From positions 9,447,705 through 9,511,704 of the forward strand of contig NC_055987.1 in NCBI RefSeq assembly GCF_018446385.1: a stretch of DNA of 64,000 bases, read 5' to 3'. The notes beneath the pieces are model-generated. The model did not search any database. It was not told the origin of the DNA and saw only the letters and a list, made by a program, of their open reading frames with translations. The position numbers and the translations under genes were made by a program. The first letter of the stretch is position 1. Every line of letters starts with the position of its first letter. Shown in pieces: positions 1-64,000 of the stretch. Source of the stretch: Zingiber officinale (Eukaryota; Streptophyta; Magnoliopsida; Zingiberales; Zingiberaceae).

Positions 1-1091
1 AAGAAGAACATTGAATATGTATAATTTCTGCTGTAGCTTTCGCTCTCAGGATCACTAGATCAGTTGGCAACTACCTGTCCACAAAATTAATTGTTTAAAC
101 TATAAAAAATATATATAAAGAATAGAAATGTTCATATTAATTTTTGTCTTCTTTTCCAAATCAATGCGTGGTTTTGGAAATTAATTTGTCGATTTCCACT
201 CGATCGGTTTTCTAATCCATAGTATTCGTCAACTCAACTAATTATAATGCCAAATCTACTAGGTCAATCCGTGTAACAAAAGTAAACTAACCACTAATTA
301 ATTAGTTTAAACTTAACAATCATAGCTGACTGATTTTTTTCATCCGAATGTTGCAATACCTACTCCAGCTTCATAATCACGCCTTTGTTTTGACTCATTG
401 TACAACTTTTCCTTGTAAACTTTTCGCCACCAAACATGCTTTCTTTTTAATTTCCTATTGCTCTCGGGGTGTAACGTAGACGGTGGGCTCATGACATCTC
501 TAGCATAATGACTTACAAGGTCGATTCTAAGAAACTGACGATCTGTAAAACTCCACTATGCACTTAACGCAATGGGACCGACACTAGAGGGGCCGTTAAT
601 ATAACGAATCTACATTTTTATGATGTTCAAATTTATTTATAAAGTAACTGAGTCAAATCAAGGTAAGCCGAGTCTAAAATGAACCAAATGGATGAAATAA
701 TAGTTCAAAATTGACTTACTTTCTTTTTTATGAGCCAAAGCTCTCAATTCAAACTCACTTGACCGTTTAAAATTTTTTACATTTTAAGCTTATTTATTAA
801 GATTGATAAGATAAATTTGTTGGTTGATTTTGAAATTTTTTTTATTTATTTAGCATGTTAATAAACATTTTATTGATGAACATGATTTACAGATAATATT
901 CATGAATGTTAAAATTTTGTTTGAGTATTAACAAGTTGAACATATGTACGTTCAAGTTTACTTATTTAGCTTAATAAGTTATTCAAGTTTGTTCATTTAA
1001 TTAATCTTGTGTATTGAACGATTTATTCATAGACATTTAGCTAATTTATATTTCTATATGCACATATGAAAATTAATTGTTGACATTATTA
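1..1091. other. AT-rich intergenic DNA, no gene seen
   Basis: This stretch is AT-rich, with stops in all frames and no coding pattern, splice-site series or recognisable repeat ends. It may belong to the distal flank of a gene to the left of the window. I see nothing I can name in it. Confidence 0.6.
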
Positions 1092-1107
1092 AATAATAAT
1101 TAATGAT

Positions 1108-1328
1108 CGACAGCAAAATATGATGACCCTCACTTAAGAGGCTCCTCCAAAACTATCCCATGTGCATTGAAAGGGAGATAAATCATAAAGGTCATTCAGT
1201 CTAGCAGAACAATCCTCTAGGGGGTCATATAGATGCTAGCGGGGCATTCCGGTACCCATCAAGATTTGACCCCTGCCTATCGGTAGCACCTCACTGCGCA
1301 GGTAACCAATTTTGGTCATATGTGGGGT
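1108..1328 (-). mobile_element. SINE-like insertion with 16-bp target duplication
   Basis: A 221-bp block, much more GC-rich than its surroundings, sits between two copies of the 16-mer AATAATAATTAATGAT (1092-1107 and 1329-1344). Read on the minus strand it has pol III promoter-like words: TGGTTACCTGCG (box A-like) and GGTCAAATCTT (box B-like). The long target duplication, small size and internal promoter fit a tRNA-derived SINE. Its body differs from the SINE 50 bp downstream, so it belongs to a different family. The insertion call is strong; the SINE class rests on the two box-like words. Confidence 0.7.
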
Positions 1329-1379
1329 AATAATAATTAATGATGTTACAATATCTTAGTGCATGTCTAATAATTAATT

Positions 1380-1589
1380 GTCCTCTCGGATGGGTCTAGT
1401 GGCTAGCACATGAAATATTACCATCATGAGGTTTGGGGTTCGAATCTCGGCAAGCCGAGGTAAATGTCTTTTTTATGTGCTAGTCATTATTCCAAAGGTT
1501 AGTAGTCGCCCATGATTTACCTCCTCCGTGTTGATCCTGGGACGGATTGGCGGGAACGTTGGAGGTGAGCGTATAACCTTTTACCACCA
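1380..1589 (+). mobile_element. tRNA-derived SINE with ~17-bp target duplication
   Basis: The element starts TCCTCTCGGATGGGTC. It has a box A-like word (TAGTGGCTAGCAC, about 1396-1408) and a nearly perfect box B (GGTTCGAATCTC, from about 1437), at tRNA-like spacing. It is flanked by ATGTCTAATAATTAATT (1363-1379) and ATGTCTAACAATTAATT (1590-1606), which differ at one base. The 3' end has no long poly-A and ends near TTTTACCACCA. A diverged minus-strand relative lies at about 20236-20393, sharing the box A/box B region and the block around TAGTCATTATTCCAAAGG. Such elements are copied by LINE machinery and encode no protein. Confidence 0.85.
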
Positions 1590-1606
1590 ATGTCTAACAA
1601 TTAATT

Positions 1607-2625
1607 AATATACTCTTCATTTATTGATTAGCTGACAGTTTTCTTTGTTATTCTTTCCTTCATTAGAACAAGCAGCCTTTCCTAGCCCTTTGTCCAAAAT
1701 AGACTCCACTTTAATTTTCTTTCTCAGACCAACAAGTTAAAGACAAACGCAATGGACCATCTGTCCATGTTCCAATATCATCTGCATGCAGAAGACAATA
1801 AATACAACCTTATTGTGATCATCAAGCTTTCAACAGCTTGTACCAAAAAAAAAACTTGAAAGTTTCAAAGATCTGTTCTAACTGATGCTAATAACTATCA
1901 GTTTGTTTAATTGATGGCTTGTTGAAGGAGAATGGAGGAGAGTAGGTTTTGATCAAGTCTCCATCAGTAAGATCAAGTACGACCTTCAGAACATTCTCCA
2001 TCATCTACATGATCAAGGTGAAGAAATTAATTAATTAAGGAGATGGGCTACCTATAAATTTATATATATTTTGCTCAGTTATTTCTATATACGCAACTTA
2101 AAGTAATTAGTGGGAGAAACAAATAGATTTTTACCAGCTTCTTCGGGCAAATAAACCACTTGCTATCTTGGATAAAGTTGGAATTAATGTTTAGGATAAA
2201 AAAGAAACAGAAACAGAAAGGAACATGGATCATAATTAATGTTGGATATCCTATAAAAGAATGCTCCTGAGTTGTTCAATGAACTCTAGTACTTCTTAAA
2301 GCATACGATCAAATATATATATGAAGAAGAAGAAGAAGAAGGAGAGAGAGAGAGGGGCCAAACAAATTAAACAGCTCATTCGTATGCTATATATATTACT
2401 GAAACATGCATCTATACAGTAGTATTTATTGTAGGAAAACAAAATTGTATTTATTTTGTCGAGTTAATTGAATGCATAGAATGATCGATAGAGAAAGTTA
2501 CAATTAAGGATTGCTGCATTTGATTGGGAATTGAGATGGGCCAGTTGCCAAACACACAAGTCTTCAAGTGGTGCTGATATAGGAACACTTTTTCGTGTAA
2601 AACTTACAAAATTGACTTCCCATCC
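1607..2625. other. Upstream flank of the MYB gene
   Basis: This is AT-rich non-coding DNA between the SINE and the MYB promoter. It holds purine-rich simple repeats (GAAGAAGAAG and GAGAGAGAG runs, about 2322-2355). Regulatory sequence for the MYB gene presumably lies here, but I cannot define specific sites. Confidence 0.5.
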
Positions 2626-2643
2626 AAACCCTAATTATATTTA
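2626..2643 (+). promoter_or_regulatory. Putative core promoter of the MYB gene: telo-box plus TATA-like box
   Basis: A telo-box AAACCCTAA (2626-2634) directly abuts a TATA-like TATATTTA (2636-2643), about 93 bp before the MYB start codon. The spacing would place transcription start near 2670, giving a short 5' leader. The motifs are seen directly; their use as a promoter is inferred. Confidence 0.5.
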
Positions 2644-2735
2644 TCCCTCCTTTTCATCCCAACGCCCACCATCACCTCCATTCTCCTCCTCCCCTTTCCA
2701 AGAACATACCGTAGATTATCGAATTAGCACGATCG

Positions 2736-3653
2736 ATGGATGACTCGAAGAAATACCCTCGAGGGCACTGGAGGCCTAGAGAAGACCAGAAGTTGCTGCA
2801 GCTGGTCGAGGAGTTTGGACCTCAGAACTGGAACTCGATTGCTGAGAAGCTTCAAGGGAGATCAGGTGATCGATCGATCAGTAAGATCTAGCTATTTGAT
2901 GAATTATATGATTGATTAACCGATTGGAATTAAATCCTAAGTCGATCCATCTTAATTGAGTTTGATATAAGTTAATATTGAATTGATATGTGTATACACA
3001 CAGACAGACACACGTAACAAGTACTTGTTGTAGGTAAGAGCTGTAGACTGAGATGGTTTAACCAACTAGACCCAAGAATCAACAAAAGGCCATTCACCGA
3101 GGAGGAGGAAGAGCGGCTCCTTGCCGCGCACCGGTTTCACGGCAACAAGTGGGCTCTGATCTCTCGGCTCTTCCCCGGTCGAACCGACAACGCTATCAAG
3201 AACCATTGGCACGTCGTCATGGCACGGCGACAACGAGAGAACTCGAGGATGTGTGGCAAAAGGAATGATGCCTCTCAGGGGCATAGTTTCCTCAGCCACG
3301 GTGTTAATTCAATGAACCACCTCCTCACTTCATTCCAAGCTCCTGATCGGGGGGACGCCGCCGGAAAACTCTTCGGGTTTGGGAGCATTGCAAGGGAAAG
3401 GACGACGATGAACCCTGCTCTTCCTTGGAGCTTCTCTACTAAGCTCCACGGCCAGATGGCTCGTCGTCCACTTCATTGGAGCACTTACAGAAGTTTAGGA
3501 GGCGCGAGTGAGGAGGCGGTGAGCTCCGGCGAAATGGTTAGGGAGAATTCGACCGTATCGATGAACCCTAGCGATGTGGAGCGTGATGAAGGATCTTTCA
3601 AGAGCAAGAAGGTTGGCTTCATAGATTTCTTGGGGGTTGGGTTTATTTCTTGA
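2736..3653 (+). CDS. R2R3-MYB transcription factor, MYB52/54/56-like (subgroup 21)
   Basis: A nuclear DNA-binding regulator. Exon 1 is 2736-2865 and exon 2 is 3034-3653, joined by a GT-AG intron inside a Gly codon of [11 protein letters not shown], the conserved first MYB intron site. The product is 249 aa. R2 carries W12, W32 and W51; R3 carries F64 (usual replacement of the first Trp), W83 and W102. The block [19 protein letters not shown] and the tail [12 protein letters not shown] are typical of the MYB52/54/56/105/117 group, whose known members act in secondary-wall, seed-coat and organ-boundary programmes. The C-terminus is Ser-rich and ends in [11 protein letters not shown], a group-like motif. 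The start at 2736 is the only ATG in frame with R2 after the TATA-like box. No second intron interrupts R3. The exact orthologue cannot be fixed by eye. Confidence 0.93.
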
Positions 3654-4498
3654 GGTTAGCTGATTATATTATTTCTTGTAGGTGAGCATAATTATGCACT
3701 AATTAATTAGAATAGATACAATATATATTTATTGTTTGATCATGTGTCACTTAATCTTATGGTGCTTAATTTGCTTGTTTATTAAGTGTTAATATCATAT
3801 AGATATAGATAAATGCTGCTAATTATAAGCTAATTTACACAAGAAGTTTGTTAGTTAGACTACAAACAATATAATTAATGGAAATACAAATTCTATGCCT
3901 TTATTTTATTTTATTTTTTGTAATGGGTTGGTATATATATATATATATATATATGAACTGTTAAATATGATTTTGGCAATGCTATAAGTGAATCACTACG
4001 TTATGGTATGGAATAAGTAATTTTTAATGCAACTTCTAAGTGAAGCTCGACTGTTAAATTCTAATGCATATAATCTTGACTATTTGAACCGAATCATGTA
4101 TTCTTAATCAATCTAATCAATGTCATTAGGACACAACAATAATCACTATCTAATTGTTGTGACAAATGAATTCACAATATATATTACAAATGAGGAGAGT
4201 TGTTTTAAAAAGAAATTTACCTTTTATATTGTCTTGTTTTCACTATGTTTTATAGGATTATTTAGTATTTTTAAACCTTTCATGTGGAATATTAATAATT
4301 AATAAATCATGTTAAATTAGTATAATTAAAAAGAGAGAAATACTTTGATAGAAATATCTTACAAAGGTAAAACATGGTGAAAGGGTCATATTTAACATGT
4401 TGTGTAATTATGTTCATCCACATTTCTAGGTGTTTCATTTTGCACTTGTGTACTTATCTTTTAGCCATTTGATTCACAAATTTAAGCTCTTAATATCC
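3654..4498. other. MYB 3' flank and AT-rich intergenic DNA
   Basis: This holds the 3' UTR region of the MYB gene and AT-rich DNA with a short (TA)n run near 3932-3954. The open frame at 4120-4302 has no recognisable domain, so I treat it as chance. Confidence 0.5.
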
Positions 4499-4501
4499 TT
4501 A

Positions 4502-5464
4502 GACCATCTCCAATCCACATCACCAAATTTGGTGTAATTTTCACACTAAAATGGTGCAATTTCAACACCAAACACTATAACCCATCATCACCATATCACA
4601 CAAAAAAAGTAATATTCTTTAGAATATTCTATTATTCTTATTAAATTTTTTATATGATAATTATTATATTTAAAATTAATACTTCTTAATATTTGATATT
4701 TTAAATTTTTTAAAATTCAGTATCCAACTAATTTTATATATATATAATTTTTATTTTTAATTTTATTATATTACTATCTTTATTTTTTATTTTGTATGTC
4801 AATGTAATGGGTAATGTATTGTATATTTATGCATATAAAAAATTTTAATATTTTATTGTATTATGTTTATGAAATTAGTGATAATTTATAAATGTAATTA
4901 TAATTAAAATATATTAAATAAAATTAAAATAATAATTTTAATAAATTAAATATTTACCAATATACATAAAAAAATTTAAATATGCTATTAAATGCACTTA
5001 ATTTAAATTTATAATAAATAATAACTAATAATTACATTTAATTATACTATAAATAAAGATAAAAAAATAATAATTATTAATTAATTACATTTGATTTTAT
5101 AATAATATAATAAAATCAAAAAAAAAAATTCTCTCCATCACCAAATATAGTGATGTGAATAGTGCAACATCATATTTGGTGTTGCACTATTCACATCACC
5201 ATATTTGGGGTGGGTTTTGGCAGTAGAGATCCTCTGATTGCGGATCAGGGGATGGTCCATTGCATGAAGACCTTTGATTTGGATGAACTCTACCTTTAAG
5301 TAGGTGGGGCTCATCCAAATCAATGGTCTAAAAAAGTGAACCATCTCCTGGTCTGCAATTTGCGGACCAGAGGATCCGTGCTCGACTTTTGGTGTATGGG
5401 TTGGAATAATTTGGTGTTAAATTGATACCAAATTTGATGTTTTGATGATGGGTTGGAGATGCCC
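4502..5464. mobile_element. PIF/Harbinger-type MITE, ~960 bp, TTA target duplication
   Basis: The left end GACCATCTCCAATCC is matched by the inverted right end GGTTGGAGATGCCC, and TTA occurs on both sides (4499-4501 and 5465-5467). The inner terminal parts are rich in CACCAAATTTGGTG-like words in both orientations. The centre (about 4600-5130) is extremely AT-rich and non-coding. A 3-bp TTA duplication and CATCTCCAA-type ends are characteristic of Harbinger-derived MITEs in plants. It encodes no transposase. A second, unrelated inverted-repeat element lies inside its right arm. Confidence 0.8.
5226..5382. mobile_element. Short inverted-repeat MITE nested in the Harbinger-type MITE
   Basis: Ends GATCCTCTGATTGCGGATC and the inverted GGTCTGCAATTTGCGGACC frame a ~155-bp block able to form a long hairpin. 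The terminal words CCTCTGGTC and GGGGATGGTCCA resemble those of the larger MITE at 41465-41857, so the two may be one Mutator-type family. Flanks TTTTGGCAG and TTTTGGTGT could be a worn 9-bp duplication, but the match is partial. Confidence 0.6.
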
Positions 5465-5667
5465 TTAGCCACCTACAACAAATCCTCCTACTTTTAATAG
5501 CACTCTTAGTGGGCCTTTTGGCCCAATTAGAAGGGCCACTATTTGGGCCATAATCAATGTTGATAACTAACTGTGAACGACCAACTGACATGATCATGAC
5601 CTATGAAAATACCGTCTTAATTTCGTGGAAAATACAAATATGATCCTTTCACAAGGTCGTATCACCG

Positions 5668-5861
5668 TATATATCACATCAATAATAATGAATTTTAATG
5701 ATTCATGGAAAATTTCAAGAGAATCAAATCGATTACTCTTAAAATTAATCAACGTAAATTTCATATATATCACATAAATAATAATGAAATTTAATGTTCG
5801 ATGTAAAATTTCTACGGAATCAAATCGATGATTTTTAAAATTAATCAACTTAAATTTAATA
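5668..5861. repeat. ~96-bp tandem duplication
   Basis: Two adjacent copies of an AT-rich unit begin TATATATCACAT near 5668 and 5764 and share the words AATAATAATGAA, GAATCAAATCGAT and TTAAAATTAATCAAC in order. They are diverged, so the duplication is not recent. The minus-strand open frame across them is a by-product. Confidence 0.7.
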
Positions 5862-8488
5862 TAACTAAATAATGAATAAATTTTAATCTTCTAGTGAAAA
5901 ACAATTTTATTTATTTATTGTGGTATAATAAATTTATTTGTAAACAATTAGATTGGTAGATGTTTGTCAATTCATGGACAAAATCGCGATCATAATTAAT
6001 TGCTATGGTCCCCACACAAACACATCACGTGCTCAAAACAAGCACCAGATAGGTACAATCCGAGTCGGATCGTTCACATGCTTATTATTTTTTCAACTTT
6101 TAATTCTCGGATATTAATTAAATCCAATGAATGAACCACGCGATACGATAAAGAAATGTTTTAATATTTTTTATTTTTTTAGAAAAATGAACGAAGCTGG
6201 TTGCGTGTAGACAATCGATTTTGTCGTGACGTGAGAAACTTAAATCTTGGGACATGTTAAGTCATGTGCCATCCCATCGTGTCATGCACATGGTTATAAG
6301 TGCGGCTACGTTTCTTTATATTTTATGGGTCGTATCCAATCCGTCGGTCTAATTTTTTTTTATAAAAAAATCATAAATATCTTAAATAACATAATTAAAT
6401 TTAGTTGCCTAACTTTTAATAATTTTTCAAATTAATGAAGATAGTACAAGTACCGCACAATGTCACGTTGAACAATTTGACGATTTTAACATATAAAATG
6501 TCCTCTCAGCTAAGTAACAACAATTAACTATGCATAACCCCATAATATGTTGGAGTTAATCATCATATGATAAATTTAAAGAAATAAATAAGATTTCTGA
6601 TAAAGTTGGTAAAAAAATCTTTTCATATAATGACTTGTTCAGTGTTATAATTTATCTCTCTTTATATAATTACGAGACTAATCGTGATAGCATCTATGAC
6701 CTTTTGTAAAATTAATTAACTATACATATCTTCAACTTATCTTGAATCTGGAACTATGGTGCGATGATAAAAAGTAAGACCCACTCCCTAGATAACAAAG
6801 ATTTAAAGCTCTGAATCGTCTGTCAAGATCCATCTATACTTTTTGAATTATCTGAATTGGTAGCCGTAGAAAATTTTTATTGGGCCGAATCAATTACGTC
6901 CAAGATTAATAGGATCGTAAGAACTAGAACCGTCAAATTGGATTTGACCCATTGAGTTAACCCGCCCAATCAAAAAATTTAAACTGAGTTGAGTTAAAAT
7001 TGTATTAATTTATTTAAAGATGAATCTAGATGGACCGATCCACCTAGCTCTCGACTCGTATAGGTCGGCTCGCAATGGGCTTGGATTAGCCTGTAGATTG
7101 AGAAAAAAAAATCTTTAAAATTTAAAATTAAAATAAAAAATTTAATAAGCTTGTGAATTTATGATTAATAGATTCAAAGACAACTTCATCATGGTATGAC
7201 ATCTAATATCAAGAATATTATAGAATTCAGCTAAAAACAACCATTAACGTTTTTATTCCAGAACATATCTATTAAAACAAAACATATATTGTAATAATAA
7301 ATAAATTAAAAATTTGATAGCATGCTCATGCCAAATTTGTTAGAGCACGTTATGCTGCAAATAATGCATCTGAACATACTTATGGAATGTAACCAAATTG
7401 ACTAAGATACCAGCAAAGCGATTGGAGTTTTTTTTTTCTTTTCAAAGTATGATGTAATCTGTTTAATTTTTAATTAAACTTAAAAATTTTAATTATATAT
7501 ATATACACACGCAAATCAGATGGATGATTTTTTAATCCGTCAAAATGACACGTCAATCTACACTCTAAATGGCTAATCTCCACTAGGGATTAATCTAGTA
7601 AGAATTGAATATATCAATTATAAAAAACTATTAATTATACACAATTTCTCGCAAACGTGATCCACGAGATTTGTTTCATCGCGAAGAAAGGTGCGTTTGA
7701 ACAACTTGCAATTTAATAGAAACGTGGATCGAAGAGTCACGGATTCAATTAGCCATCTAAGACGCACTCGACAAAGTTGACCCGTATCGTAGTTGCATAT
7801 TTTAATTATGTGCCGTGACGTTGTCTTATCTGATCGAGCCCTCTTGTTCCCGATCGAAGTGATTTTACCTTTGGGCGAAGTTACTTATTCTCATCAACCC
7901 TCCTACCAACAACCTTTTTTTTCACTTTTATTTTGAATTTAACAAGTTATTTTATTAACAAGGACGAATGCGAGGCATGTGAGAGCTTCCCAACTCTGAC
8001 ATCGACCTCCCTTCCTTTCCCTACATCTCAATGATTGAGTCCCATTGGCATTGTTTCCGCATAATAATTTTATCAGTATTTCTTTCTCAATTATTTGATA
8101 TAATTAAATAATAAAAATTCAATATAAAAATTCACAACATTATTAGCTGCACTTAGTGCGGTGGAGCCATCCGGACTGGAGTCTCGTCCATGTGAGTGTG
8201 TGATAGGCCATGGGACTTATCCAGATCGAACTCACTGTGCATGTGACCCAATTGCTCGATTAGTCCTTCTTGGCGGTGGTTAATTAATTGACATTATGGA
8301 TGGTTTAATTCAGCACGGGCTAATAATGTTGTTGCTTATTCGGAGGTCTTATTTTATTCCCATGCAGAGCAACAGCCTGTCTCATGCATGAATAATCACA
8401 TGCTGTTAATTGTTATATAATCCATTTCTTAAAGACTGGATTAGAGTTATTAGTTTTGACTAAATTACTTCGATGATGATAAGGTCCC

Positions 8489-8544
<56 letters not shown>

Positions 8545-9115
8545 TTGTATCGCATTATTGGATGCTGAATGGGCTCCGGTGCAATCATGGAGGTCCAGCG
8601 CCGAATCAAATCACGAACCCGATCACAATCGTCTGGGACCCGTGGGACGGTGTCGAGTCGTGACTCAAGGCGCGTCTTGAATGGATGCCGAATGTTTGGA
8701 TCAGGTGCCTGGCCGCTGAGCTTTCCGTCGTGCTGAGCGGTGATGGATAGGTAAGGCTGCGGTTCCCACAGAGTTATCATACGTCCATGTGTGCCACATA
8801 TACTTTGGTTTCTTACTTATGGCTAGACCCGCCCATGGCTGGTGCATCTTTAGTGGGGCCCACGGGTATTTACTAATAGAATTTCAGGTATGGTGATGGT
8901 TTCAGGACTAGTAGTATTCGATCCAGGTCAGCACATGCATTTCCCGCCTGGATAATTGACATTTAAAAAAATGGCGCACCTACTCTCTGCCACAGAGAGG
9001 GCTCCACACCATTCAACGGCCTTGATTAGATCTGGAAGAACACAGGCTGGCCATAGCCGTTCGTTCATTCCTCCGCGGTGAGCGAATGCTACGAATCCTT
9101 GGCTGCTACGAGCAC
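5862..9115. other. Intergenic DNA with worn repeats and a microsatellite
   Basis: No gene is seen. Around 6900-7110 there are worn words such as GACCCATTGAGTTAACCCGCC and CTCGCAATGGGCTTGG, related to the hAT-like element at 19473-20012. A long ATT microsatellite lies at about 8489-8545. The minus-strand open frame across it (8460-8780) has a poly-Ile tail made by that repeat. From about 8900 the DNA becomes less AT-rich towards the next promoter. Confidence 0.5.
8489..8545. repeat. (ATT)n microsatellite
   Basis: About 18 uninterrupted ATT units. It is a simple repeat and likely length-variable between individuals. Confidence 0.95.
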
Positions 9116-9123
9116 TATAAAAT
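9116..9123 (+). promoter_or_regulatory. TATA box of the PEP mutase/ICL-like gene
   Basis: TATAAAAT stands 96 bp before the ATG at 9219, which predicts transcription start near 9145-9150 and a leader of about 70 bp. It also argues against an upstream in-frame start: the frame is open back to 9078, but that position is a GTG and lies before the predicted transcription start. Confidence 0.75.
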
Positions 9124-9218
9124 CCCGCCTCCCTTGCCTCTCTTCTGCATCGATAGCCTCTGCTTCTTTACTTTCTTCCAGATCCAATCAGAGAAGGCTT
9201 CCTCCCCCATTGGCACAG

Positions 9219-11352
9219 ATGGCCAGCTCTCCTGCAGTAGTGACCGTGAAGCCTATCTCCAACGGCGCCGGACCCCGGAAGACGCGGATGCACCGCCTCA
9301 TTGAGGAGGATGGCATTGTGCTGATGCCGGGGATCTACGATGCGCTCTCGGCGGCAGTCCTCCAGAGCTTGGGCTACAAGGCTGGATTTGTGTCCGGATA
9401 TGCCGTCTCCGCCTCCCGCCTCGGCATGCCCGACATCGGCCTCCTCACGTATGCATCGATCGCCCATCTCAGATTTCCGTTCCCCCTAAATCCAAATCTC
9501 CTCTTCTTCAGATCGATTTGCTAATTGTGCTGCGGTATTTCAATTGAATTTTAGGCCACCGGAGATGGCAGATGCGGCTCGCGCTATTTGTGCTGCGGCT
9601 CCTAATGTTGCGTTCATCGTTGATGCTGGTAATGAACTCTGCCATAAGGGATTTTCTCTTTTCAGCAGCATTACACTACTTTTCTGTCAAAATTCTATTT
9701 TGTCCAAGATGTGCACTCCAAAAATCACAAGAATTGAATTTCACAATAAAGTAAATTTAATAAACCTGAATTCTTGTAGCTTTTGTGAATTGTGATAGCT
9801 CCCCCTGATCACAAGTATGAAAACTTGGCTCTGTTTGGCTTGTTCTTCCAACTTGGCTAAAATTTCCGGGAATTATTTGAGGCCTGAGTCAATTTTTATG
9901 ATATTAATTTGAACGTATCAGCAAACTCTTAAAACTAGCCAAACATTGACTTGATTAGGAAGGAAAAACAATAATTGGTAAAAGATCTATCATTGATATG
10001 TAAACATTGACGTATGTACAATTAAGTCCAAACCACTTTTTCTTCGTCTGTTTGTTTTCTGAATTGACATTTGCACCTTTTCTTTTATGTTTCGGATTTA
10101 TTCTGTCTTTTACAGGGTAGAGTTGTGTCGTAAAGGACCTTTACCAAGCACAAACCAAAGTTCTTTCATAAGTTGATTCGCCAAACACTAAACTATTTTG
10201 AGGAAAACAATTTTGACAAGGCACTTCCTATTCAAGAAATTTTGAATTGCGAGCAATGCTAAATTCATGCCTAATCATTCCCTGGTTTCATTGTTAGAAT
10301 TGAAAGTTTGGTCTCCTTAGCAATTGTTCTATGTTAAAATGAGAAGTACACCATAAGAATTAAGTATATGTTTATGAAAAAAAATGTATTAAATGTCCCG
10401 ATTGCAAAATCCACTTGGGTTATCGTTCAACTTTATTATTTTTTTTTTCTGAATATGCTAGATACTGGAGGTGGCAATGCTCTTAATGTCCAAAGGACTG
10501 TTAGGGATATCATTGCTACGGGTGCAGCTGGCTTATTCCTCGAGGTAACCTGTTCTAATAGCTGCTCTCTGCTCGTGTTCTAATACCTGTAGCTAACTTT
10601 TCCTACTTTCTCATTGATTTCAGGATCAAGTTTGGCCCAAGAAGTGCGGTAAGAACAAACGACAAATTTTCATCTTTTTCTTGTTTTCTTATTGTGCTAT
10701 TTGATGATTTATTTTCCCCTCTCCCTTTTTGTCTCTGTCGATAAGGCCATATGCAAGGCAAACAGGTAATACCCGCCGAGGAACATGCTGCCAAAATAGC
10801 AGCTGCAAGAGAAGCCATTGGTGACTCTGACTTCTTCCTCATTGCTCGCACCGATGCGCGTGCAACCGCAGGCGGTCTAGCTGACGCAATTGCACGGGCC
10901 AACCTCTACATGGAGGTATCGAATTCTCGTCTCCAGTCGCATCTCATGTTGGTGTAAAACGATGAATCGGTCACTGAGTGATTAACAATCCGCAGGCAGG
11001 AGCAGATGCCTGCTTCGTGGAGGCACCGAGGAGCGACGACGAGATGAGGGAAGTTTGCAAGAAAACCAACGGCTTCAGAGCCGCCAACATGCTCGAAGGC
11101 GGATACACACCTTTGCACACCCCTCAGGAGCTCAAAGAAATGGGCTTCCACCTCATCGTGCACTCCACCACGGCCGTCTACTCTGCTGCTCGTGCACTGA
11201 TCGACGTCCTCAAAGCACTGAAGGACGAGGGATCGAGCAGAGGCCATCTCCACAAGCTCACCACCTTCGAGGAGTTCAACGGCTTGATTGGGCTCAAAAC
11301 TCTCAATGAGATTGGAGCTCGTTTTGAGAAGTTCAGCGTTCCCAAAAACTGA
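9219..11352 (+). CDS. PEP mutase/isocitrate lyase superfamily enzyme (carboxyvinyl-carboxyphosphonate phosphorylmutase-like)
   Basis: Six exons with GT-AG introns: 9219-9448, 9555-9628, 10462-10544, 10624-10648 (25 bp), 10746-10915 and 10996-11352. They give 312 aa in one frame. The fold is a TIM barrel of the isocitrate lyase/PEP mutase superfamily. Visible signatures are VLMPGIYDALSA, the metal-binding DTGGG at 102-106, EDQ at 129-131 and the catalytic-loop KKCGH at 135-139, then RTDARA and FVEAP. Plant relatives are Arabidopsis At1g21440/At1g77060 and petal death protein, which cleaves oxaloacetate and 2-alkylmalates; database names for this group often say carboxyvinyl-carboxyphosphonate phosphorylmutase. 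The true substrate here is unknown. Only about 18 residues precede KTRMHRLIEE, so no obvious plastid transit peptide is present; the cytosol is more likely. Length is normal for the family. Intron 2 (9629-10461) is the longest. Confidence 0.93.
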
Positions 11353-12313
11353 GAAGGCCACCAGTACTTACTGGATCATCTATCTATTCCTAATGGAAGC
11401 TTTTCTAAAGCATGCATCATGCATGGTAATGTTATGTCTCTTCGTTAGGCGGTGAGCTGCTTCTCCTCTGAAGGTGCTCGTTTTGTGTTCTTGTAATCTT
11501 GGGTTATGGCTGTGTTTGCTTGCATCTGTCCTACGATTTTTTATCTGTTATCGTTAAGAGTGAATAATAATATGAGAAATATGAGAATAATTTTTTATCT
11601 GTTATCATTATTTTTCATTTTCACCACCAAACAACGCTACAAGGATTAATTATACTCTAAAGTCTGCCATAGTTAAGCTGCACGACCCAGAGTCCGTGAT
11701 GGACAGCTAGGGTACTCCATAAAAATAGTGCAATAATTTCGCAAGGACCTACGCCACTTCCTTCTTCACCTACTCAAGATGACAGTGGGCATTAACTCAT
11801 CAACATTAAGATATTAAGAAGGCACAACATAGTTTTGCAGACTGCTTGATTTATAATATAATACACACACACAGGCCTGATGAATTAACCAAAGTATAAA
11901 AGAAACTAATTGATGGAGTAACATCGTTTTTGTATTTACTTTTGTTATATATTCTAAACTTTTAAGTTCTCTCAACATGTTAAACCACAAAAACTCTCTA
12001 ACTCGAGCTGGTATTAGAGGTACTTATATATCTTAATACACCTTACAGAAACTTGCTCTGAAGCTTTAGTCAATGGCTGAATAAACAGGAATCTGTAACT
12101 AGCAAATAATTGCCTCCAATTTGCATGGCACCATCTCAGTTTTTCAGATAAATCTGTCAGTGCAAGTTTTTAGACCAGGAAATATAAAAGTAAAGTGTTT
12201 CAATTTGATCATATTTTTGTAATTGATTTCCTTTTTCTTAGCTAGGAAATGGATGCAAAAACACATTGTTAAAATGAAAATAAAAATAAAAATTTACATC
12301 TTATGAATTGCAG
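11353..12313. other. Convergent intergenic region with 3' UTRs
   Basis: This lies between the 3' ends of two convergent genes. AATAATA-type poly-A signal candidates occur near 11563. The phrase TTTTTATCTGTTATC occurs twice (about 11539 and 11591), a small local duplication. There is no further coding signal. Confidence 0.5.
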
Positions 12314-13525
12314 TTACAGAACCTCCTTTGTTTCGCCATTCCAAGAAGCTCTCAGCATCTTGAGCAGGGCCCTGGCTTTGGCTTTCACTGCCGCGCCGCA
12401 CTGGCTTTGCAGCAGCAGCAGCAACTGCGTCACCACGCCGGCGCCCACCGCTGCCTCCCTTGCCCCCTCCGATTCGCCGCACACGGCCAGCAGTGACCTC
12501 AGCGCGTGCTCGCTCCCCTCGTGCCCTGTTGACACCCTGAAGACCATCTTCACTAGCGCCCTCACGCCGCTCGGATTCTCCACCAGCGCCTTCTTCCCCG
12601 CCTCGAGTTCCAGGAGGAGCTCCAGCGCGGCCAATGCCGGCGCGGCGTTGCGCCGAGCGCAGCAATTCGACAGCAGGTGCGCGACGAGGCCGTCCACCGC
12701 GCCTTGCCCGATCGCGCGGCGTCGGTTGCCCTCCGACGATGAGCACAGGACCGCCGTGGCGCGGACGGCCGCCTCCGAGGCTTTCAAAGTGCTTGTGCTT
12801 GACTTGTCGATGAGGATGGAAACTAAAATCTGCAAGACCTGCGGGGACTGGCCGACGAACGAGCAGAGCTCGCGGGTGGCAGAAGAAGAAGCCATAACTT
12901 CGAGGAGATGGCATAGACCGATCTTGATCTCGGCATTGCCTCGGTCAAATAGGTGCACCAGCGTAGACAAAGCCGCGGCTTCCTCTTTAAGCATGTTTAG
13001 GGAATCCAAAGGAGCGCCGGAGACCGACAAGCTCAGAACGGAGTTGAGCAACACTCCGGCGAACTCAGCATCGAGGACGGTTCCTCCTCCCGAGTCTCGG
13101 AACAGCAGCTGAAGCAGCAGAGGAAAGAACCCGAGCTGTATCAAGCATGCCCGTCCGACGTCAGACTCCACAGACAGGACGTGTACTTTCCTGGCCGCGT
13201 CCAGCTTCGCCGACGGCGAAGTGGTCGGCGAAAGGAGTTCCTGTCTGAGCGCGATGACCGAGAAGTCGAAATCCGCGGCGTGCGGAAACTGCACGGACTC
13301 GCGGCAATCGGCGAGGAGCCACTGGTCAATAAGGTGGCGGAGGGTTTGGTTGGGGATTAATGTGGTATCGGCGAGCCTCTGCATTGAGACGGGGCACGTC
13401 CGGTGGCCGTCGGCGAGCCATTTCTCGATGCTCGGCCGGTCGTAGGTCTGGCCAGTGCTCAAGGTAACGGGATCAGTGAAGATTTCCAAGCTTATCGGGC
13501 ATCTGAACAAATGAGGAACGCTCAT
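12314..13525 (-). CDS. U-box/armadillo E3 ubiquitin ligase (plant PUB, PUB25-29-like)
   Basis: A single-exon 403-aa protein. The U-box is at about residues 4-77: FRCPISLEIFTDPVTLSTG, QTYDRPSIEKWL, CPVSMQ and LIPNQTLRHLI. It is a RING-like fold without zinc that binds E2 enzymes. The remaining ~320 residues are Leu/Ala-rich helical repeats of armadillo type (for example TLVHLFDRGNAEIKIGL, AVRATAVLCSSSEGNR, ALRSLLAVCGESEGAR), which select targets. Intronless genes of this length, with an N-terminal U-box and no UND domain, match the PUB20-29 class. Known members act in immunity, cold and drought signalling by marking proteins for the proteasome. The ATG at 13525 starts four residues before the domain, as in relatives. 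The coding strand is very GC-rich, which creates several long shadow frames. It is convergent with the upstream enzyme gene. Confidence 0.93.
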   Translation of the reverse strand: MSVPHLFRCPISLEIFTDPVTLSTGQTYDRPSIEKWLADGHRTCPVSMQRLADTTLIPNQTLRHLIDQWLLADCRESVQFPHAADFDFSVIALRQELLSPTTSPSAKLDAARKVHVLSVESDVGRACLIQLGFFPLLLQLLFRDSGGGTVLDAEFAGVLLNSVLSLSVSGAPLDSLNMLKEEAAALSTLVHLFDRGNAEIKIGLCHLLEVMASSSATRELCSFVGQSPQVLQILVSILIDKSSTSTLKASEAAVRATAVLCSSSEGNRRRAIGQGAVDGLVAHLLSNCCARRNAAPALAALELLLELEAGKKALVENPSGVRALVKMVFRVSTGHEGSEHALRSLLAVCGESEGAREAAVGAGVVTQLLLLLQSQCGAAVKAKARALLKMLRASWNGETKEVL

Positions 13526-15109
13526 TTCATCGACTATTATGATTCGTGCACGCCAGAGTTCAGTTCAGAATCTGAAATTAATAAGAAAGGTCAAAGCCTC
13601 GAAGCTAAGAGGATAAGATCGATGATAACGTTTTGGTCGCCGGGATTCCTAAAGACACTTTGAAATTGAAGCTTCCATGAAAAGATGGGCACCAGAATCC
13701 CTTCTCTTATGAGCAAAAGGTGAAGATTGAGTGGGGAATGTTGCAATTATTAAAAAAAAAACAGAAGAGTCTTCTGACCAAAGGAGAGGCAATGAGATGA
13801 GATGATTAAGTGGGGATTCAATTTGTCCAACCTTCCATGTTTCCTGGTCAAAGTGCATGCCAAACTCACAAGATCCATTTAATAACTAACAGAGAAGAGA
13901 GGAAAGGAGGATTGAATAAATGAGACTGATCACAAAATGGACAATAAATGCCGGGAAACCGGAGAGTTGAACGAAGGATTAATGCCAATGGCTTACTAAG
14001 TTCCCATCAATTGTGCCAGCTAAACCTCGAGTCATGCATTAACTTTTAAACATTATTTTATAGCACTAAACCTTTATGACATCTTTTTTCTTCAGATGTA
14101 TAGCTAGATGATGCCTTTTTTTTTTCTAAGTTAAATCATCTTTACAGTCAGTCAATATTCGGATATGAGTGCGACAGTATTAGAGTTTCAAATAGCAGTC
14201 AAAAAAAGATCGTGATCCCAGCCATTGTTTTCAGTCGTCTGGCAGACAAACTAGTGTTCAAAGCGTTCTTGCAGTCTTATCCATGTCCTCACCTGGAATT
14301 ATTATTATCGTTCTTGCAGTTTTAATATTACTTATAAAGTGCATTTGATCGAGTACAATGAGAATTTATCCAAAGAAAAGCAGGCAGGTGCATCAAGTAA
14401 TTTAGTTTGAACGTTTACCGATCGAGTTAAAAAGAACAGAGGAAAGATTAATTGTTAGTGGAATCGATTCCACTACGCCGTCTTCTAGATTATTATTATT
14501 ATTATTTTAGTGTAATGTGTTTATTAAAAAAACAAAAGCTGGATTTGTGTTAAGAAAAGTTAGTGTTGTTTAATCCGAAGTTTAGTATGGATATTAAGAA
14601 ACGAACAGCATATTAAAGAAATAGCAGTCCTTTTTTCAATCGCCAAAGGAAGTTTAATTTTAGTTTTTCAATAAGTATTTTGAAATTTAATAGAATCCAT
14701 CGCATTCGATCATCCGTCCAGAAAAATTAAATCAACTTTTCAACAATTTGGGCGCATGACGAAATAATCTCATGCAAGTAATACTTTTGACGCGGTGCTA
14801 TATTTTTTTTATATAGTTTTTTGCTAGACCGAAACTTTCCAAAATACTCTACCCCACTTTCAAAATTATTAAATCACAAACCTCATACTAGCAATCGATT
14901 CATTTACTTACTTACTTTCACTCTATGTTATTTTTTGTATTTATAATTCTCACTTGAACTTGTATATTCTATTTTGGTATGTAATCTTTGTTATTCATGC
15001 TATTTATTGGTATTTATACTTATATATATTTTTTATATCATAGATATAAAATATATTACTAGGTTAATGTTACTTGTGCAATATTTATACTCAAGCCTAT
15101 ATATTATTA
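13526..15109. other. Upstream flank of the U-box gene and AT-rich DNA
   Basis: The first few hundred bases should hold the minus-strand promoter of the U-box gene; I could not fix a TATA box. The remainder is AT-rich with short simple repeats (ATT run near 14491-14508). No coding signal is seen. Confidence 0.45.
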
Positions 15110-15262
15110 ATAATATACCGTAGTGTAGGATATCGATTATTCTATTAAACCTTTGTTGATTATTTAGGCTCATAACTATACATCAGATCATATCGTAATA
15201 TAGGATATCAAATATCCTATTAAACTCTCGTTTGTTATTTAGATTTGTGCCTATGCGTTAGT
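15110..15262. repeat. Two-copy ~77-bp tandem repeat
   Basis: Two adjacent related units share TAGGATATC, ATTAAAC and TTGT(G)ATTATTTAG-like words at a spacing of about 77 bp. They are moderately diverged and lie just before the six-unit repeat at 15361-15790. Confidence 0.6.
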
Positions 15263-15360
15263 GAGATCAACATATAATGTAGTTGGTAGAATGCACATTA
15301 TTCTTAGATGGATTGTTATTACTTGTTTGGTTATTATTGCTTCATATACAAATACATCTT

Positions 15361-15790
15361 GACTGCTCATAGGATCCATCTGTGGTAGCATATTTGATCC
15401 ACAATCCGTAGCTAGATAGCTACTTATATATCCTGTCTGGCCATGAGACCCATCAACAGTAGATTGTTTCTACCACATATAGAAATTATTCTCATATTGT
15501 GACTGACCACATAACCCATGGCCATCTGTGACAATGTATTATATTTCTCCCTAGTTTGTATTTAGATAGTTAACTACAAACTCTATCTATACACGAGATC
15601 TATCCGTGGTAGAACATTTCTCTCATAAATAGTGACTATTTGCTTATTCTATTTGTCCACGGGATTCGTTCATGGTAAAATATTTCTCTAACAGACAATA
15701 CCTATTTTATATATCCTGATTACTCATGGGATTCATCCATGATAAAATGTTTCTCCCGCAGTCAGTACTTGTTATACTTATTTTGTACAT
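15361..15790. repeat. Degenerate tandem repeat, ~65-83 bp period, six units
   Basis: Six consecutive units share the core 'CAT(G/A)GGATTCATCC(A/G)TG(G/A)TA(A/G)A' followed by TTTCTC: near 15370, 15445, 15515, 15597, 15661 and 15728. The last three are most alike, and the earlier ones more worn. There is no open frame. The source is unknown; such arrays occur inside old retroelements and as minor satellites. Confidence 0.65.
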
Positions 15791-16044
15791 GATTTCGATG
15801 TACGATATACACTCGATTTATTTATTATATCTGGTTGATCAAATTAGTAGATGATTATATTAATATTTAGTAGATGTTGATGATCTTATTTATATTAGTA
15901 ACATTAACTGAGACTATTTCCTTTCACCTCTATTTCATATTAGTTCATACACCTCTGTTTATCTGGCAAACATGATGGAGCTATTTGTACATATTATCCT
16001 TTATTTTTCTTTCATTTCCAAATTATTATGTAGATGGCGCTTGC

Positions 16045-16183
16045 GGTAAATTTCATCCTACCTGTACAGGTATTGCCCCAACCTCTCACAATGGGATGGT
16101 GGAACCCACTATTTAAGTGTGGGTCTCACCGCCTCATTGTGAGAGGTTGGGACAATACCTGTACAGATAGGATCGAATTAACC
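16045..16183. mobile_element. Mutator-type MITE, 139 bp, perfect 9-bp target duplication
   Basis: The element begins GGTAAATTTC and ends GAATTAACC. Its ~49-bp terminal inverted repeats (both containing CTGTACAGGTATTG and CCAACCTCTCACAATG) leave only a short loop, so nearly the whole element is a hairpin. It is flanked by two perfect copies of GGCGCTTGC (16036-16044 and 16184-16192). A 9-bp duplication with long inverted repeats is the hallmark of Mutator-like elements. The perfect duplication and well-kept repeats suggest recent insertion. A 109-aa open frame running through it (16034-16363) is not a gene. Confidence 0.93.
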
Positions 16184-16389
16184 GGCGCTTGCATCGCTCA
16201 TAGATCACTCACTTGCCGGTCCCATGCTGCTGGGAGATATTTTCTCTTGCCTTCATTGTCGCCCTTTGCTTTTATCCGTACTTCATTTAACATTTTCTTC
16301 CATCAGTTGGTCTTACTTTTTATATTTCCGATAAATAAAATTTTTAGAGGTGCGTGCGTGTAAACTTTTCTTTATTCTTATATATCCAC

Positions 16390-17010
16390 GTCGGTAAAAT
16401 AGTGTTCGTACAAATATGTCGCAATATTAATATTAAAAAAATAAATCAGAATGATTATTAATCTTTGAATGATAATTAACATATGAAGGAGATAAGATAT
16501 TTATCTCGGTAAACTTTATTGCTATTGGTTTTTTACTATATGTCAAAAATGTTTTAACTTCAGATTCTATTATATCAGAATGCTATGCTACAGAGGGGTA
16601 TTCCCATTGTGACAATATATATTTTTGGGATGTGAGAAAAATATTTTTTAATTAATTGAAGTGATCAAAATTTTTAATAAATTAAAATTGAAGAAATCGG
16701 ATTGATAAAATATAGATTAATTTAATTTTCTATCTAATTAACTGAATTTTTTAAAAGAAATGAATAAAATCAAGAAAAGAAAATGAGGTCCAAAGGAGAA
16801 CAGGGGCTGATCCTGCCACTTCACAAGGCCGTGGTGTGGTTTAGTCCATTTGGTAGAATAATTAATTTATTCGATTTAATCAAATTATCTAAAATCAACT
16901 TTTAAATTCATAGGTTCCGTCGATTAATTTAATTTAATTTAATGGAAACTCACTGACACTAATGGACTCAAAATAGTTTTATTGTAAGCTGCCCATTTAC
17001 GAAAAGTATT
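16390..17010. repeat. Older copy of a triplicated AT-rich segment
   Basis: This segment aligns with 20240-21365: it shares TATTGCTATTGG, TTTTACT(A/C)TATGTCA, TATATCAGAATG, GGCCGTGGTGTGGTTTAGTCC and CTCACTGAC(A/C)CTAATG in the same order. At its left end it contains a piece of the SINE seen whole at 20236-20393. It is clearly more diverged than the two later copies are from each other. Confidence 0.75.
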
Positions 17011-17268
17011 TTGATAAAATTAAATCGACAAGAATAAAAAAAAGAATAAACAATAATGAAATTTAAAGATGACTTTTTTATTATTAAAGCATACTCAAAT
17101 TTAGTATAGTCATTCATTTTGATTATAGTATATTATTTAAACTGTATGATACATAAAAAAAATTAAAATTAATGATGACAAACAATATGAAAATTTGTAG
17201 AGTATATAATGAAAACAAAATAGCATATATATGTAAGAACAAACTTATTTGTCGTTCACTTAAATAAT

Positions 17269-19315
17269 AGCACACCTTCTCTTAGTAAAGCCCATGGATT
17301 GAGGGAACTGGTGTTGCCTAATAACCGTCTTGCCGGAGAAATTCCAACCGAGATTAGTCTGATCACACAAACCTCACTATTTTAGATTTAAGCTGGAACC
17401 AAATATCAGGGAGGATTCCTGATGAGTTGGGTGAGCTCATCAAGTTGATTGTTCTTGTTTGCAGTCAGTGAAGATGGACCGTCGATGAGATAACTTGTTG
17501 TTAACTGCAAGAAGACTCGAGGAGGGAGTTTGAAGCCACAAGCAAACTTGCCAGGTCAAAGAGGACAACGGAAAAGGAAAACGTCGGGAAATGGGTTAGG
17601 AGGGGTCTCCAATGTAGTCACTCTGACACTCAAGTTAAATGGAAAAACTCAATAGTGATGATACAAGAATAGTGATGGAAAATAGTGGAGAACAATGGAA
17701 GAGCTTCGTGAGAAGAAGTGACCTCAAATATATATGGTATTGTGATCCTTTAGCATGAACAACGAGGTAAATTATTAAAATAAGACTAAATATATTAACA
17801 TTCTGTCATCTTTCCCTAATTAGGCTAATCAATTTTGTGCTTGGAGGATAGAAATCTCGATTGTACAAGTTGTACAAAGTTCTGATTAGTGATTATTTGA
17901 CAACAGTTACATCTAGTGTTAAAAGAATTATCGAACTAATGGGTTATTGATTATTATTTCATAGTGATGCACCTTGTGGGTTTATAGTTCTTGATGAGCT
18001 CTAGTGTTGTCTCTGCGATTATCTTAATGATATTCGACTGGACCTTCGTCCCATGCAGGTCTGGTCTGATATACATAGGGGTGTTGAATGTGTGAGCGGT
18101 TGAGTTAACCTTCGCTGCTTCAATCCATCTTCCTGACTATGAATTCAGGTTGGACCTTGAAGAGGAATGCCAAGTATATCAAACCTTGAACCAACCAACG
18201 GAGCCAGTTCACTCGGAACCATATATGGAAAATGTCTACTCGGAGTTTCATAGGAAAACCAACCTGGGGATCTCCGAGTGGCTTCTTACAAGTGCAGGAC
18301 CAACCTCCTAAGAATCGTGCCCGGCCGCCCAAGTTAATCACTTTGGGACTTCGACTGCCATGCCTCTTGGGAGTCTGACTGCCACATCCCTCGAGACCTT
18401 GACCGTTACGCCCCTCGGGACTTTGACCGCCACATCCTTCGGGACTTTGATACCCGTGGTGAGGGTCCCATCCTATTCACCATATCATTAGAGATACTTC
18501 TCCTTTCTTGCAATCAACTGTACGGTGAAATTCCAAATAATTTGTCCATGGTCAAAAACCTCTAATGGTTTGCTGCCAATCAGAACCCTCTACCGATTTA
18601 TTGCCAATCAGAACAATGATAGCAAAAGGTGAAATCCATCAACCAACAGTCCCATACGGTTGGTCAAATCAGTGAGGAGTTAAATCAGAAAGGTGTAGTT
18701 GGCTAGTGTGAGAGAGGGATGCTGCCAGTCAGAACTTCAGCAGCACTATTGCATCAGGACTTACAAGATATGTCAAGAACACGGACCTCAGCTACAACCA
18801 ACTTAACAGCAGCATTCCATCAGGCTTACTCTCATCTCCTACACTAGAGTCCCTGGATCTGACCAGAAATCACCTCGAATGTGCCATTCCAATGGGTTCA
18901 TCGCCAATCCTCTTCCAGTCGCGGCTTGGTCATAATTCACTTTTTGAGACAATTCCACAAACAATTGGCAATCTCTCTAGTCTGGAGTACCTGGAGCCTT
19001 ACGGGAATGATTTGAGTTCCCAGATCCCTCCGCAGATTAGCGATATCAAGAACCTGACGTTGTTGAACCTTGCATCAAATCGTATGGAAGGTGAATTGCA
19101 GAAGGAATTGAGTGATCTTCTGTAGTTGGTTGTGCCGCAACTCCAATCATGTAATGTTACAGGTATGATTCCTGAAGAAGTTTTTAGATTGACTAACTTA
19201 AGAACATTAAATCAGAGACGGAACTCACTCTCTGGAGTGGTTTCTTCTTAAATTGCTAACTTAAATAAGCTCTCAATCTTGGACTTGCATGGAATGAGTT
19301 CAAAGTGATTAGATC
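17269..19315 (+). pseudogene. Decayed partial copy of the LRR receptor-like kinase gene at 31462-34772
   Basis: Two blocks, 17269-17449 and 18487-19315, match 32026-32206 and about 32207-32873 of the intact LRR kinase gene on the same strand, covering only middle LRRs. About 1,040 bp of foreign DNA separates them at what corresponds to one point in the parent. A further ~120 bp of extra sequence, with repeated phrases such as CCAATCAGAAC, lies near 18600-18720. Damage is plain: CGGCAG of the parent is TGTAG here (stop near 19122-19124), CCTGCAATT is TCTTAAATT, and small indels shift the frame. No signal peptide, membrane or kinase part is present. It is a non-functional fragment of a duplication; the longest open piece (18892-19125) is a remnant. 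Confidence 0.92.
17450..18486. mobile_element. ~1-kb insertion in the LRR pseudogene, probably LTR-like
   Basis: This block splits the pseudogene at one point of the parent sequence. It ends with five imperfect ~26-bp repeats (about 18335-18455) with the core CTCGGGACTTTGACCGCCAC. The general look is that of an LTR fragment, but terminal TG/CA and a target duplication could not be fixed, so the class is uncertain. Confidence 0.5.
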
Positions 19316-19472
19316 ATGATAGAGCACATCAATATAGATTTTATGTTGATCAATTCACTCACTAAAGACTTGATGCTTAAGGTGTTTTATGTGCATATTG
19401 TGGATACATCTAGTGGAAATTTATATTTATTGCTCAATGTTAATAAAGATAAGCATTTTGATTTGATATAGT

Positions 19473-20012
19473 TAGAGACATCAATTTAGGTTGAGTCCAT
19501 CGGGTTGGTCTGCCTCGTCAAATAATTTAAGCAAGTTAGGTTACAATTTTATCAACCCAAGCCCAGTGCAGACCGAGCCACCTAGACCCACGACCTGTAC
19601 AAGTCAGCCCGTAATGGGCATGGGTTGACCCGCAGGTTGAGAAATATATGTAAACTAAGTTTTATGTCAATTTATTATCTTTTTTGTTATAATTTTAAAA
19701 TAAAATAGTACTTTTTATCAAACATGAATAGTCATTTATATCCATTTATATTTAAAATATTAGTTTCTAGATATATTTGATTGATGAAATATTTTTAAAG
19801 TAAAACGTTAAAGATATAAATTTTTTAAAAAGAATTTTATGAGCCCATTGGTTGGCCCATCTAACCCGCAACCCGCCTTAAATTGGGTTGCGTTGGGTTG
19901 GGGATTTCCTAATCTATAAAGATGACGAGTCGGCCCACACCGTCTTACTAAATAGCTGGCCTGCCATGGGCTGATCTGTCCCACCATGAGTTGACTAGTC
20001 TGACAAGCTCTA
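19473..20012. mobile_element. hAT-like MITE, 540 bp
   Basis: It starts TAGAGACATCA and ends as the inverse of TAGAGCTTGTCAG. The next inner words also match in inverse (TTGAGTCCATCGGG and CAACTCATGGTGGG). The flanks GATATAGT (19465-19472) and ATTATAGT (20013-20020) agree at six of eight bases, fitting the 8-bp duplication of hAT elements. The body is rich in GGCCCA, CCCGC and GGGTTGG words in both orientations and AT-rich in the middle. No transposase is present. Worn relatives occur near 6900-7110. Confidence 0.75.
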
Positions 20013-20235
20013 ATTATAGTACGTACTTATAGTTCAAAATATTAATGAAAATTTTATTTGCTTGCTTGACTCTCTTAATAAAGTATCATGATTTACTATT
20101 ACTGGTGAGCATTTGGTATTTGTAAATATTAATGGAAATTCTATTTGTTTGTTTACTCTCTATTTTTTTTTAAATTTTCTTTACTATTGTATATACATGT
20201 CAATTAAAATAGCGTCTTTACCCATTTGTTCTTGG

Positions 20236-20393
20236 GCCAATATAGAAAAAGTAAATTACGAATGACTACTGATCTTTAGAATGATGACTAATGTATAAGG
20301 AAGATATTTATCTCGACTTCATCTAGATTCAAATCTTATATTTAAAGTTGATAAACACCATATACACTAACCACTAGATCGTCTCGAAAAAAC
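20236..20393 (-). mobile_element. SINE copy related to the one at 1380-1589
   Basis: On the minus strand this reads GATCTAGTGGTTAGTG (box A region), then GATTTGAATCTAG (box B, worn), then TTAGTCATCATTCTAAAG and AGTAGTCATTCGTAATTTAC, in the same order and spacing as the SINE near the left end. A shorter piece of the same copy lies at about 16400-16510, because this SINE was carried along in the segment duplication. Confidence 0.7.
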
Positions 20394-20407
20394 TACTCTT
20401 ACATATA

Positions 20408-21365
20408 CCCACACTATGCTCGGTTGTCTTTCTCTATTGCTATTGGTCTTTTACTCTATGTCAGAAATGTTTTAGATTCGGATTCTACTATATCAGAATG
20501 TTACGGAGGGTTTTTTCTATCGTGATGATATATACTTCTGAGATGTGAAAAAAATATTTTTTAACTAATCAAATTCATCAAAATTTTTAATAAATTAAAT
20601 ATCGAACAAATCAAATCGATAGAGTAAGATTAATTTGATTTTCTATCAAATTAACTGAATTTTAAAGAGAAACAAATAAAATTAAGAAAGAAAAAAACAA
20701 AAGGTCCAAAAGGGAATATGAACTCATCGTGCCACTTAGGCCGTGGTGTGGTTTAGTCCGATTTGGTTGCATAATCGATTTATTTGATTTAATTGAATTA
20801 TTTAAAATAATTTTAAAATTTTAGTCCCACACTATGCTCGATTGTCTTTCTCTATTGCTATTGGTCTTTTACTCTATGTCAGAAATGTTTTAGATTCGGA
20901 TTCTATTATATTAGAATGTTACGGAGGGTTTTTTCTATCATGATGATATATACTTCTGAGATGTGAGAAAAATATTTTTTAACTAATCAAATCCATCAAA
21001 ATTTTTAATAAATTAAATATCGAACAAATCAAATCGATAGAGTAAGATTAATTTGATTTTCTATCAAATTAACTGAATTTTAAAGAGAAACAAATAAAAT
21101 TAAGAAAGAAAAAAACAAAAGGTCCAAAAGGGAATATGAACTCATCGTGCCACTTAGGCCGTGGTGTGGTTTAGTCCGATTTGGTTGCATAATCAATTTA
21201 TTTGATTTAATTGAATTATTTAAAATAATTTTAAAATTTTAAAATAATAAAATCAAAATTTTAAATTCGGTCGCCTCCCAGGGTTAATTTAATTTAATCC
21301 AACCTCACTGACCCTAATGAATTCAAAATAGTTTTATCATAAGTTGTCCATATACTAAAAATATT
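20408..21365. repeat. 417-bp tandem duplication (two recent copies)
   Basis: Copy one (20408-20824) and copy two (20825-21241) begin CCCACACTATGCTCG and differ at only about seven bases by eye. The sequence after copy two matches the continuation of the older copy at 16390-17010. So a ~0.6-kb segment existed twice before one of them was tandemly duplicated recently. It has no open frame of note. Confidence 0.88.
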
Positions 21366-23260
21366 CTTCCTCGGTTTCATTGCTACCGCGGGTCTTACGC
21401 AATCAATCGGATCATATGGATATTCCTTCAACACAACATAGGTCATCAAAAGGATCTTGAACGACTCACCAAAGCACGAAAGTCAGGCTCTTTCAAAAAA
21501 TGAATTTCTATTTGAAGAGTGTATAACCGTATGGATAAGCTTACACTAATCCGTCAATTTTGGATCCAATTCAGGATTTTCCTTGGGAGGTATCGGGAAG
21601 GAATTGAAATGCAAGTAAAGTGAATAATCCAAATGCAAAATAAAGAGTTAAAATATATTTTTTATGTTAATAAAAATACAGAAAGTAAAGTGAAATAAAG
21701 AAAAACAAAGTCTAATCCAATATGATTTTCACTAATGTTATAGACGCAGTCCCCGGTAACGGCGCCAAAAACTAGTTACGCTTCCGCAAGTGCACGGATA
21801 CGTTGTCAGTAATAAAAGATTATCGATCCCACGATGACTGGTTATAAGCACTAGCAATTGTTCATGTAGAATTAGCTAAACTACCGATGGTTGTAAGTTA
21901 ACTATTTCCTAAGAGGAAAGGGAATGGGGAAGTAGACGTGAGAACTAGCAAAAGAGAGAAAGGTTAACTTGGCTTGGGAAGAGTTCTAGGAGTTTGGTTT
22001 CGTTATGGTGGAACCTGATGTATCATGTTCTATCTTTTCCTCATTGTCAATCAACATGCATTCGCCGGAAGTTAAAGACGTTATCCTTAAGCACTAAACA
22101 GAGAAGATTTCTGTGAAATCCTGTTACGGTTAACCCTTGTCACTAGGGCGCCTCGGTAGATCACAAGAATACAAATCTAATCGATAACATTAAGGATAGA
22201 GATAGGGGTTTGGTTCGGTCTCTTACTTCCTTGTAGAGAAGTTGCCTCTCCTTTTAAGGGAGTATCCTAGATGTCTGTGAACGAGTTACTCCTGTCACTA
22301 GGGCCTCTTGGGTATACGATCTAAGATCCTCTCTTTACGAAATTAGCAATTCCTACACAATCGACTAATATGACAAGATAATCTCAGCGAGTCTCATGCA
22401 TATCAAATAGAAACAAAGCAAGCGAAATCATCCAATAAGTAAAGGCATAAACATGAGTCTTACATCAAACCCTATCCACAACTACTCTCTGATCCTAGAA
22501 CAAGGGATCTACTCCATAGACGCCGAAGAAAAATCCAAAGACATAATAAAAATAAGCATACAATCCTCAAATGAGAAGAGAGAAAGAGAAAAGATGCTTA
22601 TCCAATAACGTCAAGTGATCTTCGGGTCCAATCCTTTGCTTCTAGAGTTGATGCAATGATGACAGTGATCTCGGAAGTTCGGGATAGCGTGGAACGACAC
22701 CAAGGTAAATCCTCTCTGACGGCTCACCTCCTCTCCCTGAGAAAAAGAGCTAAAAGCCTTTATATAGGCTAGGACACGGACGCCAGACGACCCGTGCCAC
22801 GACCGTGCGAAATCCGCACGGCCAAGCTCTTCTTGTCTTCGAGTAAAGTTGCACGATCGTGCCATGTCTGCACGGTCGTGTCTTGCTTTGGCTCGGGCTG
22901 CACTGCACGGTCGTGTGAGGTTCACACGGCCGTGTGGTTCTTGGCTGCTGGTAGTGAGACACGAATGTGCAAGGTTGCACGACCATGCTCTGCTCTCTGT
23001 CTGGAATCGCCACACGGCCGTGCAGGGGTGCACGACCGTACTCTGCTTTGCTCGGGTGTATCGACAATCGTCGTTTTCGCTCCAAAAGTTGTCTCTGTCA
23101 ACACAAAACCAAACAAAGAGCATATCTCCCACAAAAGAGTAATAAATGCTGAATAAACGATAAGAGAGATGATCTTACAAAGAATATATACAAATAAAGC
23201 AAGTGAATGTGCGTTAAAGCATGCATAAACGATCATAATATCTACGATATCAAGCAGCTA
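21366..23260 (-). mobile_element. Gypsy-type LTR retrotransposon remnant: one LTR with leader
   Basis: On the minus strand the primer-binding-site region TTGGCGCCGTTACCGGGG (about 21751-21768) follows an LTR that runs from roughly 23250 down to 21770. That PBS type is typical of Athila/Tat-like Gypsy elements. Only one LTR and about 390 bp of leader are present, so the element is broken and carries no protein genes here. The outer LTR end is not fixed. The LTR holds an array of CACGGCCGTG-like palindromes (22790-23040), which gives rise to several meaningless open frames on both strands. It is a fossil. Confidence 0.7.
22790..23040. repeat. Array of GCACGRYCGTG palindromic words inside an LTR
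   Basis: Variants of CACGACCGTG, CACGGTCGTG and CACGGCCGTG recur about every 15-30 bp, roughly a dozen times, separated by GC-rich variable spacers. Each word is its own reverse complement or nearly so. The function is unknown. Confidence 0.85.
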
Positions 23261-23269
23261 TGGACCTTT

Positions 23270-23400
23270 AACTTCTACAACATAGAGTCTGTGTTGTAGC
23301 AGTTACAAACTCATAGCTGCTGCAATGTGGTCATGATTTGATAAATCATGTTGTAGTAGCATGGACCAGTGGCTGCTACAACACAGTCTTAATTAATTAA
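23270..23400. repeat. Left block of a GTAGCAGCTAC palindrome array
   Basis: Words such as TGTTGTAGCAGTTAC, ATAGCTGCTGCAA, TGTTGTAGTAGCAT and GGCTGCTACAACAC alternate in orientation. They are diverged forms of the unit that is clearer at 25227-25535. Confidence 0.75.
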
Positions 23401-24044
23401 ATTTCAACAACCCTTCCGGTTGCATTTATTGAGATATAACTCTGGAAATGATGTTTCAACTCTATGAATTAAATTCACTAACTTCTCTCTTGCATTCAAT
23501 AGGCTATATCTCGGGAATTGATGAAATCACACAATTATAAAGATGATATGATAAACCTTTTACCCTTCATTTATCCTAAACCCTAAACCCTTCAATTTTA
23601 TATAATGACTTCTTCTCAAATCATGGTGTGTTTGGAAGTCAAGAAAACAACACATTCTCCTGGTCCTGTGATATTAGTTGATGATTTGACATCGTCCTCT
23701 TATTTGAGATCTTGGGAGGACTCTTCACCCTCCCTACCTTCTAAACTAGCGAAAATCTTACAACAAAAGTGGGATCAAACGGTGAGCTAGTTGAAGGGAG
23801 TCCTTCAGACATTAGAGGTTACCCAGGCAGCTCTGAAAGAAGCCATTAATCTATTGGAAACAAACGATTGCCCATGTTCATTTTATTTTGTTGATCTTCC
23901 TTTTGTTTTGTTGATGTTCCTTACATTTTGTTGATGTTCCTTTTGTCTTGTTGATGTCTTATAACGACTATCTTCCTTATTTTGTCTGTCTTTCTGAATT
24001 TGTAACTTTTACTTTTAATGTTGAACAGTGAGTTGATCTATCTC
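23401..24044. other. Unassigned sequence between palindrome blocks
   Basis: It contains a short telomere-like run CCTAAACCCTAAACCC (about 23575-23590), a 61-codon open frame at 23605-23790 starting MTSSQIMVCLEV with no recognised domain, and three or four repeats of TTTTGTTGATGTTCC (about 23890-23960). The open frame continues, after a stop, into Leu/Ala-rich sequence (LQTLEVTQAALKEAI), so it may be the worn coding part of a transposon. I cannot name it. Confidence 0.4.
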
Positions 24045-25535
24045 AGTTTTGTACAATAATATTATAGCAGCTACGATTCTATAACTGTTACAACACAAGT
24101 TTAATGTTGTAGTTGTTGGATCGTGAAACGTCGATAGAGGGGGGGGTGAATATCGATTCGAAAAACAACGAGTATAAACGCAGCGGAATAAGAAAATTGA
24201 ACACAGTGGATTTACTTCGTTCGGAGCCTGTGACGACTCCTACTCGAAGGCCCGTACTCCGTGAGTACTTTCGTTGGGCAATTCACTAGCAATTCGAAAT
24301 ATAGATTACAAGTTAAGTACAATATTGCTAATAAGGAAAAATTACCGACAATAAAAAGACTTAGAACAGAAAGGAAAAGCTTGTCAGAGATCGTAGCGTA
24401 GCAGGAGCACAAGGAAGCAGATTCTTCGTTCTGAGAGTTGTGTCCTTGAAGCTTGCTCACCCCCTCCTTTTATAGCCCTTTGGAGGGGTCTCCAGAGCTT
24501 ATCAGATCCCAAAAATTTGGATCAGATGAGGAGAGTTCGAATCTGGCTGATCCGAGTTGTCTCCAACTACTTGTTTGACACAGTCATCTTCCGAAGGTCA
24601 TAACTTTTGACTCCGAACTCAGAATCAAGCTCTGTCAGTTGTTATGCGTGCAGAATTTGAAGCTCTACATTTGTATCTATAAAATAGAGTTAGAAAAATA
24701 TATGTATAGACATTTTATATAGATTTATGAGTTAGGTCCTGTCTTCCCGAGACCAGAACCTAGTCAGGGGCTCAATTTAGGGATCCAAAATAGACCTAAA
24801 CTAGACCGACGCCTACTGTCCCTTAACTGTGATGCGTCCTCACAGTCACTCTCCTCCAGTGACTTACCTTTACTTACCTGCCAGACGTTCGGTCAGCCCT
24901 TCGACCCGTCTGGACTTTGTGCCAGCTATCCGGTCAGCCCGTCGACCTAGCTGGACTTCGTGCTAAGCGTCCGGTTAGCCCGTCGGCCCGCTTGGACTTC
25001 GTGCCAACTATATGGTCAGCCCGTCGACCTAGCTGGACTTTTCACCAAGCGTCCGGTCAGCCCGTCGACCCGCTTGGACTTCGTGCCAGACATCCGGTCA
25101 GCCCGTCGACTTGTCTGGACTTAGCCTGCATACTCGATCAAAGCATTAGATAACGACAAGCCTAACTTAACCTATTTGTCATTCATCAAAATGTGGGTTA
25201 AATCGTTAGTGCTAACCGCACCAACAATAGTAACTACAGAACCGTAGCTACTACAACGGGTTCGCAGCTTGTGTAAACACGTTGTAGCAGCTACAGTTCT
25301 GTAGTTGTTACAACATAAATTTGATGTTGTAGTAGCTATAGAATCATATCTGTTGCAATGTTGTTCGAAGCTTGTCCAAACACATTGTAGCAGCTATGAT
25401 TCCGTAGCTGCTACAACACAAGTTTGATGTTATAGCAGCTACAGTTCTTGATGTTGTAGTAGCTACGGAAACGTATCTACTACAACGTGTTTGTACAAGC
25501 TTTGAATCATGTTGTAGCAGCAAGCTTTGAATCAT
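24045..25535. repeat. Right block of the GTAGCAGCTAC palindrome array, split by a solo LTR
   Basis: The array occupies 24045-24113 and 25227-25535. The typical unit is GTTGTAGCAGCTAC, then a short spacer (GATTC, AGTTCT or similar), then GTAGCTGCTACAAC, then a linker such as ACAAGTTTGAT. Both arms are mutual inverses and GTAGCAGCTAC is itself close to a palindrome. At least six arm pairs are seen. Single worn words continue to about 26000. A 1.1-kb solo LTR lies inside. Confidence 0.85.
24114..25226 (-). mobile_element. Solo LTR, family shared with 55412-56551
   Basis: This is the inverse of an LTR that begins TGTTGGTGCGG and ends CGATCCAACA. It is about 1,113 bp and flanked by GTAGT (24109-24113) and ATAGT (25227-25231), a near-perfect 5-bp duplication. 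No internal region remains, so this is a solo LTR left by recombination between the two LTRs. It contains a ~41-bp repeat array with the core CCGGTCAGCCCGTCGACC (about 24885-25125). The family is probably Copia, judged from the CACCCCCC-type 3' end. It is a fossil. Confidence 0.88.
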
Positions 25536-26683
25536 CATTCTCTATAGTTAGCTCGATGCCTGATGGTGTTTTCGTCTATCAACCTCACCGTGACGCCTGG
25601 TTGTCTCCTCTGAAGTTTCGCCTCTATCGTAAGTATTTCGTTAGGATTTGATGTTTTCATTCTTCTCCTCTTGTATAGGATTTTGTTTTTTTTTAAGGAT
25701 TTTTTAAAGTTTTGATTATTCTCCTAGCTGTTACAACGTGTAGCAACTATTTAGACAGTAGCTTCTACATGTTATAGTCGTTTCTTGGACAGTTAGTTGC
25801 TATACATTGTAAAATCTAGTAACCTTAAAAATATTTTTGATATTTTAACCAACTTGGTAAAAAAAATTAAAATCATTTTAAATTAATCAAAATTACTTTA
25901 AAATTATTGTACACAGTAGCTATTACATGTTATAGCAGCTATTGTCCAAATAACTGCTGCAATATGTAGTAATTACTGTGCAATAGTGGCTAGTAGCTAC
26001 TCAATATTCCTAGATTGAATGGTCAATAAAATCAAATAATGAATTTATGATGACTCATCAATTAATTAATTAGGATCTAGTTCATTAATTCATCATTTCT
26101 ATAGAATGATCACTCATATCAATTATAAATCATGACCATAAAATCTGACTTTATCATAAAGGCATAGATAATAGATGTGAGTCAGGTCATACATACCATG
26201 GGCTCGCCGCCTCCAAGACTATGATTTCATCGGGAGATTTAGTTATAGAAGTTCCTTTGGAAGGCTATTATTGTACGACGACGTAAATTTAGTTCCGTGC
26301 AAGTTTAAGTGGACAAAGAAATAAAGAAAAAAAATGATTTACAGGTGGATTGCAAATATTCTATGGACCATTTCTAAGTGAAATAAAGGAGGAACTTTAT
26401 GCTGAAAATACACAAGAATCCGGATTGATAAATGTACAACATAAAAATCATGAGCTCACTCTTATTCACAAGATATGTTACAAGAAGAAGAGTATTAAAA
26501 GAGAAATGAAATTTCTGTCGGAAAGATTATCCTCTTGTTTAAGAATAAGGAAACGTAGAGGAAAAACAAAAGAAGTTTTACAAGCTTTCTACCGAAACTG
26601 GAAGAGAATTTCTTGATTGATTTAAAGAGGGATAAGATTCCCATCTTTTAGGAGGTGAGATGATGAATAACCGTTGATAAATA
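25536..26683. other. AT-rich DNA with worn palindrome words; no named gene
   Basis: Diverged GTAGCAGCTA-like words appear at about 25725-25800 and 25910-26000. A frame of 88 codons (26350-26616, starting MQIFYGPFLSEIKEELY, rich in Lys and Arg) has no recognisable domain. It could be the worn tail of a transposon or host gene; I cannot support a function. Confidence 0.4.
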
Positions 26684-29129
26684 TGTTGATTAGTCTTAGG
26701 AAAATCGTATCGGTTCCATTGTACAAAAATTTTGTATAAGTATCAAACATTTCCTTAAATAACCTATTGTGTTCTTTAGAAGTTAAATTAGGAATCGCAG
26801 ACAGAACTTAACATCATTGATTCCAAATTTAACTTATCTGTTTTTAATGGTTTAGATTTGAATCGCAAGCGGAACTTAACACTATTGATTCAAATCCACC
26901 TATGTTATTAATTCCATTAAATATTAATTTCCAAAATTAGCTTCCAGGACTGCATGGTGAGGCACATGACCTTCTTGGATATGGGAGCAACTACCACCGC
27001 CTAGACAAAGCCTTTTAAGGAAAGCTAATATTTAATTTTCTTAAATAACTCTAGGTTAACCAAAAAGAACAATCGAATCACAAATTCAAAAAATGAAGAA
27101 AACACAAACTCAAAAAACTAATTCGAAAAACTAGATCTAATGCCTCTTGTGTTTGGAATTCATACTAAGAAAAATAACTAGCATGATGCGGAAAACAATT
27201 GCTAATTATACCTTCTCTTTATATGCTAATGACCTCGAGATCTTCTGCTGTATTCCTCGCCTCGCCTTGGACGTCGTGTGGGCGACAATCCTCCAAGATG
27301 AACACCACCCAAAAGCTTTCTTCCTCTTCCTCTAAAATCTGGCCACCACCACCACCAAGGAGAAGAGAGCAAAGGGAAAAGAAGAAGGGAGAGGGAGGGT
27401 CGGCCACCTAGAGAGACTCCACCAAGAGAATAAGAATTGTATCTCATGAGGCCTCCTCACCCCTTCTTTTATATTACTTGTCCAAGGCAAATAAGGAATT
27501 TTTTTTAAAAAAATTAAAATCTTCCTCTTGTTTTTCCTTTTCCCTTTTTATTTTCCTTTTCTTTCCTCTTGATTGAATCAATCACCAAATCATTGGATGA
27601 TGATTTTAATTTTATTTTTATTTAGCCGGCCACCTTGCTTGGGCACCAAGCAAGGGTGGCCGACCCCCTTAAGAGGAAGGAAATATATATATTTTTTTAT
27701 AAAATTTTACAAGAAGAAATCCTTTTTTAAAATTTTACAAGCTCTCTTTCAATTTCCTAAAGTAGGAGTTAAAAAATGAAAGTTTCAAAAATTAAAACCA
27801 TGTTTTAAAATTTAAAGCTTCTCTTATAAAATTTCCTTTTTTAACATGGTGATAGAAAATTTAAATTTTAAAACTTCTCTTCCTTTTTTTTCTAAACCAT
27901 AAGGATGATTAAAAAGGAAAGTTTTAAAATCTTTTAAACTTTCTTTTAAAACATGTGACCTAATTCAAATAAGGAAAGTTTTTAAATTTAAAATATCTCT
28001 TTTAAAACTTGTAGTTTTCTACAAAGAGAAGATTTTAAAAATTCAAAACACCCCTACTTGTTTGAATTATTGTGGCCAGCCCCTACATGCTTGGGCACCA
28101 AGTAAAGGGGCGACCCTTTAAGAGGAGATGTGGCCGACCATTGCTTGGTACCAAGCAATGGACCGACCCCTTTCTTGGACACCAAGATGGGTCTTTCTTT
28201 GGATGGACTTGAGTCTTTAATGAGGCTACGACAGGGACCTAGAGGAGAAATTAGTTTTGGCCTTCCGATGAGCTTGAGTATCCCGTGTTCGCCCCAAACA
28301 CACAACTCAAGTTCATCGATAATAACTCATTCCACTAGAGAGTTATTATCGAACTACCGCACCAATCCCAAATTACATTATGGGCTCCTTCTTATCATGA
28401 GTGTGTTAGTCTCCCTGTGTTTAAGATTACGAATGCCCACTAATTAAGTAAGTTACTAACAACTCACTTAATTAATATCTAGCTCCAAGAGTAGTACCAC
28501 TCAACTTCATTGTCATGTCGGACTAAGTCCACCGACAGGGTTTAACATGGCAATCCTTATGAGCTCCTCTTGGGGACATTCTCAACCTAGATAAGTAGGA
28601 CACAGATTCCTTCTATAATCAACAACACACACTATAAGTAATATCATTTCCCAACTTATCGGGCATATTGATTTATCGAGCTAAACCTCACCCTTTGATA
28701 AGTCAAAGAAATAAATATTAAATATATGTGCTTGTTATTATATTAGGATTAAGAGCACGCACTTCCATAATAACTAAGGTCTAGTTCTTTTATTAAGTCA
28801 GTACAAAAAGAACTTACCTAAAATGATCCTACTCAATACACTTAGAGTATATCAGTGTAATTTATTAATCAAGATAAACTAATACTTAATTACACTACGA
28901 CTATTCCGATGGTTTGTTCCTTTCCATCTTAGTCGTGAGCAACTATTTATAATTTATAAAGAACCGATAATATGATCTTCTGTGTGTGATACCACACAGC
29001 ATGTTGTTTACAATATAAATTAATTGAACAATTATATTTAACAAATAAATGTAGATATTGACCAACATGATTCTTTTATTTTAAAAATAAATGTTTATAA
29101 AAGCTAGGCTTTTAGTATACACTCTAACA
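26684..29129 (-). mobile_element. Solo LTR of a ~2.5-kb LTR family (same family as 45768-48340)
   Basis: On the minus strand it begins TGTTAGAGTGTATACT and ends near ATCAACA. The perfect 5-bp duplication AAATA flanks it (26679-26683 and 29130-29134). It aligns in inverse along its whole length to 45768-48340, including the word TACAAAAATTTTGTA near its 3' end and the TGCCTCGCC-type block. No internal region is left. A 2.4-2.6-kb LTR is long for plants. Superfamily not decided. Small open frames inside (for example 27199-27447 and 28130-28447) are not genes. Confidence 0.9.
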
Positions 29130-29231
29130 AAATAATGATAGTTGTATTACAGTTAAAGAATGACAAGTGATACGGTGAGGAAGGTGAGGAAGGTATGATA
29201 TTTGAAGTTGGGCTCGACATCAAGAAAGTCG

Positions 29232-30010
29232 CACTACAAAAAAAAATAGGATTTTAGGGACGAATTTCCTAAAAGTTTTCTTTGCAAAATTTTTTGCGAT
29301 AAAATTTGCGACAAAAAAAAATTCGTCCCAAATCAATCGTTGCTAAATTTTGCAACGAAAAAAAAATAATTCGTCCCAAATTTTACGATGAACTATAATT
29401 TTCGTCACAAAATTTGTTGCAAATATACACCATATAGTGTCTTTAAATTTGGGACAAAAATAGATTTTCGTCCCAAATTAGAGACAAATTCTGGTTCGTC
29501 CCGAATTTAGGACGAATTTTGGTTCGTCCCAAAATCTGGGTTTACCCAATTCTCAAGGTTCGTCCCGAATTAGGGACGAATATGGTTTGTCTCGAATTCG
29601 AGACGAAATAGATTTGTCCCAAATTCGGGAAGAATCAAAATTCATCCCTAATTTAGGACGAACTTTGGGAATTGAAGGCAAACCGAATTTTGGGACGAAT
29701 CCAAATTTGTCCCAAATTGGAGATGAATTTTGGGACGAATCCAAATTCATCCCAAATTGGAGACGAATTTTGGTTTGTCCTAAATTTGGGACGAATCAAT
29801 TCGTCCCTAATTTGAGATGAACATGGGTAATTCGATGTGGAATTTTGGGACGAATCCAAATTCGTCTCAAAATTCGTTCCAAAATTCATCCCAAGGTTCA
29901 TTCCAAATTCGGGATGAACTTGAATTCGATACTAATTAGGGACGAATCCAAATTCGTCTCAAATTTGAGATGAACCCTAGTTCGTCCTAAATTTTGTCCC
30001 AAAATAAATA
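29232..30010 (+). mobile_element. One end of a CACTA (En/Spm) DNA transposon with subterminal repeats
   Basis: The terminus CACTACAAAAAAAAATAGG is followed by about 750 bp packed with TTCGTCCCAAA and its inverse TTTGGGACGAA, roughly twenty words in both orientations. This is the classic layout of a CACTA end: a 13-bp CACTA terminus, then subterminal transposase-binding repeats. No matching inverted CACTA terminus was found downstream and no transposase is present, so this is a truncated or one-ended copy. The palindromic words make paired open frames on both strands (29553-29901) with repeated Asn/Ser/Asp-rich peptides; these are not genes. Confidence 0.85.
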
Positions 30011-30914
30011 ATCAACAATTCTCTACATTTTTATTTTCTTTATCCTATTTACATGTCAAATACATTATTACACATCATATTTATACATACATCCAAACAA
30101 ACAAAACACATCATCCAAAAAGCAACAAAAACTACACATCCCATATCAACATTCAAATATGTCAAATCAACACACATTATATTTCTCCATATTCCGATGA
30201 CTGACTTGAGCATCGGAAGGTCAATGTCGGGGACTTCTTTCCTGGCTCAGCACTGACGTCATTTATTTTACAGGGCGGAGCGAAATCCATATCCGATTAG
30301 TAAAGCCACCACATCTCAATTTTCTACTTGTCCATTTTCAGACAGGATCATAACTCTATAGTACTTTATACAACCTAATTATCACCAAATAAAATCTACT
30401 AGCCATACATCTGTGCAATTCTCCTGCTTAATTATTATTTAAACACTAATTTTGCTCCAATTATATTAACTTGACTATGCTGTTACTGATCTTAAAAAAA
30501 ACTGAAGTATGCTATTAAAAAAAATTCTATAAATCAATCACAAGATATAAGTATGCAGTAATAATTTACGACCGACAAAACATTGAATTGTCAGGATGAC
30601 TTCAGAATGACAACTTTAGATAACAAACTCCACACAAAAAAAAGTATTGCCAAAAAAAAACAGGGAAAAGAAAAGTCGACACAAAAATCCAACTTTGAAT
30701 CATTCTTCCAACTATAAATTATTAATGACTTGTGACAGAAGGATCATTTGACTAATTTCCACCATGACCAATGAGCATGCAGTCTCCTTTCAGACTCATT
30801 AACAGCGAAGTGACCCTCCTGCTCATCTTCCACGACTGGGCGAGTAGCCTCTCGCCGACTTTTCCTCCCCATTTTAAAGCCTTTCTAATTAATTGCTTTC
30901 AGATATATATACAA

Positions 30915-30946
<32 letters not shown>

Positions 30947-31461
30947 TTATACAGTTAGAGTAACTCTGTTTTCCTGAACTGCGCCAGAGAATGAATGAAT
31001 GTTCAGTGTTCAGTCTCTCCCTTTAACCACGCTTGTTGTCTCGGTAGACACAGTTTGTTATACGTTGGAAAGCTTCCCCGAAAGCATCTTCACACTTCTT
31101 TTCATGCCGTGTCCTAACAAGAGGTCTCGAAGAAACAAGCTTCAAACGGATTCCTTGACATCAGGTGAGAACGGCGGTGGGGACCCTGCAAAAAAAATCC
31201 AAAGATTGCACCAACACCGCCGTTCAAAGTCGCCAGTCAAAGCTTCCAAGTCAAGCCCCGTAGCGCAAGTTTATTCTTTTACAGGTCCAAGTCGTCGGAT
31301 CAGTCAACGCTCCCTGGCCCACCGACTCCACTGCGTATCCTCGATCCGCGACGCTGCTCCTCGTGCCTACAAACCGTCGTTCTTTGGAGTCCTCTCTCGT
31401 CTTCTATCGCTGAATAATCTCTCTTTTTGTAGGTCTTGTGATCGAAGCAGAGCTGGTGGAA
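30011..31461. other. Upstream region of the LRR kinase gene
   Basis: The first part is AT-rich, possibly the inner remains of the CACTA element. An ATT microsatellite lies at about 30916-30946. From about 31000 the sequence is pyrimidine-rich and less AT-rich, consistent with a 5' leader or promoter. The 158-codon frame at 30999-31475 overlaps the kinase start and has no domain, so I do not call it. Confidence 0.5.
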
Positions 31462-34400
31462 ATGGAGAGGGGTGAGGGTAGCTTCTCCTTCTTACTCGGC
31501 TTCTTCTTCTTCCTTTGCTTCTCCTTGTGTTGTTTCAGTAGCTTTGCGGACACTTCTCCCCAACTCGACCAAACCCAAGTCCTAATCTTGGTCGCTCTGT
31601 CGAATTTCCTCCCAAGCTCCTTCCAATGGAACGCCACGAGCCACCCAAATTCTTGCAATTGGAAAGGAGTGAACTGCTCCACATCTCGAGTCACAGGACT
31701 AGACCTCGCCGGCGCCAGCTTATCCTCGGCCGCCGGATTCTTCGAAGAACTCTGCCGCCTAGACTCCTTGCTCTGGCTCGATCTGTCCAATAACACCTTT
31801 ACTAGCATTCCTGAATCCTTCTTCTCCAACTGCAGCGGCCTCTCGGGACTGCAACACCTCAACATGAGCTATAATGGACTGACCCGGCTGCAGAATTTTT
31901 CGAGCTTCGGATCCTTGCAGATACTGGACTTGTCCCGCAATAAGCTCAGCGGAGACATCGATTTGCTGTTCGGTGACCTCGCAGAGCTGCAAAGTTTGAA
32001 TCTTTCTTTCAATTCGTTTGATGGAAGCATACCTTCTCTTCAGAAAGCTAATGGATTGAGGGAACTGGTGCTGTCTTATAACCATCTTGCTGGAGAAATT
32101 CCAACGGAGATTAGCCTTCACAAAAACCTCACTATTTTAGATTTAAACTGGAACCAGATATCAGGAAGGATCCCTGATGAGTTGGGTGAGCTTACCAAGT
32201 TGGAGATACTTCTCCTTTCTCGCAATCAAATGAATGGCGAGATTCCAAATACTTTGTCCATGATCAGTAACCTTTACCGGTTTGCTGCCAATCAGAACAA
32301 CTTCAGCGGCGCCATTCCATCAGGACTTACAAGATTTGTCAAGAACTTGGACCTCAGCTATAATCAACTTAACGGCAGCATTCCATCAGACTTCCTCTCA
32401 TCTCCTACGCTGTTGTCCCTAGATCTCACCAGCAATCGCCTCGAAGGTGCCATACAGGTGGGTTCAGCTCCGAGACTCTTCCGGTTGCGGCTTGGTCAGA
32501 ATTCGCTTTCTGGGACAATTCCACAGACAATTGGCAATCTCTCTGGTCTGGAGTACCTGGAGCTCGACGGGAATGATTTGAGTTCCCAGATCCCTCTGCA
32601 GATTGGCGATATGAAGAACCTGACGCTGCTGAACCTTGCATCAAATCGAATGGAAGGTGAATTGCCGAAGGAATTGGGCGATCTTCGGCAGTTGGTTGTG
32701 CTGCAACTCCAATCAAACAGTTTTACAGGTATGATTCCTGAAGAAGTTTTCAGATTGACAAACTTAATCACATTAAATCTGAGCCAGAACTCGCTCTCTG
32801 GAGTGGTTTCTCCTGCAATTGCTAATTTGAGTGAGCTCACAAACTTGGACTTGCATGGAAATGAGTTTGAAGGTCCTATACCTGATTCAATTCGCAGCTT
32901 GACTTCTCTGATAGAGCTGGAGCTTGGAGATAACCGATTGAGTGGAACAATTCCAAAAATGCCTGACAGTATAAGGATTGCGCTTAACCTTAGTCATAAC
33001 CTCTTCAGTGGACCTTTACCCTCGAATCTTGGTGGCTTAGAACAGCTAGAGATTCTTGATCTCTCAAACAATGATTTCACTGGTCAAGTGCCAAATTCTT
33101 TCACTAATATGAATAGCTTGACGCTGCTGGATTTGTCAAACAATAATCTTTATGGAACCCTTCCAGATCAACTTACCAAATTTGCTACTGTCATTATATC
33201 TGGAACAGAGATCAGGAACTCGACTGACCTCCAAAACACGGTTTCGAAGAAGAAAAAGAATAGTGCTTGGATCATTGTCGTGGCTATTGTTGGAGCTGTA
33301 ATCGGTTTGAGCGCGGTAGCTATAATCCTTGTGTTAATGTTTCCAAGGCGCTTTTATCGGGTGAAAGATGAACAACCTCAATCAGAAGAGAGCACTCCTC
33401 AGATTGTCTCTGGCCATTTGATCACTGCAAATGATTTCCATAGATCGGGCATTGACTTCTCGAAGGTAATGGAAGTGGTTTGTGATCCAAGAAACATAGA
33501 ACTGAAGACTCGGTTTTCTACATACTACAAGGTTGTCATGCCTAATGGGGTTAGCTATGCTGTCAAGAAACTCAACTGGTCTGACAAAGTGTTCCGAGTA
33601 GAAAGCCATGAGAAGATTGGCCAGGAATTGGAGGCCCTAGGAATGCTGAGCAGTTCAAATATAATGGTACCATTGGCATATATGTCAATCGAAGACGATG
33701 CTTACCTCTTCTACGAACATGTATACAAGGGGACTGTGTTTGATTTTCTTCACAAGAACTCGGACAATGTATTGGATTGGCCCTCGCGTCACACAATAAT
33801 GCTAAAGGTAGCTCAAGGTCTGACCTTCCTCCATGGATGCGCACAGCCAATTATTCTGCTTGATCTGACAACAAAGAGCATCAAATTGAAATCACACAAG
33901 GAGCCTCAAATAGGGGATTTTGAACTTCTCCGAGTTATCGATGCTACAAAAAGCGCAGGCAGCCTTTCCGCTGTTGCTGGATCAGTTGGATATGTTCCTC
34001 CTGGTGAGTGAGAATTCTTATGATCTAATTCTAAATATCTAATCGTATTTAGATTTAATTATCTCTTGTGATATAATTTGCTTGCACTATTTCTTGAAAA
34101 TGTTTATGAACCTCTTTTTTATTCACTCATGAAATATCATGCTGCATCTACAGTTTTGTGTAGTACAAATAAGTCTGTTGGTAAATTAGAGAATTATTAG
34201 AAACAAAATTCTACTATAAAATGTCAGAGAGGAACAAATGTTAAATGTTAAGGTGTATGCTACTTCAACCTCTTCTTTTCTACACAAACAAAGCAGAACA
34301 TTTCATGAATTCAGAAGTAAAGCATAAGTTTCTGGTAAGTAAAAAGGATAGCAATCAATGTTTTCATAAACTCAAGTCTCTTCCTTTTACAAAAACAAGG

Positions 34401-34772
34401 AGTCAAAAAAGTATTCTGCTTTGCTTAAGTTTTCTAATACCTTTTGTATTTGTTATGATTTCAGAGTATGCATACACAATGAAAGTTACGATGGCTGGAA
34501 ATGTGTACAGTTTTGGGGTTATTTTACTTGAGTTGCTGACTGGAAAACCACCAGTAAGCAATGGACTCGAGTTAGCTAGGTGGGCATTGAATTTTTCTAC
34601 TAAGCCTGCCGAAAGAGAACTGATACTGGATTCTAGGATTTCAAAATCTTCCTTGGTGGTTCGAAGTCAGATGCTTTCAGTTCTGAAGGTTGCACTTGCA
34701 TGTGTTAGTGTGGCTCCAGAGGGAAGGCCAAAGATGCGACAGGCGTTAAGGATGGTCTGTAATGCAAAGTGA
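31462..34772 (+). CDS. LRR receptor-like kinase, probable pseudokinase (At1g34420-like)
   Basis: Exon 1 is 31462-34003 and exon 2 is 34465-34772, joined in VPPEYAYTM by a GT-AG intron; the product is 949 aa. The ATG at 31462 opens a hydrophobic signal peptide (residues 1-29). Then come a cap with CNWKGVNC, about 21 plant-type LRRs (LxxLxLSxNxxxGxIP) to ~590, one membrane span (601-627) and a kinase-like domain (~660-949). The invariant Lys is kept (YAVKKLNW, ~700). The Gly-rich loop reads ELKTRFSTYYK with no GxGxxG, the HRD site reads LLD (~798) and DFG reads DFE (~819). These changes argue for a pseudokinase that signals through partners. PPEYAYT and GNVYSFGVILLELLTGKPP are intact, so the gene is under constraint and not decaying. 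The subfamily call, near At1g34420, is from memory. Ligand unknown. A decayed partial copy lies at 17269-19315. Confidence 0.93.
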
Positions 34773-35590
34773 TTATGATTGTGAAACAGCAATATGAGAT
34801 GGAAGGTAGTGTTCATTTTGAAGGAAATAGGTACTGCGGCAGTTATACGTATAGTTGTGGTGTTTTTTTCAAGTCAGCAGACATTCATCTACATTGTTAA
34901 TATCCACTATTATGATATTATAGCAGTTGTTTTTTTTGAATTGTTTTTTGTTATCTGGAATCTTGATCCTTCCCTCAACAGTCAAATGAAGTCGAGAGGT
35001 TATCACATTTCTGTAGTCATAGTAGTTTGCATGCCATTGACGATCAATTTATCAGTCCCTAAACTTGATTCTATTTAGAATTTGGTTCTTCACTACTGTG
35101 TTTTCACCTAATGCCTGAGTAGTTCAATATTTGAGATCTCGAATTCCTTTGAGGTGCATCTTCAATTGGTCTTCCTATTTAGCAAATGATTTCCAGGTTA
35201 TAACTGCATGACGTCACAAGATTATGGACCTATTGAGCTCAAGCTCACAGCTCTCATTTTAGAAATGTGATCAATGTACAACCACGTTTTTAGGATGATG
35301 AGAAATATAAATATCATCCACAAAGCCAAATCGACAAAAAACAAAACAATGACGATGAACTTGAACCAGTACACTGAGTCATCGTGAGATTATTGCCAAG
35401 AACAAGAAAATTTTATTGTGTCCTGTCAAATGTTTGAATGCACCAACGCAAAAAAATCAAGAACAGGGATCACTGATATTTCAAAATCAGAGCAATTGAT
35501 GGCCTTTTTAAGACGTAAAAACAATGACAAACCAGCTACTAAATGGTTCTCTCTTTTCCGTGTATCATCCAGGAATTTCCTTGCGTAAAG
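34773..35590. other. Convergent 3' flanks of the LRR kinase and plastid E2 genes
   Basis: This should hold the 3' UTRs of both genes. It is AT-rich with no domain-bearing frame; the 94-codon frame at 34794-35078 is chance. Confidence 0.5.
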
Positions 35591-38500
35591 TTACATGGTG
35601 AGGTCTTTGGGGTTCTCTATAATCTGTGATAGAGTTTGCAAGAAAGCAGCGAGATCAGCACCATAAATGACACGGTGATCTGCTGTAACATTCACCTGCA
35701 AGTATTTCGTTGAAATTAGCCAAGCTATATAACTTGAAAAAGAACTGATATAATAATTGCTGTCATGAAGTAAGATTTACCTGCATCTGATTCTTTAATC
35801 CAATTCTGCCATCCTTGGAAGCAACAACAGTTGGTTGAGATGCACCAACGGCCATGATTGCTCCCTGTGGAATGTTCCAATAGAATTCGTTGGAATACAG
35901 AAACAAAAAATCCTTCCAAACAATGAATTAAGACAAGCATTTACAGTTCCAGGAGGCAGAATTGCATCAAAGCGGTCGACCCCAAACATTCCAAGATTTG
36001 AAAGAGTAAATGTACCTGTAGAAAGCAACAAATTCCACATGTTGATCCCAAGAGCCATTTTTCTTATGTCAAAAGAAAACTAATTATTGCCATAAAAAAC
36101 TTAAGCCGTTAGTCTTATTTTGACTTGCCTGTGATCTCATTCTTTTGTGTTTAATTATCTTTATCTAGGACAAAAGCAACCAGCTATTTTAACAATACAT
36201 AGCTGGAAGCAAATTTCAGATGTAGAAAATCATATTATAGTGAATACATAAAGATGTCACCCAAAAACTGATATAATTGAAAATAAAAAAAATATATATC
36301 CATATTGCCTTCAAAGGGAGTGATGGGATCACATTTCAAAATAATTTATGAAGAGAAAAAGCATAGATTAATATGGCCTTTAACTGAGATATACAGTAGT
36401 TTGTAAAAGTGATAAGTAATACAGGCTAGTGATAAGTAAAAGTGTAAAACACACAGTAGTTTGTGTCAATACACAAACACACACATTGGTTCACTGCATA
36501 GCCCGTGGACAAATATGAAATGCATATATGGTCATCATTAGGAACTAAACATTTATTCTATACTAAAAATATAAGTTCCACTGTACCATAAAAGCAATAG
36601 AAATTACCGATAACTAAAGAACACAGTAGTTCTTCTGCCAACACACATATTGGTTCCATGCGTAATGTGCCCTTTGATAAATATGAAATGCATATCTAAT
36701 CATTATTCGTCTTTGAAATCCCGATTATCATATTCACCCTCATTCTCTTCTTTCATTGGGTTATGATTCATTAGTTTGTGTCACTAGGTATGAGTAAACT
36801 TGGAGTTCATCCTTGGTAGAAACAGGACCAGATTGTACACACCTCCATTATATCAACTGTTTAAAGAAATACAATAAGCATAGGCTACAAGTGAATTTGT
36901 GTATCACCTGCAAATGATTGGAATTAAAGCAGTGTTCTACATGTTCCAAGTTGCATTTATCAGACAAAAGATCACACATAGTTACATTATAGATAAATAC
37001 AATCACTAATTTTGATGATTTGCACATCCTCATCACACGAACTACCAATCATACCAAATAGAATTCTGATCCAATCTGGCAATCTACAGTTGTAATGGAC
37101 TTTACTATGTGATTATATATGAAACAATAAGACCATATGCATCTTTTATTTTAAAAAGAATAACCTACACGGACACTTCTCTGCTCATTCGTTTCCAATG
37201 ATTTTAGAATTGTTGTAGCAGAGTTTCTTGCCCTTAGAGATCCTGAACACATGGAATATTGAAATTGTCCAAATAAAACTAATGGTTAAGCAATGTTTGT
37301 CTCAACTATCTGGAACCAGCCACATGGATCTTAGCTGTGCATAGAGTTAGTTTCTTGCCCTTAGAGATCCTTAACACATGGAGTATTGAAATTGTCCAGA
37401 TAATAACTAATGGTTAAGCAATGTTTGTCTCAACTATCTGGAACCAGCAACATGGATCTTAGCCATGCATTAAACTCTATGCAAGTCTATATCAATAGAA
37501 ATATTGAAATCAACTAAATAATCTCGTTACATTAACTAAAATTTTATTTGACTATTTTCTACCCTTATACGTTCTGCTCTAATTAATTCAAATTGTTTGA
37601 GAAAGGAATCTATTCATACTTTTAAATCATGTTGATACCATCTTAACATATTTTCTCGACCATGTAGATACCATCTTAACCTATTTTCTCTCATCTTAGA
37701 GTTTTATCTATTAGAGCTAGAGTGCTAGACCTAATTGCTCTCATATGTGTTTTTAATTTTATCCTTTCTAGTAACGTCACATATCCATTTTGGCAGTCTC
37801 ATCTTTCTTATCATAACTTTTTTAATGTGTTGCTTCCTAATAGCCCAACATTCCCATCCATAAAGCATGGTGGATCATATCACAATCTTATAGAATTTTC
37901 ATTCAAGGTTAAGCGACACTTAACAGTCATACAAGATTACAAAAGCTTCTCTCTGTTTCAACCATCTACACTTTATCTCAATGATATCTTCATTAATATT
38001 CCTTTCTACTAAATAATAGGTCTAATATATCTAAACTATTACTTGCAGAAATTCATGTTCATCCATCTAACAACTCCCTTTCTATTACTAAAACTACAAT
38101 TCAGTTTTAGCTCTTAGTTTCTACGCGCCTTTTTTCCCAAAAATTGAAGTTTCAGAGTTAAACTATTTATATTATCAACAAAAAGCACTATATATTCTGA
38201 AAAGAACGTCCGCCATCTTCAATATTATTGTTGAGTTCATCTAATCCATGCCATAATGACAATCATATATTAACTGAATAAGTCGAGAACCTCCAATTCT
38301 GAATGTCACCTAGGTTTTAAAACTGAGTTCTCTCATGATTCTTTGGTATTGAATTTCCTGATTATAAAATCCTGGGTTTAAGTTTACCAAATATTAAAAT
38401 TTGAAAAAGCAGATAATTGTGGTACTATAGTGTCTTATCTCATAATCATAATATACAACTCAAGTTGCTAAGAAGCATAACATAACTAGCAACTTCAACG

Positions 38501-40744
38501 TAACTCCCGTATGCTCATGAGAATCACATTATCTTGAAGTTGTGATCCTCAATCATCCCGTTCCAATTCTTGAATCAATTGCACAAAATGTAATCACACG
38601 CTCCAAGTTTTTATTATATATATATATATAAATTTGATATGTTGCGGACTTAACTCGGAGCGTCTGGAATTGATCCAGACGCCCGTGCATGACCTGGTCC
38701 AGGCGCAGTAACTTTTTTTTTATTTTTTTCTTTTGTTTTCGGATATATTATATGTATTTAGGGTTTAAGATTTTAGGATTTAAGAGTTGGATTATAATGA
38801 ATTTGAGCCAATAAGATTTTCCCTCTAGGGTCAGGCTTCCCTATTGAGTTATAGTGTTTAGGATTAAAAATTTTGTAGATACTCACGGGATATATTATAT
38901 GTATTTAAGGTTTATTATTTTAGGATTTAGGGGTTGATTTATAATGAGTTTAAGCTAATAAGATTTTTCCTCTGGAGTTCAAGCTTCCCTCTTGGATTAT
39001 AGTGTTCAAGATAAAAAATTTTAAATGCTCACGGGGTATAGTGTTCATCTTTGAGGAGATGTTGATTTAGCAAAACAAAACAAAAAAAGTTACTGAATGA
39101 ATCCAGGGATTCATTCCAGGCGCCTGGACCAAGTCGTGCACAGGCACCTGTATCAATTCCTTTAAGATATTTTTCCAGAAATGAGCACACAAACACAGAC
39201 CGTTTAAGATGAGTAGATTGTGCATAACATTACTGCACATGACTAGTAACAGTTACAGGAATAAAATCTAAAATTCACATTTTGCAAAATATATTCTCTA
39301 CATAATAAAAGATATTTCTTCAAATAAAACCATAAATAGTTCATGTACATATTTGTGGAAAATAGTTTAACTATGCCTAAAAATACTATTTCAAGTTTTG
39401 GTTTACAAAAGCAGTGGCGACATTTTAAACTACTAAGCAGTTGGTACCTGTATTGTATTCATGAGGCTGCAGCTGCTTGGCTCTTGCCTTATCAACCAAC
39501 TCCTTCCATTTTCTTGACAACGAATAGATATCAACCTACAAAATCAATCATTCAAATGATAAATAATGTCTCCGGGACAGAAAACATAATATCAGAAGCC
39601 AAGGAGTACCTTGTCCGCATCCTGAAGGACTGGTGTAATCAATCCTCCATCAATAGCCACAGCAACAGCAATATTGATACTGCTGTTGTATGTAAAGCTC
39701 TTCCCATCTCTGCAACTGGAATTGACAACTGGATGTTTAATTAATGCCATAGCAGTCGCCTTGGCAAGCAATGCAGTCATGGTGACACCCTTTGATTTAA
39801 TCTACACACAAATTAACGAAGAACAGCTTGAATGACTCAGGCCACCAGAATAAAGTTCCACTAAAAGCACTCACTTTCTTGTAGAGCTCGTCAAGTGCAT
39901 TTGTGGTGATCGTATAGCCCACACGGAATGTTGGAACTGAGAGGCTTTCTACCATGTTTTTGCTAACGGCACCCTGCATCGTGGTGAATGGAACCACAGT
40001 GCCCAATTGGATGATCGGAGAAGTAGGATCCTTCGCCGCTCCAGTTTCTGCGACTGTTTTTGGTTCCCTCGGCACAGTCGACCCAGAAGCTGCCGCAGCT
40101 TCCACATCCTTGGCCACAATTCGCCCCTGAGGTCCGGTCCCGGTAACTGCAGCCAATTCTACCTTCAACTCCTTAGCAAGTTTCTTCGCAAAGGGTGTGG
40201 CGACAATCCGTTGCCCGCCCTCGGATGCAGGGTGGGCCGATAAAGAAGCGGATGCCGAAGAGGCCCTTGGAGGAGGTACGGTTTGCGATGGGGGAGGAGT
40301 AGGCGCTTCAGAGGGAGCAGGTGAGTCAGCAACAGGGGCAATGGCAGGGGAAGAAGGCGACGAGGAAGCTTGGGACTTAGCAAGGGGGATCTCATCCTCG
40401 GACTCCGCGAGTAGGGCGATGGCGGAGCCGACAGGGGCGACGCCTCCCTCCTCGACCATGATGGCGGCGAGGAATCCGTCGTAGAATGTCTCGACGTCCA
40501 TGTCGGCCTTGTCGGACTCGACGACGACGACGCTCTCACCCTTGGCGAGCCGGTCTCCCTCCGACTTAACCCAGGACACAATCTTCCCCTCCGTCATGGT
40601 GGAGCTAAGCGCCGGCATGAAGATCTCGCGGATCTTGGCGTAGATCCTCGTCGGGGTAGCGGCGGGGCGGCAGGAGGACCGGCGGAGAACGGGAGAAGGG
40701 AGGGAGGGAGAAGTGAAGCGAACATGGAGAAGTGAAGCAGCCAT
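35591..40744 (-). CDS. LTA2: Dihydrolipoamide acetyltransferase, E2 of plastid pyruvate dehydrogenase (LTA2-like)
   Basis: Six exons on the minus strand: 40744-39875, 39801-39610, 39535-39448, 36015-35945, 35864-35781 and 35695-35591. They give 469 aa in frame with GT-AG junctions. The protein carries the acetyl group in the plastid complex that makes acetyl-CoA for fatty acids. Order: Ser/Arg-rich transit peptide (~1-36); lipoyl domain (37-~115) with the lipoylated Lys79 in ESDKADMD; Pro/Ala/Ser linker; E1/E3-binding domain (ATPFAKKLAKEL, GTGPQGRIVAKDV); catalytic domain with the active-site His442 in TADHRVIYGADLA. The Tyr-Gly in place of the usual Asp-Gly matches plastid E2s. Arabidopsis LTA2/EMB3003 aligns throughout. 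An in-frame ATG lies 53 codons upstream (40903), but relatives start as MA-S here. Intron 3 (36016-39447) is 3.4 kb and full of repeats. Confidence 0.95.
37223..37476. repeat. ~127-bp tandem duplication in intron 3 of the E2 gene
   Basis: Two adjacent copies contain GTTTCTTGCCCTTAGAGATCC, then ATGGTTAAGCAATGTTTG and GGAACCAGC(C/A)ACATGGATC, and differ at only a handful of bases. The duplication is recent and lies in an intron, so the protein is unaffected. Confidence 0.88.
37530..38000 (-). mobile_element. LINE 3' fragment in intron 3 of the E2 gene
   Basis: Read on the minus strand the sequence encodes pieces such as MLYGWECWAI and WICDVTRKDKIKN, matching the C-terminal segment typical of plant RTE-like LINE reverse transcriptases (family pattern MLYG-ECWA then MLRWMCG-TRKD-I-N). 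It is a 5'-truncated, worn copy with several stops and no reverse transcriptase core. A plus-strand frame at 37722-38012 is its shadow. Confidence 0.65.
38666..39160. mobile_element. Inverted-repeat element with internal ~146-bp tandem repeats, in intron 3
   Basis: Terminal inverted repeats of about 41 bp (38666-38706 and 39120-39160) share GGAATTGATCCAG-like outer and CTGGTCCAGGCGC inner words, with about seven differences. Between them a unit starting CGGATATATTATATG repeats about 2.5 times (starts near 38740, 38886 and 39029). No coding capacity and no clear target duplication. It is a MITE-like or foldback element that grew by internal tandem duplication. Confidence 0.7.
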
Positions 40745-41204
40745 GGATGATGGATGCCCAAGAGAATGCGAGCTCGAGATCGGAGGAGACGAGAGGGGAA
40801 GGGCGATGAAATGAAGTGACCCGGCTGTGATTGTATCGAAAGGAGGGCGGAGCCTCCGAGGAGGGCAAATTGGCCGAAGTTGATTGACATCAAGATTCGA
40901 CATATTCTCGTGACGGCTTGATGAACGGTCAAGATCTTTCCTAGTGAGTGACGCAATAATGACAAATTTTCTTTTTTTTTATGGGAATCTTTCATTTCAC
41001 CTCAGAATCTCTCATTTTTTTCTAAACTACTGCCAGAGTTTCAAAAATCGTCAGAACACCCCTGATGTATTGAAATTGTTATTATTTCTCATTCTAATTT
41101 GTTTCTCTGCATTCGCATAACAAAATAATGATACAGTTGAGTATTCAGTCTTCACTCACTTTTCCATCAAGGTTAAGTAATGTTGTTCATTGTTTTGGTA
41201 GGAT
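40745..41204. other. Promoter side of the plastid E2 gene
   Basis: The minus-strand upstream region of the E2 gene, up to the edge of the large Gypsy element. No TATA box could be fixed. An insertion this close (about 460 bp from the start codon) could affect expression. Confidence 0.45.
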
Positions 41205-41464
41205 AATTAATCAAGTCAAAGTAGAGAAGATGGATAGTTGAGAATATGATTTTATCATTGACTTGATGAAAACTCCTTGTTATCTTGCATGTTACAAAGA
41301 ACGTTAGTTGTTGGTCCAGGGAAGGGATTCCTGGTATTAGCCTTCGACATTCAACTAAATGCTTGGTTGAAGGAGAAGAATAGTGAAAATAACTGTAGCG
41401 ATGATCGTGTTAAATTGTGTAGCGTCGCATATCTGTACTTATAGATAGAGACCCCTTTTTATAG

Positions 41465-41857
41465 GGAGCAAATCTCCTAGTCCAAGAAAAGTAGACCAGG
41501 GGATGAACCATTGGTAATTGCGGTTGAATCATGGCCGCGATCCGACCGTAATTGGTTGTGATCCCTCTCTGTGTTCATTGTCCCCATCAGGTTATAGCTT
41601 GGGTCAGAGCGGACAGCCGGAGGCCGTTCGGAGGGCGGGCCCCGCTCAGCGTCTGACAACCTAGACACTTGCCCACTTTCGGCGACCTTCGAGTAGCATT
41701 CGGTCGTTAGCTCTAACCTAAACTATAACCTAGTGGAGACGGTGAACCCAGGGAAGAATCGTAACCAATTGCACTCGGATCCCGACCATGATCCAGCCGT
41801 AATTGTGAGTGGTTCATCCCCTGGTCCATTTTTTTTAGACCAGGAGATCTAATCTCC
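41465..41857. mobile_element. Mutator-type MITE in the Gypsy 3' LTR, 9-bp target duplication, empty site known
   Basis: A 393-bp element starts GGAGCAAATCTCC and ends GATCTAATCTCC, with terminal inverted repeats of roughly 100 bp. The 9-mer TTTTTATAG flanks it (41456-41464 and 41858-41866). The sister LTR has the uninterrupted site (about 59648-59668), which proves insertion. The centre (about 41570-41700) is GC-rich and not part of the inverted repeats, so it may be captured sequence. No transposase. Confidence 0.92.
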
Positions 41858-42899
41858 TTTTTATAGTGTCACTATTGTGTCTGTGCACGAATCTCAAAGT
41901 ATTTTCAAAAAGGATAGACCATAAAAGTGACTTTGACATCTACCTAAAATAAGCCCGTAAATCTCTGTGATTTAATAGGTTGGAAACTTCGAAAGTGCGA
42001 TTTGCCTGCAGAATATCTTCTATCCTTCGTAGCATAAAATGTCAAAAAGGAATATGAGGCCTTTAGACCATGTGACCCACCATAGGGCCCCTTGGCACAG
42101 TGATCGAGGCCCTATATTAAGCACCCAAGATGTTCAGCCGGATCATAAGTCCGATCGGCTGGAGCAATTGATGGAGCTACTTGTTTCCTATCTTCAAGCC
42201 TTGTGTATGTGACGGAAGTTGGAACATAAAGCCTGATCAACCTAAAGGTTTAGTTGAGTGAGTTCTCGATCTGCTTCAAGCTCCAATTGTAAGGAGATCG
42301 AAGGTTGGGACTTAAGGTCCGACTAGCCATAGGGTCCTGTCGGATGAGATCGTCAGGTCAAGTGAGCTCTAGGTTCTATTGATTACTCAGAAGACTGATT
42401 GATTTTTTACTTTGACTGCCTCACCCACCAGCCTCCTGGACTTTGACCTACGTTCTGGGAGGAGGGTCCACCTTAACTACAGTATCACAAGTCTTTCCTT
42501 CGAGTCTAGTCGAAGAAGACTATAAGTCCAACTGACTGGACCTTTAGTTTTGTTTGTTGAACAAGCATTCTCTTTCTTCATTGTCGTTCGGCTTGAACGA
42601 ATATTGTACTCAACAATCGCTATTTCTTAAATCCTTTGTTCCCCGACCAAGGAATACACTATATGACGCCGCTCAGCTCGAATGTAGGATGTACTTAGTT
42701 GTTGCCGCTTTCTGCCTCCTCTTTCTCCAGTGGGACTCCAATCCTCAACAGTGTCACTTGGTTATGATTGACGTCATGCTAATTTCTTCAAAACTGCGGG
42801 AAACACCTATCATAAATGCGAAGTATGCCAAGCCTGCCTTTTCATCATGAGCATGCTGATTACTCCCATCCCTCATAAATGCGCCCTATGATTTATCAC

Positions 42900-44800
42900 T
42901 ATGTGTCGCACACACTCATAATAGAATATTCAATGTGACATGCGACTATTGGGATTTGATGTGACAACTACCTTTTCAAATTGATGACCCAAATTAAATT
43001 TCACTTTTCTATGTTCTTGATCGGATGGCTTCAAATAACCCTCACTAGGGTTTTTAAAGTCTTTCTTTTCCGATGCACTGTATCGCTTCCAATGTCATAT
43101 TCATCTTCATCTTCTTCCTCTTCGTTTTCTACTTGTTGCCAGCGATTAGCGTCCAATAAGTTTTACTTCTCTGCTTTTCTTTCGATCTTTGCCATTCTTC
43201 CTCAATGGCTTCTTTGTCTGCTCCTTCCTTTATCCCCGAACTTTAGTACACTTCTAGTTTATCCTTCTTCAATGGTGACGAGATAGACCAAATGCGGCTA
43301 ACTTACTGTACTCCTCGTGATCACCAAATTGTTATTCCTTCTGCTTATGATCTTACCCACACCCCTCTGGTCGGTTTCATTACTTTTTCTCTTAAGTCTA
43401 TGTCGACCTTCGCCAAGCCCCTGATTCAGCAACAATATCACAAAAGGCACTGTTCAACCACACCTATCTGATCGGTGACTTTCGGTCCACCACATCCATC
43501 GCGGCATCCACTGTGTGACCATAATCTGAGTGGGGAGAAAGATCTGCTTCCGTAGTTCCAAAATTAGCAGCCGATATGCCCACTCCCCTTTCCTTCGAGC
43601 GTACTCTCTCACTCTCCAAGATACCATCCGGTACTATCGTGGCCCAATCGATATCTTTCTTGATGCCACCCCGACCAAGACAATCCAACCCTTTCTATGA
43701 TCTGTTCAACTCCTCTTTCCAAATCCAAAAGTAATTCTAAGCCCACCTCCACCGAACCTTGCGAGTCGAGCAAGCAGAAGAAAGTTCGAGAAATCCTTAG
43801 ACTGCCCACTCATGATTTATTATCCATACACTGTTGATTCTTTAGCTCCTGAACACAAAATAATGATACAAGGACCCTTAGCTTAGATTTGGACTGTTGC
43901 AAGGACCTAAGCAAATGCTAGTTCCCCCGAGGAGCTAGTTGACCACTTTAGTCAAGGAACCACTAGGATAAGTTTCTTAAAACCTTTACTCTTCTTATTT
44001 ATTTCTTTTAACGTCTTTTTCACTTTCACAGTTTTAGGTGGACGACCTGGCACTTGGCTAAAAATTGGCTAAGATGAGCCATGAGTGCAAGAAGTTTCAA
44101 GACTTGGCTGGCATAGTGGGCACTTCCCATGATCTATCTGACCTACTCTCCTAAGAGGTGACCCAATTAAAGAAGGAGCCAGAGATCCAGTCTGAGCAAT
44201 TTTTGGGGTCTGAGCGGGTGCTTACTATGGAGAAGGATAAGAACCATGGCTAAGTCATCTAACTCGAAAAGCTAATGAAGCAGACCCAAAATTATGAGTC
44301 ATACATCAACTCGGCCAACACTAGAAAACTTAGGGACATCAAGGACTAAGATATTAAAAATAAGAAAGTCCATGCTTTGGCCAAGAAGCTTGAAGAAACA
44401 TAAGTTGTTCTGCTCACCAAGCAAGTTAGCCGAACGGTCGAACAAGTGACACGAGCTTCAACTTGGGGAGCACCAACAAGCCCTCACTGAGAGAGATGCC
44501 GAGCTAAAAGATGTGAGAACCGAGCTGGAGGCCTCTAAGGCAGAGTTTACTAAATACAAAGAAGAATACCCTGATCGTCTGTAAGCATTTAGGGTGGAGT
44601 ATTTGCACTCACGGAGCTTTAATTAGATGTTAACCGATCAGACCAATAAAATATTTAGCTATGGCTCTTAGGGAACAACCAAGCAATTGAAGGATGGCGG
44701 TTATCTAACTACGGAGATCCCTAAAAATTTTATCAAGCATTAAAAGATCCTGGAAATCATTCCTAAGGACACCTTCACTGGCCTTGCTTAATTCTTCTTT
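42900..44800 (+). other. Region with plus-strand coding character inside the Gypsy fossil
   Basis: Inside the minus-strand Gypsy element, between pol and the 3' LTR, the plus strand carries protein-like pieces with coiled-coil composition (for example around 44150-44570, rich in Glu, Lys, Gln and Leu). Antisense genes at this position are known in some Tat-lineage elements such as Grande. It is broken. The assignment rests on position and composition only. Confidence 0.45.
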
Positions 44801-44964
44801 TGAAGTGTAATGATCTTGTAAAAATTTCTAATAGTTTATCTTCTTGTAAAAACTAAATATTCTACCTTGTTTGTATATATATCCTTTTTTAAGCCTTCAA
44901 CATTTTTCTGCCTTAGCATTTTGTAATGTTGTTTGCTTTCCGTGACTTGCCCAAATTTACGCTA

Positions 44965-45340
44965 TAATCTATGACTTAGGCATGAGAGCAAACTCACTTA
45001 TAACTCGACTGATCGAGGCGAGAGTTTGAGACTTGGTTGTGAGAGCAAGCTCACTTATAACTCGGCCAAACGACACGAGAGTCTAGGACTTGGTCAGAGA
45101 GCGAGCTCACTTATAACTCAGTCGAGCGGCTCGAGAGTCTAGGACTTAGGCGTGAGAGTAAGCTCACTTATAACTCGACTGAATGGCACGAGAGTTTGAG
45201 CTCAGCTGAATGATACGAGAGTATGAGACTTGGTTGTGAAAACAAGCTCACTCATAACTCATACCATCGGCTCGAGAGTCTAGGATTTAGGCATAAGAGC
45301 AAGCTCACTTATAATTCGGCTGAACAACGCGAGTATCTGG
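44965..45340. repeat. ~60-bp tandem repeat array in the Gypsy fossil
   Basis: About six units share GAG(C/A)AAGCTCACTTATAACTCG and CGAGAGTCTAGGACTTGG. Arrays between pol and the 3' LTR are common in Tat-like elements. The array is cut at 45341 by a Copia insertion. Confidence 0.85.
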
Positions 45341-45767
45341 TGTTAGAGCAATCTGTGTGACCCTAGATTTTGATATTTGGGCAAAGCTTTAAACTAGGAT
45401 TATTGTTATATTTGACATGGGCTTGTGAGTGTGTAGGATGTAGGTACAACAAGGAAAGTCCAACTTGTTAAACCCTGTGGTAGTTTTGATGTGATCAACC
45501 AAGTTTAGGTTAGGTCATGCTTTGTGTTTGATCCCTGTGTCTAAGTGTGCAGGAGCTTAGGAGCGCAGGAAGTCGAGCGGAAGACGTAGCTAGCGAGAAG
45601 GACGGCACGGGAAGGGAGCCGACGAGCTCGGTGTGTCCGAAGGACGAGAGAGCTGCGGAAGAGTACACCCGGTGGGCGTGAAGAACATGCGCGGTGTTCG
45701 AGGGACGTAAAGCCGGGACGGAAGACTGTCGAGGAGAAGGCCGGGAACTGGGTTCGGGTGAGCCCTA

Positions 45768-48340
45768 TGTTAGGGTGTATACTAAAAGCCTAGCTTTTGG
45801 TATAAACATTTATCTAGTAATAAGAATCACATTGGTCAAATGTCTACATTTATGATAAATGTAGTTGTTCAATTAATTTATATTGTAGATAACATGGTGT
45901 GTGGTGTCACACACAGAGGATCATGTTATCAGTACCTTATAAATTATAAACAGTAGCTCACGACCAAAATGGAAAGGAACAAACCATTAGAAGGTTGTAG
46001 TGTAATTAGGTATCAGTTTATCTTGACTGTATAATTACACTAGTACACTTAGAGTGTATTGAGTAGGACCATTTGAGGTCGTTTCCTTTATACTGATTTT
46101 ATAAAGAAACAAAGACCTCGGTTATTATGGAAGTGTGTGCTCTTAATCCTAATATAATAACAAGCACATATATTTGATATTTATTTCTTTAATTTATCAA
46201 TGGGTGAGATTTAGTTCGATGAATCAATAAGCCCGATAAGTTGGGAAATGGTATCACTTATAGTGTGTGTTGTTGATTATAGAAGGAAACGTGTCCTAGA
46301 GATACTAGGTTGATAATGTCCTCAAGAGGAGCTCATAAGAATTGTCATGTTAAACCTTGCAGTGGACCTAGTCCGACATGATGATAAGGTTGAGTGGTAC
46401 TACTCTTGGACTAAGATATTAATTAAATGAGTCAAGAACTCACTTAATTAGTGGACATTCGATATCTTAAACACAGGAGACTAACACACTCATGATAAGA
46501 AGGAGCCCAAAATATAATTTGGGATTGGTACGGTAGTTCAATAATAGTTCTCTAGTGGAATGAATTATTATTGATAAAATTAAGTTGTGTGTTCGAGGCG
46601 AACATGGGATGCTTAATTTTATCGTGAGACCAAAACCAATTCCTCCTCTCGGTCCCTATCGTAGCCTCTTGTATATAGAGATTTATACCCACCACATACC
46701 CACCTTCTTACCCAACCAATAGGGGCCGGCCAAGCTAAGCTTGAAGCTCAAGCTTAGGGCCGGCAAGCCTAAAGGTTGAGCCTTAAGGTGGTCGGCCAAT
46801 AGCTTGGAGCCCAAGCTTAGGTGGCCGGCCACATCATATTAAAAAGGGATTTTTATTAAAATTATTTCTTATGTGGATATCATAGTTTTAAAAGAGAGTT
46901 TGAAAATTAAATCTTTCCTTTTAAAGCTTTCTACAAAAGATTAAGAAAAGATTTGAAATCTTTCCTTATTTGTAGATTGAAAGGAGATTTTATTTTAAGA
47001 AAACTTTCCTTTTTAACCATGATAATAATTTAAAAGAGAAGTTTAAAAATTAAATATTCTCTTTTATTAGTTTCTACAAAAGATTAAGAAAAGATTTGAT
47101 ATCTTTCCTTATTTGTAGATTGAAAAGAGATTTTAATTTTTAAGAAATAACTTTCCTTTTGGTTTTTATCCACATGTTTAAAAGAAAGATTTTAATTTAT
47201 TAAATTTCCTTTTTATAAACCAATCATGAAGGGATTAAATTATTGAAGAAATTTTATAAATTTCTGGAGACAAATTAGGAAGTTTTAATTAATTAAAACT
47301 CTCCTTGTTTGTAGCTTTGGGGTGGCCGGCCATGTAAATTGAGAAAAGGAAAATTGTTTTAATTAAATAAAATTTTCCTTTTCATGGCAAAAGAATTAAG
47401 GAAGTTTTTAATTAAATTTCCTTATTTGCCAAGACCAAGGATTATAAAAGAGGGGGTAGAGGTGCCTTCATGGGTGATCAACTCTATTATTCTTCTCCTC
47501 TCTTTTCCTCCTTGGTGGCCGGCCCTAGCTTCTTCCTCTTCTCTTCTTCTTATGGCCGGCGGCAACCTCTCTTGGAGCTCTTGATGGTGGCCGGTTCTAG
47601 CTAGGAGAAGAAGGAGAGAAAGGTGGTTTTGTTTCTTGCATCCCTTGGAGCTTGGTGGTGGTGGCCGGACCTCTACTTCTCTTGGAGAAGTGGTGGCCGA
47701 AACTTGTAAGGAAGAAGAAGGTGCTTGGTGGTTCTCATCTCGGAAGATCGTTGCCCACACAACGTCCGAGGTTAGAAGAGGAATACGGTAGAAGATCAAG
47801 AGGTCTTTTAGAAGGTATAACTAGTAATTTTTCCTTTCCGCATCATGCTAGTTATTTATGGATATAATACTAAATACAAGAGGCATACGATTCTAGAGTT
47901 TCGAATTCGTTTTCGATATAGTGTTCTTTTGTTTTTCTTTTTCTTGTGATTTGATTGTTCTTTTCGGTTAACCTAAAGTTATTTTAGGAAATTAAATATT
48001 AGCTTTCTATAAAAGGTTTTGTCTAGTCGGTGGTGGTTGCTCCCATATCCAAGAAGGCCATGTGCCTCGCCACGTCAGTACTGGGAATCGATTATGGAAA
48101 TTAATATTTAATGGAATTAATAATTTAATGTGACTTGGGTCGAACGTGTTAAGTTCTGCAGGAGACCCAAGTCAAAACCTAAAAGAATGAATAGATTAAG
48201 TTTTGGATCAAACGTGTTAAGTTCCGCAGGCGATCCAAAATTTAATTTAAAAGAACACATGGTAGCTAGGAAAAGGTTCAGACCTTTGTACAAAATTTTT
48301 GTACAGTGGAACCTCTAGGTTTTCCGAGTAGCAACCAACA
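45768..48340 (+). mobile_element. Solo LTR (~2.57 kb) inserted in the 5' LTR of element B
   Basis: It begins TGTTAGGGTGTATACT and ends GCAACCAACA. The duplication CCCTA flanks it exactly (45763-45767 and 48341-48345). The 3' LTR of element B still has the empty site, GAGCCCTATTCCGG near 51502-51515, which confirms the insertion to the base. It belongs to the same long-LTR family as the minus-strand solo LTR at 26684-29129. Small frames inside are not genes. Confidence 0.95.
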
Positions 48341-51300
48341 CCCTATTCCGGATGGCCGAAATCACCCAAAGAAGCCGAACCAGAGCAAGTCAATTGGAAG
48401 TTGACTTGTCAATGGTTCGGTCGACTGAAGCTCCTGATCGGTTGATCGAACCCCTCTCAATCAGCAGCCAACCGCCAATGCCACATCAGAAGCTGACCAT
48501 TGGTAAAGCTGATCGGTCGACCGAACCGAAGTTAATCCAGAGACTTAGTCGAGCAAGTTTATCGAGCCAACTCAGCTGGAGACCGTTGGCCGATCGGTCG
48601 ACCGAACATAAGGATTGGTCGACCGAACCTAAGCTCGATCCTCAGAGACTGCACCAGGACGGAATACTGGGCAGGTACAGCAGGTTCGGTCGACCGAACC
48701 TGGGGATCGGTCGACCGATCCCTCTCGAGTCAAACCTGATCATGAAGGTTCAGGTTTTTTTGATAATCTCTAGAACCCCTATATAAAGGGGGTCTTGGGC
48801 AACTATTGAGATACAACGAATACGAACGAAAAAGCAACTCTTGTACTCTCATTCTCTTAGCAACTACTGTGCTATAAAAGTGTAAAAGGCTTCTCCGCCT
48901 TCAAAAAAGGAGACTCTTTTAGTGCGCCCTTCTACCGCCTTGGATTAACAACCGTCTCGGTTGTAACCAAGTCAAATAGTTGAGTTTCATTTCTTTTCTG
49001 TTATTTTGTTTTGTTATTAAGTGTTGCTTTATTTTAGAGTTGAAAAGCTTTGAGGAGAGTAACTTTTAGTTTCAGGCAATTCACCCCCCTCTTGCTGGTC
49101 CCCGCTGCACCTACAAGTGGTATCAGAGCCCAAAAGCCTCAGAAGGACTAACCGCCGTCTGAAACACAAAGATCATAACAATGGCCGGCGCGAACATTCA
49201 TCCCCTGAAGTTCGACGGAGATTTCGCTATATGGAAGCGGAAAATGGAGGTATTCTTTAAAACGGATTTTGACATTCTTATTACAATGAAATATGGTTTT
49301 ACAGTGCCGAAAGATAAAGAAGAAAACACGTGGAGCAAGAAGGAGCAAGCCGATTTTGTCGCCAATGGAAAGGCAGAATTCCACCTGCTTAGCGTGCTGC
49401 CACCACAAGAGGTAAGTCGAATCGGAAGCTACGACTCCGCGAAAGACCTCTAGGAAAAATTCCTGGAGCTTCACGAAGGTACCTTGGAAGTTAAGCTAGC
49501 AAGGCGCGACATCCTCCGGAACCAGTTAACGAACCTCCGGATGAACAACGGCGAGAAGGTAGCACAACTCCAAGCAAGGATCAAAGAGCTGATCACGCAA
49601 ATAACCAATCTTGGAGAAGAAGTAACGAACCGAGACTCGATCCGGTACGCGCTCAACGTCTTCCCCAGAACTCCAGAATAGGCGTACCTAGTAGATGCAT
49701 ATTACATCTCTAAGGACTTCGAGGTAATTACTTTAAAAAATTTATTTTCTACTTTTGAACTTCACGAATCTCGAGTTGCAGAGCCCAATGAAGTAGAAAA
49801 GATTAGTCAGAACATCGCTTTGAAGGCAAGAACAAACGGTTCTGACTCCGAAGCCTCGATCGACGAATCGGAAGCGACACTATTGGTAAGACGCTTCAAT
49901 AAATTTTTTAATTCTAATAAATTTAGATCGCAGTCGAAAAAGTTTCAGCAAAAGAAAAGGGTGGTTCGTTGCTACAATTGCAACGAAGAAGAACATATAA
50001 AAGATGACTGACCAAAGCTGAAGAGCAAAAGTAAAGAAAAGAGTAAGAAGCCAGCTCGACCCAAACTCAACCTAAAGGCCACGTGGGATGATTCATCGTC
50101 CTCCGAATCCGAAGTCGAAGAATTCTCGGGACTAGCACTGATGGCCAACCATCAGCTAGAAGAAACGTCTAGCTCAGAAAATGAGCATAGATAAAGGGGG
50201 AGGAACAACAGAAGAAGAAGAAAGCTGTGATGAAGGGGGAGCATCGCAAGACGAGGTAAGTAAGGTACGTGCCCTAAATCCTAAACAGTCCTTTCGTTTT
50301 ATTAAATCTCTTTCTAAATAATTAGATAAAGTAGAAAAAGAAAATGAATATTTGAAATCAGAAAATGAAGTTTTAAAATTAGAAATTAAAAAATTGAAAA
50401 CTGATGCATGTGTTAAAAATATTTTCCCACATTCAAAAATAAAGTTATATGGAAAATTAAATTGGTATATAAGGAAGCATCAGGGTCAACTTAGGAAAAT
50501 ACCAAGAAACTATGTACCCCCTATGTTTTTGACCAACCTTATAGGTAGGAACCTTTATTGGGTTCCAAAATCTTTACTAGTTTAAATTTCTCTTTTAGTT
50601 AAAAGCTTACAGTAAGAAAAATAAACATTGAGGTTCTTTATGGAAGGTTTGTCTAAGGAAGTGGTTGTTGCTCCAATAACCAAGAAAGCCTAGTGCCTCG
50701 CCACGATATGGAAGCCGAAATATCAAAATAAAAATGTTTAATTAACTTTATGATAAAAGCATTAAAATAAGAATTAAATAATGCTTTGAAAAGTTTTTAA
50801 ACATTTCCTTAGAAATTCTTTAAATTTTTTAATTCTCTAGAAAAATGTTTCTTGAAATTTTTACTTAGAAATTTTTGGAAAATTCTGAAAATTCATAACT
50901 CAATTTACTTAGAAAATTTTTCAAAACTTAGAAATTTTTTAAAATTATACCTAACTCAAATTTTTTTTTCAAAGTTCAAATTTGTTTGCACCCCGTTTTT
51001 GTTGTGATCAAAGGGGGAGAATAAAGATAAGTTCAGTTAGGGGGACTTAGTTAAAATTTTTATTTGTATAAATTTTCATGTTGCAATTTATTTTAAAGTT
51101 GCAAATTTATGCCTGAATTGTTAGTTTAGTAATTTCTTTAAAATTACTATCTGTTTGTTTTACCCTAACCTGAATTTGGGTTGATACACATCAAAAAGGG
51201 GGAGATTGTTAAACCCCGTGGTAGTTTTGATGCGATCAACCAAGTTTAGGTTAGGTTCTGCTTTGTGTTTGATCCCTGTGTCTAAGTGTGCAGGAGCTTA

Positions 51301-51514
51301 GGAGCGCAGAAAGTCGAGCGGAAGACGCAGCTAGCGAGAAGGACGGCACGGGAAGGGAGCCGACGGGCTCGGTGCGTCCGAAGGACGAGAGAGCTGCGAA
51401 GAGTACACCCGGTGGGCATGAAGAACATGTGCGGTGTTCGAGGGACGTAAAGCCGGGATGGAAGACTGCTCGAGGAGAATGCCGGGAACTGGGTTCGAGT
51501 GAGCCCTATTCCGG

Positions 51515-51905
51515 ATGGCCGAAATCACCCAAAGAAGCCGAACCAGAGCAAGTCAACTGGAAGTTGACTTGTCAATGGTTCGGTCAACCGAACCTCCTGA
51601 TCGGTCGACCGAACCCCTCTCAATCAGCAGCCAACCGCCAATGCCACGTCAGAAGCTGACCGTTGGTAAAGCTGATCGGTCGACCGAACCTCCTGATCGA
51701 TCGACCGAACCGAAGTTAATCAGAGACTTAGTAGAGCAAGTTGATCGAGCCAACTCAGCTGGAGACCGTTGGCCGATCGGTCGACCAAACATAAGGATTG
51801 GTCGACCGAACCTAAGCTCAATCCTCATAGACTGCACCTGGATGGAATACTGGGCAGGTACAGCAGGTTCGGTCGACCGAACCTGGGGATCGGTCGACCG
51901 ATCCC
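51515..51905. repeat. GGTCGACCGA palindrome array in the LTRs of element B
   Basis: Variants of TCGGTCGACCGAACC recur about ten times here and in the other LTR (about 48415-48722), spaced by unrelated sequence. The core GGTCGACC is a perfect palindrome. Open frames with repeated DRSTEP peptides arise from it and are not genes. Confidence 0.85.
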
Positions 51906-52646
51906 TCTCGAGTCAAACCTGATCCCGAAGGTTCAGGTTATCTGATAAGCTCTAGAACCCCTATATAAAGGGGGTCTCAGGCAGCTATTGAGATACAACG
52001 AATACGAACGAAAAAGTAACTCTTGTACTCTCATTCTCTTAGCAACTACTGTGCTGTAAAAGTGTAAAAGTCTTCTCCACCTTCAAAGTAGGAGACTCTT
52101 TTAGTGCGTCTTTCCACCGCTTTGGATTAACAATCGTCTCGGTTGTAACCAAGTCAAATAGCTAAGTTTCATTTCTTTTCTGTTATTTTGTTTTGTTATT
52201 AAGTGTTGCTTTATTTTAGAGTTGAAAATCTTTGAGGAGGGTAACTTTTAGTTTCAGGCAATTCACCTCCTCTCTTGCCGGTCCCCGCTGCACCCACACA
52301 AATGTAATCTTGACAAAGGCATAGTCCAAGTGGAGTCTTAGCGGTGTAAGTCCAAGATATAGTCTTGTCAACGTAAGTCCAAGTGTGACTTGGCAAGGAT
52401 GAAGTCCTAGAGCGAGGAGCTCTTGGCAAGGTTGAAGTCCCGGAGGTGAGGAACCTCATGGAAATGGAAGATCTGACAACAAGGATAAGGTCGAAGGAAG
52501 CCCTTGAAGGCAAAGCGTGAAGATGGGGAAACATCTAAGAAACGCAAGGCTGATGGAGGAGGCTAGAAGGTAAGGTCAAGTTGTGTGAGCGAGGACGAGT
52601 GCATGAGTGATTATACTCGGGGTAAACTCCTATGTTAAGGATTTAC

Positions 52647-53021
52647 CAGTCGACTGGTATATATCTCAGTCGACTGGCGATTGAGAACCAGCAACTTAGA
52701 AGGATGCAAAATTTATGGTTGTAGAGTTACCAGTTGATTACTAAAGCTACTAGTCGACTGGTGCAGTTAACTGATAAAGTTAACAGTCAACTGGAAACAA
52801 ACAGAATGCTTCTATTCACTTAGTCCATGAAGACTAGTCGACTGATATATATCTCAGTCGATTGGTGGTTGAGAACCAGCAACTTAGAAGGATGTAGAAT
52901 TTGTGGTTGCAGAGTTACCAGTCGACTGCTAAAGTTACTAGTCGACTGGTGCAGCTGACTGATAAAGTTAACAGTCGACTGGTAACAAACAGAATACTTC
53001 TATTCTCTTAGCCCATGAAGA
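52647..53021. repeat. ~187-bp tandem duplication with CAGTCGACTG palindromes in the LTR of element A
   Basis: Two units start near 52647 and 52834. Both carry (C/T)AGTCGACTGGT-like words several times each, and GTTGAGAACCAGCAAC. CAGTCGACTG is a perfect palindrome. More single words follow to about 53110. Confidence 0.85.
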
Positions 53022-55411
53022 CCAATCGACTGGTATTAAGTCGTTGGAGTGTAACAGTCAATTTTTTTTCACAGAGACCAGTCGACTGGTGGTGGAAAAA
53101 TACCAGTCGAAAAATAGTTTGGTGTTTTCCTTCCAAGCTCTATTTAATAAAGCTCAGGGTGCCTAGCTGAGGTGACGACAATAGAGGTGGTTAACCCCTA
53201 TTAGAGTCTCCAAAGCTCTCCTTGTGATCCAAGTACTTGTGGTCAAGAATTGTGGTAAGGTTTCTCTACCGACAAGGAGGTTGTTCTAGCCAAAGTTTGA
53301 CGGGGGTTGATCCACCTATAGATTGAGATTTCATCCACCTTACAGACACACTGTAGAGGAGCAAATTATCTCCAAATCACTTAAATGAACGCATCATTTG
53401 GTTTGTTGTATCTTTGTCTTTATTGTTTATAGGTTAGCTTTCATCTTATTAGTTTATTTTTGTATTCTACTATGTAGTAACAAGTGTAGAAAGTGATCGA
53501 AATAGGTGATCGGTTATTCAATCCCCTCTAGTTGAGCATAAAGGTTTCAACAAGTGGTATCAGAGCAAAGAGCGCTCTTAAAAAGACTAATCGCTGGAAG
53601 GAGCACGTGTTAGAGGAAGAAGATGACGAAATGGAGTCAGAAGGTCTGCTAGGATGGCACATCCGGATCCGACCTTCATACAATCGAGAAGACTTCGATT
53701 ATTGAAGGAAGTAGTTGGAGACATGGTTCCAAATGGATTAGAACCATTGGACTGCATTGGAGGTTCCTTTTGAAGCTCCAACAAACAAAAAGGGGAAGTG
53801 TCTCCAACCTCGGTATTGGACCAAGGGACAAAGGGAGTAATCGGAAATGGACAAGGAGGTAACTAGAATTGTATTGAATTTATTACCTTCTAATATTATG
53901 TTATGTATAGATAAATATAAGTGTGCTCATGAGTTATGGAGCAAAGTAATAGCATTTCATGAGAACCCTACATAAGCACAAGGAGTGAAGGAGCCCAATG
54001 AGAAGGGGTCGTTGGTCCAAGAGAAGGAGAAGGATCAATTGAATGTTGATACGTGTTCAACATCCAATGAGGAGGAAGAAGTGGAATCGACCACATCTTT
54101 GGAGGAGGAAGAAGTGGAACCGTCCACATCTTCGAAGGAAGAAGAAGAAGAGCAATCCAAGATAGAAGAGATCTTGCAAGCTCAACCCTCAACCTCAACT
54201 ACTGAGAAAAGCGGGAAATCACACATCAAGTACTTTGAATGTAGTGAGATGAGACACTACAAAGGTAGGTGTCAATTGCTCAAGAATGTAAAGGAGGTAA
54301 ACTCTAAACCCAGTAAAGTTCTTTTGAAGACTAACGTGAGTTATAGGGATGGTGCCAAGGAAAAGAGGCACATTCGATACTTTACTTGTGGTGAGTGGGG
54401 GAACTACTACACAAAGTGCCCAAGGAAGGGAGAGCTCATGAAGATGGAGCGATTGAAGCAATGGAGGAGAATGAAGTCATGTGGATGCTCATGTCAAGGG
54501 AGAGCTTCAATGGTAGGCAGGAAGGTATACCCTAACTTGAACCATAATTTGGATATTAATTTAAGTTATAGGGATATGCATACTAGAAATAATGTCAATT
54601 ATTTACCCATGCATAATTATGGATTTAAATATAATGATAGGAATAGGGTTAACATTGTTTATAACCCTAAAAAATCATATGCTAATAGTTGACCTAATAA
54701 GAAACAATCCACTTTGTCTAAGGAGAGGAAAGTGGTGAAAAACCTAGGCATCAATCCCAAGAAGGAGAGACACATGCATAGGAAGGGCAGGTCTAGGAGT
54801 GTTCACTTTGTTGTTCATTGCCGTCCTTCCGCACCAATGATGATCCGATAGCTCGTTTAGTGAAGGACAAGTATATCTACAATGGCTCGTCGATGATGGA
54901 CTTCGCGAGTACAGGTAAATAAGATAAATAACTTTTAAGCTCTTCTAATGTCTTGTCGACTCAGTGTCTCATTGAAATTTGGTGGCTCAGCGAAGTATCT
55001 TGAAGAATGGCAGGCTCTGATCGAACGACTTTGAGTTGAATAGGGAGAGGGTCGTGATGCGCCTTGTCAGACGTCGTGCCTCTTTCAGGTTGTGTGGCAG
55101 AGACATATCTTGGAGTGCCTTAACCTTGTTGGGTTTAGCTTTGATTCCTCACTCAATCATGATGTATCCGAGGAAGTACCACTTTTAGCCCCAAACAAGT
55201 ATTTTGTTGGGTTTAAGCTTGCCTCCATACCTACTTAGGGTATGACACGTCTCCTCGATGTCTACACATAAATCAACAACTCGGAAGGATTTTATTAATA
55301 TATCATCAACGTATATCTTCATGTTTCTGCCGATATGCTTTCGGAACACCTTGTTCATGAGCCGCTGGTATATTGCTCTAGCGTTCTTTAGTCCGAACGA
55401 TATGACGTTAT

Positions 55412-56551
55412 TGTTGGTGCGGTTAGCACTAACGGTCTAACTCAGGTTTTGATGAATGACAAATCAGGTTAAGTTAGGTTTGTCGTAATCTAACACTCTG
55501 ATCGAGTGTGCAGGCTAAGTCCAGACAGGTCGACGTGCTGACCGGATGTCTGGCACGAAGTCTAAGCGGGTCGACGGGCTGACCGGACGCATGGCGAGAA
55601 GTCCAGCTAGGTCGACGGGCTGACCGGATAGCTAGCGAGAAGTCCAAGCGGGTCGACGGGCTGACCGGACGCTTGGCGAGAAGTCCAGCTAGGTCGACGG
55701 GCTGACCGGATAGCTGGCGAGAAGTCCAGACGGATCGAAGGGCTGACCGGACGTCTGGCAGATAAGTAAAGGTAAGTCACTGGAAGGGAGTGACTGTGAG
55801 GACGCGTTCCCGGGAAGGGAACATTAGGTGTCAATCCGGCTTAGATCCATTTCGGATATTTAAGTCGAGATCGTGACTAGATTTCGATCTCGGAAAGACG
55901 AAATCTAAGTCATACTCTTTACGTTGAACTAATAAACTATGCTAACACTTTGTTTTGCAGGAAATTCATTATATATGTCTTGGACTAACCTTGTCTTGCA
56001 GAAGAAGGATTTTCTCTGGAGAAAGGTGGTCCGGGCGCCCAGAGGGGATCCGAGCGCTCGGAGGTCCGGGCACCCGGAGGTAAATATTATCCAAGACTCG
56101 GCGTTGACACGTGGAGGTCACTGATTGGGCCTGCCATGTCTCACCAGGGCGCCTGAAAGGGATCCGGGGTGCCCCGAGCATCATATAAAAGAAGGGACAA
56201 GGCTGAAGCTCAATACACAACTTAGAATCTGCTTTCCTACGCTCCTGCAATGCTGTGAAGTTCCAACAACACTATTCTTTTAATTTCTTCTTCTGTCGGT
56301 ATAGCTTTACAGTGTTTTTCATTAGCATTCTTGTATTAGTTTGTAATAATTATCGAATTGCTAGTGAATTGTCCATCGACAACACCCTCGTGTGCGGGTT
56401 TTGGAGTAGGAGTCGACACAGGCTCCGAACCAAGTAAAATTGGTTTGTGTTAGCATTGCTTGATTTTTCCGCTGCGTTTAACTCTGATCGAAAAGATTTT
56501 TCGTAATCGATATTCACCCCCCCTCCTCTATCGAAACATCACGATCCAACA
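55412..56551 (+). mobile_element. Solo LTR (1,140 bp) in the Gypsy reverse-transcriptase region
   Basis: It begins TGTTGGTGCGG and ends GATCCAACA, with a perfect duplication GTTAT (55407-55411 and 56552-56556). It is the plus-strand relative of the solo LTR at 24114-25226. It contains about six ~41-bp units with the core GGTCGACGGGCTGACCGGA (about 55525-55760). No internal region remains. Confidence 0.95.
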
Positions 56552-59500
56552 GTTATAGTAGTAGGTTCCCTCCATGGTGATGAAGCTGACTTTCTCTTGA
56601 TCTTTCTGGGTAAGCGAGATTTAGTAGTATCCTTGGTATGCGTCTAGTATGCATATTAATTCACAACCAATAGTAGAGTCCACCACTTGATCTATGCTTA
56701 GTAGATTATAGTAATCTTTTGGGCATACCTTATTCAGATCTCTTAAATTCACGCAGACTCGCCACTTATTTCTTGGCTTGGACACTAATACTACATTTGT
56801 AAGCCAGCTCGAGAATTGCACTTCCCAGATATGTCCATCTTAAAGTAGCTTATCCACTTCTGCTCAGATGATTTGATTTTGCTCTACTCCAAAGTCTCTT
56901 TTCTCTTACATGACCGACAGAGCGTCCGATCAGATGTGTAATTCATGTTGCATTATGGTTGGTGGGATACCCGGGAGCTCATGGGTCATCCAAGCGAATA
57001 CATCATGATTGTGTTTCAGGCAGACAATTAACTCTACCTTCTTCTCAGGGCTCATATCAGTGGCAATAAAGGTAGTGGCCTTTGATTGACTGAGATGAAT
57101 TTGTACTTTTTCTTTTTTTCATAGATTAAAGTTTGAGGAGCTTCTTGGATTTCATTAACCTCAAGCCGCTAGGCTTTTCGAGTGGCTTGAGACTCAATTT
57201 TCACATTCCACATAGCATTTGCGCGCCACGAGCTGATCTCCCCTAACTTCGTCGACCAAGTCGTCTACTAGAAATTTGATTTTTTGGCAAAATGTAGAGA
57301 TGACAACCAGGAACTTGTTCAATGTTGGTCGATCAAGTATCATATTGTAAGCTGATGGGGTGTCCACCACAATAAAATTCGTCTGGCGAGTCCTCATGAA
57401 TGGCTCTTCTTCAAGGGCGATAGCCAGCTTAACTTGCTTTATCGACTGTACTTCATTCCCGGTAAACCCATACAGGGGTTTGTCATCGGTTGGAGCTCAT
57501 TCTTGTCCATCTAAAGTTGATCGAATGCCTTTTTGAAAATGATGCTAACCAAGCTGTTTGTGTCAATAAAAGTTTGATGAATAGTATAGTTAGCGATCAT
57601 AACTTTAATAATGATAGCATCATTGTGGGGTATCTCTACCCCTTCCAAATCTTTAGGACCGAAATTAATCTCGAGTTCTTGTACTTTCTCCTTACTGCAC
57701 CCAACCACATGGATCTCCAGTCATCATGCATGTGATTTTCTAGCCCTGTTAGAATCACTATCGGTCGGGTCATCCGCTATCATACCAATGTCATCTCAGG
57801 CTGCATTGTCATGATTTTCTTCCTCCCGAGTCGATGGGCGTGGTGACCACTCGATAGATGCTCGTATAAGTCTTTGGTTGTTCCATTGTTAGGATGGATG
57901 TTGGGTCTGATCGGTTGGCACGTTGTTTCGACCTGCAGGTCCATCTGGTCAGCGATAAAGTTGGCAATTGGGAGAAGGAGATCCCTAGTGGAATTCTAGA
58001 TGCTCCGGTCAGTGCAGGCCTGGGTTAAAGTGGTAACAATCTTTTATGTCGTGAGTCCCTGAGCGATGATAGGTGCAAAATATTGGAGTCCACGGTTGAA
58101 ACTCAAGGACTCGTGGTCGATCGACTTTCACATACTAGACCGCGTACGACCTTGACTCGTGTTGCTGCGGTGGAGGGCCCGATCGGGGTGCTTTTAAGGC
58201 AAATTATTGTTGGCCAATCGGTGCTTAGGAGCGGCTCCATGCTCAGGAGAGGCTTCCACATGTTGGATTGCGTACGACGACTCATGTTGCTGTGGTGGAA
58301 GGCCCGATCGGGGTCACTTTGGAGGCAAATTATTGTTGGCCGATCGGCGCTTAGGAGCGACACCATGCTCAGGAACTATCTCTTTTTTCTGAGCGGACTG
58401 AGCTTCTTTAATATTGATGTATTTGGTGGCTTGTCCAAGAAGATGATTGAAATCTCTCGGAGGCTTCCTAATGAGGGATCGGGAAAAGTCATTATCTATA
58501 AATCCCTGGTAGAAGGCACTCACCAAAATCTCTAGAGTGGCCGAGGGGACATCCATGGCAATTTGATTAAATCGCTTAATGTAGGCCCTCAACATCTCAT
58601 TGGGCGCCTGCTTGAGTAAGAATAGATTCACCGTCGTCTTGTGATAAGGACAACTACTGGCAAAGTGATGAAAGAAGGAAGTTTGGAAGTCCTTGAAACT
58701 ACAGATAGACTAGGCAGATAGTCGTTTGAACCATCTTTGTGTTGAATTCGCCAAAATAGTGAGAAACATTCGACACTTGACTCCGTTTGGGTACTGGAGT
58801 ATGACCACATTTTCAAATTTTAGTAAATGGTCCTCAAATCAATCATCCTTGCGTACTCCCCGATCGGCAAGGATTGATAATGTTTCGGGAGTTTATCCTC
58901 CAATATCTCTTTGGAGAATGACGTGCTATCTCGCTTGGGGGAATCACTCATCACGGGAGCCTTTCTCTTACGAATATCCTGAGCAGGGGCATTCTTGGAA
59001 TACGATCTCTGTGTCTTCTCTGCTCGGCCCATGTCCTCTAGGAGCGTTCAAAATAACGCTCTGTGATAGGCAATCAGTGAATGCGGCATCGGTGGCAGGT
59101 GGGTCGGTGGAACGAGTATTTGAGGGAAGGCGCCCAACATAGTGTGGTTTGGCTAGTGTCCAGTCGAACCCTCCACTCGAGTCTCACGTTCAACGTGTTG
59201 GCCAGTTGCAGATATAGCAAGGTTGTTCATCATATGGCACTCGGCTGCTTGTTGTTGTTGTTCCACCATCCTTGCAGCCTGGGCATTTGCCAACATCTTC
59301 AGTTCTTCTTGCGTCAAGGTCACTGTAGTAAATCATCCAGCGTCTTCCATCTTCACGTTTTAGATGCAAGTGAAATTCCCACAGACGACGTCAAATATGA
59401 TTTTGTCTAAAAGCGGAGAAGGTGGATGGTTGGGAACGTGGCTCTTTCGTTGACTTGATAAAGACTCCTCGCTGTCCTATGTGTCACAAAGAGCATTAGT

Positions 59501-60286
59501 TGTCGGGCCAGGGAAGAGGTCCTTGATATTGACCCTTCGATGCTCAAGTCAGTACTCGGTTGAAGTAGAAGAATAGTGAAAACAACTATAGCGATGAGCG
59601 TGTTAAATTATATAGTGTAGCATACCTGCGCTTGTAGATGAAGACCCTTTTTTATAGTGTCACTGTTGTGCCCGTGAACAAATCTCAAAGCACTTCTGAA
59701 AAATGGCAGGTCATAAAGTGACTCTGACATCCTTTCTAAAATAAGCTTGTAAATATATGTGATTTGAGAAGTTTCGAAAGTATGATTTGCCTACAAAATA
59801 TCTTGTTTCTTCCGTGGCACAAAATGCTAAAAATGAATACAAGACTTTTAGACCATGGGACCCACCATAGGTCCCCTTGGCATAGTGCTCGAGACCCTTT
59901 ATTAAGCGCCCAAGGTGTCCGGTTGACCTATAGGTCCAATTGGCTGGAGCAATTGATGGAGCTACTTGATACATTTCTTCAGACCTCGTGCATATAACGG
60001 AAGTCGAAACATAAAGCCCGATCAATCGAGAGGTCCAGTCAAGTGAGTTCTCGATCTACCTCAAGCTCCACCTATAAGGCGATCGAAGGTCGGGACTTGA
60101 GGTCCAACCGGCCATAAGGTCCGATGGGATGAGATCTCCGGTCAGATGAGCACTAGGTTATGTTGATTACTCAAAAGATACTGATTTTTTTACTTTGATT
60201 GTTTTGTCCACCGACCTTCTAGACTTTCATTTAGTTCCGAGGTTGGGGGTGGGATCCATGCACCTTAACCACCATATTAGTAATGA

Positions 60287-60880
60287 TTTATATATAGATA
60301 TATATTATATATAAAAGTAGAAAAAAAATATTATAGTTAAGATTTTATAAACACTAAGGCTATATTTAGTTAGGCATCAAGTAATGTAATTGAGTTTGAA
60401 ATATAATTAAATTATATATTGTTGATCTTATAATTAGATTGCAAAAATATATTAAAATTTAACTATTTTTATAATTCAGATTATATTATAATTTGAAAAT
60501 TATAGTAAATAAAATAATTAATCTCTTAATGTAATGGAAGATCACATTAGAGTACTATTATCCCTCGCAGCCTAAATTTATTCATGTGTGGTCCATTTAC
60601 CGGCTTGCCGGATATAGAATGCTTCATTATCTTCCCTTATCTTGCGCGAGGCTCTGTTTGAACGCATCAACTATCTAAACAACCCACAATCCGTGTAGTT
60701 CGCTTAATTGCCTTCTCCGCGGCTCTGCCCAACGAGAAGGCTGTCTTCCCTCAATAGGTCATGTAGAAAGCAGATCGATCGATCGACGACGGAGAACGAG
60801 CTCCGATGCTAATCTGATACATCATCGATCAAATTGCAATTCGCCGCGGGAATCAAATCCCGGCGGCCGCCGCAGCTCCG
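60287..60880 (+). promoter_or_regulatory. Promoter and leader region of the small membrane protein gene
   Basis: AT-rich DNA up to about 60540 gives way to balanced sequence. A very short upstream open frame (ATGCTAATCTGA, 60806-60817) would lie in the leader if transcription starts upstream of it, and might dampen translation. No certain TATA box. Confidence 0.45.
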
Positions 60881-61369
60881 ATGGCGCCCAGCGAGGGGAG
60901 GCGCAGCAACGTCTGCATCTGGCTCATCTCCTGCCTCTTCTTCCTCGTCCTCCTCGCCGGCGGAGGCTTCCTCGTCCTGTACATCACCTTGCCGGAAACA
61001 GAGGACGCGATTTGGCTCCCCATCGCAGGGATCATCCTGGTGGCCATTCCATGGGTCTTTTGGACCATAACGTGCATTTACCAATCCATCAAGGTGAGAA
61101 ACGGAGGAGAGAAGCAGCCGGCGGCTAAAGCTTCAGCGCTTAATTCCCCGGTGGCGGCCGCCGCCCATGACTCGCCGGTCAATTCCCCAGGCGGCGAGAG
61201 AAAAGTGCGGTTCGGCAATGCGACCGTCACAGGCGAGACCGGGAAGACATCGGAGGGCGAGAAGGCCGATAACGGAGGCTCGACGAATGCCAGGAGCGAC
61301 GGTGAATCGTCGCTCAACTCGCACGAAAGCGAAGCGCCGCTGGCTTTCTCGACGTCATCAGCCGCGTGA
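60881..61369 (+). CDS. Small two-pass membrane protein, plant-specific, function unknown
   Basis: A single-exon 162-aa protein. Residues 1-9 are short and polar with Arg. A first membrane span follows (about 11-36, CIWLISCLFFLVLLAGGG and on), then a short acidic loop (LPETEDA), then a second span (about 44-67, WLPIAGIILVAIPWVFW). The remaining ~95 residues are a Ser/Ala/Gly-rich, probably disordered tail with SP motifs (NSPVAAAA, DSPVNSPGGERKVRFG) that could be phosphorylated. The layout resembles short plant membrane proteins of unknown role, such as Arabidopsis At1g70780/At1g23150, though this is from memory. The ATG at 60881 directly precedes the GC-rich coding block. Two spans imply that both ends face the same side. 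Confidence 0.82.
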   Translation: MAPSEGRRSNVCIWLISCLFFLVLLAGGGFLVLYITLPETEDAIWLPIAGIILVAIPWVFWTITCIYQSIKVRNGGEKQPAAKASALNSPVAAAAHDSPVNSPGGERKVRFGNATVTGETGKTSEGEKADNGGSTNARSDGESSLNSHESEAPLAFSTSSAA

Positions 61370-61953
61370 AGTGCTGACAGATTTTAAAAATTACAGCTTT
61401 TTTACCGAACCGCTATGTAATTTTGTCAATTATTCAAATCACGTACGTAATTTTAAAAATTACAAAATCACATATTTGATATATATTTTTTTTCCCCTCT
61501 GCATTATCCCGTCCTCGTCCAAGTTTGTTCTCGTTCTAAGCAATGGAGAGAATTGAATCCTTCCCATTCCGAATCCAACGACTTTTTCGTTTTCCCATAA
61601 AAAAGAACTCCCAACGAAATTGCAAAGTCTCTTCCTCGTAAAAATCGTAAAACCCTAACTGCCCCCTGTGTTTCTATTGTGTCGTCTTCCGGCCGAAGCT
61701 CTTGCATCACCGACTTCTTCGCTTCTACCGGCGTCTTTGTTCTCCGATAGTTTTGAAGTCCAGTTCTTATCCTTCATTGGATGTTGTGTTCCTAGAAATT
61801 TTGAGGTTCGACTTCGGCTTCATCACCTTCACTACGTTAGCTCCTTCTTGTCTCACCGCATAAGCTTGTCCTTCCCGTCGTGTGACCTCGGGTAAAAAGC
61901 TTTCATCCCGTTACAAACTCTGTTTTTTGATTCGTAATCCAACTGTAAAATAA
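61370..61953 (+). other. Possible start of another gene: telo-box and leader-like exon
   Basis: After the 3' UTR of the membrane protein gene, a telo-box AAACCCTAA (61650-61658) is followed by about 230 bp of pyrimidine-rich, balanced sequence. It ends in a donor-like CTCGG/GTAAAA near 61891. This is the look of a plant 5' non-coding first exon, and telo-boxes favour housekeeping genes. No downstream coding exon was found in the window, so this is a hypothesis. Confidence 0.35.
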
Positions 61954-62157
61954 GGGGGTATTTGATTCATCCCGTTTGATAGTAGGGTGGAATCAGAATA
62001 AGGATGGAAATGAAACCCATCAAGTTATATGAGTTTGGTTGATTCCCATAAATTTAGTAATTATTCCCAAAATGTTATTCCCAATCCCACAATCCAAACA
62101 CTATCTTTTACTATCATTCCATTCCCTCATTCCCAAACCCATCAACCAAACACCCCC
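61954..62157. mobile_element. Tourist-like (Harbinger) MITE, 204 bp, TAA target duplication
   Basis: The ends GGGGGTATTTGATTCAT and the inverse of ATCAACCAAACACCCCC form the terminal repeats. TAA flanks it on both sides (61951-61953 and 62158-62160). Size, ends and duplication fit Tourist-type MITEs, which often settle near genes. An 89-codon frame starting at 62039 runs through it and is not a gene. Confidence 0.9.
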
Positions 62158-62160
62158 TAA

Positions 62161-63019
62161 GTCATATAGGACAATACCGAAAGCATTCATCATCATCTCC
62201 AAAGATAATTTTTATATTATAAAGTTGTTTTCTTGTGTTTTTAAAAATTTTATTTATTTTAATACCCTTATTATAATTGAATTTAACTTAGTTTTAGTTA
62301 TATTATGAACTTAGTTTTCCGAAAGTTATGTGATCGAATTGTTTAAGTAATATTATCTAGCTATTTCATTGAGCTTTATTTAAGAAAACACATTATTTTA
62401 GTTGTTTAATATTGGTTGGATTATTTGTACACAATTATCTAACATATACATATTTAGTTGTGATGTATTATATTTAACTATGTTAATACTATTTAGATGA
62501 ATTATGTAAAATATACTTAATCTAAATAGCGGATTTTGTTTTTTTTCTATATCATACTTTCTACCTACAATGTGATAAGGATCTCCTAATCTAAATAGGT
62601 TATATCATCTCTAACCTACCCTTTATGTGCATACAGATCTCATCGTGTTGTTTTACTTAGTTGATCAAACTTAGTTTAATTTATCTCCAAATTTAATATT
62701 TTTTTTAACTTAATTTTACAAAAGATATTTGATTGAATTTTAATTGATTGTTTTTATTATACAATAAGAAATTTAAAAAAAAATCATATCTAGTTCTGTA
62801 ACTGAGATCTTACATTGGATTAGTAAGTTAGGATATTTTATAGAATTTTATTCTGAAACTTCTACAAAGGGAAAGGCAAAGGGAGGAAAGGGTCATTCAG
62901 GAGTTATTCTTCATGGAAAACATAGTGTTATAAGGAGTAGCCAATTTGCGTCATTCCTCTCCATAGCAAAAATTTGACATCTTGGGGGATTACTAGTAAA
63001 CATATCTAAGAATTGGGAT
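62161..63019. other. AT-rich DNA, no gene named
   Basis: Mostly AT-rich and non-coding. Around 62870-63019 the plus strand becomes more protein-like (GKGRKGHSGVILHGKHS) and leads into the duplicated block that follows. Confidence 0.4.
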
Positions 63020-63377
63020 GTGGAAGGAAATATATTCAAATTCTCCAATGTGACTGTGTCCTCCACAACCAAAAATATAACATTATTGCTTAGAATCCCA
63101 GATAGAGGCAGACATGTCTAGATGGATTACAATATTGCTTTTGGTGTATTATTCGAAATATTTTTTATAAGGAAAGAATTAAATTAATCCAGATGTGGAA
63201 GCAAAGATATTCAAATTCTCCAACATGATTGTGTCCTTCACAACCAACGATATAACATTATTGCTTAGAATCTCAAATAGAAGTAGACATGTCTAGATGT
63301 ATTACAATGTTGCTTCTAGTGCATTATTTGAAACATTTTTTTGCAAGGAAAGAATTAAATTGATCCATATTGGAAAA
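63010..63377 (+). pseudogene. Tandemly duplicated worn coding fragment, weakly plant-mobile-domain-like
   Basis: Two adjacent ~178-bp copies (from about 63019 and 63197) share ATATTCAAATTCTCCAA, TATAACATTATTGCTTAGAAT and GTAGACATGTCTAGATG-like words. In the first copy one frame reads W-DVEGNIFKF followed by TKNITLLLRIPDRGR. That weakly recalls the plant mobile domain pattern (W-x-F-x-F, then T-x-D-V-x-LLLG-I-P-x-x-G) found in transposon-derived proteins. Both copies contain stops. The family call is tentative and the duplication is certain. Confidence 0.45.
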
Positions 63378-64000
63378 TCTATTAAGGAAATATTCTCTTT
63401 GAGTTGATTTAGATATGGATGTTTTGCTATTTTTGTAAATTTAATATTTTATATCTTTTTTCGTTTGTTTTGTTTGCTTCTATTGTCGATGATTTCGACA
63501 ACCTACAAAGTTATAGTTGGGTTGAGGTAATATGTAATTATATAGCTCTTCAATTCTCAATATTTAGGGATGATTTTGCATCAAACTCCTAGCCCTATCC
63601 TCTATCATATACAAAGGGATTTGTTGGTCTACTTATTGTAAGTTTTGATTAGTTAGTTAATTTATTTCATAAATATATAATACTATCTAATTGTTAAATT
63701 ATGACACAGGCTTGATTTCTTGAGCATGTTTCTATTCAACTGGCAAGCAACATGGTAACATCGAGGATAAGTAAGTGAATGTCTACTTATTCTCGTAGAA
63801 ATGAAGTAAAGACTAAGTTAGCAAGAGTCTTATCTACCAGCTAACCATTATGTGTATTTCTACCATTGCTAAATACATGTTATATAATTAAATGTTTTTA
63901 ATTAATTATGTAATATTATTATTGATATTCTCCCTAATCCTGAGGAAGTTCATTTACTTGGGACCCCCCCCCCCCCTTCATTTAATATGAGTCTACACTA
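63378..64000. other. AT-rich DNA at the window edge; poly-C run
   Basis: No coding signal is seen. A run of about 13 C (63965-63977) stands near the right edge; it may be a real homopolymer or a sequencing or assembly slip. Confidence 0.5.

Follow-up and report, generated by a model that had tools for sequence, protein, structure and literature searches.

A nest of retroelements in ginger ordered in relative time and checked on two haplotypes

A locus on chromosome C2 of ginger carries retroelements lying one within another, and raises the question of whether its layers can be ordered in time and whether that order supplies a local clock. The window, that is, the whole stretch of DNA that was analysed, is 64,000 nucleotides long (C2:9447705-9511704), and the genome searched comprises 3.09 Gb in 211 contigs. 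In the part of PMC8342452 used here, the ginger assembly is published in haplotype-resolved form. Judged by its sequence, C1 behaves as the homologous chromosome of C2, matching the window at 98% in the left flank and 91% in the right; C1 coordinates below are relative to 8834800. The flanking open frames point apart, with probable start codons near 40744 and 60881, and a Pfam search with the right-hand frame gave no match. Between the two frames lie about 19 kb on C2 versus about 39 kb on C1. The features of the nest are as follows.

41203-41207: left target duplication of the Gypsy, ATAAT (GCAAT on C1)
41208-60279, minus strand: decayed Gypsy with an LTR pair, gag and reverse transcriptase pieces and a decayed 5-base duplication on both haplotypes
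41208-42487, minus strand: 3' LTR of the Gypsy, broken by a MITE
41465-41857: MITE with 9-base duplications at 41456-41464 and 41858-41866, on both haplotypes
44968-45340: tandem array of the Gypsy, target of Copia A
45341-53552, plus strand: 5' LTR of Copia A, broken by element B; left duplication TCTGG at 45336-45340; C1 has A at the same site
45466-52298, plus strand: element B, a gag-only LTR element in A's 5' LTR, with duplications at 45461-45465 and 52299-52303
45466-49115, plus strand: 5' LTR of B, broken by D
45768-48340, plus strand: solo LTR D, innermost, 2573 bases, with CCCTA at 45763-45767 and 48341-48345
51207-52298, plus strand: 3' LTR of B, uninterrupted at the D site
53553-54807, plus strand: internal remainder of Copia A
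54807-54808: deletion scar, where A's 3' part and adjoining Gypsy DNA are lost on C2; the C1 alignment resumes at 54808
55412-56551, plus strand: second solo LTR, of another family than D, with duplications (GTTAT) at 55407-55411 and 56552-56556; absent from C1
59398-60279, minus strand: 5' LTR of the Gypsy
60280-60284: right target duplication of the Gypsy, GTAAT (GTCAT on C1)

The outermost layer is a Ty3/Gypsy element carrying, on the minus strand, a gag (PF03732, 1.4e-9, within 58317-58709) and a reverse transcriptase (PF00078, 8e-9, within 55188-55409). Its pol is truncated by a deletion on C2. The Gypsy of C1 resumes at 54808, and the stretch missing there from C2 holds integrase-like open pieces by eye; two such pieces gave no retroelement match in a Pfam search. 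Three antisense pieces of the Gypsy, in a decayed region, had no Pfam match at E values up to 1. The preliminary description had placed the ends of this element at 41205 and 60286 and the inner edge of its left LTR at 42489; the locus stands, and the boundaries are refined to 41208, 60279 and 42487. The other joints agree with that description: Copia A starts at 45341 in the Gypsy repeat array, B (45466-52298) lies within A's 5' LTR between CAACT and CAAAT, D (45768-48340) lies within B's 5' LTR between copies of CCCTA, the MITE and the solo LTR at 55412-56551 are separate hits on the Gypsy with their joints and duplications in place, and two insertions, D and the MITE, have empty-site partners in sister LTRs.

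The Gypsy, the MITE and Copia A are common to C1 and C2 at the same sites, including the left Gypsy/A joint. The MITE is flanked on both sides by TTTTTATAG, with an uninterrupted site in the other Gypsy LTR near 59649. It is 393 bases long, which is too short for a transposase, and its 193-base arms are 72% complementary. By its 9-base duplication, long inverted ends and lack of a transposase it is Mutator-type, in keeping with the rule for the Mutator superfamily. The C1 and C2 alleles of the MITE differ by K80 0.272 over 302 sites, and those of the A LTR by 0.173. Copia A in the window has no 3' LTR, and the scar near 54807/54808 fuses it to the Gypsy. Its internal remainder has a longest open piece of 238 amino acids and two zinc-knuckle-like motifs by eye, and no trusted Pfam match. 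On C1, A is a solo LTR (about 16942-18168), and only there is its target duplication complete (TCTGG/TCTGA).

Element B lies close to the start of A's LTR, some 125 bases in, and its site is uninterrupted on C1 (CAATT). Its gag (PF14223, 2.9e-6) makes it a Ty1/Copia-type element; the match, in one piece, scores 27.3 bits against a cut-off of 27, and a zinc knuckle scores 20.0 bits, under its cut-off of 20.8. Among 40 matches scored from 15,021 first-look candidates, the 2090-base internal region of B is collinear end to end in 32 of 40 including the window copy (31 of the 39 others). This internal structure is common to the family, which rules out the reading of B as a full Copia with a deletion peculiar to this copy. 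LTRs flank the B-type interior in all 11 copies fetched, with LTR-pair K80 values of 0.035-0.069, a range biased low because the fetched copies are those closest to B; 5-base duplications are exact in seven of the 11 and match at four of five bases in one (three had no resolved duplication). TR-GAGs are gag-only LTR elements, and B is one of them: it has two LTRs and many copies, and its interior of about 2.1 kb contains pieces of a copia-type gag and of a zinc knuckle but leaves no space for pol. It differs from them in that the gag of the window copy is broken.

The empty site of D is found in B's own 3' LTR (51504-51508); because that LTR lacks D, D entered after B and was not carried in with it. 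The 11 other best LTR matches of the D family, from 40 scored of 10,302 first-look candidates, are 95-98% identical, and one pair on C9, separated by 7.1 kb, has a K80 of 0.0095. The LTRs of the family measure 2.57 kb and enclose about 4.5 kb with no long open frame. In one interior of 4,457 bases the longest open piece is 85 amino acids, against a shuffle median of 95; over the first 1.49 kb of internal sequence the longest is 75-76 amino acids in three copies, and of the 118 stop triplets in one of these, 116 and 111 recur in the two others and 94 in the C1 copy. The family has thus amplified recently without coding capacity, as LARD-type elements do, which are non-autonomous LTR elements. 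Like them it has its large LTRs and an interior without a long open frame; unlike them it retains short pol-like pieces that can still be read by eye, three of which had no Pfam match at 0.01. Because of these pieces the D family resembles a dead Copia that has been copied in trans more than a wholly non-coding element. Both families look non-autonomous and were probably mobilised by others, given the gag-only structure of B and the shared stop triplets of D.

The site of the second solo LTR is uninterrupted on C1 (GTTGT), which dates this element against the haplotype split, as younger, but not against B or D. B, D, this solo LTR and the MITE each have a duplication together with a recoverable uninterrupted target, as nested insertions do. 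C1 has collected insertions of its own: at 2876-12533 a D-family element that has both its LTRs (LTR-pair K80 0.019) and lies within further C1-only DNA; an LTR-like insert of roughly 1.75 kb at 14960-16707; about 15.8 kb at 18578-34380, a D-family LTR among them; and, at about 34804-35720, a solo LTR of B type flanked by the duplication CATAC, for which C2 has the uninterrupted site.

LTR distances give the layers their ranks. The check set beforehand was that the inner LTR pair should be younger than the outer, and it came out so: B's pair differs by K80 0.053 (95% 0.039-0.069; transversions 0.012) and the Gypsy's by 0.288 (95% 0.245-0.336). The four left-right comparisons of Gypsy LTRs over both chromosomes give 0.267-0.288, and the alleles of these LTRs differ by 0.166 on the left and 0.183 on the right (mean 0.174, transversions 0.039). 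Of the 752 complete columns in an alignment of these four Gypsy LTRs, 57 pair the two left copies and the two right copies, and the two alternative pairings are backed by 8 and 13. Gypsy interior alleles differ by K80 0.151 over 4,773 sites, with a range of 0.131-0.190 in five blocks. With the haplotype split as unit, the Gypsy is about 1.4 (transversions, LTRs) to 1.9 (K80 versus interior) splits old, and B about 0.3 by K80 and transversions alike. D stands at about 0.14, obtained by doubling its terminal branch of 0.012 (nearest relative at K80 0.020), a value that depends on one branch of a 15-LTR tree in which good support is confined to 4 of the 12 inner branches. Such ratios are approximate across families because rates vary by region. 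The order proposed earlier, Gypsy, then A, then B, then D, is upheld by nesting, LTR divergence, the D branch and presence or absence on C1; the local clock proposed with it runs in relative units and not in years.

The clock is relative because distances that measure one and the same haplotype split differ several-fold between the nest and its immediate surroundings. In 14 chosen collinear segments outside the nest K80 is 0.015-0.116, five of them at 0.049-0.072; the segments adjoining the nest have 0.022 and 0.041, and 14804-16044 has 0.116. Two short segments besides these 14 reach 0.176 (1244-1504, 254 sites) and 0.123 (29757-30008, 250 sites). Allele divergence in the nest is therefore high, yet not alone in being so, set against outside segments that may themselves include transposons. 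At the rate of 1.3e-8 used in the cited part of PMC8342452, the Gypsy LTR alleles would put the split at about 6.7 My and the two adjoining segments at 0.8-1.6 My, and we keep absolute dates out of the verdict. LTR ages taken from one fixed rate can err several-fold in methylated DNA. With its distance-dated ranks and homologue check, the nest is a compact calibration case in which the haplotype split serves as common yardstick.

The divergence in the nest more likely stems from a raised mutation rate in methylated DNA. At the left, the step coincides with the LTR edge, from K80 0.047 (41005-41204) to 0.209 (41205-41404), and transitions between Gypsy alleles are in excess at CG (27-36%) and CHG (20-29%) over CHH (17-22%) in the five blocks, as loss of methylated cytosine predicts; the flank, moreover, is partly coding and hence constrained. 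The rival cause, to which we give a minor share of the probability, is older ancestry of the nest through suppressed recombination, under which B and D would be older relative to the flanking genes. It is favoured by transversions, which are also raised (0.022 in the Gypsy interior versus 0.008 and 0.015 in the adjoining segments), by the roughly 20 kb of insertions that separate C1 from C2 at the nest, and by the right edge, where a divergence of 0.137 continues to about 60599, some 300 bases beyond the Gypsy.

A second rival concerns B, which might have inserted before the split and been lost from C1 when A there became a solo LTR. As C1's A is a solo LTR, its B-free site could derive from A's other LTR, in which case the post-split date of B follows from LTR divergence alone, and with B only some 125 bases into the LTR an exchange close to the 5' end would delete it. 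We consider this improbable, since the distance within B's LTR pair is about one third of that between Gypsy LTR alleles, in K80 and in transversions. Least probable, and very unlikely indeed, is that the nest is in part an assembly chimera of contigs misjoined through repeats: the families are large (15,021 and 10,302 first-look candidates) and C1 offers nothing to compare with the joints of B and D, but each insertion is flanked by duplications and its uninterrupted target is recoverable from C1 or from the sister LTR, both chromosomes carry the MITE joints and the left Gypsy/A joint, and neither the window nor 40 kb of C1 contains any N.

From the observed joints, duplications, empty sites, LTR distances and presence or absence on C1, we read the locus as a passive pile of retroelement insertions, with a probability of roughly 0.93 for the full series of events. 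The Gypsy would have inserted before the ginger haplotypes split, and the MITE and Copia A would then have entered it, still before the split. Each chromosome would afterwards have collected its own insertions. On C2, the gag-only B would have entered A's 5' LTR, and a D-family element B's 5' LTR, being later reduced to a solo LTR; another element, now a solo LTR, would have entered the Gypsy, and a deletion would have taken A's 3' part with adjoining Gypsy DNA. The solo LTRs presumably arose by LTR-LTR recombination, B and D probably moved with the enzymes of other elements, and loss of methylated cytosine would speed change inside the nest.

The D family may, in addition, have a near-exact integration hotspot in B-type LTRs, just 3' of TTCGNGTGAG; we regard this as a tentative lead, somewhat more doubtful than probable. 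D-family ends fall after B-LTR position 300, 302 or 304, within 5 bases, at eight loci, six in one orientation (the window, C10:79.22M, C14:34.74M, C18:20.23M, C11:101.13M and C9:59.86M) and two in the opposite one (C16:3.54M and C6:125.74M); the C10 and C9 loci were placed by motif because the B alignment ended short. The initial D search favoured like joints, since its query spanned the B/D joint. The exact joint, with at most 3 mismatches, occurs at 3 places, and two further loci (L006 and L008) were rejected as sharers of it, their upstream DNA not being B. TTCGNGTGAG followed after 0-30 bases by the D start gave 13 matches, and 10 with D reversed. Two control 9-mers from the same LTR, each present in 18 of 23 B LTR copies (the motif in 17 of 23), gave 1 and 2 matches with D forward only. 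Offsets of 3-7 account for 11 of the 23 matches (binomial 0.0004 versus uniform), for 8 of 20 once the three loci of the initial discovery are set aside (0.009), and for 7 of 19 when the C9 and C10 loci, perhaps alleles, are counted once (0.024); support is moderate and post hoc, as both the site and the 3-7 interval were picked after seeing the data. In B-like contexts, judged by eye with D forward, the motif has 6 matches versus 1 and at most 1 for the controls. The motif also occurs beyond B: at C16:106.01M and C10:102.27M, neither of them B, the ends of D-family insertions in opposite orientations fall on one and the same base of a similar sequence. Insertion mostly into B LTRs as a general rule is ruled out for D: of 20 flanks fetched from other D copies, among which L070 and L071 look related to each other, four were internal purine-tract ends (that of L055 mutated), and none of the remaining 16, the outer flanks, matches B. 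A confirmed D-in-B site would make target choice of plant LTR elements directly testable.

Layering of this kind is ordinary in large plant genomes, and the nest is a clean example of it; beyond that, the locus contributes a check across two haplotypes, a caveat on the clock and a lead on a hotspot. The outer element resembles the Retand lineage of Gypsy elements, described in the part of Vicient 2025 (PMC11963269) drawn on here as having a long region from pol to the 3' LTR, a tandem array and antisense pieces. It shares the long region with its array and the short open pieces antisense to gag-pol; unlike Retand as given there, it showed no TRP28-type domain in the pieces tested, and its membership is that of a candidate. 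In the survey of 12 plant genomes by Jedlicka et al. 2019 (PMC6911290), as far as its cited portion goes, nesting is non-random by element region, LTRs are hit least, and pairs nested alike always differed by 50 bases or more. The ginger nest agrees in its non-random nesting into particular element regions and differs in having two successive layers in LTRs and D ends that recur within 5 bases. If true, the hotspot would mean that nucleosome position or the sequence around the site directs target choice with a precision of a few bases, which goes further than that portion of the survey reports. Closest in approach are the orthologous plant regions of Du et al. 2006 (PMC1560396), in which, in the part considered, nested LTR retrotransposons were ordered by LTR divergence and comparison. 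The ginger nest is likewise one of retroelements in retroelements, ordered by LTR divergence and orthologue comparison, and it differs in setting two haplotypes of a single plant against each other, with four ranks dated on one yardstick.

At a single site in the B-type LTR (that of the gag-only element B, 45466-52298), we found that the ends of D-family LTRs, the family of the solo LTR that interrupts B in the window, fall no more than 5 bases from that site at eight loci, as follows.

Window 45763-45768 and, elsewhere in the assembly, L002, L003, L005, L074, L078, L079 and L080; both orientations; D-family LTR end within a B-type LTR.

Separately, two D-type LTR starts lie head to head at C2:189668185-189668781, with no spacer between them.

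The LTR of Copia A carries a tandem duplication (188-base, 89%) at 52645-53020, the counterpart of which on the homologous chromosome, C1, appears to be single. The 15.8 kb of C1-only DNA inside the nest includes a glycosyl hydrolase family 1 gene fragment (PF00232, 1.4e-18; C1:8856744-8857046, L023:1944-2246), which is perhaps a captured piece of a gene.

Comparison of 41205-60600 with C1 showed that allele divergence (K80) steps up sharply at the left Gypsy edge, with 0.047 outside it and 0.209 inside, and that at the right it drops back only ~300 bases beyond the edge. Two divergently oriented open frames flank the nest, with likely start codons ~460 bases (left) and ~600 bases (right) from it.

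40744, minus strand, left open frame.
60881, plus strand, right open frame.

The left frame contains Biotin_lipoyl and E3_binding domains, as in dihydrolipoamide acyltransferase.
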